A stretch of 60,835 nt of DNA, from assembly GCF_000485595.1 (NCBI RefSeq), contig NW_014577109.1, positions 549,380-610,214 of the forward strand, written 5' to 3'. Below, in pieces: positions 1 through 60,835 of this stretch. The notes beneath the pieces are model-generated. The model was not told the DNA's origin and did no database searches. It saw only the letters and a program-made list of their open reading frames with translations. Origin of the DNA: Priapulus caudatus. Its lineage: Eukaryota; Priapulida; Priapulimorpha; Priapulimorphida; Priapulidae. Position 1 is the stretch's first letter. Every line of letters begins with the position of its first letter. Made by a program: the position numbers and the translations under genes.

Positions 1-567
1 CATTAAAGATATTGTCAATGAAATCTTGTAAAACGAACCAAACGAGTGTGACACCACAGACTGTTTGTTATCTGCGTGTCTATATAATATGCTATATAAT
101 TGCCAAACCCTACCTAATTTGCATAATTTTTTTTAATTTAAAAACCCCTAGCCCTTATTCATTCACATACCAAAAATGAGCAAAGTCCGTTGAACCTGAA
201 CTGACTAATGGCAATTCCCATTTTTGCCAAAAAATTGCCGTGGCTCGAACGTACGTCGACTGGCGTGCTCCAAAATAGGACGTTTAATATGGGAGCACAG
301 CAGTAACAACTATACCCAATTTCAAACATGTGGGTCAAACGATTCCTGAGTTATAGTTGACCGTAGCCAAATGTTGACGGACGTACGACGACCCATGGCA
401 ATAGCTCAGCTTGACGATGTCAAGGTGAGCTAACCGGACGGACGTATGACGGACGACGACCCATGGCAATAGCTCAGCTTGACGATGTCAAGGTGAGCTA
501 ACCGGACGGACGTATGACGGACGACGACCCATGGCAATAGCTCAACTTGACGATGTCAAAGTGAGCT
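1..567 (+). mobile_element. Helitron-like non-autonomous element, family A (3' part)
   Basis: The same sequence recurs at 6190-6637 and in reverse at 59272-59600, so this is a dispersed repeat. Its right end is an imperfect hairpin (AGCTCAGCTTGAC, then GTCAAGGTGAGCT) running directly into GAGCTAAAA. A terminal hairpin next to a CTAA-type end without inverted terminal repeats resembles Helitron or Helentron 3' termini. That class assignment is inference: no Rep/helicase gene is visible. The left end lies outside the window. Confidence 0.6.
391..567 (+). repeat. Three tandem copies (68 bp period) of the Helitron-like 3' end
   Basis: The string ACCCATGGCAATAGCTCA starts at 391 and 459, with a third near-identical copy at 527. 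Each copy carries the 29-nt terminal hairpin (403-431, 471-499, 539-567). Only the last is followed by the GAGCTAAAAAT end seen in other copies. Confidence 0.85.
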
Positions 568-594
568 AAAAATATGAAACTCTAAGCCACTTAC

Positions 595-1939
595 CAAAAA
601 AGTCTCCCTCCTCGTCGCTGTCTCCGCCCATCTCGCTTTCGAGCTGCGCCGTCATGGCAGCGATCTTACGCTCGGCCTCCGTCGGGCCCTTGGTCCTCGG
701 TGGCGTAATGTGGTATGGGAGAGGTAGCCTTGGCTTGGGGCTTGCCGGAGAGTGAGGCGCGGACCTCTGTGGTGATTCGATGGGCATCGGCGGCGGGAGG
801 CGAGCGACGCCGTTCGGCGCGCCGTACGCGAGGCGGCTCGCGCGCTGGTGAACGGCGTTCTGCAGCTGCGGCGGCTGGCTGTAGGCGGCGTTGGTGGCGT
901 GCGCGAGCGTGACGGGCTGCGGGGGCGCGCGTGGAGGCCGCGCCGCCGCCTCCTGCTCGTCGTAGAAGACCTCGCGCTGTGGACTGTCGTCGCGCGCCTT
1001 GTGCACGATGTGGCGCTCGTAGGCGGCGGCCGCCGCCGCGACGTTCGAGCGCGCCTGCGGCTTCGCCTGCATGATCGGCCGGCCGAGCGCGTCGATGGGT
1101 CGGCCGAGCGATGAGACGCTGCTGCGCGGGCTCGCGTGCTGAGACTCCTGCGAGTCGGCACTCGAGTCGCGCGAGGCGTAGCTGCCGCGGCCGAACGGAC
1201 CCGGGTCGCTGACGTCCGAGTGCACGATGACGCTCGACTGCGGACTCGAGCTGCCAGACTGGACGCTGGACGAGCGCGGACTGGACGAGTCGTAGATGTG
1301 GTTGACGACAGTCATCGGCCGCGAGGGGCTGTGCACGGGGCTGGCGACGCTCTCGCGCGGACTGCTGTACGGACTCGACTTCGGACTCGCCTGGTACTGG
1401 TACGTCTTCGGGTACAGCTGCGGCATGCGCGGGATGAGGCTGGGGCCGGCGCCAGGGGATCCGTTGGCGACGGCCGCTACACGACCCGCGCTCGCCCCGG
1501 CACCGTACTTTGCCGAGTAGAGGATCGCCGAGCGTTCACTCGCCGGCGACAGCAGCTCGGGCGTGGTCGGATCGGCCGCGCCGCGGCTCATCGCCTTGAC
1601 CGGGCTGACGACGGCCCTGCCCAGCGGCCGGCCGCCGTGCACCTCCCCCCTGCCGGCCGCGCACTCGTCGTTGGAGAATCTCGCGTGGTGGCGCATCGGG
1701 CTGCCGCTCCTCGGACTGCCCGCATAGCTGCCCGGCGATGGCGGCCGGAAGTCCTGCTGGTTCACGTACATCTCGAGCTTCTTGTGAAAGTCGTGGCCGT
1801 GCGTCGCCGCCCTGAACTTACCCCGCGCCTCCGCCTCGAGGATGCTCAGGTCTTCCATGAGCTTTGTCGCTTCACGACCGAGTTCTTCCCCATAGTCTGT
1901 CATGGCTTCTACAGAAATCATGTACAACTCTTGAGCATC
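595..1939 (-). CDS. Ser/Pro-rich exon of a probable zyxin/LPP-like LIM protein
   Basis: This is one open exon of 1345 nt on the minus strand. An acceptor (TTGTCTTTCAG) lies immediately upstream and a donor (GTAAGT) immediately downstream, at 594. The frame has no upstream ATG before stops: the open frame reaches GTG at 1972, so I read it as an internal exon beginning DAQELYMISVEAM. An ATG at 1921 is the alternative start. The N-terminal ~70 residues are charged and helical in character. The rest is disordered, rich in Ser-Pro sites (likely targets of proline-directed kinases), with short poly-Ala and Pro runs. The end has TEAERKIAAMTAQLESEM, an acidic stretch, then DFFG, like the linker before the first LIM domain in zyxin/LPP/TRIP6 proteins, which act at focal adhesions. 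No LIM domain is in the window, so the family name is an inference. GC content is far above that of the flanks. Confidence 0.5.
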
Positions 1940-2493
1940 CTGAAAGACAACGTCGGTTTTATTCGTACGCACTCGTACGCATTGCTACACTGTTCAATAC
2001 ACTGTTCATTCGCAAGTCTGCTTAGAATACACACACACTGTGAAATCATTCACACATTGTAGCTAATTACAATAACCATCACAATTAATAATGCAAATGT
2101 TGGCTGTCAGATAGCAAGTTGCCTGTAACACTTTATTTTCGTTTATACTCATATAGCAGACCAAAATAGTGTCATGTCGGTTAACCTAACCGAAGGAAAG
2201 TTGTCCGTCTACACCACAGACGTTCTATCCGAGTTTATTAAATTATGATAACTGACAGCTTTGAAGATAATTTAAGGTCACGTGACTGCGAGTTTTCTGT
2301 TTACTACTTTAGACGGCACTGCCACTGTGGAACCCGGAGTGTGTGTAAATACGTTTTGTTATTTCCACGCGCAAGCAGCCAAAAGTTAAAACTTATCTCT
2401 AGGAGTTTGAACCTGATCGCCTAACTATTCACGTCAAGAATCGAGCCTGAACATGTTTGCATTTATTCTTTCTAATGTGCTAATTCTTTCAAT
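1940..2493. other. Intron/flank without recognised features
   Basis: This stretch is upstream of the LIM-like exon on its strand. I see no further coding exon, RNA gene or clear repeat. Confidence 0.4.
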
Positions 2494-2965
2494 AGGGGTC
2501 GAAATTAGATTTTTATTATGGTATCCATTCGGAATACCAGGTATTGAAATCTGGTATCCCCCCCAAAGATTTGGTATCCCATTTTTTCGATAGTAATTTT
2601 AACAATTGTTTGCCTTCGAAACTCATCGCTCGCATTCATTTTACATATGCCTCCACAGTACACTGCAGACGTATTGTCTAGACGCATTGTCTGGTTCGCT
2701 TGATACAATGTATACACATCACATTTACGCTGGCGCTTGCAAATTATTACGCTATGCCTGCTGTATAACGCTAGAGTGGCCTGCGGTGATCGCGCGCACT
2801 AGCTCAGATGTGCTGCCGTATAAAGTTGATAACTCAACAACCACTATCCCGATTTTGACAATTTTTTTTTTACTATCCCGGCGGGATACCAAGCATTGAA
2901 ATCTGGTATCCAACACAAGAATCTACTATCCCGCGGATATCGGGATACCGCTAATTTCGACCCTG
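2494..2965. mobile_element. Inverted-repeat element, hAT-like ends
   Basis: The left end reads AGGGGTCGAAATTAG; the right end is the inverse, CTAATTTCGACCCTG. Inside, several degenerate GGTATCCC units repeat near both ends. No convincing target duplication is visible, so the class is tentative. Confidence 0.5.
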
Positions 2966-3436
2966 GACTTTTGTCTTTGTGATACTGTACCATCAGTTGC
3001 CATGAGAGAGTCCTTTAGAAGCAGTTTCATCGCATAGTTTATTATACATTAACGATTATTGTTTTTCATATTGAAGAATAGCTTGTTTAATGCTAACGAT
3101 GTAACAATGTATATGCCTATGCAACATACACCCTAGCTATCTGTAAATAAACCCGAAATTCCTTAATTTCACAATTACACTGTACTTACAAGGTTACTAG
3201 TACCATAGTCATGCATATAAATATTAATTGGATTAGTTTTCAAAACTATAAATAATGAAACAAATAAAACAATGCACCACATTGCCAATTTCATATCAAT
3301 GTTGTAAGTTTGTAGTAATCATAACTAGAATAAAAGTATTATGAATAACTTCGATATAGAAAATAGAAATCAATACCACATTTTCTCTAACAATTAACCT
3401 CAAATTAATGTGTATACTGAAATTTACATGGGTTAT

Positions 3437-3633
3437 CAGGGTTCTCCAAGCTTTTTCATTATAGCATGACGGGTGCTGCCTTTACGGTCCTAGTTGCAAA
3501 TCGCAGAAGGCGGTTTGCGTGCTAGGGGGGTCCGGGTGCTATGATATTTAGAGTGGCAGGTGCATTTTAGGATGGCGGGGCTCGTCGATAGCCTGGCGGG
3601 CTGCCAGGCTATAAGTGCTCTTGGAGAACCCTG
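3437..3633. mobile_element. 197-bp hAT-like MITE
   Basis: The terminal inverted repeats are CAGGGTTCTCCAAG and CTTGGAGAACCCTG. It is flanked by the direct repeat GTTAT (3432-3436 and 3634-3638), a possible 5-bp target duplication. CAGGG ends are typical of hAT elements. It has no coding capacity. Confidence 0.65.
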
Positions 3634-3756
3634 GTTATGACTTAAGGTTGTCGGGCAAAATTGCCAAACACAACTACATAATCAATTCTGCGATGATTGC
3701 ACTCTAAAATCTATGAAAACTGAATGTTAAAAGCCAGTGAGCCTGTGAAAGTTTGA

Positions 3757-5183
3757 GTGCCATGCGTATCGCTTGATACCGTTGACCATAAAATTCTACT
3801 AGCCAAGCTAAAAACGATCGGAATGAATATTAGTACTGTGTCTGTGAAATGGTTCGGTGCTTATCTCTCTGGTAGAAGCCAAATAACTGATGTAGGAGGT
3901 ACCCTCTCTAATAAGGACCCTATATTGCATGTGGAGTACCACAAGGCTCGATTTTGGGTCCTCTGTTATTTCTGATTTATGTTAATGACATGTCAAAGGT
4001 AGTTAACGTCAAGCTTTTATTATATATGCTGACGATTCGGCCTCAGTAGTTTCAGGGACAGAGGTACTGGCTATACAGGAAGAATTAAGTAGAGAATTGC
4101 ATTCCATTAATAAATGGTTCAATGATAATAATTTATCCTTGCATCTTGGAAAAACAGAAAGTATTATTTTTGGAACTAAACACAAACTCAGGGATAATCC
4201 AAAACTGGACATCAGATGTAATGGGGTGGCAATTGCACATAAAAATACAGTTAAGTATCTAGGAATAGACTTGGAAGACTCCATGAGTGGTGAGGTAACG
4301 GGAATTAAGGTTGTGAAAAAGGTTAACAATAGATTGAAATTTCTTTCCAGAAAAGCTAAGTATTTAAAGTTTTTAAACACTGCATTTAAAAGATTACTAG
4401 TTTCTGCCCTAATTCAATGTCATTTTGACTATGCAAGCAGTATATGGTACAGCAGTCTCACAAAGCTCACAAGGGCTAAGCTGCAAGTGTGTCTAAATAA
4501 AGCCATTAGATGTGTTCTCAAACTAGGTACTAGAGCACGTTCAAGGCTGTAAATTGGGTACCTGTAGAGTTCAGAGTAATGCAAATGAAGGTCAATAGGG
4601 TTTTTAAAATATTACATAATCTCGGCCCACAGTATATGACAGAAGGTTTTATGTTAACGTCAGTCTATAGTTTCAATACAAGGGAAGGTGAGATGTCTAT
4701 TTTTAAACAGAGGGTGGGAAGCAGTGGGAAAAACTCTTTTACTTATACTACAATTGAAGCTTGGAACTCTCTGCCACAGCAAGTTAGGACAAATTCTGTT
4801 TATTCTAGTTTTAAGTATAGTGTTAAGAAATGTCTGATGGAAAAGGTAGAAACATTAGAGGCAGAGGAGTATGATTTTCGCTAAAATAATTCAGTTGAAA
4901 TTAGGCATAAGAAAAGTTTGTATCATCTTATGAGAATGTACCATTCTATGACCGGTTAAAACTACAAATTTGTATATTTCAATAGTTAGTGCTGATAGTA
5001 GTGTAATTGTTAGATTCAAAGCATAGCAAAACAAGGACCACAATGTAAATAAATGTGCTAGTCATGCTTTGTGTGTATATATCCTTGGTAGTTATCCAAT
5101 TTTATGAATTCAAAATTTTATTGTAAAAGTATGCTATGTATTGTATATGATGCATAATTGCCTAAATAAATAAATAAATAAAT
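3757..5183 (+). pseudogene. 5'-truncated, frameshifted LINE reverse transcriptase
   Basis: Conceptual translation in shifting frames shows a non-LTR retrotransposon reverse transcriptase. It reads DTVDHKILLAKLK near 3770, a damaged PQGS-type block near 3935, the catalytic YADD near 4025 ([12 protein letters not shown]), then GKTESIIFG and KYLGIDL. A C-terminal part ends near 4884. At least three frame changes (about 3850-4010) and one near 4550 make it dead. It has no 5' endonuclease region. The 3' end is a short AAAT repeat (5164-5183), as expected for target-primed insertion. The motifs fit the CR1/L2/jockey-related group; the exact clade is not determined. Confidence 0.85.
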
Positions 5184-5324
5184 CGCATATATGCATGATA
5201 AACGGTTGCATTGAAATTGAAAGAAATCATGACAGAAATTCATAAATTTATTATAATGAAAAATATATACACAGCACATGCTACATGAAGGGTAGCTCCA
5301 AGAAACGATCTTTGCTAATGGCGC

Positions 5325-5640
5325 CGTCACACCTCCGTATGAAAGCCAGCGTATACCGACGTATGAAAAATTTGGTGAATACGCTGGCGTACGTCGAATA
5401 AGTTATGTGTAAGCTTTGTATAAGTTAAGAGCATGCTGAAGCACGCTGGTATACGTCGTAGTACGGAGAGGTCGTCGGAAAATTTTCAGCATGCTCAAAA
5501 TTTTCCGACGTATGCCAGCGTATGCCCATACGTCCCGCATACGCGGGCCATAAGTTGTAGGTAAGTTATGCGATCGTTGACACACGTTGACACACGTTAC
5601 TTGTAAGTTACTCATAAGTCGAAATAATGTCTAGCGTACC
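5325..5640. repeat. Inverted-repeat-rich non-autonomous element
   Basis: This AT/CG mosaic repeats words such as CGTATGCCAGCGTATG and CATAAGTT in both orientations. Similar words occur around 6770-7060 and 10870-11130, beside the ISL2EU-like transposase remnant. It could be a non-autonomous relative of that element, but I could not fix its ends. Confidence 0.4.
5473..5510. repeat. Perfect 14-bp stem hairpin
   Basis: CGTCGGAAAATTTT (5473-5486) and its exact inverse (5497-5510) flank the loop CAGCATGCTC, whose core AGCATGCT is itself palindromic. It lies in the element at 5325-5640. Confidence 0.9.
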
Positions 5641-6189
5641 CAAAACTGTTATTTCTAACCTATGCAGTAACCTGCTCTTGAACTATGTGTAACTTGTATC
5701 TCCCAGCGCATATTGACGTATGTAGACGCCATTTGACTTGTCCGGAGCGACCACCAGAACTCTACTAGACGGGTTTTCTAACTACAGCTACCGTATAATG
5801 GTGTGATTGGCAGACGTTAGGGAATTAGTATATTAATAAAGTGTAATGACACTGTGAGCGCTCACCACAAAAATAAGGCACAAAAAGTACGGAAGGGCTT
5901 TTATATAGAGCAAAGACCACAGACGTAAACATTAAAGACAGATGATGTGGCATCGATAATCGCACATGAATGAATTTATTGAAAACCAAAATGAATCACA
6001 ATTAGTGACGACGTAAGATGCGCGTATACCCTGCTTTGAGCGATGGCCCGTTTGACAATTAAATAGGGTTTATGCTGCGGTCGCGTACATGTCTTGCTTA
6101 AAACTATTACGTCTAATATAGACGTCATTATCGGCAGGGTGGAGAGGCAAATACAGCATTGTGCATTAAATATATGTGTCAATAGAATC

Positions 6190-6637
6190 TGCTAAGAAAC
6201 GACCAGACGAGTGTGACAACCACAAGACTGGTTTGTGTCTATATACAGATGCATATTATAATTGGCCAGAACCCTAGCTAATTTGCGATGAATTTTTGAT
6301 AATTATAACCCGCTACGCTTAGATTCCATCTCACATCCAAAATAAATAGCAAAATCCTGCTTGAACGTGAACTGACTAATGGCAATTCCCATTTTTGCCA
6401 GAAAATTGACGATGCTTCGAAAGTACGAACGACTTGGCGCTTCAAAATCAGGACGTTATAATAGCGGGAGCCGATAGGCAGTAACAACTACACCCAATTT
6501 ACAAACATCTTCGTGGCCAACTGACGTTCCTGAGTATCGTTGACCGTAGCGAAATGGTGACGCGACGGACGGAGTAGCGCACGGACGATGACCCATCGGC
6601 AATAGCTTCAGCTTGCACGATGTGTCAAGGTGACGGC
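6190..6637 (+). mobile_element. Helitron-like element, family A, second copy
   Basis: It aligns with 40-567 almost throughout but carries many single-base insertions relative to it. For example, the terminal hairpin reads CAGCTTGCACGATGTGTCAAGG instead of CAGCTTGACGATGTCAAGG. It abuts the large tandem unit that follows. Confidence 0.65.
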
Positions 6638-8459
6638 TAAAATGGTACTGCGATGTGGTGATTACTGCTGACGCGTAAATGTATGATACTCAGCGATGTC
6701 ATGTGCGGCTTATAATTTGAAATCGTCGAGCGCGAGCTTTTTATAGCTACGACACGTGATCAGTCGGCGAATACGCCGCCGCGCGCTATGCCATAAGTTA
6801 GACTATCGTTGCGATAAAGTGTGAACCGGCCGGCAACACGCGAAGCATTCGTTGGGATAATTAATCTATAAAGTTCGAAACGTTCTAGCATTACGTTACT
6901 AATACGTTTAAAGTATACGTCAAACTCGTTATGAATACGCCTATGTAATATGGCCAAAAATAGAAAAAACATCGATAGTTCAGCGTATGCCGTAGCGTTT
7001 TAGAGAAATTTGATACTCTGGCCATAACGCTGGCTAAATCGTCAAGGGGACCGATTCCTCACACCATTGTGCTCGCATTGCGGTCGCGTCGCCGTGTTGG
7101 ATATAGGAAACCCTGTGGTTAGCTGGGGGGCGTCCATTAACATTGAGAGGAATAAAAGGTAAAGTGTAACAGATTTCAACATCATGCCTTAACTAAACTT
7201 CAATAATTCTAACAAATAATATTGTTAAATAGTTAATACGTGCGTTCCATTATTATAGTCTAAGCTGTAAAGACAAATTAACATTCTTGTTTTGTATTTG
7301 CGTTATATATAAAATCAGATAACGTTTGGGCCAAAAATAGAACTTGTTTGGTGAGCTTGAACTATACCTTCATACTCGAGAGCTCGAGTTTCTGAATCAA
7401 TGGTGCGAATTCGTCAACACTAGTTACTGAGGTAGTAGTAGGCTATTCACTACACCAACAGATCCCAACGCCAGCCAAGTACACTACACGATACGCCCCG
7501 TGCTATGAACTAAACTAGCTTATAGATATGGTATTCATAGCACTATTGACTGTAAACGAACACATAGCTGAAAGATATTTAAGGCATAAACCTAAAAAAT
7601 ATACTTTTCCTTAGCCTTTAAACTGTGCCACAAAACATGAAAAGAAACTTCGAAGGAAACACCAGACAACGTATGATGCCATTATCTTACTACGCCACGC
7701 GGCAGTAATATTGCATTGGAGAGCATACATTGTTGAGGTCGGAGTTTTTGCCGTAAAGCCCACTTCGGTGGCGCATACAATGACGAATACTTGGTTCCAA
7801 CTGCATGCAGTTGCCCGCAGTGGCAGTGAGCCCCTTCGCTCACTCACATATACCAATATATGCTATCGATCCTATATTATATATATAATAATATATATAA
7901 TATAAATATATATATATATAATACACATATACTATCATATATTATCACATATACCCTCAGTATCAGTAGATATCGATATAATCAATTATATGTGTTATAT
8001 GATATCATATAGTCAGTAGACAGATACTCAGGATATTAGATTGAGCCATAGAGCAGAGAGCGCCATCTGTTCGTGAGAGTTTGTACTTAGTTCCAGCCAG
8101 CACCATGCAGTGTACAAAGAGTTCATAGAAATCAGAAGTAGATAGAATCCATCCCTAATAACATTTATCAGGAAATGTCAATAATATAGGAGTGCTCTAT
8201 TTACGACAAACCGGGTGTTATTATTTATTATACATATGATAGAACATAGATTATTTATATAAACTACGTAGATTAATCTTTGATATGCAATGATACATAG
8301 TAGATTAACTATGCATAGAATCAGACCTCCGATTTAATTTAATAGATCTATAAATCATCTACTATTACTCACTCCTGATCACATGTATATACTCATAAAA
8401 TTTTATAATATAAAATCTTATTGAGATTTATTAATCGTCAATTAAAATGATATAATTAT

Positions 8460-8468
8460 ATGTATATA

Positions 8469-8499
<31 letters not shown>

Positions 8500-8532
8500 T
8501 AAATAAATTATATATATATATATATAATATAC
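8460..8532. repeat. TA-rich microsatellite
   Basis: These are long runs of TA broken by short AT-rich words. Similar TA runs occur at 7870-7930 and, in the second unit, near 11930-12010 and 12570-12660. Confidence 0.8.
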
Positions 8533-8697
8533 AAATAGCCCCTACATACATATATATCAGAGTTAATAAAGGACAATTTCGTATTTTTTCGGTAATTATT
8601 TCTTATTAACTCCTGATATACTATATATATAGCGTTCATGGCAGTAAGTGTAGTAAACCAGCAGATGCCGACCCTACAATTTTATACATGGAATATG

Positions 8698-8850
8698 GGC
8701 GCTTCGGGCTTTCACAAACTGGCGTACTTAAGTATTTAATCATGTTAAATCACTATCATGATTTAACTAATCATAATTAACAGGAGGTTAAGTATGATTA
8801 GTGATTTAATCATAATTAAAGTTAATCACGCTTCGTGAAACCGGCCCCAG
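8698..8850. mobile_element. Short foldback MITE
   Basis: The right end (TTAATCACGCTTCGTGAAAC then CGGCCCC) is an imperfect inverse of the left end (GGGCG...CTTTCACAAACTGG...). Inner arms contain inverted copies of GATTTAATCAT. A mutated copy sits at about 12850-13030 in the second unit. Confidence 0.5.
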
Positions 8851-9098
8851 GTAACTTTTGGCGCGATTTTGGGTGAGTTCGATGATGACTCGGGGGAGTA
8901 TTGGCGTATTGTCGTATTGCGTACTGGTGATCCTGTTCATCATGTCAGAATATTACTAGTATTATTATTAGTAGCAGTACTAATATTTTACGTATTTAAC
9001 ATATTTGCTATAATTATATAATTATAATGAGATACGTAAATATTCAGATGCAGTAGTAGTGCAGTAGTCATTCATATGCTATGAGTAGTCATTCAAGG

Positions 9099-9490
9099 CA
9101 GTTTCATTTATATCAAAGTCCTGGGGTGGTCGAACAAGTGACAAGCACATTACAGAAAACTGTTGCTTTAAAAAAACATTTTGCCTGGAGACTTAATACT
9201 TGCAGATCGTGGTTTTGACATTGAATCCAGTGTTTGTAGTATGTGTGCTGAAGTAAAGATACCAGCTTTTACAAAGGGGAGGAATCAGCTATCCCCCCTT
9301 GACATATAAAGCACAAGGAAAATAGCCCATGTGCGAATACATGTAGAAAGAGTAATAGGGTTAGTTAGGCAGAAATATACAATATTACAAGGTACCTACG
9401 TTACCAATAGATTTTCTAATGTGCAAAGATAGTTGCCAACTATTGACAAACTTGGTATTGTGTGTTGTGCACTTATGCGAGTCCGTAGTT
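9099..9490 (+). pseudogene. ISL2EU/HARBI-like DDE transposase fragment
   Basis: Translation gives [20 protein letters not shown]. After one frame change near 9165 it gives [25 protein letters not shown], ARxR-type [23 protein letters not shown] and finally TIDKLGIVCCAL. This order matches the C-terminal half of the DDE_Tnp_4 transposases of ISL2EU-type elements, which cut and paste DNA in the nucleus. LADRGF contains one catalytic Asp of the DDE triad, and the E of HVERVIG probably serves as the catalytic Glu. The N-terminal half is not recognisable, and internal stops and frame changes make it non-functional. The PHD-finger fragment lies 1 kb downstream on the opposite strand, as expected for the partner gene of such elements. 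Confidence 0.8.
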
Positions 9491-9687
9491 CATTTTAACT
9501 AGAAGGATAGGTGTTGCCTTAACTCCATTGAGGCCTATCGAGGGGTCACTACATGTTTTGATGTTATGGTGTCTACAATTTCTTGATGCAGTTTCCCTTA
9601 GAATTTACACTTCAGATGTTGTACATATAAATGTATACGACCAGCTGTTCAGTACATGTTGTGTTCTTAGAATACAAATAAACTCCT

Positions 9688-10206
9688 CCTCCTCTCTCTT
9701 TCTCTGTCTCTCTCCTCCTCCTCCTCCCTTTCTCGCTTTCTGTCTCTCCTCCTCCTCCCTCTTGCTCTCTGTCTCTCCTCCTCCCTCTCTCTCTCTCTCT
9801 GTCGTTCCTCCCTCTCTCTCTCTCTGTCTCTCCTCCCTCTCTCTCTCTGTCTCTCCTCCCCCTCCTCTCCCTCCCTCTCTCTCCTATTTCTCCCCTCCTC
9901 TCTCTCTCTGTCTCTCCTCCTCCCTCTCTCTCTCTCTGTCTCTCATCCTCCTCCCTCTCTCTCTCTGTCTCTCATCCTCCTCCCTCTCTGTCTCTCCTCC
10001 TCCTCCCTTTGTCTCTCCTCCTCCCTCTCTCTCTCTCCTCCTCCTCCTCTCTCTCTCTCTCCTCCTCCTCTCTCTCTCTGTCTATCTTCTCTCTCTCTCC
10101 TCCTCCTCTCCTCCCTCTCACCTCCTCCTCCTCTCCTCTCTCTCTCTCTCTGTCTCTCCTCCTCCCTCTCTCTCTGTCTCTCCTCCTCCTCCTCCTCCTC
10201 CTCCAA
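9688..10206. repeat. CT-rich low-complexity tract
   Basis: About 520 bp of CTCTCT, CTCCTC and CTGTCTCT words make one strand almost pure pyrimidine. The long open frames here are composition artefacts. A drifted copy is at 13965-14580. Confidence 0.95.
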
Positions 10207-10486
10207 CTCCACGCAACCTGATTAATTACGTTCTACCAGATAAGTACTAAATAAACAAGTCTTGAAACACCACTATATGTCTATGCTACTAATTAGTAAT
10301 CACGATGAAAACTAGTTCCACGAAACTTTCTTATAGATTCTAGAAACAACACTGTTAGAAACAAGTCCGTGAAACATACACTACGATGCAATACAATTCA
10401 TTTTAATCTAAACTACAGCAATATCACAATTTTTATTTACATCACATATTTCGAGTTACGGGCACGGTTTGGTAACTTTGCGTTTA

Positions 10487-10700
10487 ATGAGAGCCATTGT
10501 TTTTTTTACAATCTGGACAAAACCATTTGCCCTTTGGTGCCGAAGTAATCTGTAAACACGTGTAGTGAAACCAGCTGAGTTTACAGTTTTGATTGTCACA
10601 ACCAATCATTCTTCCGGACTGAGGACTCCACTTGCCAACAGTAACACCAGGTGTTATCATCACTGGCTTGGCGGTTAACTCGGGAGGAATCACAAGGCAG
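10487..10700 (-). pseudogene. C-terminal PHD-finger fragment, transposon-associated
   Basis: The minus-strand frame reads SGRMIGCDNQNC, then WFHYTCLQI, then PKGKWFCPDC, the second part of an ING-type PHD finger that reads histone H3 tails. Five Cys and one His zinc ligands remain. The first Cys pair is absent: the preceding residues are KWSPQ where a C-x-C would be expected. Such PHD fingers occur at the C-terminus of YqaJ-nuclease proteins encoded by ISL2EU-type elements. The convergent position behind the transposase fragment supports that origin (inference). The fragment is cut at 10700 by the start of the second unit and a Helitron-like end. Confidence 0.65.
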
Positions 10701-10702
10701 TG

Positions 10703-10750
10703 AGACCCATGGCAATAGCTCAGCTTGACGATGTCAAGGTGAGCTAAAAA
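10703..10750 (+). mobile_element. Isolated Helitron-like 3' terminus
   Basis: Only the last ~45 bp of family A are present (hairpin 10717-10745, then CTAAAAATGG). It marks the junction between the two tandem units. The sequence after it matches that after the 6637 end. Confidence 0.75.
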
Positions 10751-13312
10751 TGGTATTGGCATGTTGATACTCTGACGGTAATGTTGATACTGCGATGTCT
10801 AGTGCGGTTATAATTTGAATCGTCGAGCGGCAGCTTTTTATAGGCTACGACACGTGATCGTCGGCGATACGCCGCCGCGCGCTATGCATAAGTTAGACTA
10901 TCGTTGGGCATAAGTTGTGAACGCCGGCAACACGCTAAGCATTCATTGGTATAAGTTATCTATAAGTTATCGAAACGTTCTATATACGTTACTAATACGT
11001 TAAGTATACGTCAAACTCGTTATGAATACGCTATGTATATGCCAAAAATAGAAAAAACATCGATAGTTCAGCGTATGCCAGCGTTTTAGAGAAATTTTGA
11101 TACGTAGGCATACGCTGGCTAAATCGTCAAGGTGGGACATTCCTCACACCTTTGGTGCTCGCATTGGGGGTTCGTGTTGGATATAGGAACCTGTGGTTAG
11201 TGGGGGTCCATAAATTGAGAGGACTAAAGGGTAAAGTGTAACGATTTCAACACATGCCTTACTAAACTTCAATAAATTCTACAAATAATACTTTAATAGT
11301 AATACGTGGTTCCATTAATTATAGTCTAAGCTTAAAACAAATAACATTCTTAGTTTTTGTATTTGCGTTTATATAAAATAGATAACGTTTGCAAAAATAG
11401 AACTTGTTTTGGTGAGCTTGAACTATACCTTCATACTCGGAGCTCGGAGTTTGCTGAACAAGTGCGAATTGTCAACACTAGTACTAGTAGGCTATTCACT
11501 AACAGTAACACTAACAGCAACAGTCCAACGCCAGCCAGTACACTACACACGTACGCCACCGTGCTATAACTAAACTAGCTATAGGATATGGTATTAACGG
11601 CTATTGACTTAAACGAAAGCATAGCTGAAGATATTTAAGGCATAAACTAAAATATAGCTTTCCTTACCTTAAACTGTGGCCACAAAACATGGAAAAGAAG
11701 ACTTCGAAGGAAACACCAGACAACGTTGATCGCATTTCTTACTCACGCCTACGCGGCAGTAATGTTGCATTGGAGAGATACATGTTAGGTCGGAGTTTTG
11801 CGTAACGCCCACTTGGTGGCGATACCATGCAATACTTGTTCCAAACTGCATGCAGTGCCCACAGTGGCAGTGCCCCTTCGCTCACTCAGGATACTCACAT
11901 ATACCACATATATCTATCGAGTCATAATCTAGATATAATATATATATAGTAGTAATAGCTGATATATATATATTATATATATATTCACACATATTATATC
12001 TATATATCAAATATACACCTCGTATCAGTGACGATATCGTGTATAAACAAATATATTGTTTTATTATGTTGGATTCTGATGCTACAGTATGACGCATACG
12101 TCAGGATCATAGATTGGAGCCAAATGAGCAGAGAGCGCCACTCTGTCCGTGGAGTATTGATACTTGGGTCCAGCCGAGAGCAGCCATGCAGTACACGAGT
12201 TGCATAGGAATCACGACAGTAGATAGAATCCAGCCCTGAATAATGTTCTCAGGAATGGCGAAAGTTCTGAGGCGTGTCTATATTACGACAACCGAGGAGC
12301 AATCTGCGAGCACAACAAACAACGTGTGCTTATTACATATACATTAGATATAGATCATATGATATTATTAACTACGCGTAGATATCTTTATATGCCATTC
12401 ATAGTAGATAACTTTGCATAGAGATCAGGAAACCTCGACATTTATTTAATAGATCCTTATAATCATCTACTGTTCTACCTCCTGATCACATGCTTATAGT
12501 ATCTCATACAAGCTATATATCTTATTGAGATTTATTAATCGGTCAATTAATAAATGATATAAATAATTATATAATAATTAATATATATATATATAATAGC
12601 TATGAATATATCATATATATCGATATAAGCTATAATATGATATAACTACTATATATATAGCTGATACCTAGGCCCCTAACATACATATTTCAGGTGGTTA
12701 TTAAAAGACAAATTGTAATTTTTGTCAATTTTGTCCTTGATATTAACTCCGTGCGATATATAATGAGTATAATAGGTTACGGGGCATCATGTCAGTAATA
12801 GCTGTAGGCTAATACAGAGATGCGACCGTACATATGTTTATACAATGGAAATAATGGGGCTTGCGTGGTCACGGAAAAACGTCGGTACACTTAAGTATTT
12901 AAATCATGCAGGTAAATCCACATAATCAGGATTAATATCAGAATATACAGAAGAGGTTACAGTATGATGGATGCACTGTATACACTAATTAAGTTAACCA
13001 CGCTTCGTGAAAACCGGCCCGCAGGTAACTTATTTGGCGCGTTTGGGCTCGAGTTCGAATGATGCACTCGGGGGGCAAGTATTGGCGTATTTAACGGTGT
13101 ATTGCGTACTGGTGATCCTGGGTTCATCATGTCAGAATATTACAGTATTATTATTAGTAGCAAGTACTAATATCTTTACCGATATGTTAAATAGTTTGCC
13201 TATATATATATATTATGTTATTATACTGAGAGTAGTAGAGATATTTCAGCAATGCATAGTTAGTGCAGTAGTCATTGATATGGCTATGACATTAGTTCAT
13301 GCAAGGCAGGTT

Positions 13313-13745
13313 CATTATATTCAAGTCCTGGGTGGAGCTCGAATCAATTACGTGGACAAGAGCACACTGTACAGAAAACGGGTGGCTTTTAGAAAAACGG
13401 TTTTATGACACGGGAGACCTGTAATACTGCAGATCGTGGTTTCTGACATGAATTCCAGTGGTGGTCGGTTACGTATGGGTTGCTGAAGTAAAGATACTAA
13501 ACGCTTTTACAAAGGGGGGAATCAGCTATTCCCCTGACATATGAAAGCACAAGGAAAGTAGCCATGTGGCAAATACACTGTAGAACAGAGTAATAGGGTT
13601 GAGGATTCAGGCGAAATATACAAATATTACACACGGTACCTACGTTACAATAAGATTTTCTATGTGCAAAGAATATCGTTGCCAACCTATTGAACAAACT
13701 TTCACGCACCGTATTGTGTGGTTGTGCACTTATGCGAGTCAAGTA
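13313..13745 (+). pseudogene. Second, more damaged ISL2EU-like transposase fragment
   Basis: This is the counterpart of 9099-9490. TATTCAAGTCCTGG, GCAGATCGTGG and GAAGTAAAGATAC are still recognisable, but insertions every few tens of bases break every frame. Confidence 0.7.
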
Positions 13746-13964
13746 GTTCATGACCTAAACCTAGAAGGTTAGCTGACTTGCCCCCTGACTACCATTGAGG
13801 CTATCGAGGGCGTCATTACATGGTTTGAAAGTGTTAGTTGGCTGTCTATAATTTTTGATGCAGATTTCTCCTTTAGAATTATACACTTCCAGATGTTGTA
13901 GCATGATAAATGTATCGACCAGCTGTTCAGTACATGTGTTGATTCTTAGGAATTACATAAGACT

Positions 13965-14582
13965 CCTACCTGCCTCTCTTTCGTTCTCTTCTCTCTTCTC
14001 TCCTCCTCGACCTTCCCATTTTCTCTGGCCCCCCCCGTAGTCTGTCTCTCGCTTCCCTGGATCACTCCCCTTACTTGCTCTTCTGTCTCATCCTCCTCTC
14101 TCTCTCTCTCGTGCGCCTGTATCTTGTCGTTCCCTCCTCTCTGTCTCGGTGTGTGGTGGTCTCTTCTCTGCTCTCTCATCCCGCTCCTACCCTCCCCGCC
14201 GTGGTACTCCTATTTCTCCCCTCTTCTCATCTCTCGTCTCTCCTCCCCTCTCTCGCTCTCTGTCTCTGCAGCCTCCTCCCTTCTCTCTCTCGTCTCTTCC
14301 TCGCCTCCTCTCTGTCTCTGCCCTGTCCTCCCATACTTTGTCCTCTCCGCCTCCCTCTCTCCCCTCTCTTTGCTGCCTGCCTCATCTTCTCTCTCTCCGT
14401 CCCTGCCTCTCTCTCTCTGGTCTATCTTCTCTCTACTCTCTCCTTCCTCTACTCCCCCTCTCACCTGCCTCACTCGCTCGTCCTCGTCTCTCTGTTCTTT
14501 TCTCACTCGCCTCCTATTTTTTTCCCCCCCGCCATCTGCGCTCTCTGGTCTTCCCTCCTCCTCCTCCCTCCCTCCTCCAGAC
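13965..14582. repeat. CT-rich low-complexity tract, second copy
   Basis: This pyrimidine-rich stretch corresponds to 9688-10206 but is more interrupted by G and A. Its long open frames are not genes. Confidence 0.9.
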
Positions 14583-14879
14583 TGGGGGCACGCACCTGAT
14601 TTAACGTATCATACCCAGCTAAAGTACCTAAATAAAAAGTCTGACACCACCGTACATATGTCTATGGGCTACTAACAATTAGTAATCACGATGGAAACTA
14701 GTTCCAAGAGACTTTCTTATGTTCTCGAAGACAACTGTTAGAACAAGCTCTGCCGACTGCAACATCACTACGAGGCTATCATCATTTATAATCTAAAACG
14801 ATACAGGCAATTCACAATGTTCATTGACATCACATATTTCCGAGTTACGGGCACGAGATTTGAGTAACTGGAATCTGCG

Positions 14880-15115
14880 ATATGAGAGGCCATTGTTTTT
14901 TTTACAATGATACTGAACAAAAACCATTGCACTTTCCGTACGAAAGTTATCTGTAAAACGTGCGTGGTAGTGAACCAGGCATGAGTTTTACGAGTTCTGG
15001 CATGTGTCACAACCAGATCATCTGTTCACGGACTAGAGACATCCACTGCCAACAGTAACACAGGTGTTATCATCACTGCCTTGCAGCGGTATAACTCGGA
15101 GCAGATCACAAACAG
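14880..15115 (-). pseudogene. Second PHD-finger fragment, frameshifted
   Basis: This is the counterpart of 10487-10700. Words encoding the PHD core can be followed by eye, but single-base insertions shift the frame repeatedly. Confidence 0.6.
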
Positions 15116-15120
15116 CGAGC

Positions 15121-16490
15121 AAGTGATCGGTCAATTTGGTGTGAGTGGGTGCATGTGTGTCTGTGACGACCCATCTGTGTGCGATAGACGCCCGCTAGAG
15201 CTGGGGCGAGAATCTGATGATGTGTGTGGTGTTAGTGCTGTGTGGTGTGGTGTGTGTGATTGTGTGGTGAGCGAAATGTAGAGCTGGGAGTGTGTGATGT
15301 GCGCTAGCGCAGCGCGCGAGCGTGCGGTGCGTTGACGTGCGTGCGTAAGCGTGCGTAGTGAGACAGATGCCTCCCATTTCCGCTTGTTATACTTATCATA
15401 AGTATGCTTCAAAGCATGGCCGGCGGCATCGAAGACGTTGGTAAAAAACGGGATGTGACTGCAAGGAGCGTACCTAGTAGGCCCTATTGCGGCTTGTGAA
15501 CAACTCCATACATGTGGAATGTGCTTTTAAACGAAAGTTGCATTTATTGTGATAATATCAGAGGGAAATGATCGTATTTTGATTATCTAAGGATCTATTT
15601 ATTATTCACTCCTGAATTCCCTGATAATATTATAGGCATAACATACATATGCAGAATAGACTTGAGAAAGAAACGTAAGGCGTCAGACGGCAAATGGAAT
15701 CAAACTATCAAGCTCTCACTCGCATAATTCAGGGGTTGTTGTGAAGGCAGCTATAGCCCGAGCCGTAAAATAGTTGCAAGCATTTTATTTCGTAAGCGCG
15801 AAAACGATTTCGTGATTTTCCCGCCTGACCTGTTTTGGTTGTGTTCGTTACCACCCTCTCTATACATTAATTCATTAAAGTCAACGTGGAATTATGCTAT
15901 GGAATGTTAAATCTTTTGTGTGTTCGGCCTGTTTTAGTATCTTTTATAATTAATTAAATTAATTATTTAATTAATAAGATATGAGATATGGTAATATTTA
16001 CCTAAATAAGAGAGGTGGTCCACAGTTGACAGTGAACTAACAATTATAATAACATTTAATGCAACATTAGCGCTACTCCAGCAGGATCTTCCGTCACGCA
16101 TGCTATATACGCTCAGCATGAATATAGTGGTTCGATAATCTGACTAGAGACTTTTTCTATTTGCAAATAATATAGCATGACCGGCGAATAAGGCATAGAA
16201 CCTGTTGTGCATGTCGTGGAAACAAATAGAATCGTCCACCACCTTGTTTCCTGGAGTCTTTAAATTACTCCATGTAGAGAATTATTAATTTACTTTTAGC
16301 CAAGATTAGGATATACGCGAGTGCGTGTAAACTGTAAAAGCTAATAATTAGGTAATTTGACCGTTACTTGCCATTCAACAGCTTCTGTATAATTTTGCGG
16401 TAATTAATAATAAACGCATGCAGTAGAAAGAATCATACATATATATAACACACATATAAGCGAGAGATATCGGTTCACGTATATACAACT
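15121..16490. other. Intergenic DNA, GT-rich then AT-rich
   Basis: From 15125 to 15300 the plus strand is rich in GTGTGTGG words. An AT-only inverted stretch (TTAATTAAATTAATTATTTA) lies near 15952. I see no gene or RNA here. Confidence 0.5.
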
Positions 16491-16491
16491 G

Positions 16492-16501
16492 TTTATTTAT
16501 T
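16492..16501 (-). terminator. Candidate poly(A) signal of the minus-strand Hsp20 gene
   Basis: Overlapping AATAAA motifs on the minus strand lie about 200 bp beyond the stop codon at 16703. Confidence 0.5.
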
Positions 16502-16702
16502 TATGTGCCATATAGGGCCTACGTCTATATACGGCACATAAACTCCATTGAAACTGCGTATAATAATTTAGGTAAACACAACATAAGTACATTTACTATT
16601 CAATATTCGTCTGATATTAACGATAATATTAATTACGTCTATAATAAAAATATTAAACATTTATAGAAACTCGCGCTCGCTCCGTGTTACTGTATATGAC
16701 AT

Positions 16703-17530
16703 TCAATCAACGAGATCGCCCATTTGCTCTATTACGGGCACGCAAGCCTCTATCTGCACGGGAATGGTACGCTGCTCCCTGATCACCAGCACACCATGCT
16801 CCATGCTCGTGCTCAGACTCGTAGCTTGCACTCCCTCCGGGATGGGATACTCACGCTCCAGCTCCAGGTGTTGGCCCTCCTCGTCCAGGATACCGTGTAT
16901 CTTCAGCATGCCTTCAGCGGTCACCTTTACCGTCACGTTCTCCGACCGCATGCCGAACGTGAAGAGTCGAATGCAAAACGGGCGAGTCGATCGAAGACCT
17001 TCGCCTATCTTGCCCCTACGCCTCTTTTTCCTACTGTCACTGTCACTACTACTGCTGCTGCTGCTGCTGCTGCTACTGCTACTACTGCTGCTACTACTTC
17101 TCCTTTTCCTCCCGTGTTTCTTTCGGCGCTCTTTATTCTTTCTCTTTTCTCTCTTCTCCTCCTCTTCGTCGTCCTTCTCCCGGTTTTCCTCCCCTCTCTC
17201 TGGCCGCTGCGGCACCTCCTTGATGAAGTCCCACCTCATGGAGCCGCGACTGTGTCCGAACGGTAGCGGGATGGAGCGAGCATCACTACTGCCGCACTTG
17301 CGCTCGCCACCACCTCGATGAGCTAGGTGACCGCACACGGCTCCGTGACGGCGCCTCTCGTGTTTGTGGCGATGACCGCACCGCGGGCCGGGTCCCCACG
17401 GCGCTCCGGCGTGAATGCGGTGATGCACGCGCAGGTGAAAAGGAGGGTGACAGTTACCCGGTAACATGGCGGAAGAAGGCACGCGTTCGTCAGCGGCTGG
17501 TGACCGATTCGATTGTCGTCCGTGTCTCAT
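16703..17530 (-). CDS. Small heat-shock protein (Hsp20) with poly-Ser/basic insert
   Basis: This is an intronless 275-residue protein. The C-terminal ~80 residues (about 184-262) form an alpha-crystallin domain: FTFGMRSENVTVKV, MLKIHG, LEREYPIPEGV and HGVLVIREQ. Such proteins are ATP-independent chaperones that hold unfolding clients. The N-terminal part is unusual: a His/Arg-rich region (30-80), the motif SRGSMRWDFIKE (94-105), a charged Glu/Lys/Arg segment (108-144), 18 consecutive Ser (145-162), then DSDSRKKRRRGK, a possible nuclear-localisation signal. No C-terminal IxI/V motif is obvious. I took the ATG at 17530; an ATG at 17467 is a second possible start. The gene is head to head with the Hsp20 gene at 18938, with a TATA box at 17814-17823 and a heat-shock element at 17918-17932. 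Family membership is sure; nuclear location is inference. Confidence 0.85.
   Translation of the reverse strand: MRHGRQSNRSPAADERVPSSAMLPGNCHPPFHLRVHHRIHAGAPWGPGPRCGHRHKHERRRHGAVCGHLAHRGGGERKCGSSDARSIPLPFGHSRGSMRWDFIKEVPQRPERGEENREKDDEEEEKREKRKNKERRKKHGRKRRSSSSSSSSSSSSSSSSSSDSDSRKKRRRGKIGEGLRSTRPFCIRLFTFGMRSENVTVKVTAEGMLKIHGILDEEGQHLELEREYPIPEGVQATSLSTSMEHGVLVIREQRTIPVQIEACVPVIEQMGDLVD
17044..17098. repeat. CTG/CTA trinucleotide repeat coding for poly-Ser
   Basis: Repeats of CTG, CTA and ACT on the plus strand give AGC/AGT serine codons on the minus strand in the Hsp20 gene. This is a plausible length-variable site. Confidence 0.8.
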
Positions 17531-17813
17531 TTACACGCTCGTCGCAATGTCACTCCTACTGTCCTCCTGTCCCCGTGGCGTCAACCGTGGTGATCGACTC
17601 GTGTACGTGCGTCGTATGGATGTGATATGCACCTCGGAAATATTGTACTATAATTTAGATTCACTCGATATGCGTGCGATACACTCCCTACAGTAAACGA
17701 GTTTTCGTACGTGCAGCTCGTATTGCCTTTACCGCTATTACCTGTTTGCCTACCGAATGCGTATAGCTATCGTCATGAAACACGCACTAGTGCGTCCAGC
17801 CGCAAAGCAGCTG

Positions 17814-17823
17814 CTTTATATAC
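17814..17823 (-). promoter_or_regulatory. TATA box for the minus-strand Hsp20 gene
   Basis: The minus strand reads GTATATAAAG, ~285 bp upstream of the ATG at 17530, implying a 5' leader of about 250 nt. Confidence 0.6.
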
Positions 17824-17856
17824 TTACAGGGTTGAAAACGACGCAGCAACGTTCTG

Positions 17857-17886
17857 CCGACGTACAGCCGACGTACAGCCGACGTT
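17857..17886. repeat. 11-bp tandem repeat next to the TATA box
   Basis: CCGACGTACAG occurs twice in a row, followed by CCGACGTT. AACGTT/GACGT words recur through this intergenic region; their function is unknown. Confidence 0.7.
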
Positions 17887-17917
17887 GTTCTAAGCCATGA
17901 GCGACCGACTGTAAACG

Positions 17918-17932
17918 TTTCTCCAACGTTCG
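17918..17932. promoter_or_regulatory. Heat-shock element
   Basis: TTTCTCCAACGTTCG matches TTCnnGAAnnTTC with correct 2-bp spacing and one mismatch (CAA for GAA). HSF trimers bind such three-unit arrays. It sits about 95 bp upstream of the minus-strand TATA box and could serve either divergent gene. Confidence 0.65.
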
Positions 17933-18240
17933 ACCTAGTTCGTCATAATATACATGCGAAATCGTACCTGAAACGTATATAGCACGTGCTCTATAATATT
18001 ATCGATCGCTCACCACGTCCCGTGTTCGTGATTCCAAGGACGGGTTTGCAACAGCGGCTTTTATTACTACGTAGTCAGTTTTTCGAGCGACATGTTGAAA
18101 CGTCAACACAAAACGAACCAACGTGGCAACGTGAACAACGGCAAATTAAATACAACAATGAGAAACTGATCCTGGTTAATACAACGCTACTACTAGCATC
18201 TTTCTTGTGAACGTGTGGCCTTTTACACGGTTCTACTCGT

Positions 18241-18393
18241 CACGGGCGCGCGCGCATACACGCGCGCACACATACACGCGCGTACACATACACGCGCGCA
18301 TAAACGCATACACGCGCGCACGCATACACGCGCGTACACATACATGCGCGCAGAAACGCATACACGCGCGCACGCATACACGCGCGCACGCAT
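18241..18393. repeat. Alternating purine-pyrimidine tract, Z-DNA-prone
   Basis: Imperfect repeats of ATACACGCGCGCAC-type units extend for ~150 bp, almost perfectly alternating purine and pyrimidine apart from a few AAAC interruptions. Long CG/CA alternation favours left-handed DNA. It lies between the two divergent Hsp20 promoters. Confidence 0.85.
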
Positions 18394-18394
18394 G

Positions 18395-18456
18395 ATAATA
18401 CCAAGAGTAGATAATAACACATTGTCATTAATGTTATTATCTACTCTTGATAATAC
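18395..18456. mobile_element. 48-bp palindromic insertion with 7-bp target duplication
   Basis: The arms CAAGAGTAGATAATAACA (18402-18419) and its exact inverse (18432-18449) surround a 12-nt loop. The direct repeat ATAATAC flanks it on both sides (18395-18401 and 18450-18456). A second copy with the same arms and a different 7-bp duplication is at 44945-44998, so this is a mobile unit rather than a chance hairpin. Confidence 0.85.
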
Positions 18457-18710
18457 ATCTGTTTATTTACACGGTGTTCACATACGGATCATACGCGTTA
18501 TCGCTACGTAGGAAAAACGTCTGTTGGACGATGCACGGTGACTCATCGTCTATTTATAGAACGCACACGACGCAAGTGAATGCTGACGCTGACAGCGTAA
18601 ATGTAGCGTAGCTGATCTATGACGAATCGCATAGAGTTGCGTCAGCTGCTAAGAAAACGTTGACAAGACACGGTCACCGAAAACGTTGCTTCGACGTTCA
18701 GAAGCGCAGG

Positions 18711-18717
18711 TATATAA
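18711..18717 (+). promoter_or_regulatory. TATA box for the plus-strand Hsp20 gene
   Basis: TATATAA lies 221 bp upstream of the ATG at 18938. A gapped set of TTC/GAA units just upstream (18679-18703) does not follow heat-shock-element spacing well. Confidence 0.7.
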
Positions 18718-18937
18718 GCTATACGGCGTGCTGCTCTAATTCATTCAGCAATCTGATAGATTTCTCTACGTGCGCGTGAAGACGTGAGCTGTGCGCATCT
18801 TATACGTTACAAAGAAGAACAGATATCCAAGGAAAATAACAAGCAGAAAAGAGCAAGACGGCGAACACGCTCCTAGGCGATTCAGCAACGAAAACAAGAC
18901 ACTATCGCACTTTTCCGTCGGAGAACTACAGGTAAGA

Positions 18938-19669
18938 ATGTTTGGCATGAACGTAGGGAGTGGCGAGGGCAGCTGCTGTGGCGCATGCACGACGCTACCG
19001 CCACCGCCACCACCACCCAAGCAGCGCTCCACATCCAGTGCCCGTGGTAAGCTCTGGGGACATCCACATCCTCCGCATCCTGGTCCATGGAATGCGATGC
19101 ATCTTTTCCCACCTGCCTCCGGCGAGCACTGGGGACACCCGCACGCCGGTGAATGGAACGCCATGCCTCCTTTCCCACCTGCCTTCGGCGAACACTGGAG
19201 ACATACGCACCCCGGTCAATCGGCGTACATGCAGGGAGGATATTCGGAAACAGACCACGGGAGAAGGAATGGACCGATGGCACCGCCGCCGTATGGCGCA
19301 TGTCCACGCGGCTCGAAACAACATGTGCGCCGCTATGTATTCGACGGTAGCCGTGGGACAATGAGCTGGGACTTCACCAAGGACGAGCCGCCGAACGAGA
19401 ATGACGAGGAAACAAAGTCATGCACGCGTCCGTTCTCCATTCAAGTCTTCACGTTCGGCATGCGGCCGGAGAACGTGACGGTAAAGGTAACCGCTGGAGG
19501 CATGCTGAAGATACACGGTATCCTGGACGAGGAGGGCCAACACGTGGAGCTGGAGCGTGAGTATCCCATCCCGGAGGGAGTGAAAGCTACGAGCCTGAGC
19601 ACGAGCATGGAGCATGGTGTGCTGGTGATCAGGGAAGAGCGTACCATTCCCGTGCAGATAGAGGATTGA
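18938..19669 (+). CDS. Small heat-shock protein (Hsp20) with His/Pro/Trp repeats
   Basis: This is an intronless 243-residue protein; the open frame extends upstream to 18791, but 18938 is the first in-frame ATG. The alpha-crystallin domain (about 165-240) is nearly identical to that of the divergent neighbour: FTFGMRPENVTVKVT, MLKIHGILDEEG, EREYPIPEGV, HGVLVIREE. The N-terminal part differs: a CC-x-x-C cluster (13-17), a run of seven Pro, and three repeats of about 25 residues built on HWGHPHxGxWNAM...FPPAxGE (38-93). It shares only SRGTMSWDFTKDE (138-150) with the neighbour. The Pro/Gly/His/Trp repeats suggest a disordered oligomerisation arm, possibly metal-binding (inference). A CAGGTAAGA at 18930 looks like a splice donor just before the ATG, but no intron is needed. 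Heat induction is likely from context. Confidence 0.9.
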   Translation: MFGMNVGSGEGSCCGACTTLPPPPPPPKQRSTSSARGKLWGHPHPPHPGPWNAMHLFPPASGEHWGHPHAGEWNAMPPFPPAFGEHWRHTHPGQSAYMQGGYSETDHGRRNGPMAPPPYGACPRGSKQHVRRYVFDGSRGTMSWDFTKDEPPNENDEETKSCTRPFSIQVFTFGMRPENVTVKVTAGGMLKIHGILDEEGQHVELEREYPIPEGVKATSLSTSMEHGVLVIREERTIPVQIED

Positions 19670-19928
19670 AAGAATTTATGGAGTCCGCCGACCAGCTCGC
19701 TAATTTCCTTGCTGAATTCCCGACCGGCCTATTGCGGTGATCATTAGATATTTGCGCAAGAAAAACATTGAAATAGTAATACTACCATTTTTATTGTTGT
19801 CTATATTTCATTGATCATAATAACGTTAGTCGCAATGTACGTTCTATTAGAAATAGCTACACATTTGTTTCAAAGTTAATTTTTTTTTAACAATTATTCG
19901 TGGATGAGAGATATTTGGTGAGGTTTAG

Positions 19929-19934
19929 AATAAA
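19929..19934 (+). terminator. Poly(A) signal of the plus-strand Hsp20 gene
   Basis: AATAAA lies 260 bp after the stop codon, giving a plausible short 3' UTR. Confidence 0.65.
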
Positions 19935-21716
19935 GAAAACCATTACTGGAAATGTGCATTATATTGTTTGTGTTTTCAATCTAATCACCCCGAAACCTTT
20001 GATTTCGTAATTTGCACATATTACACTCATCAATAACATAACAAGACGACATTTTAAGAAGCTTTATATCATCAATTTATATTTCAGAAAATACATATTG
20101 ACAAAATTACATCCACAGACCATTATTATTGATATAGCAGTTAGTTGTTGACATCTGCTAAGAGTGGATTTACACTGGCACGTACAGACACAAACAATTT
20201 AATACAGAGATAATCTCTATAGGCATGCTGGCAACCCTACAGCACACAGGTAAACGCAAAATATGCCCCTACTAACTGTCACACAATTAATTAAATCGTT
20301 AGCCAACATGTGTGATAACCTGTACGGCATTTACGTGAAGTCTATAGCCGCGGTACGCTAATGAGTCTTAAATGTGGACAGATTACCTGCCAAGCAATGA
20401 GCTAAGAAGAAACTGGGAACGTTATACGGGTTACAGGGCACTCCGTCTGCAACAAAGAGATCGGCTTGTTGCGTTTACGATTACCTTACAATGCGCATCA
20501 GTAACGGACACAACCGAAGAAACTAGACCAATCATATAGAGTATGTGGGAAGTGTATATTTAAAAGTGCTCCAATGGCTAGATGTGAATAAAGCACTACC
20601 TAAACATCAACACCACTGCTACTAATATTGTAGCAACACTGTTGGTTTAAGGCCGCGCAAACACTCGCGCATGCATTTGTACAGACTGGCTGGTACACAG
20701 AGTAGCTGAAGGCGATGATGTAGAATAAGAGCATGCTTGTTCACACGACACAACTAAGTAGTAGTATGCATTATACAGTTTTTGATCGGCTGGCTCTCAT
20801 GACCATGGGTTATGGAGAGAAGCAGTTTCACGTGCAGGACTAAGATCACGGATAGGCTTCCATATAATTGCACGTGTAGTTTGACGCGACTCGGCAGACT
20901 CCCCACGAGTGTTCGTGATTAGGGGGTCAACGTATTTCTTACTAGTTAGGCCAGGTCAGAATGATGAACGACTCTTCAGACGAACGCCTCTCAGCAGTTG
21001 TTGATGCGACAGGACCGCGTTTGCATCGCGGCGTTTATCCGCACTTATCATCGACGAATTTATCCGAAACAACACCATAACATTAAACAACCGCGTTGTT
21101 CCACCCTCCTACCCCTGCTCATGACTAGTAGGCAATCGTGATGCTGACGTACGCACCGCTGTGAGCAAGACGAGAGCGACATGCTCACACCATCTACCTC
21201 TCATCACTTCACTCACCGATGCCCATACCGAGTTGTATCAGATTTCATAACGGCGAGAGATTAAATACACAGATAAATAATGTTGTCCGTCCGATCAACT
21301 GTGCCGTGTTCGGCGGTTGTTGCATTTACAAGGTCGTGTGGGACACGCAATATAACATTACCACGAGCGATATACTGTGCGCACATTTGCAGCATTAAGT
21401 TAGCATACAATGTATCTACTATACAAATATACACTCTAACAAGGAAGTGTGTTGTGCGCTTCCCCGATATTCGCGGTAAACGATATTGTTTAGGTGTTTG
21501 CTCAATTGTTGTTACTCTACGCGCTCCAATAAAGTTCTAATAAATTACACGATCGAATTACCTGTTTCTGGTGGATAACAAAGCGTGGCAAATACAATGT
21601 AACCTGCCGTGCCGCTACACGCGTGAACCTGCATTAATATTACAAACAAGCATCAATGAAAAATCACGGCTACTGTACAGGCACTTGTAGCTCCCAAGCA
21701 CCTGCACAAAAATGCA
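19935..21716. other. Intergenic DNA without recognised features
   Basis: I find no coding similarity, RNA gene or clear inverted repeat between the Hsp20 gene and the 3' end of the ceramide synthase gene. Confidence 0.4.
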
Positions 21717-21722
21717 TTTATT
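21717..21722 (-). terminator. Candidate poly(A) signal of the ceramide synthase gene
   Basis: This is AATAAA on the minus strand, ~540 bp beyond the stop codon at 22258. Confidence 0.4.
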
Positions 21723-22257
21723 TACAAGAAAGCTACGATCTGTCCAACCAAAAACATGTGCCGACCAGAGAGCAATTTCGCACGCCACCTCACTGATTGT
21801 GCCAATGCCAATGGAGTTCAATACCAGCATTCAGATGAATCAGACATATCATATGTGTGGTGGAAGTTTATACAGCATTCCCAACACACTTCCAATGTGT
21901 TGCTTCCCTATCGATTTAGGCCTGCATACGAAAATAGAGCAGATTGAATGCAGTTCACCGATTTTCATTCTTGCACACAAAACAAAATTTACAAATGCTC
22001 ATAAGCCATTGCTCATGCGTGAATCAAACTGGCTACAATTAATCTAGCCAAACTGAACATATGCAACGCCAGTATGCTGTCCAGAACTGGCCCGCTCGCT
22101 GTAATGAAATCACATAAGCAAACTTGCCAGGAATAATTCTGGTTAGCTGTGAATTGACCATGGACAGCCAGTCATGAGCGGCCTCACCCATCCAGGTGTG
22201 TGGGAGACCGTCTCACAGGCTGAACGGGGATGCTTCCCTGAACCGCGCGGGACTAGC

Positions 22258-22386
22258 TCAGCCTTTGTGTTTTGCCTCGTGATTGTTAAACTTTTTCGCC
22301 GTAAGCTTTGCGGTGGCCTCTTGTTCCCCTGAGCTGTCGTGAACATCACCATCCGACTCCGAATCACTCCTTCCATCCTTCTGAAC
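22258..22386 (-). CDS. Ceramide synthase exon 9 (acidic C-terminus, stop)
   Basis: Codes VQKDGRSDSESDGDVHDSSG then EQEATAKLTAKKFNN and HEAKHKG, then TGA at 22258. The cytosolic tail carries Ser in acidic context, the sites phosphorylated by casein kinase 2 in mammalian ceramide synthases. The acceptor is GGACGCACAG. Confidence 0.92.
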   Translation of the reverse strand, partial: VQKDGRSDSESDGDVHDSSGEQEATAKLTAKKFNNHEAKHKG

Positions 22387-25300
22387 CTGTGCGTCCGCAA
22401 GAACAGTGCGAAAACACATTCATTAGATTAGAATTATTGTGTAAAACACACACAGGCATGATCACAGTGTGCAAGAAATAACAGAGTATAATAACTGCAA
22501 TTTCCTCACAAGTTCTTTTTTGTTACACCCAGATAACAACAAATGAGATAGTGAAATGGAGTGTCAAGCACCACGATTAATGAATACTATATTGTTCACA
22601 ACATATCATGCAATTTTGATCAATCGCCTCGAACCTAAAATACGGCATGATTAGTTTTCATTTCAATAATGAAAATGCAGGCTAAATGATTACACACCTA
22701 CTTAATTAGATATTTAGCAATGACGTTCTTATTTTAACAGTATGTGAACTGTTATTGTATATATTAAACTAGTTTATTAATTATGTTCATAACACTAATA
22801 ACATATTAAAAGAAAAATGTATAAATTTTAAAACGAAATCCGAAACACCGAAAGGTTTAGTCAAACGCGTTTCACTTTCTCCGAAAACAGGCTACAAATC
22901 ATGCATTGTGCTGCTACGACCGTGTTGCTACCGGAACATAACTTAAGGCTGCTGGAAAACGCTGACCAGGCATAATAGACACAGTCAAAATTAGGAAAGC
23001 AAACTGACCGCAGACGCCTCAGCAAGTACATTTCTAGGGCAGTCGATCGCGAGTACCACGACGAGGAGTGGACGGAGAGGGACGTAACCGATTTCTGGTC
23101 ACCACTCGCTGCAACCGTCCAGCCACGGTTAGAAACCGGTAACAAACTTGGGTGGCCAGCCAATACCCGGGCACCCGACGTGCACGCCAGAACACGACGG
23201 CCCCCACATCCACAGGCGCCCTCTTTATGCCTGCTGGCACAACAGGCACACAGGGCGAGTGCGCACGCCATCGCGGCGACGACAGGGCAGAAAAACGCAA
23301 CATGTGAGCGAGAGGTGGAAGGGTGTTGTAGCACAGGGCAGAAGAATGCCACGTGTGAGAAATAAGGATGTGGTAGAACAGGACAGAACGGCAGCACATG
23401 CAAGTAGGAGGCAGAAAGGTGTGGCACAGAGTGAAGACGAATGAGAACGGAAAGTAGATTAATATGGTACACAGGGTAGAATAACCTCACAGTGCAAGTA
23501 AGTGTCAAGAATAGGTTGGCAGTGCAGATTATAAGAATACTACACTGGTTAAACAGGTTACCAGGAGTTAGAAGGGTATGATAACACGGAGTAGGAGAAC
23601 ATCATGTGTGTGAGCGAGAGTACAAAAGGGTGTGGTAGCACAGGGTAGCAGCACAACACATGCACGAAGCTCACTGGCCCACCAGCCACTCATGAATTTG
23701 CCTGCCTGATAAAATTACACGGCACGGCCAACGTTGCGACAGTTGGTCCTGAGTATGTCACTGGGAAGACTACGTCAGAGGTAGAGTTCCGAAATTCGTT
23801 CGCTCTATACTAAATTTCAAGGGCAAATCAGTCACATAAATAGCCAATCACCAGGCAAAAAGATACTACTTCAAACGCGGCCTAGACGTGGACGAAGCAG
23901 CAGGTTGCTACACTATGCACCAATAGCAAGTGTTCAATGCAGGTAGGGTTAGTACGGCATCGTTAGAGGGCATTTTGCAGACGCATAATGAAGGATGGAG
24001 GTGGGGCTATTACAGCACCACTAAAGGGCAGCACGGCACAAGAGAAGCAGCTGCAGTGACACGAACACTGGCTTGCCCACTCTGCCTTTACCCACAACTG
24101 GCATTAGTTTTAGTTTGGCTGAAATGAAGCCAAAGGGCTGCCGCACGCAAGGTGCCAATAAAGATTTTGGATCGTGTCTGCTTCCTACTTTCTTTCCCTT
24201 TCTTTCCTTCCCATGCTCCATAGCTATACATATCTCTCTCCCTCCTGCTCCACACTTGCTCTTGTTTCTGCATCTCCCCGCTTTTTCTTTCATCTGCATC
24301 ATCGTATTCACTTACATCTCTATTTACTTTTCACTATCTCTGTCTCTCTATATATAACATGCCCTATCCTTCCCTCTTTGCACATCTCTCGTTCCAATTT
24401 CTCGCTTCTCTATTGCCCTGTATCCTACGACTTTCAAACGGGATTGCCTAACAGTTGTTTGAGTAAGGACAGACTGTGCCGACCCAGTGTGCAGCTAGCT
24501 CATCGTTTACATACCTGGCCTTCCTGTATGGCTTTACAAGCAACTTGGCATAGCATATAGAACCAGATTAAGTGAAGAATTTGCAGGAGATACAGGAGAG
24601 CGAGGAATAGCATTCTTGATTTGAATTCTCCAATGATGACGTGAGCATCATACATGACTGTGCGTAAAACCCTGTGGGGAAAAGGAGGCATCGGTTATTC
24701 GGACTTTGCCGGTGGTGCCAGCAGTCGGCTGCAAAACAAAACTGTTAACGATCGATGCGATCACAACAAAACGAAACGGGCAGAGGGAGATGCGCAGGGT
24801 AGGGCCGGCAGGGCAGCGTCTCATCCCCGCGACTACTTACCCACCACCACCCACGCGCACGCGCACTCGGCGTACGTACGGCGCGGTGCCGCAGGAAAGC
24901 AGCTAGACAGCAAACCGCGCCATAGCAGTGGCAACGCGCCCTTGGCTGCAGGACTGGTAAGGACGAGGCGCGGGCACTCACTGCATGCACTGGCATGTAG
25001 ACTGGTCATGCACAGGCAAGTAGGGCACACCTCTGCTGGTGCCAATGCGTCAGCCACATCATATGAGAAGGACAGATGTTATCCACACGGTGGAACGCAC
25101 ACTTAACTATTGTAATCAGTTACCGTCCTAGGGGCACCCTAAAACTAATGTTCAAAATGTATGTAACCCAGCTATAATTGCTCCTGGTGGATCTACTAAA
25201 TACCGGACAGTTGAACATTGCCAACTATGTAAAGGCATCATCCGTCTCCAGACAACTCGTTACGATATACACCTTGGACTCTTGGTCACAATCTTGGGAG

Positions 25301-28300
25301 CTGGCAGACACCGCCACTTTACACACTACTTGGGAGCGGGACGAATGAACGTGAACGAATGACAGAGATAGAGATAGAGGGAGAGAGAGAGAGATGACAG
25401 ATAAAGTAAGAGTGCACAACTCGAAAACGACAAACTCAAAAACGGTGAAAATTAAAAAGCAGACGCCGAGCCAGCTGTCATGTCTTACCGGGACGGGCAC
25501 ATCAAGTTGTCTACAAAAGGTTCAGAAATCCCAAAGACTTTTGCTCTGACGAAGTTCTTTCCGACTGCACATAGTTCGCCGAAGCGATCACCATGAGTAA
25601 CAATGACATCTAAGAAACACACGCCAATGCTTGCATCTCCAACAGCGGGCCAAAGCATGCCATAAGCTGTCAAACAGCGTCCACACCTGTGCTAAGAGCA
25701 TGCAACTGCTGCCTACTGAGCATTTCAAGCCAGGATTCATTCGTCGCGTGCACCATTGTGAAACCAACATCAATCACGAGTCACGCCTGTTCGACGTAAC
25801 ATCGAGACCATGCGGTCATACACCTGCAGATTTCTCCTTTTGACCTTCTTGCTAGCACGCCTGCACAATCTGATGTGGACATGAATACGGGATATCAAAC
25901 CAATAACACGTTTTATCCCCAACAAGTACGTCATCCACACTATCCACTTGTGTCAAACAGACATCACCATGGATCTTCTAAAAACACCCTCATACGAGGG
26001 TACACCATTACCAATAACTAGATAAATAACTGGTTCCATTTGTTGCGATCAGTCTCGCAGGATGCAGTTTGGAGTTGAATACTACGAGGTAAGGTATCAG
26101 ACTTCAAGCAGCATTCGCAAAGCAACATAAGCGAGAACCATAGCGATGAGATAAGCCACCAGCAACGAAGTTAAACAACTCGTAATAGACAACTGTACTA
26201 TAGTCGCGTAGCGCTACGTAATAACTGCATGAATTTGTTAATTCACACGCGGATTAGAACAGAGATCGGTTACGGAAAAGTGCAAAGGAGTGGGTGAGTT
26301 ATGTCTGGTAACACTTTGGGAAACCAGACTGTTTGTTACACATGCAGGAAAGCAGACTTCGCATCACAAGAAGCAACGTGTCAATCTGGTCAAAGAGCGT
26401 TGTACTGCACAGTCCAGTACACGTTAAATTTGGTCAAAATTTGATGCAAGTACACTGCCTCTTTAGCTTTAGAGCTTATACCAATGTTATGCCTGATACG
26501 CAGATGGCATTCAGGGATATACAAGGTGGGTATCCTGGAAGAAAAACGTGACCGTCTGTCTTCTGGAGGGACAGAGGAAGATGTTTCTGGTAGCAGCATG
26601 GTCGTATGCAGCGTTTCAATCATGTCAAAGCAGGTGCTCCTACCTGTCCAGTCACCACGGCATAATACGCAATGCGTAATATCATGTAGAACCATATGAC
26701 ATGCAAGATTTGCAGTATAACCAGTAAGCCATTGTAGATGATATATGCAGACATAACACTCATATTGAGCATGACATGGCCGACAGTCAGGCCAAAGTAC
26801 AATATCCTGCGAAAGAAATAACGGAATGAATAAAAACATTGGATACAATTTGGCAAAGTCTCTGAATTATTAGTAATAGGTTTAGTTCCCCCACCTACAG
26901 ATATATAGCACAACACCGCCCACTTCCACTGTAAGAGGGTGGCATTGCGTAGTGCAAAAAGATAAAGGAAAACATTATAAATTGAAAAATTAACCCAACA
27001 CACGCAAAATCTGAGGGACAGAAATTTGGAACACCAAGGATGTCATCACACTTCTGCAAAGGCTATGTGTGCAGTAGGAGGCATAGGCAAATGAACATAA
27101 TTTACACAACAAGAAATAAGAGGAATGGATAGTTCACATTGGGAGGCAGTATGGCTAGTGCGGCCTAAACTTAACTCCCGATGCTGTGCATGAGTGGCTT
27201 TTTGAAAATTATAACCAAGTGCAGCTCTTGGAAAGGAAAGGGGCATTGAATAACACCTTACAACGCGAAACAACATTCACATATCCATCACCAAAACGAA
27301 ACCGTTCTTATTACGTACACTTACTTACTATGAAAGCAGTTTATGACTTTAACACATAAGCATAGGGTGGCTAGCATTCTACTTACTGATAATTCGTATA
27401 CTGAGGGGGGGGGGGTCGAAATAACGTTTTGCTACTGACCCGTATGGAGTAATAACCTCTGAATAGCAACTGACCCATACGATTTTCAGCAAAGTTCTGA
27501 TGGCATGGCATGTCGAGTGTGTGAATATTTTGCTACGGAAGGCCTTGCGACATGATGAGGCACAAGTACTGTATACGCCATATTTTTCGCGTACAGATAT
27601 TTTCGCGAATTCAGACTTGAAGGACAATTGCGCAAGCGGTTAATTTCGCAGTCGGTGGATTAGGAATTATTCAGTATGAATTGTTCGCGTGTTGTTATTT
27701 TCGCGGTCGGGAACGCAGTCGCGAAATTTGCGAAAATTAAACCACCGCGAAATATACAGCGTATACAGTAGATAAAACATGGCAGCACCCACTGCTCCGC
27801 ATGTGACTCGCTGTGCTTGCTGTGATGCGGTTTTGCGATTTCACGTATGTTTTACACTAATCCAGGTTGAATCAGTTACTAAACAGATAGTCAGATCCGT
27901 AGTACCGTGATAGATACTGTGAGTAGTGGGCAAGCATTGGCAGATTGATGCTTTATGTGATACCTGCTCTACGTATAGTACAAATGCTATATTAGACTTG
28001 GCGTTTTGGCCAAATTTGAATTATGTTAATGACATTTGTTAGCACTCCTGGAAACGTGGTCCATTAAACTTATTTCAAATTGAAATAAATAGTTGATAGA
28101 AAAAAATGTTGCATAGTTCATATCAAACTGAAAACAATAAAAAGCCCACTTTCCCAGCTCGGCTTTCCCATTTCGTGCTGTAGCATTATACATGAATATA
28201 CATCCAAAATTACACTTTAAAAAATTAACCCTGGGAAACGTTGCATGGCAGTTTCCTTCTTACATCATAACACACCTATCACATCTGATCTATAGTTATC

Positions 28301-31300
28301 TGTATATGCCTCAATCTGTACTTGTTTCGAGTACTTGTAACGAGTGCTTAAAAGACAGAATTAACATACACAGCTTTGCAAAGGCCAGTAAATGTAATCA
28401 CGTTGCAATGTGCAAACAACCTACGCACATTACTAACAACGACGACGACGTAAAAAACTTGCTATGCTGCTGACATGTGCTGGCACTTTTATCTACATGT
28501 ACATACGCAGTTATCTATACACGCACACTGGCCTATAGACCGATGATCTGCAGAGATCTGGTGTCTGTATAGGATCCATGATGCCACGATGCAGCCAGTA
28601 GCATTCACATGATGTTAGACAGTATCAGTCAGGTTGCAACACCTAGTGGGAGATAACACGCCTGTGGTGCGACTCTTATGCAGTACTGCTGACCTCCATG
28701 TCTAGACTCCACGAGGAAGGCTTCTCTGCAACTCACTAGACTTATCCGCATAGCAGCAGTAAGCTTGCCGTGCTGCTTGACAAGAGTGCAATTTCCGACA
28801 TATTAGGTGACAGTTGTGCAATGCAATGTGCGGTGTAACGTTGCGACAGCTGGCTGTGCAGAAGGCAATGACTGCTGTGCAATAGAGGCTTGCCCTCGGA
28901 TACTGTCCCGTCACTTCAGCCATACGAGCGTTTAGTGGTCTAACTCCCACCTTTAACTGTTTGCAGATGGATAATGCTACACTCATACATAATCCGTATG
29001 ACAAGGACTACAAATATGTATCTCAACGCACAAGTAATATTTCCTGAAAAATTCATGAAAAATGCTACTAAATTTCCTAACCAACAACATCAATCTACCC
29101 AGTTGCACATTTACAGGCAATAACCTTCACAATCATGGCGATGGAGACTTCCAAGCCTAATTTAGGAACTAAACCATAGTAGAACAAAAGAGAGGCATAA
29201 AACTAGGGGCGATAGGCTGTGGGTATTACCTTTGTAGGCATAAAACTAAATAATTTCAAATGGACATAACCTAAAAATCTCCTTTTCAACTTCCAACCAA
29301 CAATAATAACAAGAACAGCTTGCAAATTCAATATTTTACAATATAGTTTAGAATTTAAGAAAATAAAAACATATTAAAGTAAACACAGGCCTTCCATTAT
29401 TTTGGCTACACAAATGGGTGTACACTAAGGTGCCCGTTATTTAAAACGAGATTTTTTTTATAGTAATAATAATAATAATATTTATTGATTTATATTGCGC
29501 ACGTTACATGCAGATATGTTCACGTGCGCATTACATAGGCTGATTATAAAACAGCGGACTGCAACACTGTAAAATATAGATACTTGAGTTACGAGACAAT
29601 CCTATAACAATTCCTGATTATAAATAGCGGACTGCAACATTGTAAAATATAGATCCTAAAAACGACAATAATATAACATTTTCAATAAAATAGAACTCAA
29701 ATCAAAAGTACACCTAAAATATAATGTCTATGTGTTAAATGCAATGTTAAATAGATGAGTTTTGACTAGGCGTTTAAAAGATTCCAGCAACTTTTCACAT
29801 CGAATATGACTAGGTAGCTTATTCCATAATTTTGGGGCAGCTGATGAGAAAGCTCGATCACCAAGTGTAGCCAACGTTTTTACAGCTGGTGGCTCAATTA
29901 ACATTTGGTTACCAGAGCGCAGACTGTACCGATTAGGTCTCTTTAATATGACTAATTCCCTGATATAATCTGGTGACATACAATGTAATGCCTTAAAAGT
30001 GATGAGTAGTATTTGAAACTCTATATGGAAATAAACTGGCAGCCAATGCAAATGATATAAAACAGGTGATATATGATCAAACTTGGATACATTGCAGATA
30101 AGCCGAGCAGCTGCATTTTGGACTCGCTGTAACTTATTCAGTTGTACCTGGGGCAGACCATAAAGTAAACTATTGCAGCAATCAGCACGACTAGTAATGA
30201 ATGCGTGAATTAGAATTTTTGTTGATTCCGTAGAAAAAAACGTTCGGATTCCTCTAATATTATGAAGATGGAAAAATGAAGTACTGCAGAGTTTGGAAAC
30301 ATGAGTCTCCATCGTTAGCCACGAATCAAACCAGCAACCCAAGTTTCTGGTCACGGACACTGGCGAAATGTTACAACTCCCGACAGTGATATGATCAATG
30401 TCCACTTTGCACAGTTGTTGCCGGGTACCTATGATGAGTCATTCCGTCTTGTCGTCGTTCAACATTAGCCGATCAGCACGCATCCAGTCACGAATATCTT
30501 TTATACAGGTTTCCATCGCAGAGACAGCCTGTTCCTGGATGGCAGCAGAATTTGGATTGAAGGCTCTTGTAATGCCAATCCTAGACTGAAGGCTCTTGAG
30601 TAAAATATCATGATCGACAGTATCGAAGGCAGCACTGAGATCCAAAAGCACAAGGAGAGTAACTTGCTGGTTGTTCGTGTTCATTAATATGTCGTTCTTA
30701 ACTTTTAACAGTGCCGTTTCAGTGCTGTGTTGTTTCCTGTACGCTGATTAGTTTAGACACATAGGTGAGATTGCTGATTGGGCGGTAATTTTTTAAAACA
30801 AGGTCAAGGCCCGGTTTTTCCAACAAGGGTATCACGAGTGCTTCTTTCCAGTCCTCAGAAAATGTAGCTGTATCTAAAGAACAGTTGACCATCTTAGTTA
30901 GAGCAGGTAATAGCTCGTCAATGCAATTGATAATTAATGGGGTTGGCATTGGATCCAATGCGCAGGTCTTTTTTGATGAATTGTTTATATAATTTTTAAC
31001 TTGTTCCGGCGACAAAACTCCTCAAATAAAACCGCAGGTGCGTCGTTTCCGGTTAGTTCCACATGCTGTAAGCTGCCGCTGCCGAGCGTTGTCTGTATGT
31101 CAATAATCTATTGAACAAAGAAGTGCCCGATATCGTTAGCGAGCACAGACCGGTAGCAGGTAACGGATAACTTCGTTTTGCTTTAATAGTCGTTTTGTAG
31201 CTCTGAACAGTTTTCCTTGATCACAGCTATTCGTAGCGATAAAGTTCGCGTAAAAATTACGCCTAGCTTCATTCATCAAGTACGTTGTGCGGTTTTTGTA

Positions 31301-34300
31301 AGTTTTATAAGTGGCATAATCGGACAAAGACTTTATTGTCCTCCAAATTTTTCCCGCTTTCCGTTTTTGTCTCTTTGACATTCTAATGTTGTCGTCAAAC
31401 CAGGGCACACATGGTCTTACAGTGATAGATTTGGTATTGAGAGGATCATGCTGGTCTAGCAAGTTTGAAAGAGTTGTAGGATTTCACTAGTGAATTTAGA
31501 TCATCGGGAGAGTTACGACATAGGTCTGAAGCAGAGATATCCGCCTTTAGTGACAGTAGATCAATAGATTTTAGCTTCCGGTATTTTAGTTCCTTTACAG
31601 TAAATGTAGGTTTTGGGGCCTTAAGCTCACACGTAACTGCAGCATGATCAGAGAGAAGGCAACCAACGCGTGGTGAACCACAGATAATGTTGTCAGCTTG
31701 GCGATTAATCATTAAGTCCAGTGTGTGACCTTGTACATGGGTTGGTTGTTTTACGTGCTGTTCCAGCCCCATTGATTCCAACAAGTTCAAAAGTCTATTT
31801 GTGTCAGGGCTATCAGCATCAACATGAATGTTAAAGTCTCCTGTTATGAAAAGAGTATCAGCAGTGGAGACTGGGTGCTCAGAAGAGTATGGCGGTCTAT
31901 AGATAATGGCAAGTCGTAGTCGAAAAGGTCCAGATTGAATTTTCCATTCTGAATATTCAAATGAAGCTGTCTCGGCAGCTGCAATGTTATTGACAATCAG
32001 ACTGTCTCTAAATACAAGTGGTGTGCCGCCTCCTTTGCGGGTCCTGCGTGGCTGATCCAGAAGAATATCCGAGAGGAGTGGCTAGGGCTCTAGCAGCAAC
32101 ATCATTGTCGGTAAGCCATGTTTCAGTTATGGCAATCAAATCAGCTTTACTCTCGCAAACAAAATCAACAAACTCTGCCGACTTGTTCTTTAAGGAACGA
32201 GCGTTTAGAGTACATAGCTGCATGAACGGCTTCTCAGTGACAGGCATCGCGTCGACAGTCGGCACGTTAGCAATGAATTTGATACATGAAATAGGCTTTG
32301 AGCTACGTGTACTCTTGCAGTAATAACTGGTGAAATAAACTCATACGGATGAATACCGTTCAAGTTCGAATAATTGTTATCCGGCTGACGTCCGACTGGC
32401 CGTCGTGTAGCATTGATGAGGGGTTTAATTGGCCGACGGTAATTTCTGCCCGCCCTTGTTCCTCGCTGTCTCATCTTTGATTTCTTGCACAGCTGTAGTG
32501 ACTTTATTCTCGTCCATACAGCACTGTTTAGACTTGATTTGTCGATGGCAGAAACTTCACGGTCGATTGAGCGTAGCATTGCACTTGTGTACCGGGCAGC
32601 CATATTGTGACGCTGAAGAACTGTAGCAGATTTGCTAAGAAATCCCAATTTTGCAGGCCAAAATGTTCACAAACTATCGCTTGTAATTCACTTACAATGT
32701 TTTTTGCCTGTACCTTGGGTGTTCATAAAAGTACTTGTTTATAACAAACACAAATAAAACACTTAATAATCGCGTAAAATTACACAAATGGGTGCAGCTA
32801 TGCAGCGCAACCCTTCAGCATAGTCACGCACGTGTATTACTATCGTATCGTATTTCTACTATAGTATGAACTAACACAACAATAGCCGCGTTCACACTTC
32901 ACACGTAGCAAGAAATTCGGTATTTAGCGTTCACACGAGGCAAAATGCGCGGTCCAAGAAATACGGTATCTAAACAGATCCGGTATTTCATGTAAATACG
33001 AGGCTTCCCAGACCCCAAATATTTTGCCGTGCTTGAGAAATACCGGATCACTTGCACCGCGCATTTCCTCGTGTGAACGCTAAATACCGTATTTCTGAAG
33101 CCGCGTATTTTATAGACTGCTCCGCGCTCGACAGTTCCAGTGTAACGCAAGTGGAACTGTCGAGCGCGGACCAGTCTACGTATTTTATCGGCAGTTGGTG
33201 CGCATTGAATTGTTTATTTCGCATTGTTCGCTTGATTGTTACTAAAGCAGCTCGTAGCTCGCAAATACGGCATTTCTGGAGCCGCGAATCAGCGTGTGAA
33301 CGCTCGGCCGCGTATTTGTCTCAGATTCGGTATTTCGCAAATACCGTATTTCTGGAGCCGCGAATCAGCGTGTGAACGCTCGGCCGCGTATTTGTCTCAG
33401 ATTCGGTATTTAATAAATACAAGGTCTCGTCTGAACGAGCCTAATGTCTATTTTGAGGCATAAAACCAGAGACTGCCACACCTGCAAAGGACCAACATTT
33501 ATAGCATAATCTGATGATTAACCATTTTAAAATACAATCAATAGGCTTTCTACATATTCCCATCTTTCAAATAAATATTAAATAAATAATTATTGTCAAC
33601 AATGTGCTGGAGTATCGTTTATTCATGAGAGCCTGCACAAAATTAACTTTTCAATAATCTCTTCTAACATACGGATTATACTTGTTGTACATAAAATCAC
33701 GAATTGGTTAGTCATTAGCAATGTAATTTAAAGTGGGTCAAGTCTGTTGTAAATACATCCTAATGTTTAGCCATGGGCACTGCATTTAATAGACCTTTAC
33801 ATTAAATTTAACCGTGTATTATTGTTTCCCTAGATCTGCATTTTTGTTTCAGTTATAACTAGATACTCACCTGTAGGGAAAGATGACTAACCGTGTCAAG
33901 AACCACATCACCGTAAATATGATGAACAAGAGATCGCACAGCCGATGCAGGCGGCAGTACTTCGCCATCTTTGCTGCCTAAAACACGACAAGGTACACGC
34001 ATGCAACTCGCTGCCACTAACTGTTGTCATCAATTCTCTAACTAACCGAAAGCACGCGTAAATTACTGTGATATTAAAATTTCTAGACCTGGTCAGCTAT
34101 GATGGATGTCCAGCTGCCTAATACTAGTGAAACCCAAAACAGCCATATAGCACTAAAGCATGCGCTATGCTTCTGCCAAGGTCTGTACATATCACACAGG
34201 ATAAGGCTACAATTAAAATTTTTTTGTTTGCCCTCACCCGACCAAGGCTGAAAAGTTTGGGTAGGTAGGGAGGGTTTTTTCTTTTTTTTGAGAAGGGTCT

Positions 34301-37300
34301 TTTTACAAATTCAGCATGGTGTCTACATGCGCGGGTGTGCTTGTGTGGAGATACCTTTTATGTTGAATGTTTGTTTTGCTTAGTACATATAATGTATTGC
34401 TTACAGATTTATATAATGTAGTGATACAATTTGTAAAAAAAAAAGAATGGGAAAGATCAATAATTTTTTTTGCGTCAGTCCCTTTTTGGCGGGTCGGTCG
34501 GGTGAGAGCAAACAAACAATATTTTTATTATTTATATGGCCTAAGCCTCACTAGCTCAGAAAGGCAGCTATCTATTTAAATGCTTGACCGTACAGATGCA
34601 CAAATGCAGTACTATTACGTATCACTGCTGCATTACCAATAAGCAGAATTTAGAGATACAACTATAAAGCCTAGCGCAGACTAGAATCGCAGCCGAGTTG
34701 CATGAAAAAGTCGCAAGTCTGTGGGAACGTGCAACTGCAACTCGTAGTGATTTTGGTCGCTTGCAACGAGTTCCAAGAAATCAAACGGGTTTGATTTTCA
34801 GCAACTCGTCGCTCACAATCGCTTCGAAATCGCATGTGTGCGGGTAATCTAAGTAATGGAAAGACAATGGAAAGAGAATGGAAAGAACAGCAGTCGCTAG
34901 CATGCGCACACACAATGAAGCGTGCGACCGATCGCATGCGGTTGCAGGTTGCAGCAAGAGCAACCAAAAGTCGCAAGTCTGCGCTAGACTAAAGTAATGA
35001 CTCGTGACAGACAATGCATTATAACAACTGAACACTACAGGTAACTACCTCCATCCAGAAATCTACTGCGTCATGTATGACCAAGACAAGTGTGCCAACA
35101 CGAATCATGTTTCCGCCCCAGGAGAATGTCAACAGCATCAGTGTACACATGTGATGTACAAACATTTGCCAGAAATCCTGAAAGAAAGCAGGTATCGTAT
35201 CATTATGTATATGTGTAGTTTGCATACGTACATGTAGACGTGCATAGATTCACTCCGCAAAACATCCATAACATAACATTACAATTTAGACTTATGACAG
35301 TCATAATTACCGATGATCTTTCTAAAAATGCCCTCCCCCAGGCACCCAATTTACTGAACCTGAATATAAAATGCTACTTCTACTGAATTATTTTATTACC
35401 TAGATATAATACATTTAATTATTATGTGCAATATAATGATAAAATACCACACGTGTGCTCTCACCAAGTGAATACAACATAGTAGCAGTTCAAAACATTT
35501 ACACACTCCTAGCCTGGCAACAACCATTACCTATGGAAGTTACTTCCTATACAGCACAGCATGCACAAGAGATTAAAGCACTGGAAGCACCATTTGCTTT
35601 TTTATATTGGGGCAAATGTAATTATAATGCAATTTCAGTAGTAGTACGAATATTTGGCAGACGGATGATAATCAAATCACAATCTCACAACATAGTGCCA
35701 GAAAACCTCCCATGTAAGTAAAATTATCCCGTATTCTCCAAAACACTGGCTACTCCACATACAAAAACCTTAGCACTAACCTATTCTGTAGTTTGCAATC
35801 AAATTGGACGAAATACATTTTCTCGTGATAGAGAGCTCAAATATAATTTATGATTGCTATAAAGGGATAATATCACCAATAAACCTTATAATGCTTACTC
35901 AGCATATTTCCTCAAACATAATGCGAAACTAACCTCATTTTTCATTTTTGAAAGCTACCATGACATTATCAAACACAACAATCGCTGTACACTTCCATAG
36001 AAACTACACGTCTCAGTGATTCACCCTGAAGAATGTCCAAATTACACCATGAATAATTTGAATGTCCAAATTACACCTTGTCAGCAATATCCAAAGCGTA
36101 GTGAAATAAATTTTAATTATTTATAATATGTGGGAACTACTCAACACACCAACACACTCACACCTGTCATGTATTAACACATACAGCACTGCGCACATGG
36201 AACAAATTCACAGCACTGTTGTATTGTGTGCAATAAAAGCCCTGGCAGGGCAGCTATGAGCGACCAGCTACACGAAAGCCGTGAGTACACCTATACACAC
36301 TCACGCTCACACCTACATGGATAAAACATATGCCTAGCAACCTACAATCAGTAAACGCATGAAAATAAAAGTGTCAAAATTGGACTGCCAACAACTAAAA
36401 AAAAAACAGTAACTATTTCTGTCATTGCTATACTGGCTGCAAGACCAGAGCAATGTAACTCATAACATTAAGTCGGTCATACCTTCCGTTTAACATCCAG
36501 AAACTGGGAGAATGTGAGTGATAAGTAGAATGACATCTCTATCATGTAGAACCAGTAAACTTCTGGAAGAAGAGGCTGCAAAAATAGGGACTTGATTACA
36601 AACGTTGACTCGTGAGTTTAATATTATCTGTAATCTATCAAGCATAGTTATTCTTATTTTCTCAAATAAGATATTTCAGATAATAAAATGCACAATGAAT
36701 GATATAGGCACCACCACCAGTTCTACTTAGTTAGATGTGTCTGCTGCACAACATCTCTCACTAAACAATTAAAAAGCTTGTATTTTGTTTTGAACGTCGC
36801 AGACATCCTAAAAGTTGTTATTATTTCCATATATAATTATAACATCAACCACAAATTTCACACAAGAGATAGTGATTCGAGTTAACGTTGTGATTTCTCA
36901 ATGTGTAAATACATTCAACTTGAATTAAACCAGTATTCATCAATCCTAAAGCCACTGAACGGTTTAGGCAAATTAAACGATGTACATTCCTACAACTTTT
37001 GCCACAGCAGCCACTGTTGGATTTTGTGTGTATATTATTTATATTATCAGCTTTCAAACATTCCAACTATCCTTATTGACATCGTGTGTTTTTCTCCAAA
37101 TATGGCATAGATTATAGTCTCAAAGGTTTCTGATATAAGTTAGGAAATTACAATGTGCAGGTAAGAAAGTTAATATTGTTATGTGGACGTGGATGAATAG
37201 CAGTTTTAATAACAGTAAAATGAAAAAAACCGGTTGCTAAACGAAATAATAATAATAATAATAGAAGGGATGTTTATGACAGCCACTAACCTTATTATAA

Positions 37301-40300
37301 TCTAATGCACCATATTATAGTATACAGCTAATTAAAGAGTACAAGCTCCTTACCCATAAAATGAACTAGACATCTTTTAGTACACTGGCTAGCAACGTTA
37401 TCAGTATCCTATCAGTTCCACAAACAAGTGCCGCGGAGCGACAGCGTTCTTAAGTTACTGCGGTGACTCTGTGGTGGAGTGTGGGATTTCTAGTACACCT
37501 GTTCAGTCCCCAAAATGTGTTCACATACACGCCGAAAAGTGGAATGCACAGGATCGGTATCAGGAACCTTCTCAAAATGTCGTTGGGATCGTTATGTAAG
37601 GTGCCACGAGATGGGCGTACGTTTAAGTTCTTCAGATTAAACGAGATGGAAGCTCTCATAGCGTAATAGTAGGCAAAACTATTTGCAAGACAGAATAAGG
37701 TAGCACTCATCCATTTAACCTAAGCAAGCCTACAGGCTGCAATGGCATAGAGAGCTGCCACCTGTAACCAATTAACGCCAGGCAAAACTGCACCAACACG
37801 ATGCACTGGGAGGCCACTGGGCATGGACACGTTACATGTAACATACTGACAGTCACAGAATTCTATGAAATTACGGATTTATAGGACATTAACTTTTTTA
37901 ACCAATTTAGCGTTTTTGGAATTTCACTGTGACTCTGGTAGCTCATATCAGGCATTTGTATAGATTTTAGAACCGGGCAGTCAAATTTCTTTCTAACAGC
38001 AGTCACCAATCCAGTTTTACCTCCTTTGGAGGGTCAAGGTTATTGAATTACCTCTTCGCATGTCGCGGGCAGAGTAGATTTATGGTCCTTTTGCATATGC
38101 CATACAAAATTGCTAGGTCACCGGCTTGAAAAAAAGTTTTTCTATGCCTGCGTCGAGCCATGGGGCCTCCGAAAATGTCTCTAAAATTGCCTCGTGCCAG
38201 ATTTTGACCTTTGACTGTTGACTCCAATTGCGGCCAGTGATGGCTTTTCGCTACCATTGATGCTATCACACTATCCGGCCTAGTCGAGCCGTTTGGATTT
38301 GTGCCGCATTTGCTTGTCTCATACCTTATGGTTAGGAGTGATGTGCGCCTACTTTTTGACACCTCTTGACTTTGACTTTGCCCTTTAGCTTCGAATCCCA
38401 AAAAGAAAATAAAAAAAAAAAAAATTCTCGGTTTTGCGATCCCCCCCCAATGTGCGATTATCCGTGCCGTATTAGTCGGAGGCGGTTAAGATTTGTGCCC
38501 AACTTTGACAGGCCGCAGGGACGCACACGGACGGTCACGGACAAGCGATTCTACAAGCTGGCATCTGACTATGTCAGATGAGCTAAAAACAAGGTCATAT
38601 AAGGGTAAATAGGACTAGTCCTTGCAGCTAATCAGCTGGGATAACATATGATAACAATCTGCGGCAGGTAACAGAGACCAATGTTATTTTCTTAAAATTC
38701 TTTCATGCTATGACCTTGCCCAATGCACTTTAGTGTGTGAATGTATTTGATAAACTTCTTGTGCAGCTTTTTTCGCATAACTGACTGTGACACTAACACT
38801 ATACAAGGTGCGCAGCAGCGACAGGCTCATCTAACGTCTACTGCGGTGACTCTGTGGTGGAGTGGTGGGTTTCTAGTAAACCCTGTTAGTCCCAAATGTG
38901 TTCATTATGCCGAAACAGTGGAATGCACAGGGATGTATCAGGAACCTTCTCAAAAGAATGTTCGTTGGGTACATTATGAGTTGCACGAGAGTGGGCGGTA
39001 CGTTTAAGTGTCTTTCAGATTAAAGATGGAAGCTCCATCATACTTAGTAGCAACAATATCTGCAAGACAGAATAGGTAAGCACTAATCTGTTTACCTACA
39101 CAAGCCTACAGGCTGCGCAATAGAGATCTGCCACCTGTAACCAATTAAGGCAAAAACTCTACAGTAGCAACAACATGCACTGGCAGTAGCCACTGGCAGT
39201 GGCATCGTTACATGTAACATACTGACAGTACAGATGCCATATAAATTATACGATTTAAGGAGATAACTTATGTCAACAAATTTGCTTTTGAAATTTCACT
39301 GTGACATTGTAGCCTATGTCATCCAGGCATGTTATTAGATTCTACTAGCAAACCGGCAGTCAAATTCTTTCTAACAGGCAGTAAAAAATCCATGTTTAAC
39401 CTCCTTTGAGCGGTCAAAAGGTTATCCGACACTTACTCTTCGCATGTCAGCAGAACGGGACTTTCATGGTCCTTTCAATAAAGCCACTAAAATGCCTAGG
39501 TCACGCTGAGAACAAAAAAGTTTTCCATCGCTCCGTCAGCAATGTCCTCAGAAAATGTCTATCTGCCCTGTGCATTGACCTTTGCCTGTGACCTCCATTT
39601 CGGCACAGTGATGGTTTACTACCATGCATGCTATACAACCGACTATCACGAGCCTAGGTCGAGCCGTTTAGATTTGTGCCGCAATTCTGCATTTCCTCCT
39701 ATACCTTAGTTAAGGAGTGAATGTTCCCTTCTTTTACACCTCTTGACCTTTGACTTGTTGCCCCAGCTTCGACATCCAACTCGTTTTCTGATTACCCCAC
39801 GTCCCGAATATCGTGACCGTACGTCGAGCGGTTAAGATTTGTGGCCCAACTGTTGAAGCGACGCGGGTCAACGGACGGACGGAGGACCGCACGGCACGAT
39901 CAAGCGATTCTACAAGCTGCATCTGACTATGTCAGATGTCAGATGAGCTAAAAATACAGCAACAATAATCACCTGGAATGGAAAGTTGATCCAACAATGT
40001 GTTGTGTCCCAAAACCATGGTTTCTGGAATTAAATAGCACACAATTAGTAATAGCTACAGAAATAATTATGTAGTTATCTAACCTTATATAAGATGAGAT
40101 TAATATTATGTATAAAGCACAGATCACAAACCTGAACCGTGATATGCCAACAGTACGTGTTTAACATGTGCCCCAACTGTAGGGCTGCAACGATGCGCCA
40201 AGGTTTCGATTCGATTCGATTTACGATTCAAAGTCTGCGATTCGATTAATTTCGATTCGATTCATGAAAGCAAGGCAAGACTGTTTGATATGTATATTAT

Positions 40301-43300
40301 TTTAATCACAATGAGAATTTCAGGTAACAAGTAATCCCTGACTTTCAGTGTCTATCACAGAAACAAAAAAAACGTAAAAGTATTGTCGCTTCTTGACTAG
40401 AACTTGAAATATAAGTTAGAAAAAAGTGTTTTTCAATTTAGTACAAATTTTTTAAAACTTTCACAGTCACGACTCACTACATGTGAACTACCACATCATC
40501 AGGAATGATCATGTTTTTTGACAAGCACACAAGCATGTCCACATTTTCACTGGACAGGCATGCTCGGTGTGCTGTCTCCAGCCGTGGAGAACACTCTCTC
40601 GCTTGCCACACTTGTAGCTGGTACTCCAAGGCACTGCCTCGCAGACTTAGACAAAATGGGGTAGAACAAATTAGTATCCAAATTGCCTACTCAAATCGAA
40701 TCGAATAGAAAATGAGAGATTTTGAATCGTGAATCGAATCGGCCGCTTGAATCGTGATTCACGATGCACCACGATGAATCGTTGCAGCCCTAGCCAACTG
40801 TAGTTTAAAAGATAACAGAACTGCTTTATCAGATCTATCAATATAGGTATACGCAGTGCACAAAATCAGCAGCATCGCATTGCACAATGCAATGTAGAGT
40901 TCAGGTAATGCTATCCAACTTAAGATTGCATCACAGACGCAACTATACGAACACCAATATGGATGAATAATGTCCTAGGCCTATCATAAATTTCATCTAT
41001 AACTAGTGTTGTCAATCGGTTGTAATTTCGTAATCGATCATCGGTTGGACCCCAGTAACCGATGATCGGTTACAATTGGTTACTCGGGTTGTTGAATGCC
41101 TGCGTGTGCATGTACGTGTGTGCATGTATGTGCTTGTTTATAATTATAAAATCCCTAGTGTGTCCTAGACTTTAGCTCCTCAACAGGAAGGAACTCCGGC
41201 GAATCTCGGGTGATTCCCGAACTAAAATAGCGATGATATCTCTGATTCTCATCAGTTTTCCAAGTTTTCTTGTTCAAGTTTTACATTTATTTTCGATTTT
41301 TCTCTTCTTTTTTTTCCCGATGAAATCGATTATTGATTTTGATAACCAAGCGCTTGGTTCGAGCCACTGTTCAACCGATGATCGAGTATAATCAATGATC
41401 GTGACTTCACTATCTATAACGCATATCGATAAAGCACTGCTAAAGTTCATTGCTGCTCATTTGCTATATCAATGTTGACAAGTAAAACTTAAGATAACAT
41501 ATATATATAATTATTGTGATAAAATACTCCAAATTTGCAATAATCTTTGGTGAAGATTTTGTTGTTGCATGAGTGCATCTGTGATGCTTATCATAATCGT
41601 AAATGAACGTTTTTTCAAACTCAATTAAATTAAACACTGTTCAAAATGTTTCTGAATCGGTGATATTTTACTTCTCACACAAAAAAAACAATTAAATAGC
41701 GAGCTGAACTTTTGTTATATACTATCCGTTACATAGCTAGTATATAGCCATGGCATCATTTTAAAGTGCATGGGATACACTGATAAACGAGATGCTTATC
41801 ACTTGTATAAACGCTTTCAATCACTTTATCACTTGTATCTGTGGGAGACATCCAATGGAGACTTCTCTACCATCTACTTCAGTCGAAAGCAACCAACTGT
41901 GAAGTGGCTTGTAGAACAATGCCTCTTTCCTACTTTGCACACTTACACTGTACTTATCGATTGCAACTTCTTTCCTATCATAGCTGTACATACTTACATT
42001 CCAGAGAATGCATACTCCATATACAAAGGCACTCAAATAGTAAAGAAACCTCCAACTGCAAAAATCACAAATATTCCGTAAGTATTGTACAGTGTAACAG
42101 TTGTACTTTGTAAATGTGAAACAAAGAATATTCAATCTATGTAGTTTTGACATAACCACAACTGTGCTCTCTGGTAGAAGCAAAATCAGAATTTGCAGCT
42201 AGTCAAGTCACTTTCAATTATAAGCCTTACATTATGAGCAAGACTAAATTACATTATTTTAGTTTTACTTGACTACTTTATTAAAAATGCCTTCGTACAC
42301 CTCTTTTCCCATACCCATGGCATCACTGGGTTACGCCTTGCTTAGAACATATGATAAAGTGAACAGTGGCCATAGTTTTTCATTGGTGGCTAAAAAATAA
42401 CTTTGGTGGATTAAGTCTTGGCTCAAACTTTAAAACATCCAGAGCCCTGATTATGGATTGACAGAAACACCTTTGAGCAACTGAAAATCTACATTTCCCC
42501 TTCTACTACTCAACAACTGTGTAACACTAACAGTTCACTGTTAATGGTGGCTACAGATTATGTGTAGGATCGACTACAAGATATAGATAATACAGTGAGA
42601 GACACTGAACAAATTTCACGAACCGGTCCGGGACAGGCTTCAACTAGGATGCTCACATTTGATCACACGACATAACGGGCGAGTCAACCGTAAGCTAGAC
42701 GAGCGCATGCAGCGCGCACGTACCAGCTCTCTGTGAACTTGCGCAGTACGCTCGGCCTGTCCTGGTTCCGTCGCTGTCGGAACCACCGCTCGATGTGTCG
42801 CTCCGTCACGTCCAGCTGCTTGGCCAGGCCGGTCACCACTCGGTGGCTGGGCTTGCATGCGTGTCGGTATGCCTCCTCCAGGACAGGGTTAGGTGCGGCC
42901 GGCCGAGGTCTCGTGTCCTTAAGATTGAAATATTGACCGATGGGTGCAGCAACAATTCTGAAAGAGAACCCATGGCAAGACTGAAATACGTAGTGACTGG
43001 TGTCGCCCCTGTGAAAGCATGAAAAGACATTTTACTAAACCTATTAGTATAATACACTTTAACAGGGTTTCTTCTGAGGGAAAATTAGACAACAGCAGTA
43101 ATGGCCAGTTTGGGGGAAAAACGCGCATGATGGATTCAAAGGCGCGCAGTAGGCACGAATGTGGATTCTGCAGGCAGACGTGGGGGGAGAGAGTTAGATG
43201 GGGGTTCTGGGGGTCTCCCCCAGCAAAATTTTAAAAATTTGAATGTCTTAGACTGCATTTGAGGTACCCTGAAAATAAAAGTTCACCTTTTAGTTTAAAT

Positions 43301-46300
43301 CTTACTCTGTTAGCAGACCTACCAAGTCTCACGCATTTCGCGGGAGACTCACGCATCTGGACCCATTCTCCAGAAAAAAAACGAAAAAAACCAGCCCGCG
43401 ACACCTGTTACCCAGGTCTGTGGGTGTGCACATCGTGGCTGCGTATGTGCTTGCTTGCTGGGGCGGCATTGATTAAAGTACGGGGGGGGGGGGCGGCGAA
43501 TGCACTAATTGTTAAGGACCGGACACACTAGGCGATTTTAATGCGATGTAATCGGGCGACTTTATCGCCCAATAATATCGCCCGATTCTATCGGGCGAGT
43601 CGAGTGGACACATCACGCGATTTTTGACGACGAGTTTCTACCGCCACCTACCGCCACCTACCGCGCACTACCGCTACCACGTAAACATCCACATAGTAAC
43701 GCCGCCTAACCAGTATCATTGAACAACTCTGATTGGCTGATGAATTGTACAATCGGGCAACTAAATCGCTGACATGGACACACTAGGCGATTGAGTCGCG
43801 CGACTGAAATAATCGCCCGATAATATCAAAACGTTTTGATCGATGCGATTGAATCGGGCGACTAAATCGGCGGCGACTGGCTGGACACATTAGGCGATTT
43901 TCACCAGCGATCGAGTCGCCTGACTGAGTCACCCGATAAAATTGCCTAGTGTGTCCGGCCCTTTACAGTCGCGTGGGCATGCTTATTATTGTATATGTAG
44001 ATCAGGGAGCGACAGCAAAACTTTCCCGGAATAGAGTAAAAAAGCTGCAATCAGGAATGACACACGAGTGTGCCGGCACACAAAAAGAAACGTTGCTGTG
44101 AATTTCATTACGATTTACCATGTATATATAGTCAGAAGCACGTGGTGATCTATTTATTTTTGGATTGACACTATTATTGACACTCGGCAGGTAAATACAT
44201 GAACATTTTCACAATGGCGTTGTAAAATTTGACAACGGCGGTGCACCGCAGTGCCTCCTATGTAGAAGGAACCCTGCTTTAAGCATTCAGGAAAAGAACG
44301 TGCATTGCAGGCGAGGTGGGACACAAATGGTATTTAGTGACTATCATATATTCAATTTAGTGAGTCATTAAATCAACCAATCAGATACCACTTATTTTTT
44401 CCTCAGCCAATCATAGGCATGGAATTATTGACAAACACTAAATGATTTAATGATAGACACAAATGGTATTTAGTGACAGTCACAAATTCAAATTAATGTC
44501 TTTCATATATTCTATTTAGTGACTGTCATATATTCCATTTAGTGACTGTCATATATTCCATTTAGTGACAGTCATTAAATCAATCAATCAGATACAACTT
44601 ATTTTTTCTCAGCCAATCATAGGCATGGAATTATTGACAAACACTAAATGATTTAATGATAGACACAAATGGTATTTAGTGACAGTCACAAATTCGAATT
44701 AATGTCCATCATATATTCAATTTAGTGACTATCATATATTCCATTGTTCATATTGTCCAATGTTCATATATGTTCCATGCCTATGATTGGCTGAGAAAAA
44801 ATAAGTTGTATCTGATTGGTTGATTTAATGACCAACACTAAATACCATTAATGTTCCTAGATCCAATAGCAGGAAATAAAACATTGCTGTTGAGAATATA
44901 AAATTTAGCCTGGATAAATGCCAAATCCAAAAGAAATTCCCTCTATGATAACAAGAGTAGATAATAACACATGTGTTATTATCTACTCTTGATGATAATG
45001 ACAGTCAGGCAACCACTCTGCAACCTCGCCTTAAAGGAATAATAGGTCCATTGATTTATGCAATGTTGACGAATGCTAGAGTAGCTGACACCTTGTGTAG
45101 TTAATAAGTACATTACCTTATACTAGCCAAACACGTATTAGTTTATCCAATATCACTGCTGGTTACATTACAAACAAGACTTGAAATCGGTTGTTGATAT
45201 GTATCAACGTATCATTTACGTGCCGTAAATGTCATCCAGAGTCAAGCGATGACGTAAACATTTGTGCGGCCCGTATGTTTTGGACGCCAGATGAAACGGA
45301 GGCGTCAGCGGTGTAACCACGGCCACGAACTAAACATGGAAATAGAGTAAAACACACGTACTAATCACGGACGCACGTGGACAGCCCTGAAAAAAAAGTT
45401 CCTTATCACGAGCGTCCATGTTTACGAAATCACTGATGATAGCATTGCGTACGGCCGAGCATGCGTGCGAAAATGTCCGGTGCACCCGCTTCGCCGGCAG
45501 TGGGTTGAAACTGTAAACAACAGATTTTTGGACTGCGGATTTCAATTAGACATTTCTTAGTAACCAGCAGTATATTGGACAAACTAATACGCGTTTGGCT
45601 ATAAGGTAATGTACTTATTAACTACACAAGGTGCCCGTTACTCTAGCATTCGTCAACATTGTATAATCAATGGACCTATTATTCCTTTAACTAAGGCAGT
45701 GTGTAAGAATGTACTGGCATTTTACTTTTTCCTCTGACAACAACAATCCTTAAAGGCTGGCCAAATCGCAACGGGGTCTTGAATCTTTGGGTGTAGCAAT
45801 AGTAAATGTTTAGCAAAGAAATGTGTCCCATATGTTCTGATAAGTGACAAGCTGGGCACGCATACAGCACAACGTGTGCGAAACTGCAACTGCTGATAAA
45901 TGCAGACAATTTTTTAAATTTCAATAACTATTTTTAAAACAAGTGCCGCAGAGCGACAGCGCTCAACTGACGTGTACTGTAGCCGAATATTCTTCTGATA
46001 AACTCACTGGCAACCGAATCAAGCGCGCCCTCCCGCCACCGCGTTCGCGCTCAGAGCATACATATCTAGGATACCACTAATACAGATCTAAAATCTATGA
46101 TACTGATAGGCTTTGCTATACCGGTAGTACAGTAATAAAGATACAGCTGTGTAACTTTAATGACTTCACTATATTACATGTTATCATGGATATGCCTCGA
46201 GCACGAGCGTAGTGGTGGTGGTGGGAGGGGGGGGGCTCTAATAGCAAAAGCAGTTCAGTCCTTTGTTAACAGTCAACAAATCCGTGTTTACCCCTCCTCT

Positions 46301-49300
46301 TGAGGGTCAAAAGGTTATCAGACATTTTACTCTTTGCACGTCAGCGCAAAGCACATTTCATGGTCCTTTCAATACAAGTGCCGCATAGCGACAGCGCTGA
46401 ACCAAAAAAGTTTTCCCCTCGGTCCGTTAGACCATGTCCTCAGAAAATGTCTGATATCTGACCTTTCCCCCACTGCCCTTTGACCTGTGACCTCCAATTT
46501 CGCGCTGGTGATGGGTTTCTCCCCATCACACTATAACATTGAATATTAAGAGCGTAGGTCAAGCCGTTGAGATTTGTGCCCGCAATTCCGTATTTCCTCC
46601 TATACCTTAAGTTAAGGGGGAAATATTCCCCCTCCATTGACACACCTTGACCTTTAACCCCAAAATTCGACATCCCACGTCCTTTTTGCGCCCCCCCCCC
46701 CCGACGTCCCGAATATCGTGACCGTACGTTGAGCGGTTAAGATTTGTGCCCAACTGTTGACGGGCGGACGGACGGACGCTCATGCGATTCTACAAGCTGC
46801 ATCCGACTTCGTCAGCTGAGCTAAATAGTAACGAACAGTGAAATCGGACGAACTAATATGATTTTGGAGCTATGGTTATACACTTATAAACAACGTAAGA
46901 TCTCAGATATTTTGGTGTAATGTAGCCATAAAAAATAACCTTTAAACATTGGCAGATTAATATGCTGCAGATTACTGCATGCCTCTACATTTACTCCTAT
47001 TACATAAACATGTGTAGAACTTGAAGTGCTGAACGAAATACTGATGGAGTTACTAGAACTAACAAAAGAGCTGCGATTTTCCATACATGTACATCAATCA
47101 ATAAAACAACTAGCGGTACAAAGTCCACAAAAAAAGTATTTTTCGAGGTTATATAGCAATCTTGTATGACATATTCTGGAACGAAATATGCTTAAAATCC
47201 ACTCCATTAGTACTATGTCATCACAATAAAAACAGCAAACACAAAATTCTATGCGAGGCCTAATATAGTTCACTGTAACGATATACGGCACCCACTCAAA
47301 TGAGGATTTTGCATTGATCAGTGGCAGCAATAGCCAATATATGCGAGTGCGAGTAATGGTGAAATTCTGAATGCTGATAAAGAAGAAAAATGCATAGTGT
47401 GTGCTAAAGAATCTGTTTGCCTAGTGTTTCCGGTCACCAAGCCTTGCATAAAAAAGTAGATCAACTGTGCAGCATTTAGGATTTAGGTGTGTACCACCAC
47501 TAAATTTCTAGCCTCTCTACGTTGATCCGCGCCATTGCTTTCGTATATATATATACTATAATTATATCCACTGGGTTCTGAATAAAACACTTTCGTTTGA
47601 ATACCAACATCATCATGGGACAGGCATTTTTCCACAGTTAGTAAGAATGCTTCTAAGATCAATACACACAAGTACAGTCACTTCACCATAAACTATTCCT
47701 AATGAAAAAGGAATAATCCACACCAAATTTTACCAATACTTCAGGTTACTCTACAGGTTTTAGGCAAAATTTTACTGATTTTTCATTTTCATTCTTATAC
47801 AATAGTTAACAATATGTGCCACCTCAATACATAATCATTTCTCCATATAACGATACATGTGAAATTTCAGAGCGTTTTGATTGCCCGCGTACACATGTAG
47901 TGAGCCGCGGCTGACGTCAGAGACATGATACAACCAGCATTTTCAGGGTATTCACTAAGCCAGTATCATTCAGCATCAACCCTTCTACAGCTGTCATCTG
48001 CCAGTGATAGTTGAAATTGCTGTGCGACCGAAAATAGCCCCTTTTATCTACATACCTCACATTTTTGCACGCGTTTGTTGACATATAGCTTAGCAACGGC
48101 ACGCAGTACACATCGTACCCGCATTTTGCATGAAAGTGCGATGGTAACCTCGTAATTTCTCACAATTTCTCAAGGTGCATCTAGAACATTTTACCAATTT
48201 AGTGGTGCCAGCTAGTCATGGATATGTCACAATAACTACTAACAGTAGATGTTTCACATACGTTCACCAATTTTGCACACAGGCGGTCGATCATTGTTAA
48301 AAATAGAAAAAACACGGATTTCTCCGTTTCGATTTCTGCCACGATAGCCGATGTATAAATGGATATTTCTTTGTGATTACAACTCGGAATGATTAAATTT
48401 TTTTTTTTTCTCTCTTTTGGGCCAATCAAATTTCCTTACTTTCCCTGACTGGAAAAAGGGACTAATTTTTCAGGTTTTCCCTGATTTCCTGGATGGCTGG
48501 GAGCCTTGGGAGAGCACACGCTATCACACCCATGTTGTAGTTACAAGTACCTTGTTGTTTGTATAATGTTACAACCACGGGTGTTGTAAGGCTATAATAA
48601 TAATACAGTACTAGTAGGCCTATGGAAACCCCCAATGAAACTATTTGCAATAGTCATTTACATTTGACACAGACAATCTATGAATTAATTAATCATTCTT
48701 TGTGATAGCGTCTGGCTATTTGTGAATCAATTAGTTGTGCTTGGAAGGTCAACTAATGTACTACACATGATATAGTAGCCACAAGTTCCCTTCTCGCTTA
48801 ACACTACGTTGGCGAGAGGGTCACAAGCCGACGCAATAGAATATTGTTCGGCATGACGTGCACTGCTATTAATTGTAAAATTATCTAACTTTTTATGATT
48901 GTTACCGCTTCTCTGTACTTCCACGCCTCGATTTATTATATGTGCGCTATCACTGAGCATGTATTTATGTGTCAGCGAGTAATCTAATATATATTTGAGT
49001 TTGTATGTATGTATGTATGTATGTATGTATGTATCTTCCCTATAGGCGGCCAAACCGCCCAAGCGATCTGGATGCAATTTTCACAGGGCCATCTCTTATA
49101 CCCGGGGAGTGTTCCTAGATGAAAAAAACCTGTGAAACCGTCAAACTCACCGAAAAATCCGTGAAAAACCCGTCAATTCGTGAAACTTCACACAATGTCA
49201 GCACTCACTGTATAGTGCTGCCACACAGAGAAAAATCGATTACCTCACCTCACCCGGCTGCTGGTATTGTGAAACCGAAACCAATACTAAAACACACCAC

Positions 49301-52300
49301 AACCAGCACCAGTTTCACCAGTTCAGAGGTACTACTCACTCAGCTCAGAGGTTCAGTTCAGATGCTACGATCTCACAATGCATTGTACCATTTGAACGCT
49401 ATGCAGTTTCCGATTCAGTATGAAAATTTCTTCATTTCAATGTGCATGGCTGCGTGTCTCTATCTATACTATGAGCAGCTAATAGCTCCTGATATTATAT
49501 TCCTTTTATTCATGCTACGATCTCACAATGGATAGCTGTACGTGGGGAGCTCAAGAGTTGGAGACGCCAGGAATCTCTACATATTTGCACGAGAGAATAA
49601 GACGAAAAACATTCTTTATCAAGAGGCTTTCAAATGAAAAGTCCAACCCATTCCCAGGGCTCGAATTTCCCCAGTTTGAGGACTAATCCGTACGGATTTG
49701 TTCCTTCACAAATGAGCAAATCCGCTCAAAATCTAAGTAATCCGTACAGAGTAGGCTAAATTTTACTATGAAAGAAAAAATTGCATGCAGGACAAATCGT
49801 CCTGAATAAAATACCTTAAAGTTAAACATTGCTATTTTAGCGTTGGGAGCTCAGCATTTTATTGTACAGATTTGTCAGATAGTTGATTGAAATGCTGTAT
49901 AATGGCTCTGCCACCACAGACTATTTGTCTCCTCTGTGTACATTTAATGATTTTAAGACAAAATTGACTAAGAAGTTGCTGAGGTGGAAGGAGCACTGTA
50001 CCGGCAAGTTATTTTTAAGTAATCCGTACGGATTTCCTTCAGGTTTCCTCATGAAATCCATAACAAATCCGTACGGTAATTTACTCTACGGATTACCGGA
50101 TTACCTCTGAATTTCGAGCCCTGCATTCCTACATGCTCTTATAATAACTTTTTGTCATTTACACCGTAATACTATTATGTCCCAGGGGTTCTAAGTTCGG
50201 TTGTGCTGTCATATAAATGTCATACGTAACAGTTTTTTCGTTTTCCCCATGCTTATTATCTTATTACACTCATTTCTTAATATTAATATTGTCTGCAAGG
50301 TTATTGTCGATTTTTACCCAATGTTCTTATTCTGTCCCATTATTAGTACTATGAATTAGTAGCACGATTTTACCCAGCGCAGCGGGTACCCGCAGCTAGT
50401 TATTTATAAATTGATAAGATAAAACTAAAAAAAACGCCGCCATTTTCCCATAGATTTCCCATCATACGTAGCGAAAAATACAAGTACAAACCGGTACAAA
50501 CAGTACAAAAAGAGACATAAGAACATCCAGTATGGCGTTTTACAACGTTCAAATAGTATAGCTGTTCGACATTCTCTTATTTTAACGTGTATTTCGAGGT
50601 AAATAGTAATTAAGAAGTGATGCGATAGTTGCAAACATGTGACAGGTGAGGTCAAATGTGGTAATACATTGTGTTATTTACGAAATTTTACGTATGGAAG
50701 GGTGTCAGGCTCCTACGACGTGTAACAGTCGGAGAGCCTGGTCGGTTTAATGATATAGTACTAGTAGCTACTGAGGGTGCAAATCCACTTTAGGCACCTT
50801 AGGTATACGAGTGATGGCCAGTTCGTGTGTTCATCAACTGTGTGGACTTTCCGTATATCAAGGTATGAAACCGCTACCTACACATTAGTGTACTAAGCTA
50901 GGCAGTGATACTTTACGAATAAGTGTGCTATAAAATGCCCGGCGAGGGCCACCGCGATATTCGTTTTTAATGCCGGCGTTTTACTACCTCTACGCTCCCT
51001 TAACTAAGCAAACGCCTACTTGAGCCCTAAACCTAACCCTACTTCCTACCCTAACCTTGTTGTACTTGAGTAACCGATAAAATTAAACTCGAAAAGGACC
51101 GCGATTTAGAACATCGTACGCGTGACCGGCAGCCGTCGCATCTGTATAATGTAGACCCACCAGAGGTGGGTACCGGAGCCTTTTACCTTTTTTCGGGATG
51201 GCCGATGATCCACTCGTGCAGGTTTGCGGTGTATTTTCAGAACTTTAGAATTCCATGGGGTTTATTCTCAACCAACTTTCTCCGCGATTTGGGAATTTTT
51301 GGTATGCATATACGTCTGGTATTAACTAGATCTGTTATAAAAATTCGAAGTGAGGCGTCGCGATTTCTGAGCGCATTTCTGTGAGCCTGTGCGTACGCAT
51401 TTCCCATGCGCATAGCGTCGGCAAACGGCGTCTGCCGCTCGATTGCCGTCGTGGTCGCTCTTACACCGAGTACGTCAAGCAGTCCTAAAGAATGGCGTCA
51501 GATTATTCGCCGCTCGTCTTGCTTTTATCAGGTTATTCGTTTCTACAAGAGTATTGCCCGATACATAGGAGTTCCAGATAGGCGGGGGTTGTAGTGAAAT
51601 AAACCCAGTTTGGAAGTTCTAGTCTCTGAAAATACACCAGCAAACCTGCCCGAGTGATTCACTCGGGCATTCCTCCGCAAAAAAGTATAGGCTCGCGTTG
51701 TAACCCTATCCTCTTGGGTTTGGGTTACATTATTGTATCTACCGTCAGATATACGCCGGCTGCCGGGCATATAGCCACTGTGTATACTTTATGACTTAGG
51801 GTTAGGGTTTTTGAATCATTCTTTGATATATGGAAAGTCTGTGCATCAGTTGATGATACACATAACTCTGTGCATCACTTCGTGATACCTAAGGTGCCTA
51901 AAGTGGATTTGCGCCGCTACTGAGTACTGGCTGTATCTTAATCAATGCAACCCGCCGGTGTTATCAATTCATGGTTGATGAATTTGCAATTTTTACGTGA
52001 ATAAGTCACCAAGTAATAAAATGTTAATTCGATTTCCTAACAACTCAAAATACCACAGTCATAAATTAAAAATAGATAATATACGAATACCAAATAACGG
52101 ACATCGCTTTTATCATTAGTATTGCCATTGGCATTCTAAGCCACTGTGTACAAAGCGAGGGAAAGCGAACTATGGCCGCCACCAGTACCAACCTTTCAAA
52201 AAGATAGCGAAACATCAATACTCCCACTGCTAGTGGAACAGAAGCTAACAGATCACTGAATTCTACATAACGGACTTCGTCTGTGCTGCGTATATCCTCC

Positions 52301-52383
52301 CATGTTACATTCGGTGGTAGCCAAAATCCTGGATTCCAAAACCAAGCACTAAAATTTTGTCCGGCTTCCAAAAAGACGGCCAT
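22258..52383 (-). CDS. Ceramide synthase, nine coding exons over 30 kb
   Basis: The enzyme N-acylates sphingoid bases with fatty acyl-CoA in the ER membrane to make (dihydro)ceramide. I joined exons at 52193-52383, 42724-42957, 41998-42055, 39973-40023, 36483-36575, 35049-35177, 33871-33977, one of 26644-26806 or 24515-24671, and 22258-22386. All introns are GT-AG and all phases agree. With the 26644 exon the product is 384 residues. In order it has the glycosylation site NVTW (25-28), a first membrane helix (about 46-63), a Hox-like domain (about 85-141) with ERWFRQRRNQDRP, and a TLC/Lag1 domain from WRF (143). That domain carries the paired His FVHH (217-218), HDAVD (244-248) and helices to ~338. 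An acidic tail with the family's DxRSDxE motif (DGRSDSE) follows. Length is typical for CERS2-6-type proteins. The introns carry many transposons. Confidence 0.95.
22387..24514. other. Ceramide synthase intron between exons 8b and 9
   Basis: Apart from the degenerate minisatellite at 23284-23675 I see no feature. The long minus-strand frame at 22861-23508 has no recognisable protein. Confidence 0.5.
23284..23675. repeat. Degenerate GC-rich minisatellite
   Basis: Words such as GGTGTGGTAGCACAGGGCAG and AACATGTGAGCGAGAG recur at irregular ~50-60 bp spacing, strongly diverged. Confidence 0.5.
24515..24671 (-). CDS. Ceramide synthase exon 8b (alternative of 8a)
   Basis: 157 nt, acceptor CTTTTCCCCACAG, donor GTATGT. 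It has the same phase at both ends as 8a, completing the same Arg and ending on Gln. It codes VLRTVMYDAHVIIGEFKSRM, then LFLALLYLLQILHLIWFYML and CQVACKAIQEGQ. The end is clearly homologous to 8a (LQILHxIWFYM...A...GQ), while the loop part differs strongly. Because 157 and 163 both leave remainder 1 on division by 3, including both or neither shifts the frame. Confidence 0.85.
24672..26643. other. Spacer between alternative exons 8b and 8a
   Basis: Nearly 2 kb contain no recognised repeat or gene. Any competing splice-regulatory stems would be sought here; I did not find an obvious one by eye. Confidence 0.4.
26644..26806 (-). CDS. Ceramide synthase exon 8a (last loop and helix)
   Basis: 163 nt. 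After completing Arg288 it codes ILYFGLTVGHVMLNMSVMSA, a hydrophobic segment YIIYNGLLVILQILHVIWFY and MILRIAYYAVVTGQ. Acceptor TTTCTTTCGCAG, donor GTAGGA. It has the length and features of the usual vertebrate counterpart. Confidence 0.92.
27567..27770. mobile_element. 204-bp MITE in intron 7
   Basis: Ends TACTGTATACGCCATATTTT and the inverse of TACTGTATACGCTGTATATT, ~25 bp with few mismatches, rich in TTCGCG. A possible TA target duplication hints at a Tc1/mariner-type origin (tentative). Confidence 0.65.
27771..29460. other. Intron 7, no recognised features
   Basis: I see no exon, RNA gene or clear repeat here. Confidence 0.4.
29461..32690 (-). pseudogene. LINE (CR1/L2-like) with catalytic core deleted
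   Basis: On the minus strand, from about 32650 down, are an N-terminal region (GFLSKSATVLQRHN...) and an APE-type endonuclease start (LNARSLKNKSAEFVDFV, ADLIAITETWL). These are followed by linker sequence with VPWFDDNIR. Reverse-transcriptase blocks come next (KNYRPISNLTYVSKLI, LLDLSAAFDTVDHDILLKSL), then a C-terminal part (LNDDKTE, SRADCCNSLLYGLP, RLQ/KLQRVQNAAARLI, LHWLPV, APKLWNKLP). The polymerase stretch with the PQGS and YADD motifs is missing: SRIGIT is joined directly to RAFNPNSAA near 30570. Several frame changes are also present. The 3' end is an ATT repeat (29461-29482). It lies antisense-free in intron 7, in the same direction as the host gene. Confidence 0.85.
30558..30598. repeat. 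12-bp direct repeat at the LINE deletion joint
   Basis: TGAAGGCTCTTG occurs at 30558-30569 and 30587-30598, exactly where the reverse-transcriptase core is missing. Confidence 0.75.
33104..33188. mobile_element. 66-bp palindromic insertion with 9-10-bp target duplication
   Basis: The arms TAGACTG-C-TCCGCGCTCGA... (33113-33139) pair with 33152-33178, 27 bp with one mismatch, around a 12-nt loop. The direct repeat CGTATTTTAT flanks it (33104-33113 and 33179-33188). It sits within a larger MITE. Confidence 0.8.
33265..33420. repeat. Tandem duplication of ~80 bp
   Basis: Two near-identical copies contain GGAGCCGCGAATCAGCGTGT, CTCGGCCGCGTATTTGTCTC and TTCGGTATTT. Confidence 0.85.
33871..33977 (-). 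CDS. Ceramide synthase exon 7
   Basis: Codes AAKMAKYCRLHRLCDLLFII then FTVMWFLTRLVIFPY, ending in phase 2 at donor GTGAGT. The acceptor is GTGTTTTAG. Confidence 0.93.
34224..34515. mobile_element. ~300-bp MITE in intron 6
   Basis: TTGTTTGCCCTCACCCGACC (34224-34243) is inverted at 34496-34515 with one mismatch. Between them are T- and A-rich arms. The target duplication is unclear. Confidence 0.7.
35049..35177 (-). CDS. Ceramide synthase exon 6 (catalytic His pair)
   Basis: Codes DFWQMFVHHMCTLMLLTFSW, GGNMIRVGTLVLVIHDAVDF and WME. The HH pair and HD..D are the Lag1-motif residues needed for acyltransferase activity in this family. Acceptor CTTTCTTTCAG, donor GTAGTT. Confidence 0.95.
36483..36575 (-). 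CDS. Ceramide synthase exon 5
   Basis: Codes PLLPEVYWFYMIEMSFYLSL then TFSQFLDVKRK, the start of the Lag motif. Acceptor ATTTTTGCAG, donor GTATGA. Confidence 0.94.
37423..38588 (+). mobile_element. Helitron-like element, family B, copy 1
   Basis: It begins ACAAGTGCCGCGGAGCGACA. It ends with the hairpin AGCTGG-CATCTGAC-tat-GTCAGATG-AGCT (38562-38580 core) and TAAAAA. No coding capacity. It lies in ceramide synthase intron 4, 250 bp from copy 2. Confidence 0.7.
38800..39953 (+). mobile_element. Helitron-like element, family B, copy 2
   Basis: Same order as copy 1 (CTGCGGTGACTCTGTGGTGG at 38840, terminal hairpin 39920-39947, then GCTAAAAAT), but with many 1-3-base insertions and deletions. It ends only 20 bp from exon 4. 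Confidence 0.7.
39973..40023 (-). CDS. Ceramide synthase exon 4
   Basis: This 51-nt exon codes KPWFWDTTHCWINFPFQ, the conserved luminal segment KPW...CW..(Y/F)P. Acceptor TTAATTCCAG, donor GTGATT. Confidence 0.92.
40180..40792 (-). mobile_element. 613-bp hAT element remnant with 8-bp target duplication
   Basis: Ends TAGGGCTGCAACGAT and ATCGTTGCAGCCCTA. Flanks CCCAACTG and GCCAACTG (7 of 8 match). On the minus strand near 40573-40609 it codes VASERVFSTAGD, the hAT C-terminal dimerisation motif. A shifted frame then follows to MIIPDDVVVH. Thus an internally deleted transposon with the tail of its transposase, in intron 3. Confidence 0.85.
41004..41412. mobile_element. 409-bp hAT-type MITE with perfect 8-bp target duplication
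   Basis: Starts TAGTGTTGTCAATCGG, ends as its imperfect inverse (...CGTGACTTCACTA). GATCATCGGTTG words are inverted inside both ends. TCTATAAC flanks it exactly (40996-41003 and 41413-41420). Confidence 0.85.
41998..42055 (-). CDS. Ceramide synthase exon 3
   Basis: This is a 58-nt exon coding WRFLYYLSAFVYGVCILWN, the first helix of the TLC domain. Acceptor TTTTTGCAG, donor GTAAGT. Confidence 0.93.
42724..42957 (-). CDS. Ceramide synthase exon 2 (Hox-like domain)
   Basis: The acceptor is TTCTCTTTCAG. The exon codes IVAAPIGQYFNLKDTRPR, then the Hox-like domain with VLEEAY, ERHIERWFRQRRNQDRPSV and LRKFTES. The donor is GTACGT. A homeobox protein is excluded because the flanking exons complete a ceramide synthase. 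Confidence 0.95.
42958..43514. other. Start of intron 1, no recognised features
   Basis: Contains a G homopolymer run near 43482. Otherwise nothing identifiable. Confidence 0.4.
43515..43962. mobile_element. 448-bp Harbinger-like MITE with TTA duplication
   Basis: The ends AGGACCGGACACACTAGGCG and the inverse of AGGGCCGGACACACTAGGCA extend ~29 bp. TTA flanks both sides (43512-43514, 43963-43965), the 3-bp target type of PIF/Harbinger elements. Inside, GATCGGGCGACT-type words repeat in both directions. Confidence 0.75.
44329..44862. repeat. Foldback element with internal tandem repeats
   Basis: GGTATTTAGTG...CAGCCAATCATAGGCATGG occurs twice in direct orientation (period ~320 bp). It is then inverted at the right end (CCATGCCTATGATTGGCTG to CACTAAATACC). 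TTTAGTGACTGTCATATATT is a further ~27-bp tandem unit. The DNA could form a long stem. Confidence 0.75.
44945..44998. mobile_element. 40-bp perfect palindrome with 7-bp target duplication
   Basis: From 44952 to 44991 the sequence is a perfect palindrome with arms CAAGAGTAGATAATAACA, the arms of the insertion at 18402-18449. ATGATAA flanks it exactly (44945-44951 and 44992-44998). Confidence 0.88.
45035..45686. mobile_element. 652-bp TTAA-type MITE with very long inverted ends
   Basis: AGGAATAATAGGTCCATTGA and ~120 following bases are repeated in inverse at the right end, including ACATTGTTGACGAATGCTAG-like and AAGTACATTACCTTATA words. TTAA flanks both sides (45031-45034, 45687-45690). TTAA targets are used by piggyBac and Kolobok transposons. 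No transposase. Confidence 0.8.
45938..46815 (+). mobile_element. Helitron-like element, family B, copy 3
   Basis: Starts ACAAGTGCCGCAGAGCGACA at 45938. A nested start of the same sequence is at 46375. It ends GCATCCGACTTCGTCAGCTG then AGCTAAAT at 46815. The first ~150 bp match 55441-55620. Confidence 0.7.
49003..49034. repeat. TATG microsatellite
   Basis: About eight TATG units. Confidence 0.9.
49655..50123. mobile_element. 469-bp hAT-like MITE with 6-bp duplication
   Basis: Ends CAGGGCTCGAATTTC and GAATTTCGAGCCCTG. CATTCC flanks exactly (49649-49654, 50124-50129). Many AATCCGTACGG words inside both arms. Confidence 0.8.
50776..51915. mobile_element. 1140-bp Mutator-type non-autonomous element
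   Basis: GGTGCAAATCCACTTTAGGC and the following 11 bases are inverted at the right end with one mismatch. GCTACTGAG flanks exactly (50767-50775, 51916-51924). A 9-bp target duplication is characteristic of Mutator-like elements. No transposase frame is seen. It lies ~280 bp from exon 1. Confidence 0.85.
52193..52383 (-). CDS. Ceramide synthase exon 1 (start codon)
   Basis: ATG at 52383 begins MAVFLEAGQNFSAWFW, followed by GFWLPPNVTWEDI, the conserved luminal N-terminus, and the first membrane helix ending RYLFE. It ends in phase 2 at donor GTTGGT. The frame extends upstream without another ATG. Confidence 0.93.
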
Positions 52384-52435
52384 TTTGGGTGCAGCGTTAG
52401 TGGGCGTGCCGACGATATTTATACTCCGTAAAACT

Positions 52436-52510
52436 AGACTGGTACTTGCTCCCACCTCTCGGCTTAGTTACTCGATGGGATCCCATCGAGGTGGGAGCGA
52501 GTACCAGTCT
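52436..52510. promoter_or_regulatory. Long hairpin 53 bp upstream of the ceramide synthase ATG
   Basis: AGACTGGTACTTGCTCCCAC(CT) at 52436-52457 pairs with 52489-52510 (one mismatch). The perfect palindrome CGATGGGATCCCATCG (52473-52488) is in the loop. It could lie in the 5' UTR or promoter. A regulatory role is only a possibility; it may also be a tiny inserted element, as its ends (TAGACTG, CAGTCTA) match those of the palindrome at 33113-33178. Confidence 0.6.
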
Positions 52511-53239
52511 ACCATGGAACATGAGTGGCTAGCCGTACGCCCTCTATCACAACCCGGGGAAAATTATTACAGCTCTAAAGAAATAATCTTCCGCAGGGAT
52601 CCTATATAATACTTTATCAGGGCTGTATTGGCCTCCCAAAATGTGCTACTGCAGAAAAATGTAGGATCACCCAATAATAATAGCATAAGTGGCACTTATA
52701 TGGTGTGTCACTGTGTGCAGGCACACACGGCGAACGGCGCAGTCGAAGGCCATGTAGGGGGTCTGGGGGGCCCTACCCAGAAATGTTTGAAATTTAGAGC
52801 CTGGAAATGGCATTACCTCCATTTTCAGGCTATGTTGAAAGCAACCAATTCTGATCATTTTAAAAGGTCAATTTGTAAATTTCAAAAAGGAATGTACTGA
52901 TGTTTTGGCTAAAGTACCATGGTATCTCAAATATATATTATGAGTATGATAACTAATAAAACATTTTTTACAAAATTGTATATACTAACATAATTATAAA
53001 AAATAAGCTTATTTTCAATCTGCATTTATACTTTCACTATGTACATCTGTATGTTTTGAAGTTTTGTTAGTTATGTTGCTTTGCTTAGATCCAAGTGACG
53101 TTTCATCTCCTTGGTATATGGAGTGGGTACAGGGGGTTGTCTTCCTCCCGCCTCCCTCCCCTCTCCTCTCACTTCCCTCCCCTGTCCTCCTATCTCCCTC
53201 CCTCAACACCTCCAGGATCCTTTATATTTTGCATTTTCT

Positions 53240-53364
53240 TTTTTGAATGTCACTTGGTTTCTCTGACAGTTTGCGTAATAAATGTATTAATCTTGTACAA
53301 TGTATTTTCTCATGTAATTATTTCTCGTGCTATGGATTTCTTTTCTTTTTCTCTACTTAGTATA

Positions 53365-53421
<57 letters not shown>

Positions 53422-53422
53422 G
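53240..53422. repeat. Direct-repeat module plus CT microsatellite, copy 1
   Basis: CAGTTTGCGTAATAAATGTA ... CTCGTGCTATGGATTTCTTT ... CTACTTAGTATAC followed by ~25 CT units. A similar module without the long CT run is at 54812-54930. Confidence 0.8.
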
Positions 53423-53587
53423 CGTACAACATAGTATAATAGTTTGTTTTGAATGAAAATCCTCCCGCCCACTGGCCTCCCTGCTCCCGCTCCCCGCTCC
53501 CCGCTCCCGCACCCTTTTCTCCCGTCTTCCGTCCCCTCCACTCCCGTCTCCCATATCCCCCGCCCGCTGTAACCCTCCCCTCTTCAA

Positions 53588-55253
53588 TAATGTAACAGCG
53601 ATTTTGATTAAATATGACATCTTCGCGCCATCTATCGGGAGAAATAATTCATATGCGCACATTGTATGTTGTGTGTAACCGTAAAACGCATTATTAAATG
53701 TATTATAATACTCTAAAACGTATTTAAAGTAGAGTGGAATTAATATAATTACAGTACCTATACAGAACAACATTTACTGGAGAAGATTGGTAAAGGTTTG
53801 GCCGTGAAATACCCATCCTACACTTCGATGTATGTATTTCAATAATGTAGCAGCGACTTTGATCAAATATGACATCCTCGTGCCATCTGTCGGTAGAAAT
53901 AATTTATATGCGCACATTGTATCCAGAAGAGACCGGATACTAGAGAAGCGTCGCCAAAGGGAAACGTTGATCATGCCCGCTGAGCGCGAATCTTGCGTGC
54001 AGTTCCGCGGCAAGGCGCACGCAACAGCGGGCACCTCCTATGAAAGTGTACCGCGCTGGCCACTATATGGATCTGTGCGCGAAATTCGAAGGCTGGCGCA
54101 CGTATCCATATAGAGGCCAGCAAACACTCTGGAATTTTAGGTATATAAAAAGCATATCATCATTGCAATAGCAGACTAGGTCAGTTGAGGAGATAACACA
54201 CACACACACGCACACGCACACACACAAAACGGAAGAGATATGAGAGAGTAAAACGACGTACCTAGGTCCGATCAGACAGCTAAGTGTAACATGTACGTAC
54301 ACGTAAACGCTAGGCGGATCAACGCCTCCTATGCGGGACGCCTCTAGTATCTCTAGCTGCGGCAGGCCATAACATGATGATCAATGCAGAACTCGTCTAC
54401 TAGTATTAATTCCACTCTACCTTAAATACGTTTTAGAGTATTATAAATGCATTTCACGGTTATACAGTGTGCGCATATGAATTGTTGCTACCGATAGATG
54501 GCGCGAGGATGTCATATTTGATCAAAGTCGCTGCTACATTATTGAAATACATACATCGAAGTGTATGATAGCAATTTCACGGCCAAACCTTTATCAATCT
54601 TATCCAGTAAATGTTGTTCTGTATAGGTACTGTAATTATATTAATTCCCCTCTACGTTAAATACGTTTTCGAGTATTATAATACCTTTAATAATGCATTT
54701 TACGGTTACACACAACATACAATGTGCGCATATAAATTATTTCTACCGATAGATGGCGCGAGGATGTCATATTTGATGTATAACTGATATCCCTTCTGCG
54801 CGCGAATGCACCAGTTTGCGTGATAAATGTATTTATCCTGTACAATGTATTTTCTCATGTATTTATTTCTCGTGCTATGGATTTTTGTTATTTTTCTCTA
54901 CTTAGTATACTCTCTCTCTCTTTTTCTCAATCCTCCCGCTCCCCGCCCCCTCCTCTCCCGTCTCCCGTACACCCGCCCCCTGTACCCCCTCTTATATGTA
55001 GCTCCTTGGTTCGCTGCACAATTTTTTTGGTCAAAATAGTGCCACGGCAGTGGCGTGCTGCCGTGGCGGCCACTACGGACCTGACTTTATGATTGACTTT
55101 AGGATGGGAATTTCACGGCCAAACCTTTACCAATCTTATCCAGTAAATGTTGTTCTGTATAGGTACTGCAATTATATTAATTCCACTCTACGTTAAATAC
55201 GTTTTAGAGTATTATAATATCTTTAATAATGCATTATACGGTTACACACAACA
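53588..55253. repeat. Cluster of inverted and direct repeat modules
   Basis: Module P (GATTTTGATTAAATATGACA ... CATCTRTCGG ... ATATGCGCACATTGTAT) lies at 53588 and 53843 forward and at 54470 and 54716 reverse. Module Q (GGTTTGGCCGTGAAAT, CAGAACAACATTTACTGG, ACGTATTTAA...) lies at 53678 forward and at 54577 and 55107 reverse. Together they form a nested inverted repeat, probably several insertions of one element family. ATAGATGGCGCGAGG is shared by all P copies. Confidence 0.75.
54197..54226. repeat. CA microsatellite
   Basis: About 14 CA units with two CG interruptions. Confidence 0.85.
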
Positions 55254-55440
55254 TTTCTTGAACTAAACGTAATTACTTTGACTATGTTTGACTATTATTT
55301 GTCAAACGGCATTATTATGGTTAGATAGGCACGCACCTCCATTAAGTTCGATGCAGATTTTCGTCATTCAAAAATCTATCACAAATGTACTCACGCCCAA
55401 CGCCAACAGGCGACGCGTCATGCATGATCACATTTATTAA

Positions 55441-55622
55441 AACAAGTGCCGCAGAGCGACAGCGCTCAACTGACGTGTACTGTAGCCAGGTATTCTTCTG
55501 ATGAACTCACTGGCAACCGAATTAAGTCCGCCCTCCTGCCACCGCGTTCGCGCTCAGAGCATATAATTATTATCTAGGATACTACTAATACAGATCTAAA
55601 ATCTATGATAGGCTTTGCTACA
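55441..55622 (+). mobile_element. 5' end of a Helitron-like element, family B
   Basis: ACAAGTGCCGCAGAGCGACA and the next ~160 bp match 45938-46115, ending at AGGCTTTGCTA. The CXC-type gene remnant starts immediately after the shared part. The 3' terminus was not found downstream. Confidence 0.65.
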
Positions 55623-55639
55623 CCATGTAATGTCCAGTC

Positions 55640-56877
55640 AGCCCAAGTCTGAGGTTCCTCCAACCAGCTGCAGATGGAGTGGTCATCATCCAGATGCTGA
55701 AGCCAGCTACAGCAAAAAGCTTCAACGAGTATGCACATTGCACAGCAGGTCTTTGTGCCCTACATACTCTCAAAACTCCATCAAGCAACGCGACTGGACC
55801 TGGTGTGGGACCGCTACAATACAGACTCGTTGAAGGGTACAGCAAGAGCCAAGCGCGGAAAAGGGGTGAGAAGACGGGTGGTGGGTGGTGCAACGATCCC
55901 CGGGAACTGGGCCAGCTTTCTCAGAGTCGACGAGAACAAGAAAGAGCTGTTCAGCTTCCACTCTGGCGTCCTTCACGACTCATTCAAGCTTGCGGACAAG
56001 GAGCTGGTCATCACTAAAGGAGATGATGTCTTGAGCAAGCCACCGCTCCTAGATACTGCAGTCCTGGCTCCTTGCAACCACGAAGAAGCCGACAGCCGCA
56101 TGATGCTGCATGCCGCCCACGCTGCTCACAATATCCACAAGAAGATCCTCATCCACACAGTTGACACTGATGTTGTTGTCCTGGCAGTGGCTCTGGCACG
56201 AACCCTGGAGGAGGAAGCCGAAGTGTGGGTGTCCTTTGGCACGGGCAAGGCTTTCCGGTTCTTGGCAGCCCATGAGATGGCGCGGGCTCTGTGCCCTGAG
56301 AAAGCACAGGCACTACCGATGTTTCATGCTTTGACGGGCTGCGACACGATCTCCTGCTTCGCCAGACGTGGCAAGAGGACAGCATGGGCAGTGTGGACAG
56401 CTCTACCTCAGCTGACCCAGACATTCACTGACCTCTCCACTGCACCAGATCATATTGATGAAGATGCCATGGACACCATCGAGAGGTTCGTCATCCTGCT
56501 TTACGACAGAGCAAGCACCGCAACCGATATCGACAAGGCACGCCGCAAACTGTTTGCAAAGAAGAGCAATGTCCAGCTGATCCCACCGACAAGTGCAGCC
56601 CTGAAGCAGCACGTCCGACGAGCAATATACCAGGGCGGACATGTTTGGGGTCAGGCCCTGGTTCCTGCACCAACATTGCCATCACCAGCCGACTGGGGTT
56701 GGATCAAGACCAGCGACATGTACGAACCTCTCTGGGCAATGCTCCCCGAGTCTGCCGGGAGCTTATCTCCTGCAAATGCCAGAAGGGCTGCATCAAGAGG
56801 TGCAAGTGCAAGAAGGCCAGTCTGGAATGCACACCACGGTACCTGTGCTTGCGACAGGGAGTGCTCTCAGAACTAAA
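55640..56877 (+). pseudogene. Transposon-associated gene: PIN-like nuclease region plus CXC cluster
   Basis: Reading begins SLRFLQPAADGVVIIQMLKP, shifts frame near 55735 and continues for ~340 residues: RLDLVWDRYNTDSLKG, RGKGVRRRVVGGATIPGNW, CNHEEADSRMMLHAAHAA, HTVDTDVVVLAVAL, FHALTGCDTISCF, LIPPTSAALKQHVRRAIY, PADWGW. After a second shift near 56750 it ends CKCQKGCIKRCKCKKASLEC. This order is that of a repetitive protein family found in many invertebrate genomes. The acidic blocks HEEAD, DTDVV and GCDT resemble the metal-binding residues of PIN/FEN-type nucleases (inference). The C-terminal Cys cluster resembles CXC DNA-binding domains. Two frame breaks and a missing N-terminal part make it inactive. 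GC content (~56%) stands out from the flanks. Confidence 0.75.
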
Positions 56878-56899
56878 CTCGCAAACTTAAGATGAAGAT

Positions 56900-57958
56900 T
56901 CTGAACTGTTCCAGACAGTACACAGGTACTGTAAAACAGTGAACTTATCTGCATATTGCATTTAGCAGATTATGTGTTAATTAACATAATAATTAAATGT
57001 AGTAGTGTCCCTTGACCACAGAAGTATAACAATTGACTTGCCCATGATTGATCTGATGAGAGCAAGCCACCATAATTATCACTATCTGGTTCTGTTATTG
57101 TTGTTGTATTATTGATGTAATTAGCCTAATTGTGTTAATAATTTTGTTAATTGGCATCTCAATTGGCGTGGACAGTGTCAATGAATAGCTATTGACAGAA
57201 GAAGAAGGTCAGATAACATTTCCACAACTTAAATGAATCTAGCCTATTCACAAGGAATGTCAGCATTTGATGCCTGATCATGGGTTTTCTTGTCGCCATT
57301 TCATCTGCAATTATCATAAATATGTTAATTAATATCAGCAGCATCTCCCAAAATGTGACTAGGAGCTATCTGGCATGTCTTGATTCAAAACATTCACTAA
57401 AACCTTCAGCAGCAAACTTTATCTAACTTCTGTGTGTCTTTTGGGTGTCTGCTGGCGGCCATTTTGGAAAATGGCCGCCAGGGGGCAGTTGGGCGTTGGC
57501 TCCACACCCAAATTTGTTCATAATATATTGGTCTACCTCTGTGCCAAAATTGGTGCTTTTATCAAATGAAAGTGTCAATGACACTGTAGCTCACCACAAA
57601 TAACGTTTTTATAATATTCAGATTAAGGCACTGCCTAAAAGCGGAGCTCCCGATGTGTAACGTGTAAGATTGAGAGGATACGCTTATTCACGTAGCTGCT
57701 ATATACCACGTGACAATGGTGTTTCCCTGCCCATAACACAACTTTTGTCAAAGGTTAATTGGTTGCATGGAAATGTTTACTTCGTATGAGTTTTTCTAGG
57801 CGGTAGCACAACACGGTTGCCATCTGTATATCGCAATATCTTTGACAATGTAGTTTGGATTTCAGTTTCTGAATATTGCGTATCTTTCTGTTTGTAGGCT
57901 ATGTTGGGCTTTCTCTTATTGACTGGTTGATAATAGTTCTTTTTTTGTGTTTTTATTG
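56900..57958. other. 3' flank of the CXC-type gene remnant
   Basis: AT-rich, no genes seen. It contains the hairpin at 57452-57481. Confidence 0.45.
57452..57481. repeat. 14-bp perfect hairpin
   Basis: CTGGCGGCCATTTT, two G, then the exact inverse. Confidence 0.9.
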
Positions 57959-58003
57959 TTTTTTTTTTTTTTTTTTTTTTTTTCCTTTTTTTTTTTTTTT
58001 TTT
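57959..58003. repeat. Poly(T) tract
   Basis: 45 bases of T interrupted once by CC. The open frame through it is an artefact. It could be a reversed poly(A) of a retroposed sequence to its right. Confidence 0.9.
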
Positions 58004-58909
58004 GTTCTGCGTTTTGGTGTTTTCATCTGTTGTCTTGAGTTCATTGATCTTCATTTGGTATTTTTGTGGTTTTTTCTTCAGTCTTTTCATTTCTTGGGGT
58101 AAGAACCATTCTTTCTGCTTCTTGTCGATACACCAGAGGTTGATGGATTATGCTTTGGAATGTCGGCTGCTGATGTTGGCGTATTTGAATCAGGGCAGAT
58201 CGGGACTGCTGGCTGTAGTTCTGGAAATTTCTCATGCAGGAATTGAGCTCTTTCCATCCAGATGTCGAGGGCTTAGGATTAGGAGCAGAAGAGGGGCTCT
58301 GAGTCTGTACCAAAAGCAGCTAATGGAGCAATGTCATTGATGAAATTATTCTATATGATTTTCCTTGAGTTTAAAAGATTCCTCACAGATTCTTGTGAAC
58401 ACATCAAATTCTTTGGATTGCTAAGTTTTTTAAACCTTCAGCAAAGTCTTGGAAACGAGACCTGCACACTGGATTTAAGAGCAGGAGATAAATAGGCTTC
58501 TCCATGAGACAAAGAAAAATGGGAGCTCTGCTGTCGCCAGTTTCAGTCTGGCTTAATCATTCGAAAAGAAACAAGTTCAGCACATGTCGCGTTTTTCAGG
58601 TCACTCTGGGATGCTGGAGGTCAGGGAAATTCAAACTCAAGATGACTTTTGGCTACGCCAGGCGGCAGTGAGATTTCACAGCTCAGCTTGCTTCCCTTCT
58701 TTGGAGCGCAATCTGAATGTAATGATAAAAAGAAATAATCGAAATTTAAGAAATGAAAAAAAAAATAAAAAATGTTATCGCAAAATCGACTTGATTGAAC
58801 TGAAGTGCAGAACTATATCACATATTGTTATTTTATTTATTATGTATATAACTTAAATGATTTGCCCATATGAATTTTGCACTTATAGCCTATGGCTTTT
58901 TGTTCATTT

Positions 58910-59272
58910 ATTGATTTATATATTTATTTAGTTAGTTATTTATTCGTTTATTTATTAATCTCGAGGTCTATTTATTTATATATTCATTGGTTCATTTATT
59001 TGTATATTTATATATTTATTTATTTATCTATATATTCATTGATTCATTTATTTATCTATCTATATATTCATTGATTTATTTATTTATCTATATATTCATT
59101 GATTCGTTTATTTATCTATAGTATATATTCATTGATACATTTATTTATTTATCTATATATTCATTGATTCATTTATTCATTTATTTATCTATATATTTAT
59201 TGATTCATTTATTTATCTTTATATTCATTGATTCATTTATTTATCTATATATTAATTTATTTTTTATTTATT
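58910..59272. repeat. ATTTATTTATCTATATATTC minisatellite
   Basis: Tetranucleotide-derived units of ~32-36 bp containing CATTGATTCATTTATTTATC repeat about ten times. The array ends exactly where the Helitron-like end begins. Confidence 0.85.
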
Positions 59273-59600
59273 AGCTCACCTTGACATCGGCAAGATGAGC
59301 TATTGCCATGGGTCGTCATATGTCGTACATTCGTCCGTCCTTCCGTCAACATTTGGCTACGGTCAACGATAACTCAGGAACCGTTTGACTCACATGTTTG
59401 AAATTGGGTATAGTTGTTACTGCTATGGGAGAGGTTTGAACGTCCTATTTTGGAGCACGCCATTCGACGTACTTTCTAGCCACGGCAATTTTTTCCAAAA
59501 ATGGAAATTGCCATTAGTCAGTTCAGGTTCAACGGATTTTGCTCATTTTTGGTATGTGAATGAATATAGGGCTGGCCCCAAATGTCCAGTTGCCAAATGT
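59272..59600 (-). mobile_element. Helitron-like element, family A, reverse copy
   Basis: Reverse complement of about 170-567: terminal hairpin at 59273-59301, then CATGGGTCGTC, ATTTGGCTACGGTCAACG and AAATTGCCATTAGTCAGTTC. It abuts the ATTT minisatellite. Confidence 0.75.
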
Positions 59601-60033
59601 TGACCCTGCAATGTAATTACTTTGAAACTTTTTTCATGGAAATGTGTTCTATATAGTTAGGAGAGGCTGATTTAGCTTGGTTGCTACCTGTGCAACGTTG
59701 AGCATTTTTGGAATTCAAGATGGCCGCCGCCGTCGATCTTGATTTTGGTTCAATTTACAATTTGTGATCTCGATGCCCTAGAGTGTCATGCAATACCTTT
59801 TTTAGGGGTTTTCGAGGGCAGGGAGTCCATTTCTGAAGTTATTTTTTAGATATGGGGTCAATGTCAAGGTCAAAATGACGGTGAAACGGTCAAAATAAGA
59901 CACTTTAATGTAAATTCAACGAGAAAATAGCAAACAGCCTTAACAGTACACAATAAACAGTAGTTGTCCAATCCTGCTATGACTCCTCATCCTCATTACT
60001 CCTCAATCCGCATCATCATCATTGTCATTGTCG

Positions 60034-60792
60034 TCATCTACCCACTAGCTGCTCTCTCATTGTCTTCTCGGTGTCCATCTGATTTTTCGTGAATTGACTA
60101 CAACAGGCGACTCCTCCCTCGCACTTGCAATAGTCTGTGCATGAAAGGCCTGCACGGTTGCAGCTGCAACGTTCCCCGCTGCATGCCTTCCCTCTGCGCT
60201 GCAGCTGCAGCTCACTACATCCAGGAGGCGCTTGGGAGGCAACTGGGGCTGTTGAGATGCTCGGTGTGATGGTGGAGCCTTTGATACTCCAACCAAGTTG
60301 GTATATGTAGAGCTTCTCCAGGTGGGTCACGTTGGTTTGCTGCCTTCCACCAGTAGCATCTGAAGGTGAGTTCGCAGCACATGCAGCTGCAGGTTGAGCT
60401 CAGTCGGTGGCAGTTTCTTCAGTTGTGGCGGGCTCCTTATGCGCTGTGGTAGAGGCGAGTACGTGCATCATTCTTTGTCGTACAACTTTTCTGTCCGTAG
60501 AGAGGGAAGAAGAAGCTGTCTGCTGTCGCTGTTGAGTTGAGCATGGGTCCGCGCCAAGCTCTCCTAAGCACTTGATCAGATCCTGGTATATCAATCTCCA
60601 GGAGCTTGAGTGCTGACTGTTTTCCGTTTTCGCGAAGGGGTACGACACCGTAATCGCAGACCTGACAGCGGGCATGGACACGCGAGAAGCTGGCTGCACT
60701 TTCTGGGCCTAACCGCTCAAGCAGTTTTGTTGATATCCAGGACATCACATTCACTTTTCCATTTGAATCTTGGCAATGACCCGCATCCTTGA
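60034..60792 (-). pseudogene. Second CXC-type gene remnant, reverse orientation
   Basis: Minus-strand frames give, from high to low coordinate, LIKCLGELGADPCS, TATADSFFFPLYGQKSCTTK, then after a gap LPPKRLLDVVSCSCSAEG, ACSGERCSCNRAGLSCTDYC and CEGGVACC. Block order matches the C-terminal half of the protein at 55640-56877 (LYD..., PADWGW, CXC cluster), but sequence identity is low, so they are different subfamilies. At least two frame breaks. The rest lies beyond the window end. Confidence 0.65.
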
Positions 60793-60835
60793 TGTCCAGT
60801 ACACCAGGAGGACGAAGACGTCTGTGTTCATCAAC

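What the first reader, a model, noticed from the sequence alone, without database searches (positions are those of the whole stretch)
24515..26806. Duplicated, phase-locked penultimate exon in a ceramide synthase gene
The exons at 26644-26806 and 24515-24671 both have good splice sites, both complete the same Arg codon and both end on Gln before exon 9. Both lengths (163, 157) leave remainder 1 mod 3, so using both or neither destroys the frame: joining 8a to 8b gives an early stop. The shared block LQILHxIWFYM shows descent from one exon. The variable part is the loop before the last helix, which published mutagenesis of mammalian ceramide synthases links to acyl-CoA chain-length choice. One gene could thus make two enzymes of different chain-length specificity by alternative splicing. 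I know of no described case, but cannot search.
Basis: partly seen in the sequence, partly recalled or inferred. Interest (0 to 1): 0.92.

Follow-up and report, generated by a model that had tools for sequence, protein, structure and literature searches.

The report
Swappable exon in ceramide synthase gene
A marine worm's ceramide synthase gene carries two alternative versions of the exon that caps the enzyme's fatty-chain tunnel, and oysters and a ribbon worm have database isoforms that differ in just that piece, so one gene may be able to make two enzymes with different fatty-acid preferences.

Summary
The minus strand carries a complete nine-exon ceramide synthase gene (52383-22258) of Priapulus caudatus, identified by an exact protein match. 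Exon 8 exists in two versions, 8a (26806-26644) and 8b (24671-24515). Both have strong GT-AG sites and the same phase; they share 20 of 53 residues. Each alone gives a full-length enzyme (384 or 382 aa). Using both, or neither, breaks the frame. The 8b form equals NCBI's predicted "ceramide synthase 6-like isoform X2" letter for letter, so public annotation already implies alternative forms. New here: database isoforms of Lineus, Saccostrea and Magallana have 0-2 differences outside this exon and diverge inside it; Lingula and scallops fit less cleanly. The exon encodes the TM6-TM7 loop and TM7; in human CerS6 that loop caps the acyl tunnel and sets chain length. Most likely this is a mutually exclusive exon pair that switches acyl-chain preference. 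The pair is well supported; the chain-length switch is inference. A single ancient origin is possible but unresolved (53 columns). Eight literature searches aimed at it, in one open-access library, showed no paper describing it. Closest precedent: the acyl-gate exon switch of ACSL1/ACSL6.

The parts
52193..52383 (-). CerS exon 1 (start ATG, first TM region)
   Evidence: phmmer to human CerS6 E 5e-14 for the open stretch; splice junctions
42724..42957 (-). CerS exon 2 (Hox-like domain)
   Evidence: Pfam Homeodomain E 6e-7 in spliced protein
41998..42055 (-). CerS exon 3
39973..40023 (-). CerS exon 4
36483..36575 (-). CerS exon 5
35049..35177 (-). CerS exon 6 (Lag1p motif: HH and two D, invariant in the 37-row alignment)
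33871..33977 (-). CerS exon 7 (most of TM6; ends in split Arg codon AG|G)
26644..26806 (-). exon 8a, alternative penultimate exon: end of TM6, TM6-TM7 loop (13-residue equivalent of the specificity loop), TM7
24515..24671 (-). exon 8b, alternative penultimate exon (11-residue loop DAHVIIGEFKS); present in NCBI isoform X2
22258..22386 (-). CerS exon 9: C-terminal DxRSDxE-type motif (DGRSDSE) and stop
   Evidence: motif described in PMC8789539 (start of abstract, passages)

Best explanation
This is a tandem-duplicated exon pair, used one at a time, in the only CerS2-6-type ceramide synthase gene that I found in this genome (Priapulus caudatus). Each choice supplies a different TM6-TM7 loop plus TM7, that is, the cap and one wall of the acyl-CoA tunnel, onto an otherwise identical enzyme. 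SHOWN from sequence: gene structure, homology of the two exons, phase lock, full-length frames, and database isoforms split at the same exon in other protostomes. INFERRED: splicing picks exactly one exon; transcripts with both carry an early stop that should trigger nonsense-mediated decay, and transcripts with neither lose TM7. INFERRED from CerS5/CerS6 work: the two forms accept acyl-CoAs of different length (or saturation), so splicing could set ceramide chain length where vertebrates use separate CERS genes.
For: P0001 (Priapulus 'isoform X2') equals the spliced 8b form in all 382 residues. Isoform pairs: Lineus X4/X2, 323/323 identical outside and 13/53 inside (16/48 in the alignment); Saccostrea X1/X2 320/320 and 15/52; Magallana gigas X1 and Crassostrea gigas X3 (the same species under two names, recalled) 324/326 and 18/53. 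In the oyster alignments the swap begins and ends within about two residues of the Priapulus exon borders. Both exon types keep near the pace of the rest of the protein between oyster and scallop: A 29/52, B 31/53, upstream 176/282 and 177/282. The 8b model has block pLDDT of 94-97 over residues 291-330 and matches human CerS6 8qz6 (TM-score 0.89 by target length). The CerS6 paper states that the TM6-TM7 loop seals the tunnel and limits chain length and that TM7 carries the conserved Trp318, kept in both 8a and 8b.
Against: No RNA reads were seen; the isoforms are predicted or X-numbered models. I saw no database record of the 8a form. Chain-length specificity was not measured, and TM7 changes could instead alter activity, stability or lipid contacts. 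The selection test between 8a and 8b is weak: NG86 dN 0.67/dS 1.74, YN00 0.80/0.92, near saturation. 8b is on a long branch.
Confidence: 0.7

Rival explanations
1. The exons are a real mutually exclusive pair, but the switch alters something other than chain length: catalytic rate, dimer or regulator contacts, product exit between TM4 and TM7, or membrane location.
For: TM7, not only the loop, differs between 8a and 8b; PMC11919693 suggests product exit between TM4 and TM7 (passages). 8a and 8b are equally good TLC domains (158.2 and 159.1 bits).
Against: The specificity loop is the part for which an effect on chain length is reported (Tidhar 2018, seen only as cited), and 8a differs there by two residues in length.
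Confidence: 0.25
2. One exon is a decaying or rarely used duplicate (8b, the faster-changing one, or 8a), kept open by chance.
For: Priapulus 8b has a long branch (1.23 against median 0.28); the dN/dS test does not exclude relaxed constraint.
Against: 8b is the form NCBI holds as isoform X2; both exons have splice scores near the top of 780 and 597 decoys; the same arrangement is seen in oysters and a ribbon worm, with both exon types evolving at about the rate of the rest of the protein between oyster and scallop.
Confidence: 0.05
3. Independent exon duplications at the same place in several phyla, rather than one ancient pair.
For: Holding Priapulus 8a and 8b together as sisters is not rejected (AU p 0.24 in 52 rows, 0.123 in 35 rows); Lingula p 0.33, Lineus p 0.23. 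Holding all 18 bivalve-like rows of the 52-row set together is not rejected either (p 0.183).
Against: 8a is 30/53 identical to another animal's exon (P0121) but 20/53 to its own 8b. In the 35-row tree 8a sits in a 22-row group (support 91/80, not starred) that excludes 8b, and the 16 rows I had labelled A by eye are one side of a branch (58/70, unstarred). Oyster A and B rows held together are rejected (p 0.00017), and the 11 bivalve-like rows of the 35-row set held together p 0.032, so the bivalve duplication at least predates the oyster lineage.
Confidence: 0.5
4. Assembly artefact: a second allele or a neighbouring paralogue placed in the intron.
For: Draft assembly of 2952 contigs.
Against: 8a and 8b are 38% identical, far below alleles; the CerS profile finds no second copy of exon 7 or 9 in the window; whole-genome searches with 8a and 8b find only these two exons, both on this contig; an NCBI protein joins 8b to exons 1-7 and 9.
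Confidence: 0.02

Closest known systems
ACSL1 and ACSL6 fatty-acid Gate-domain exon pair (PMC1543647; passages read)
   Same: A mutually exclusive exon pair in an acyl-lipid enzyme; the swapped piece lies at the acyl pocket; the paper reports both gate versions in vertebrates, fly and plant, as alternative exons or separate genes.
   Different: Different enzyme family; a short motif in which the paper stresses a Phe/Tyr change, against a whole loop plus transmembrane helix here (20/53 identical); variants lacking both gate exons are reported there, whereas skipping both would break the frame here.
Vertebrate CERS2-CERS6 paralogues
   Same: Same Hox-TLC enzyme type, with chain-length choice attributed to the same loop.
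   Different: Variety there comes from separate genes; here from alternative exons in one gene.
Human CERS2 exon skipping in breast cancer (PMC7876150; passages)
   Same: Alternative splicing of a ceramide synthase that changes ceramide levels.
   Different: A cassette skip of the Lag1p exon with loss of activity; not a swap, and not this exon.
NCBI model 'ceramide synthase 6-like isoform X2 [Priapulus caudatus]'
   Same: Identical to the 8b form of this gene.
   Different: A predicted gene model; I saw no record of the 8a form and no description of the exon pair.

Membership tests
Ceramide synthase, CerS2-6 (Hox-containing) type | TLC (TRAM-LAG1-CLN8) domain | tested here: met
   PF03798 158-159 bits in both isoforms, cut-off 24.6
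Ceramide synthase, CerS2-6 (Hox-containing) type | Hox-like domain after TM1 | tested here: met
   PF00046 E 6e-7; aligned with the human CerS6 structure sequence
Ceramide synthase, CerS2-6 (Hox-containing) type | Lag1p residues HH...D..D and TM7 Trp | tested here: met
   H217, H218, D245, D248, W324 invariant in 37 proteins; named as critical in PMC10122649 (CerS5 numbering); Trp also in 8a
Ceramide synthase, CerS2-6 (Hox-containing) type | C-terminal DxRSDxE motif | tested here: met
   DGRSDSE encoded by exon 9; motif from PMC8789539
Ceramide synthase, CerS2-6 (Hox-containing) type | N-acylation of sphingoid base | not testable with these tools
   needs enzyme assay
Mutually exclusive exon pair | tandem homologous exons between the same constitutive exons, same phase | tested here: met
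Mutually exclusive exon pair | joint inclusion or joint skipping breaks the product | tested here: met
Mutually exclusive exon pair | transcripts hold exactly one of the two | tested here: inconclusive
   annotated protein with 8b alone; isoform pairs in 3 other species; no reads, no 8a record seen
Mutually exclusive exon pair | mechanism of exclusion (steric, splice-site class, competing RNA structures, decay) | tested here: inconclusive
   spacing of 1972 nt between the exons and GT-AG ends at every intron speak against steric or mixed-class exclusion; frame lock and early stop fit decay; RNA structures not tested
Acyl-specificity exon switch (as in ACSL1/6) | swapped segment at the acyl pocket | tested here: met
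   by alignment only: loop E299-S309 of CerS5 maps to residues 296-306, inside exon 8
Acyl-specificity exon switch (as in ACSL1/6) | the two forms differ in substrate use | not testable with these tools
   needs expression and lipidomics

The most novel reading that the evidence does not exclude
The exon pair dates from the common ancestor of protostomes, or even of bilaterians. Since then one ceramide synthase gene has produced two chain-length forms by splicing. Arthropods kept only the A version, and deuterostomes only a B-like version, which vertebrates later multiplied as CERS2-6 genes. Priapulids, molluscs, nemerteans and perhaps brachiopods still run the splicing switch.
Probability: 0.3. 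Interest if true: 0.85.

Novelty: new member of a known kind. Interest (0 to 1): 0.66.

Why it matters
Ceramide chain length affects membranes, growth and cell death, and in vertebrates is set by which of several CERS genes is expressed. If splicing of one exon sets it in other animals, chain-length choice becomes a regulated, tissue-switchable step within a single gene. Nature would also have supplied matched enzyme pairs, identical except for the tunnel cap and TM7, in several phyla. These allow a clean test of how the TM6-TM7 cassette sets acyl specificity, which has been studied by changing mammalian enzymes in the laboratory. The finding also puts exon duplication beside gene duplication as a route to lipid diversity.

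Tried and rejected
Chance reading frame for 8b: rejected (splice scores, whole-genome searches, NCBI identity). A third exon-8 copy in the window: none found. A nearby paralogue as source: the genome search with P0001 gives 11 matches, 10 in this gene and 1 on C3; it is not exhaustive, since a TLC-domain search also gave C378 and others. C3 and C378 read by eye as CerS1-like, a label recalled from memory; C3 shows one clear exon-8-like stretch. Tree of exon-8 pieces: only 53 columns; the first tree of 52 rows was mostly unresolved. I then dropped 17 rows (the long rows Lineus_B, Lingula_B and Solemya, the tardigrade and millipede rows, and 12 others) and rebuilt with 35; that choice was made after seeing the first tree. 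My first bivalve test (17 rows, p 0.032) wrongly left out Solemya, which lies inside the B group; with it included the p is 0.183 (18 rows), and in the 35-row set without Solemya 0.032 (11 rows). Upstream intron similarity of 8a and 8b: score 16, reached by 7 of 200 shuffles; downstream 11, reached by 179 of 200; not taken as evidence. Protein search restricted to the 8a region: 2 hits of 11 candidates. Lingula X1/X3 is not a clean pair: the C-terminus after exon 8 differs too. Pecten X1/Argopecten X2 is a cross-species comparison (305/336 outside, 19/53 inside). dN/dS between 8a and 8b is uninformative. Rfam at gathering score: no match.

Literature: ten searches of an open-access library; eight aimed at this case and two at background. 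I saw listings only (2 of 4 papers, 8 of 443), except the papers read in passages or one section. Tidhar 2018 was not held and is known only as cited.
Full report
WHAT IS THERE. The minus strand of the window holds a complete ceramide synthase gene of nine coding exons, 52383 to 22258. All introns are GT-AG. Exons: 1 52383-52193, 2 42957-42724, 3 42055-41998, 4 40023-39973, 5 36575-36483, 6 35177-35049, 7 33977-33871, 8a 26806-26644, 8b 24671-24515, 9 22386-22258. The spliced protein has a TLC domain (159.1 bits with 8b, 158.2 with 8a) and a Hox-like domain, the HH/D/D residues and the TM7 tryptophan, and DGRSDSE in exon 9. It aligns with human CerS6 (residues 12-343, E 7e-109 with 8b; 12-345, E 1e-101 with 8a).

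WHOSE GENE. The best of 998 database hits (120 listed) is 'PREDICTED: ceramide synthase 6-like isoform X2 [Priapulus caudatus]', 100% identical over 382 residues; a script confirmed identity to the spliced 8b form. The cluster holds two member sequences. The 8a form is 349/382 identical to it, above the 90% clustering limit, so it could be the hidden member; I could not see it.

THE PAIR. 8a (163 nt) and 8b (157 nt) share 20 of 53 aligned residues, complete the same Arg codon and end on Gln. Each alone keeps the frame. Both together stop after 7 codons of 8b, 133 nt before the last junction, a typical target for nonsense-mediated decay (inference). Neither gives a frame-shifted 368-residue protein without TM7. 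Their splice sites score at or near the top of 780 GT and 597 AG decoys in the 11 kb around them (matrix recalled). Whole-genome searches with 8a and with 8b each find only these two exons.

SAME EXON, OTHER ANIMALS. Among 182 database proteins (searches listed in each; one search added none) plus the spliced 8a form, I screened all pairs for over 70% identity outside exon 8 (more than 200 columns) and an identity more than 20 points lower inside (more than 30 columns). Thirteen pairs passed. Four are within species with 0-2 differences outside: Priapulus 329/329 outside, 20/53 inside (the 8a side being my own splice); Lineus longissimus X4/X2 323/323; Saccostrea cucullata X1/X2 320/320, 15/52; Magallana gigas X1 against Crassostrea gigas X3 (one species, two names; recalled) 324/326, 18/53. 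Two involve Lingula and seven are between species. In oysters the swap begins and ends within about two residues of the Priapulus exon borders. Lingula X1/X3 differs also after exon 8, so it is suggestive only; scallops give only a cross-species comparison (Pecten X1, Argopecten X2). I did not examine whether other same-species isoforms in the list lack such a difference. The 90% clustering of the database can hide isoforms, so absence in a species means little. These are protein records; I saw no exon maps of those species.

AGE. 8a resembles A-type exons of other animals (30/53 with P0121, 29/53 with P0007 and P0008; the organisms of these three are not given) more than its own partner 8b (20/53). 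Oyster A matches scallop A (29/52) and oyster B matches scallop B (31/53) far better than A matches B within an oyster (15/52, 18/53), and holding oyster A and B together as one clade is rejected (p 0.00017), so that duplication predates the oyster lineage. For bivalve-like rows as a whole the test depends on sampling: p 0.183 with all 18 rows of the 52-row set, 0.032 with the 11 rows of the 35-row set. For Priapulus the sister arrangement is not rejected (p 0.24 with 52 rows, 0.123 with 35), although the 35-row tree places 8a in a 22-row group with other A-type and arthropod exons and without 8b (91/80, not starred). A single protostome or bilaterian origin is therefore open. Both exon types keep near the pace of the rest of the protein between oyster and scallop (upstream 176/282 and 177/282), which argues that both are in use there.

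WHAT THE EXON ENCODES. In the AlphaFold2 model of the 8b form, TM6 spans 263-301, the loop 302-304 and TM7 305-338, with block pLDDT of 94-97 over residues 291-330. The best structural matches are human CerS6 8qz7 and 8qz6 (TM-score by target length 0.85 and 0.89). An oyster A-type form models similarly (TM6 259-292, TM7 301-333; mean pLDDT 84.6). I made no model of the Priapulus 8a form. In human CerS6 the TM6-TM7 loop closes the acyl tunnel at the lumenal end and thereby limits chain length; TM7 lines the tunnel and carries Trp318 (PMC11919693, passages and section 7). The CerS5 specificity stretch E299-S309 (PMC10122649, passages) corresponds to CerS6 290-300 and to DAHVIIGEFKS, residues 296-306, in the 8b form (the match of CerS5 to CerS6 letters is recalled). 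The 8a equivalent is 13 residues, two longer (alignment). The exon therefore swaps the tunnel cap and one tunnel wall.

HOW IT MOST LIKELY WORKS. One exon is chosen per transcript; double inclusion is removed by the frame lock and probably by decay. The two exons lie 1972 nt apart with ordinary GT-AG ends, so crowding or mixed spliceosome types are unlikely causes of exclusion; a regulator or competing RNA structures are possible and untested. The two enzymes probably differ in acyl-chain preference. This last step is inference from mammalian work. The genome search with P0001 finds one other locus (C3, a 37% identical piece), and TLC pieces on C3 and C378 look CerS1-like by eye. On that evidence Priapulus has a single CerS2-6-type gene, and splicing could do part of what five genes do in vertebrates.

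COMPARISON. The nearest precedent is the acyl-gate exon pair in ACSL1 and ACSL6 (PMC1543647, passages). Ceramide synthase splicing in the papers seen is exon skipping in CERS2 (PMC7876150, passages). 'Ceramide synthase' with 'mutually exclusive exons' gave 8 papers, none about this by their listings; other combinations gave no paper or, by their listings, unrelated ones. These searches cover open-access papers only.

VERDICT. A real, well-formed alternative exon pair at a functionally telling place, with matching isoform pairs in other phyla, apparently undescribed in the papers I could search though partly present in automatic annotation. The chain-length switch is a good hypothesis, not a result. 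The late check added a genome search with 8b and corrected the bivalve test; neither changed my odds.

Noticed in passing
window 18791-19666 (+) and 17530-16703 (-): An ORF with an HSP20 domain (E 2.5e-4) and, on the other strand, an ORF with a very similar C-terminus read by eye (Pfam gave no HSP20 hit there): an inverted pair of small-heat-shock-like ORFs downstream of the CerS gene.
   Followed up: partly
window 32340-29731 (-), intron 7: Remains of a non-LTR retroelement (endonuclease-like ORF PF14529 E 7e-6, below its cut-off; reverse-transcriptase-like stretches in several frames by eye), broken.
   Followed up: no
P0093 (Chamberlinius hualienensis, millipede): The protein carries an extra, partial exon-8-like stretch just before its exon-8 region, as if a gene model had joined parts of two alternative exons: a possible exon pair in a myriapod.
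   Followed up: no
G000:C378:8359-8511 (L006) and G000:C3:497212-501256 (L016, L017): Two loci with CerS1-like pieces in the same genome: paralogues or haplotypes.
   Followed up: partly
P0130, P0138, P0151 (Lingula anatina, all listed with contig length 566206): Three Lingula ceramide synthase proteins with A-type or B-type penultimate segments; P0138 also has a different C-terminus, so alternative terminal exons or tandem genes may be mixed there.
   Followed up: partly
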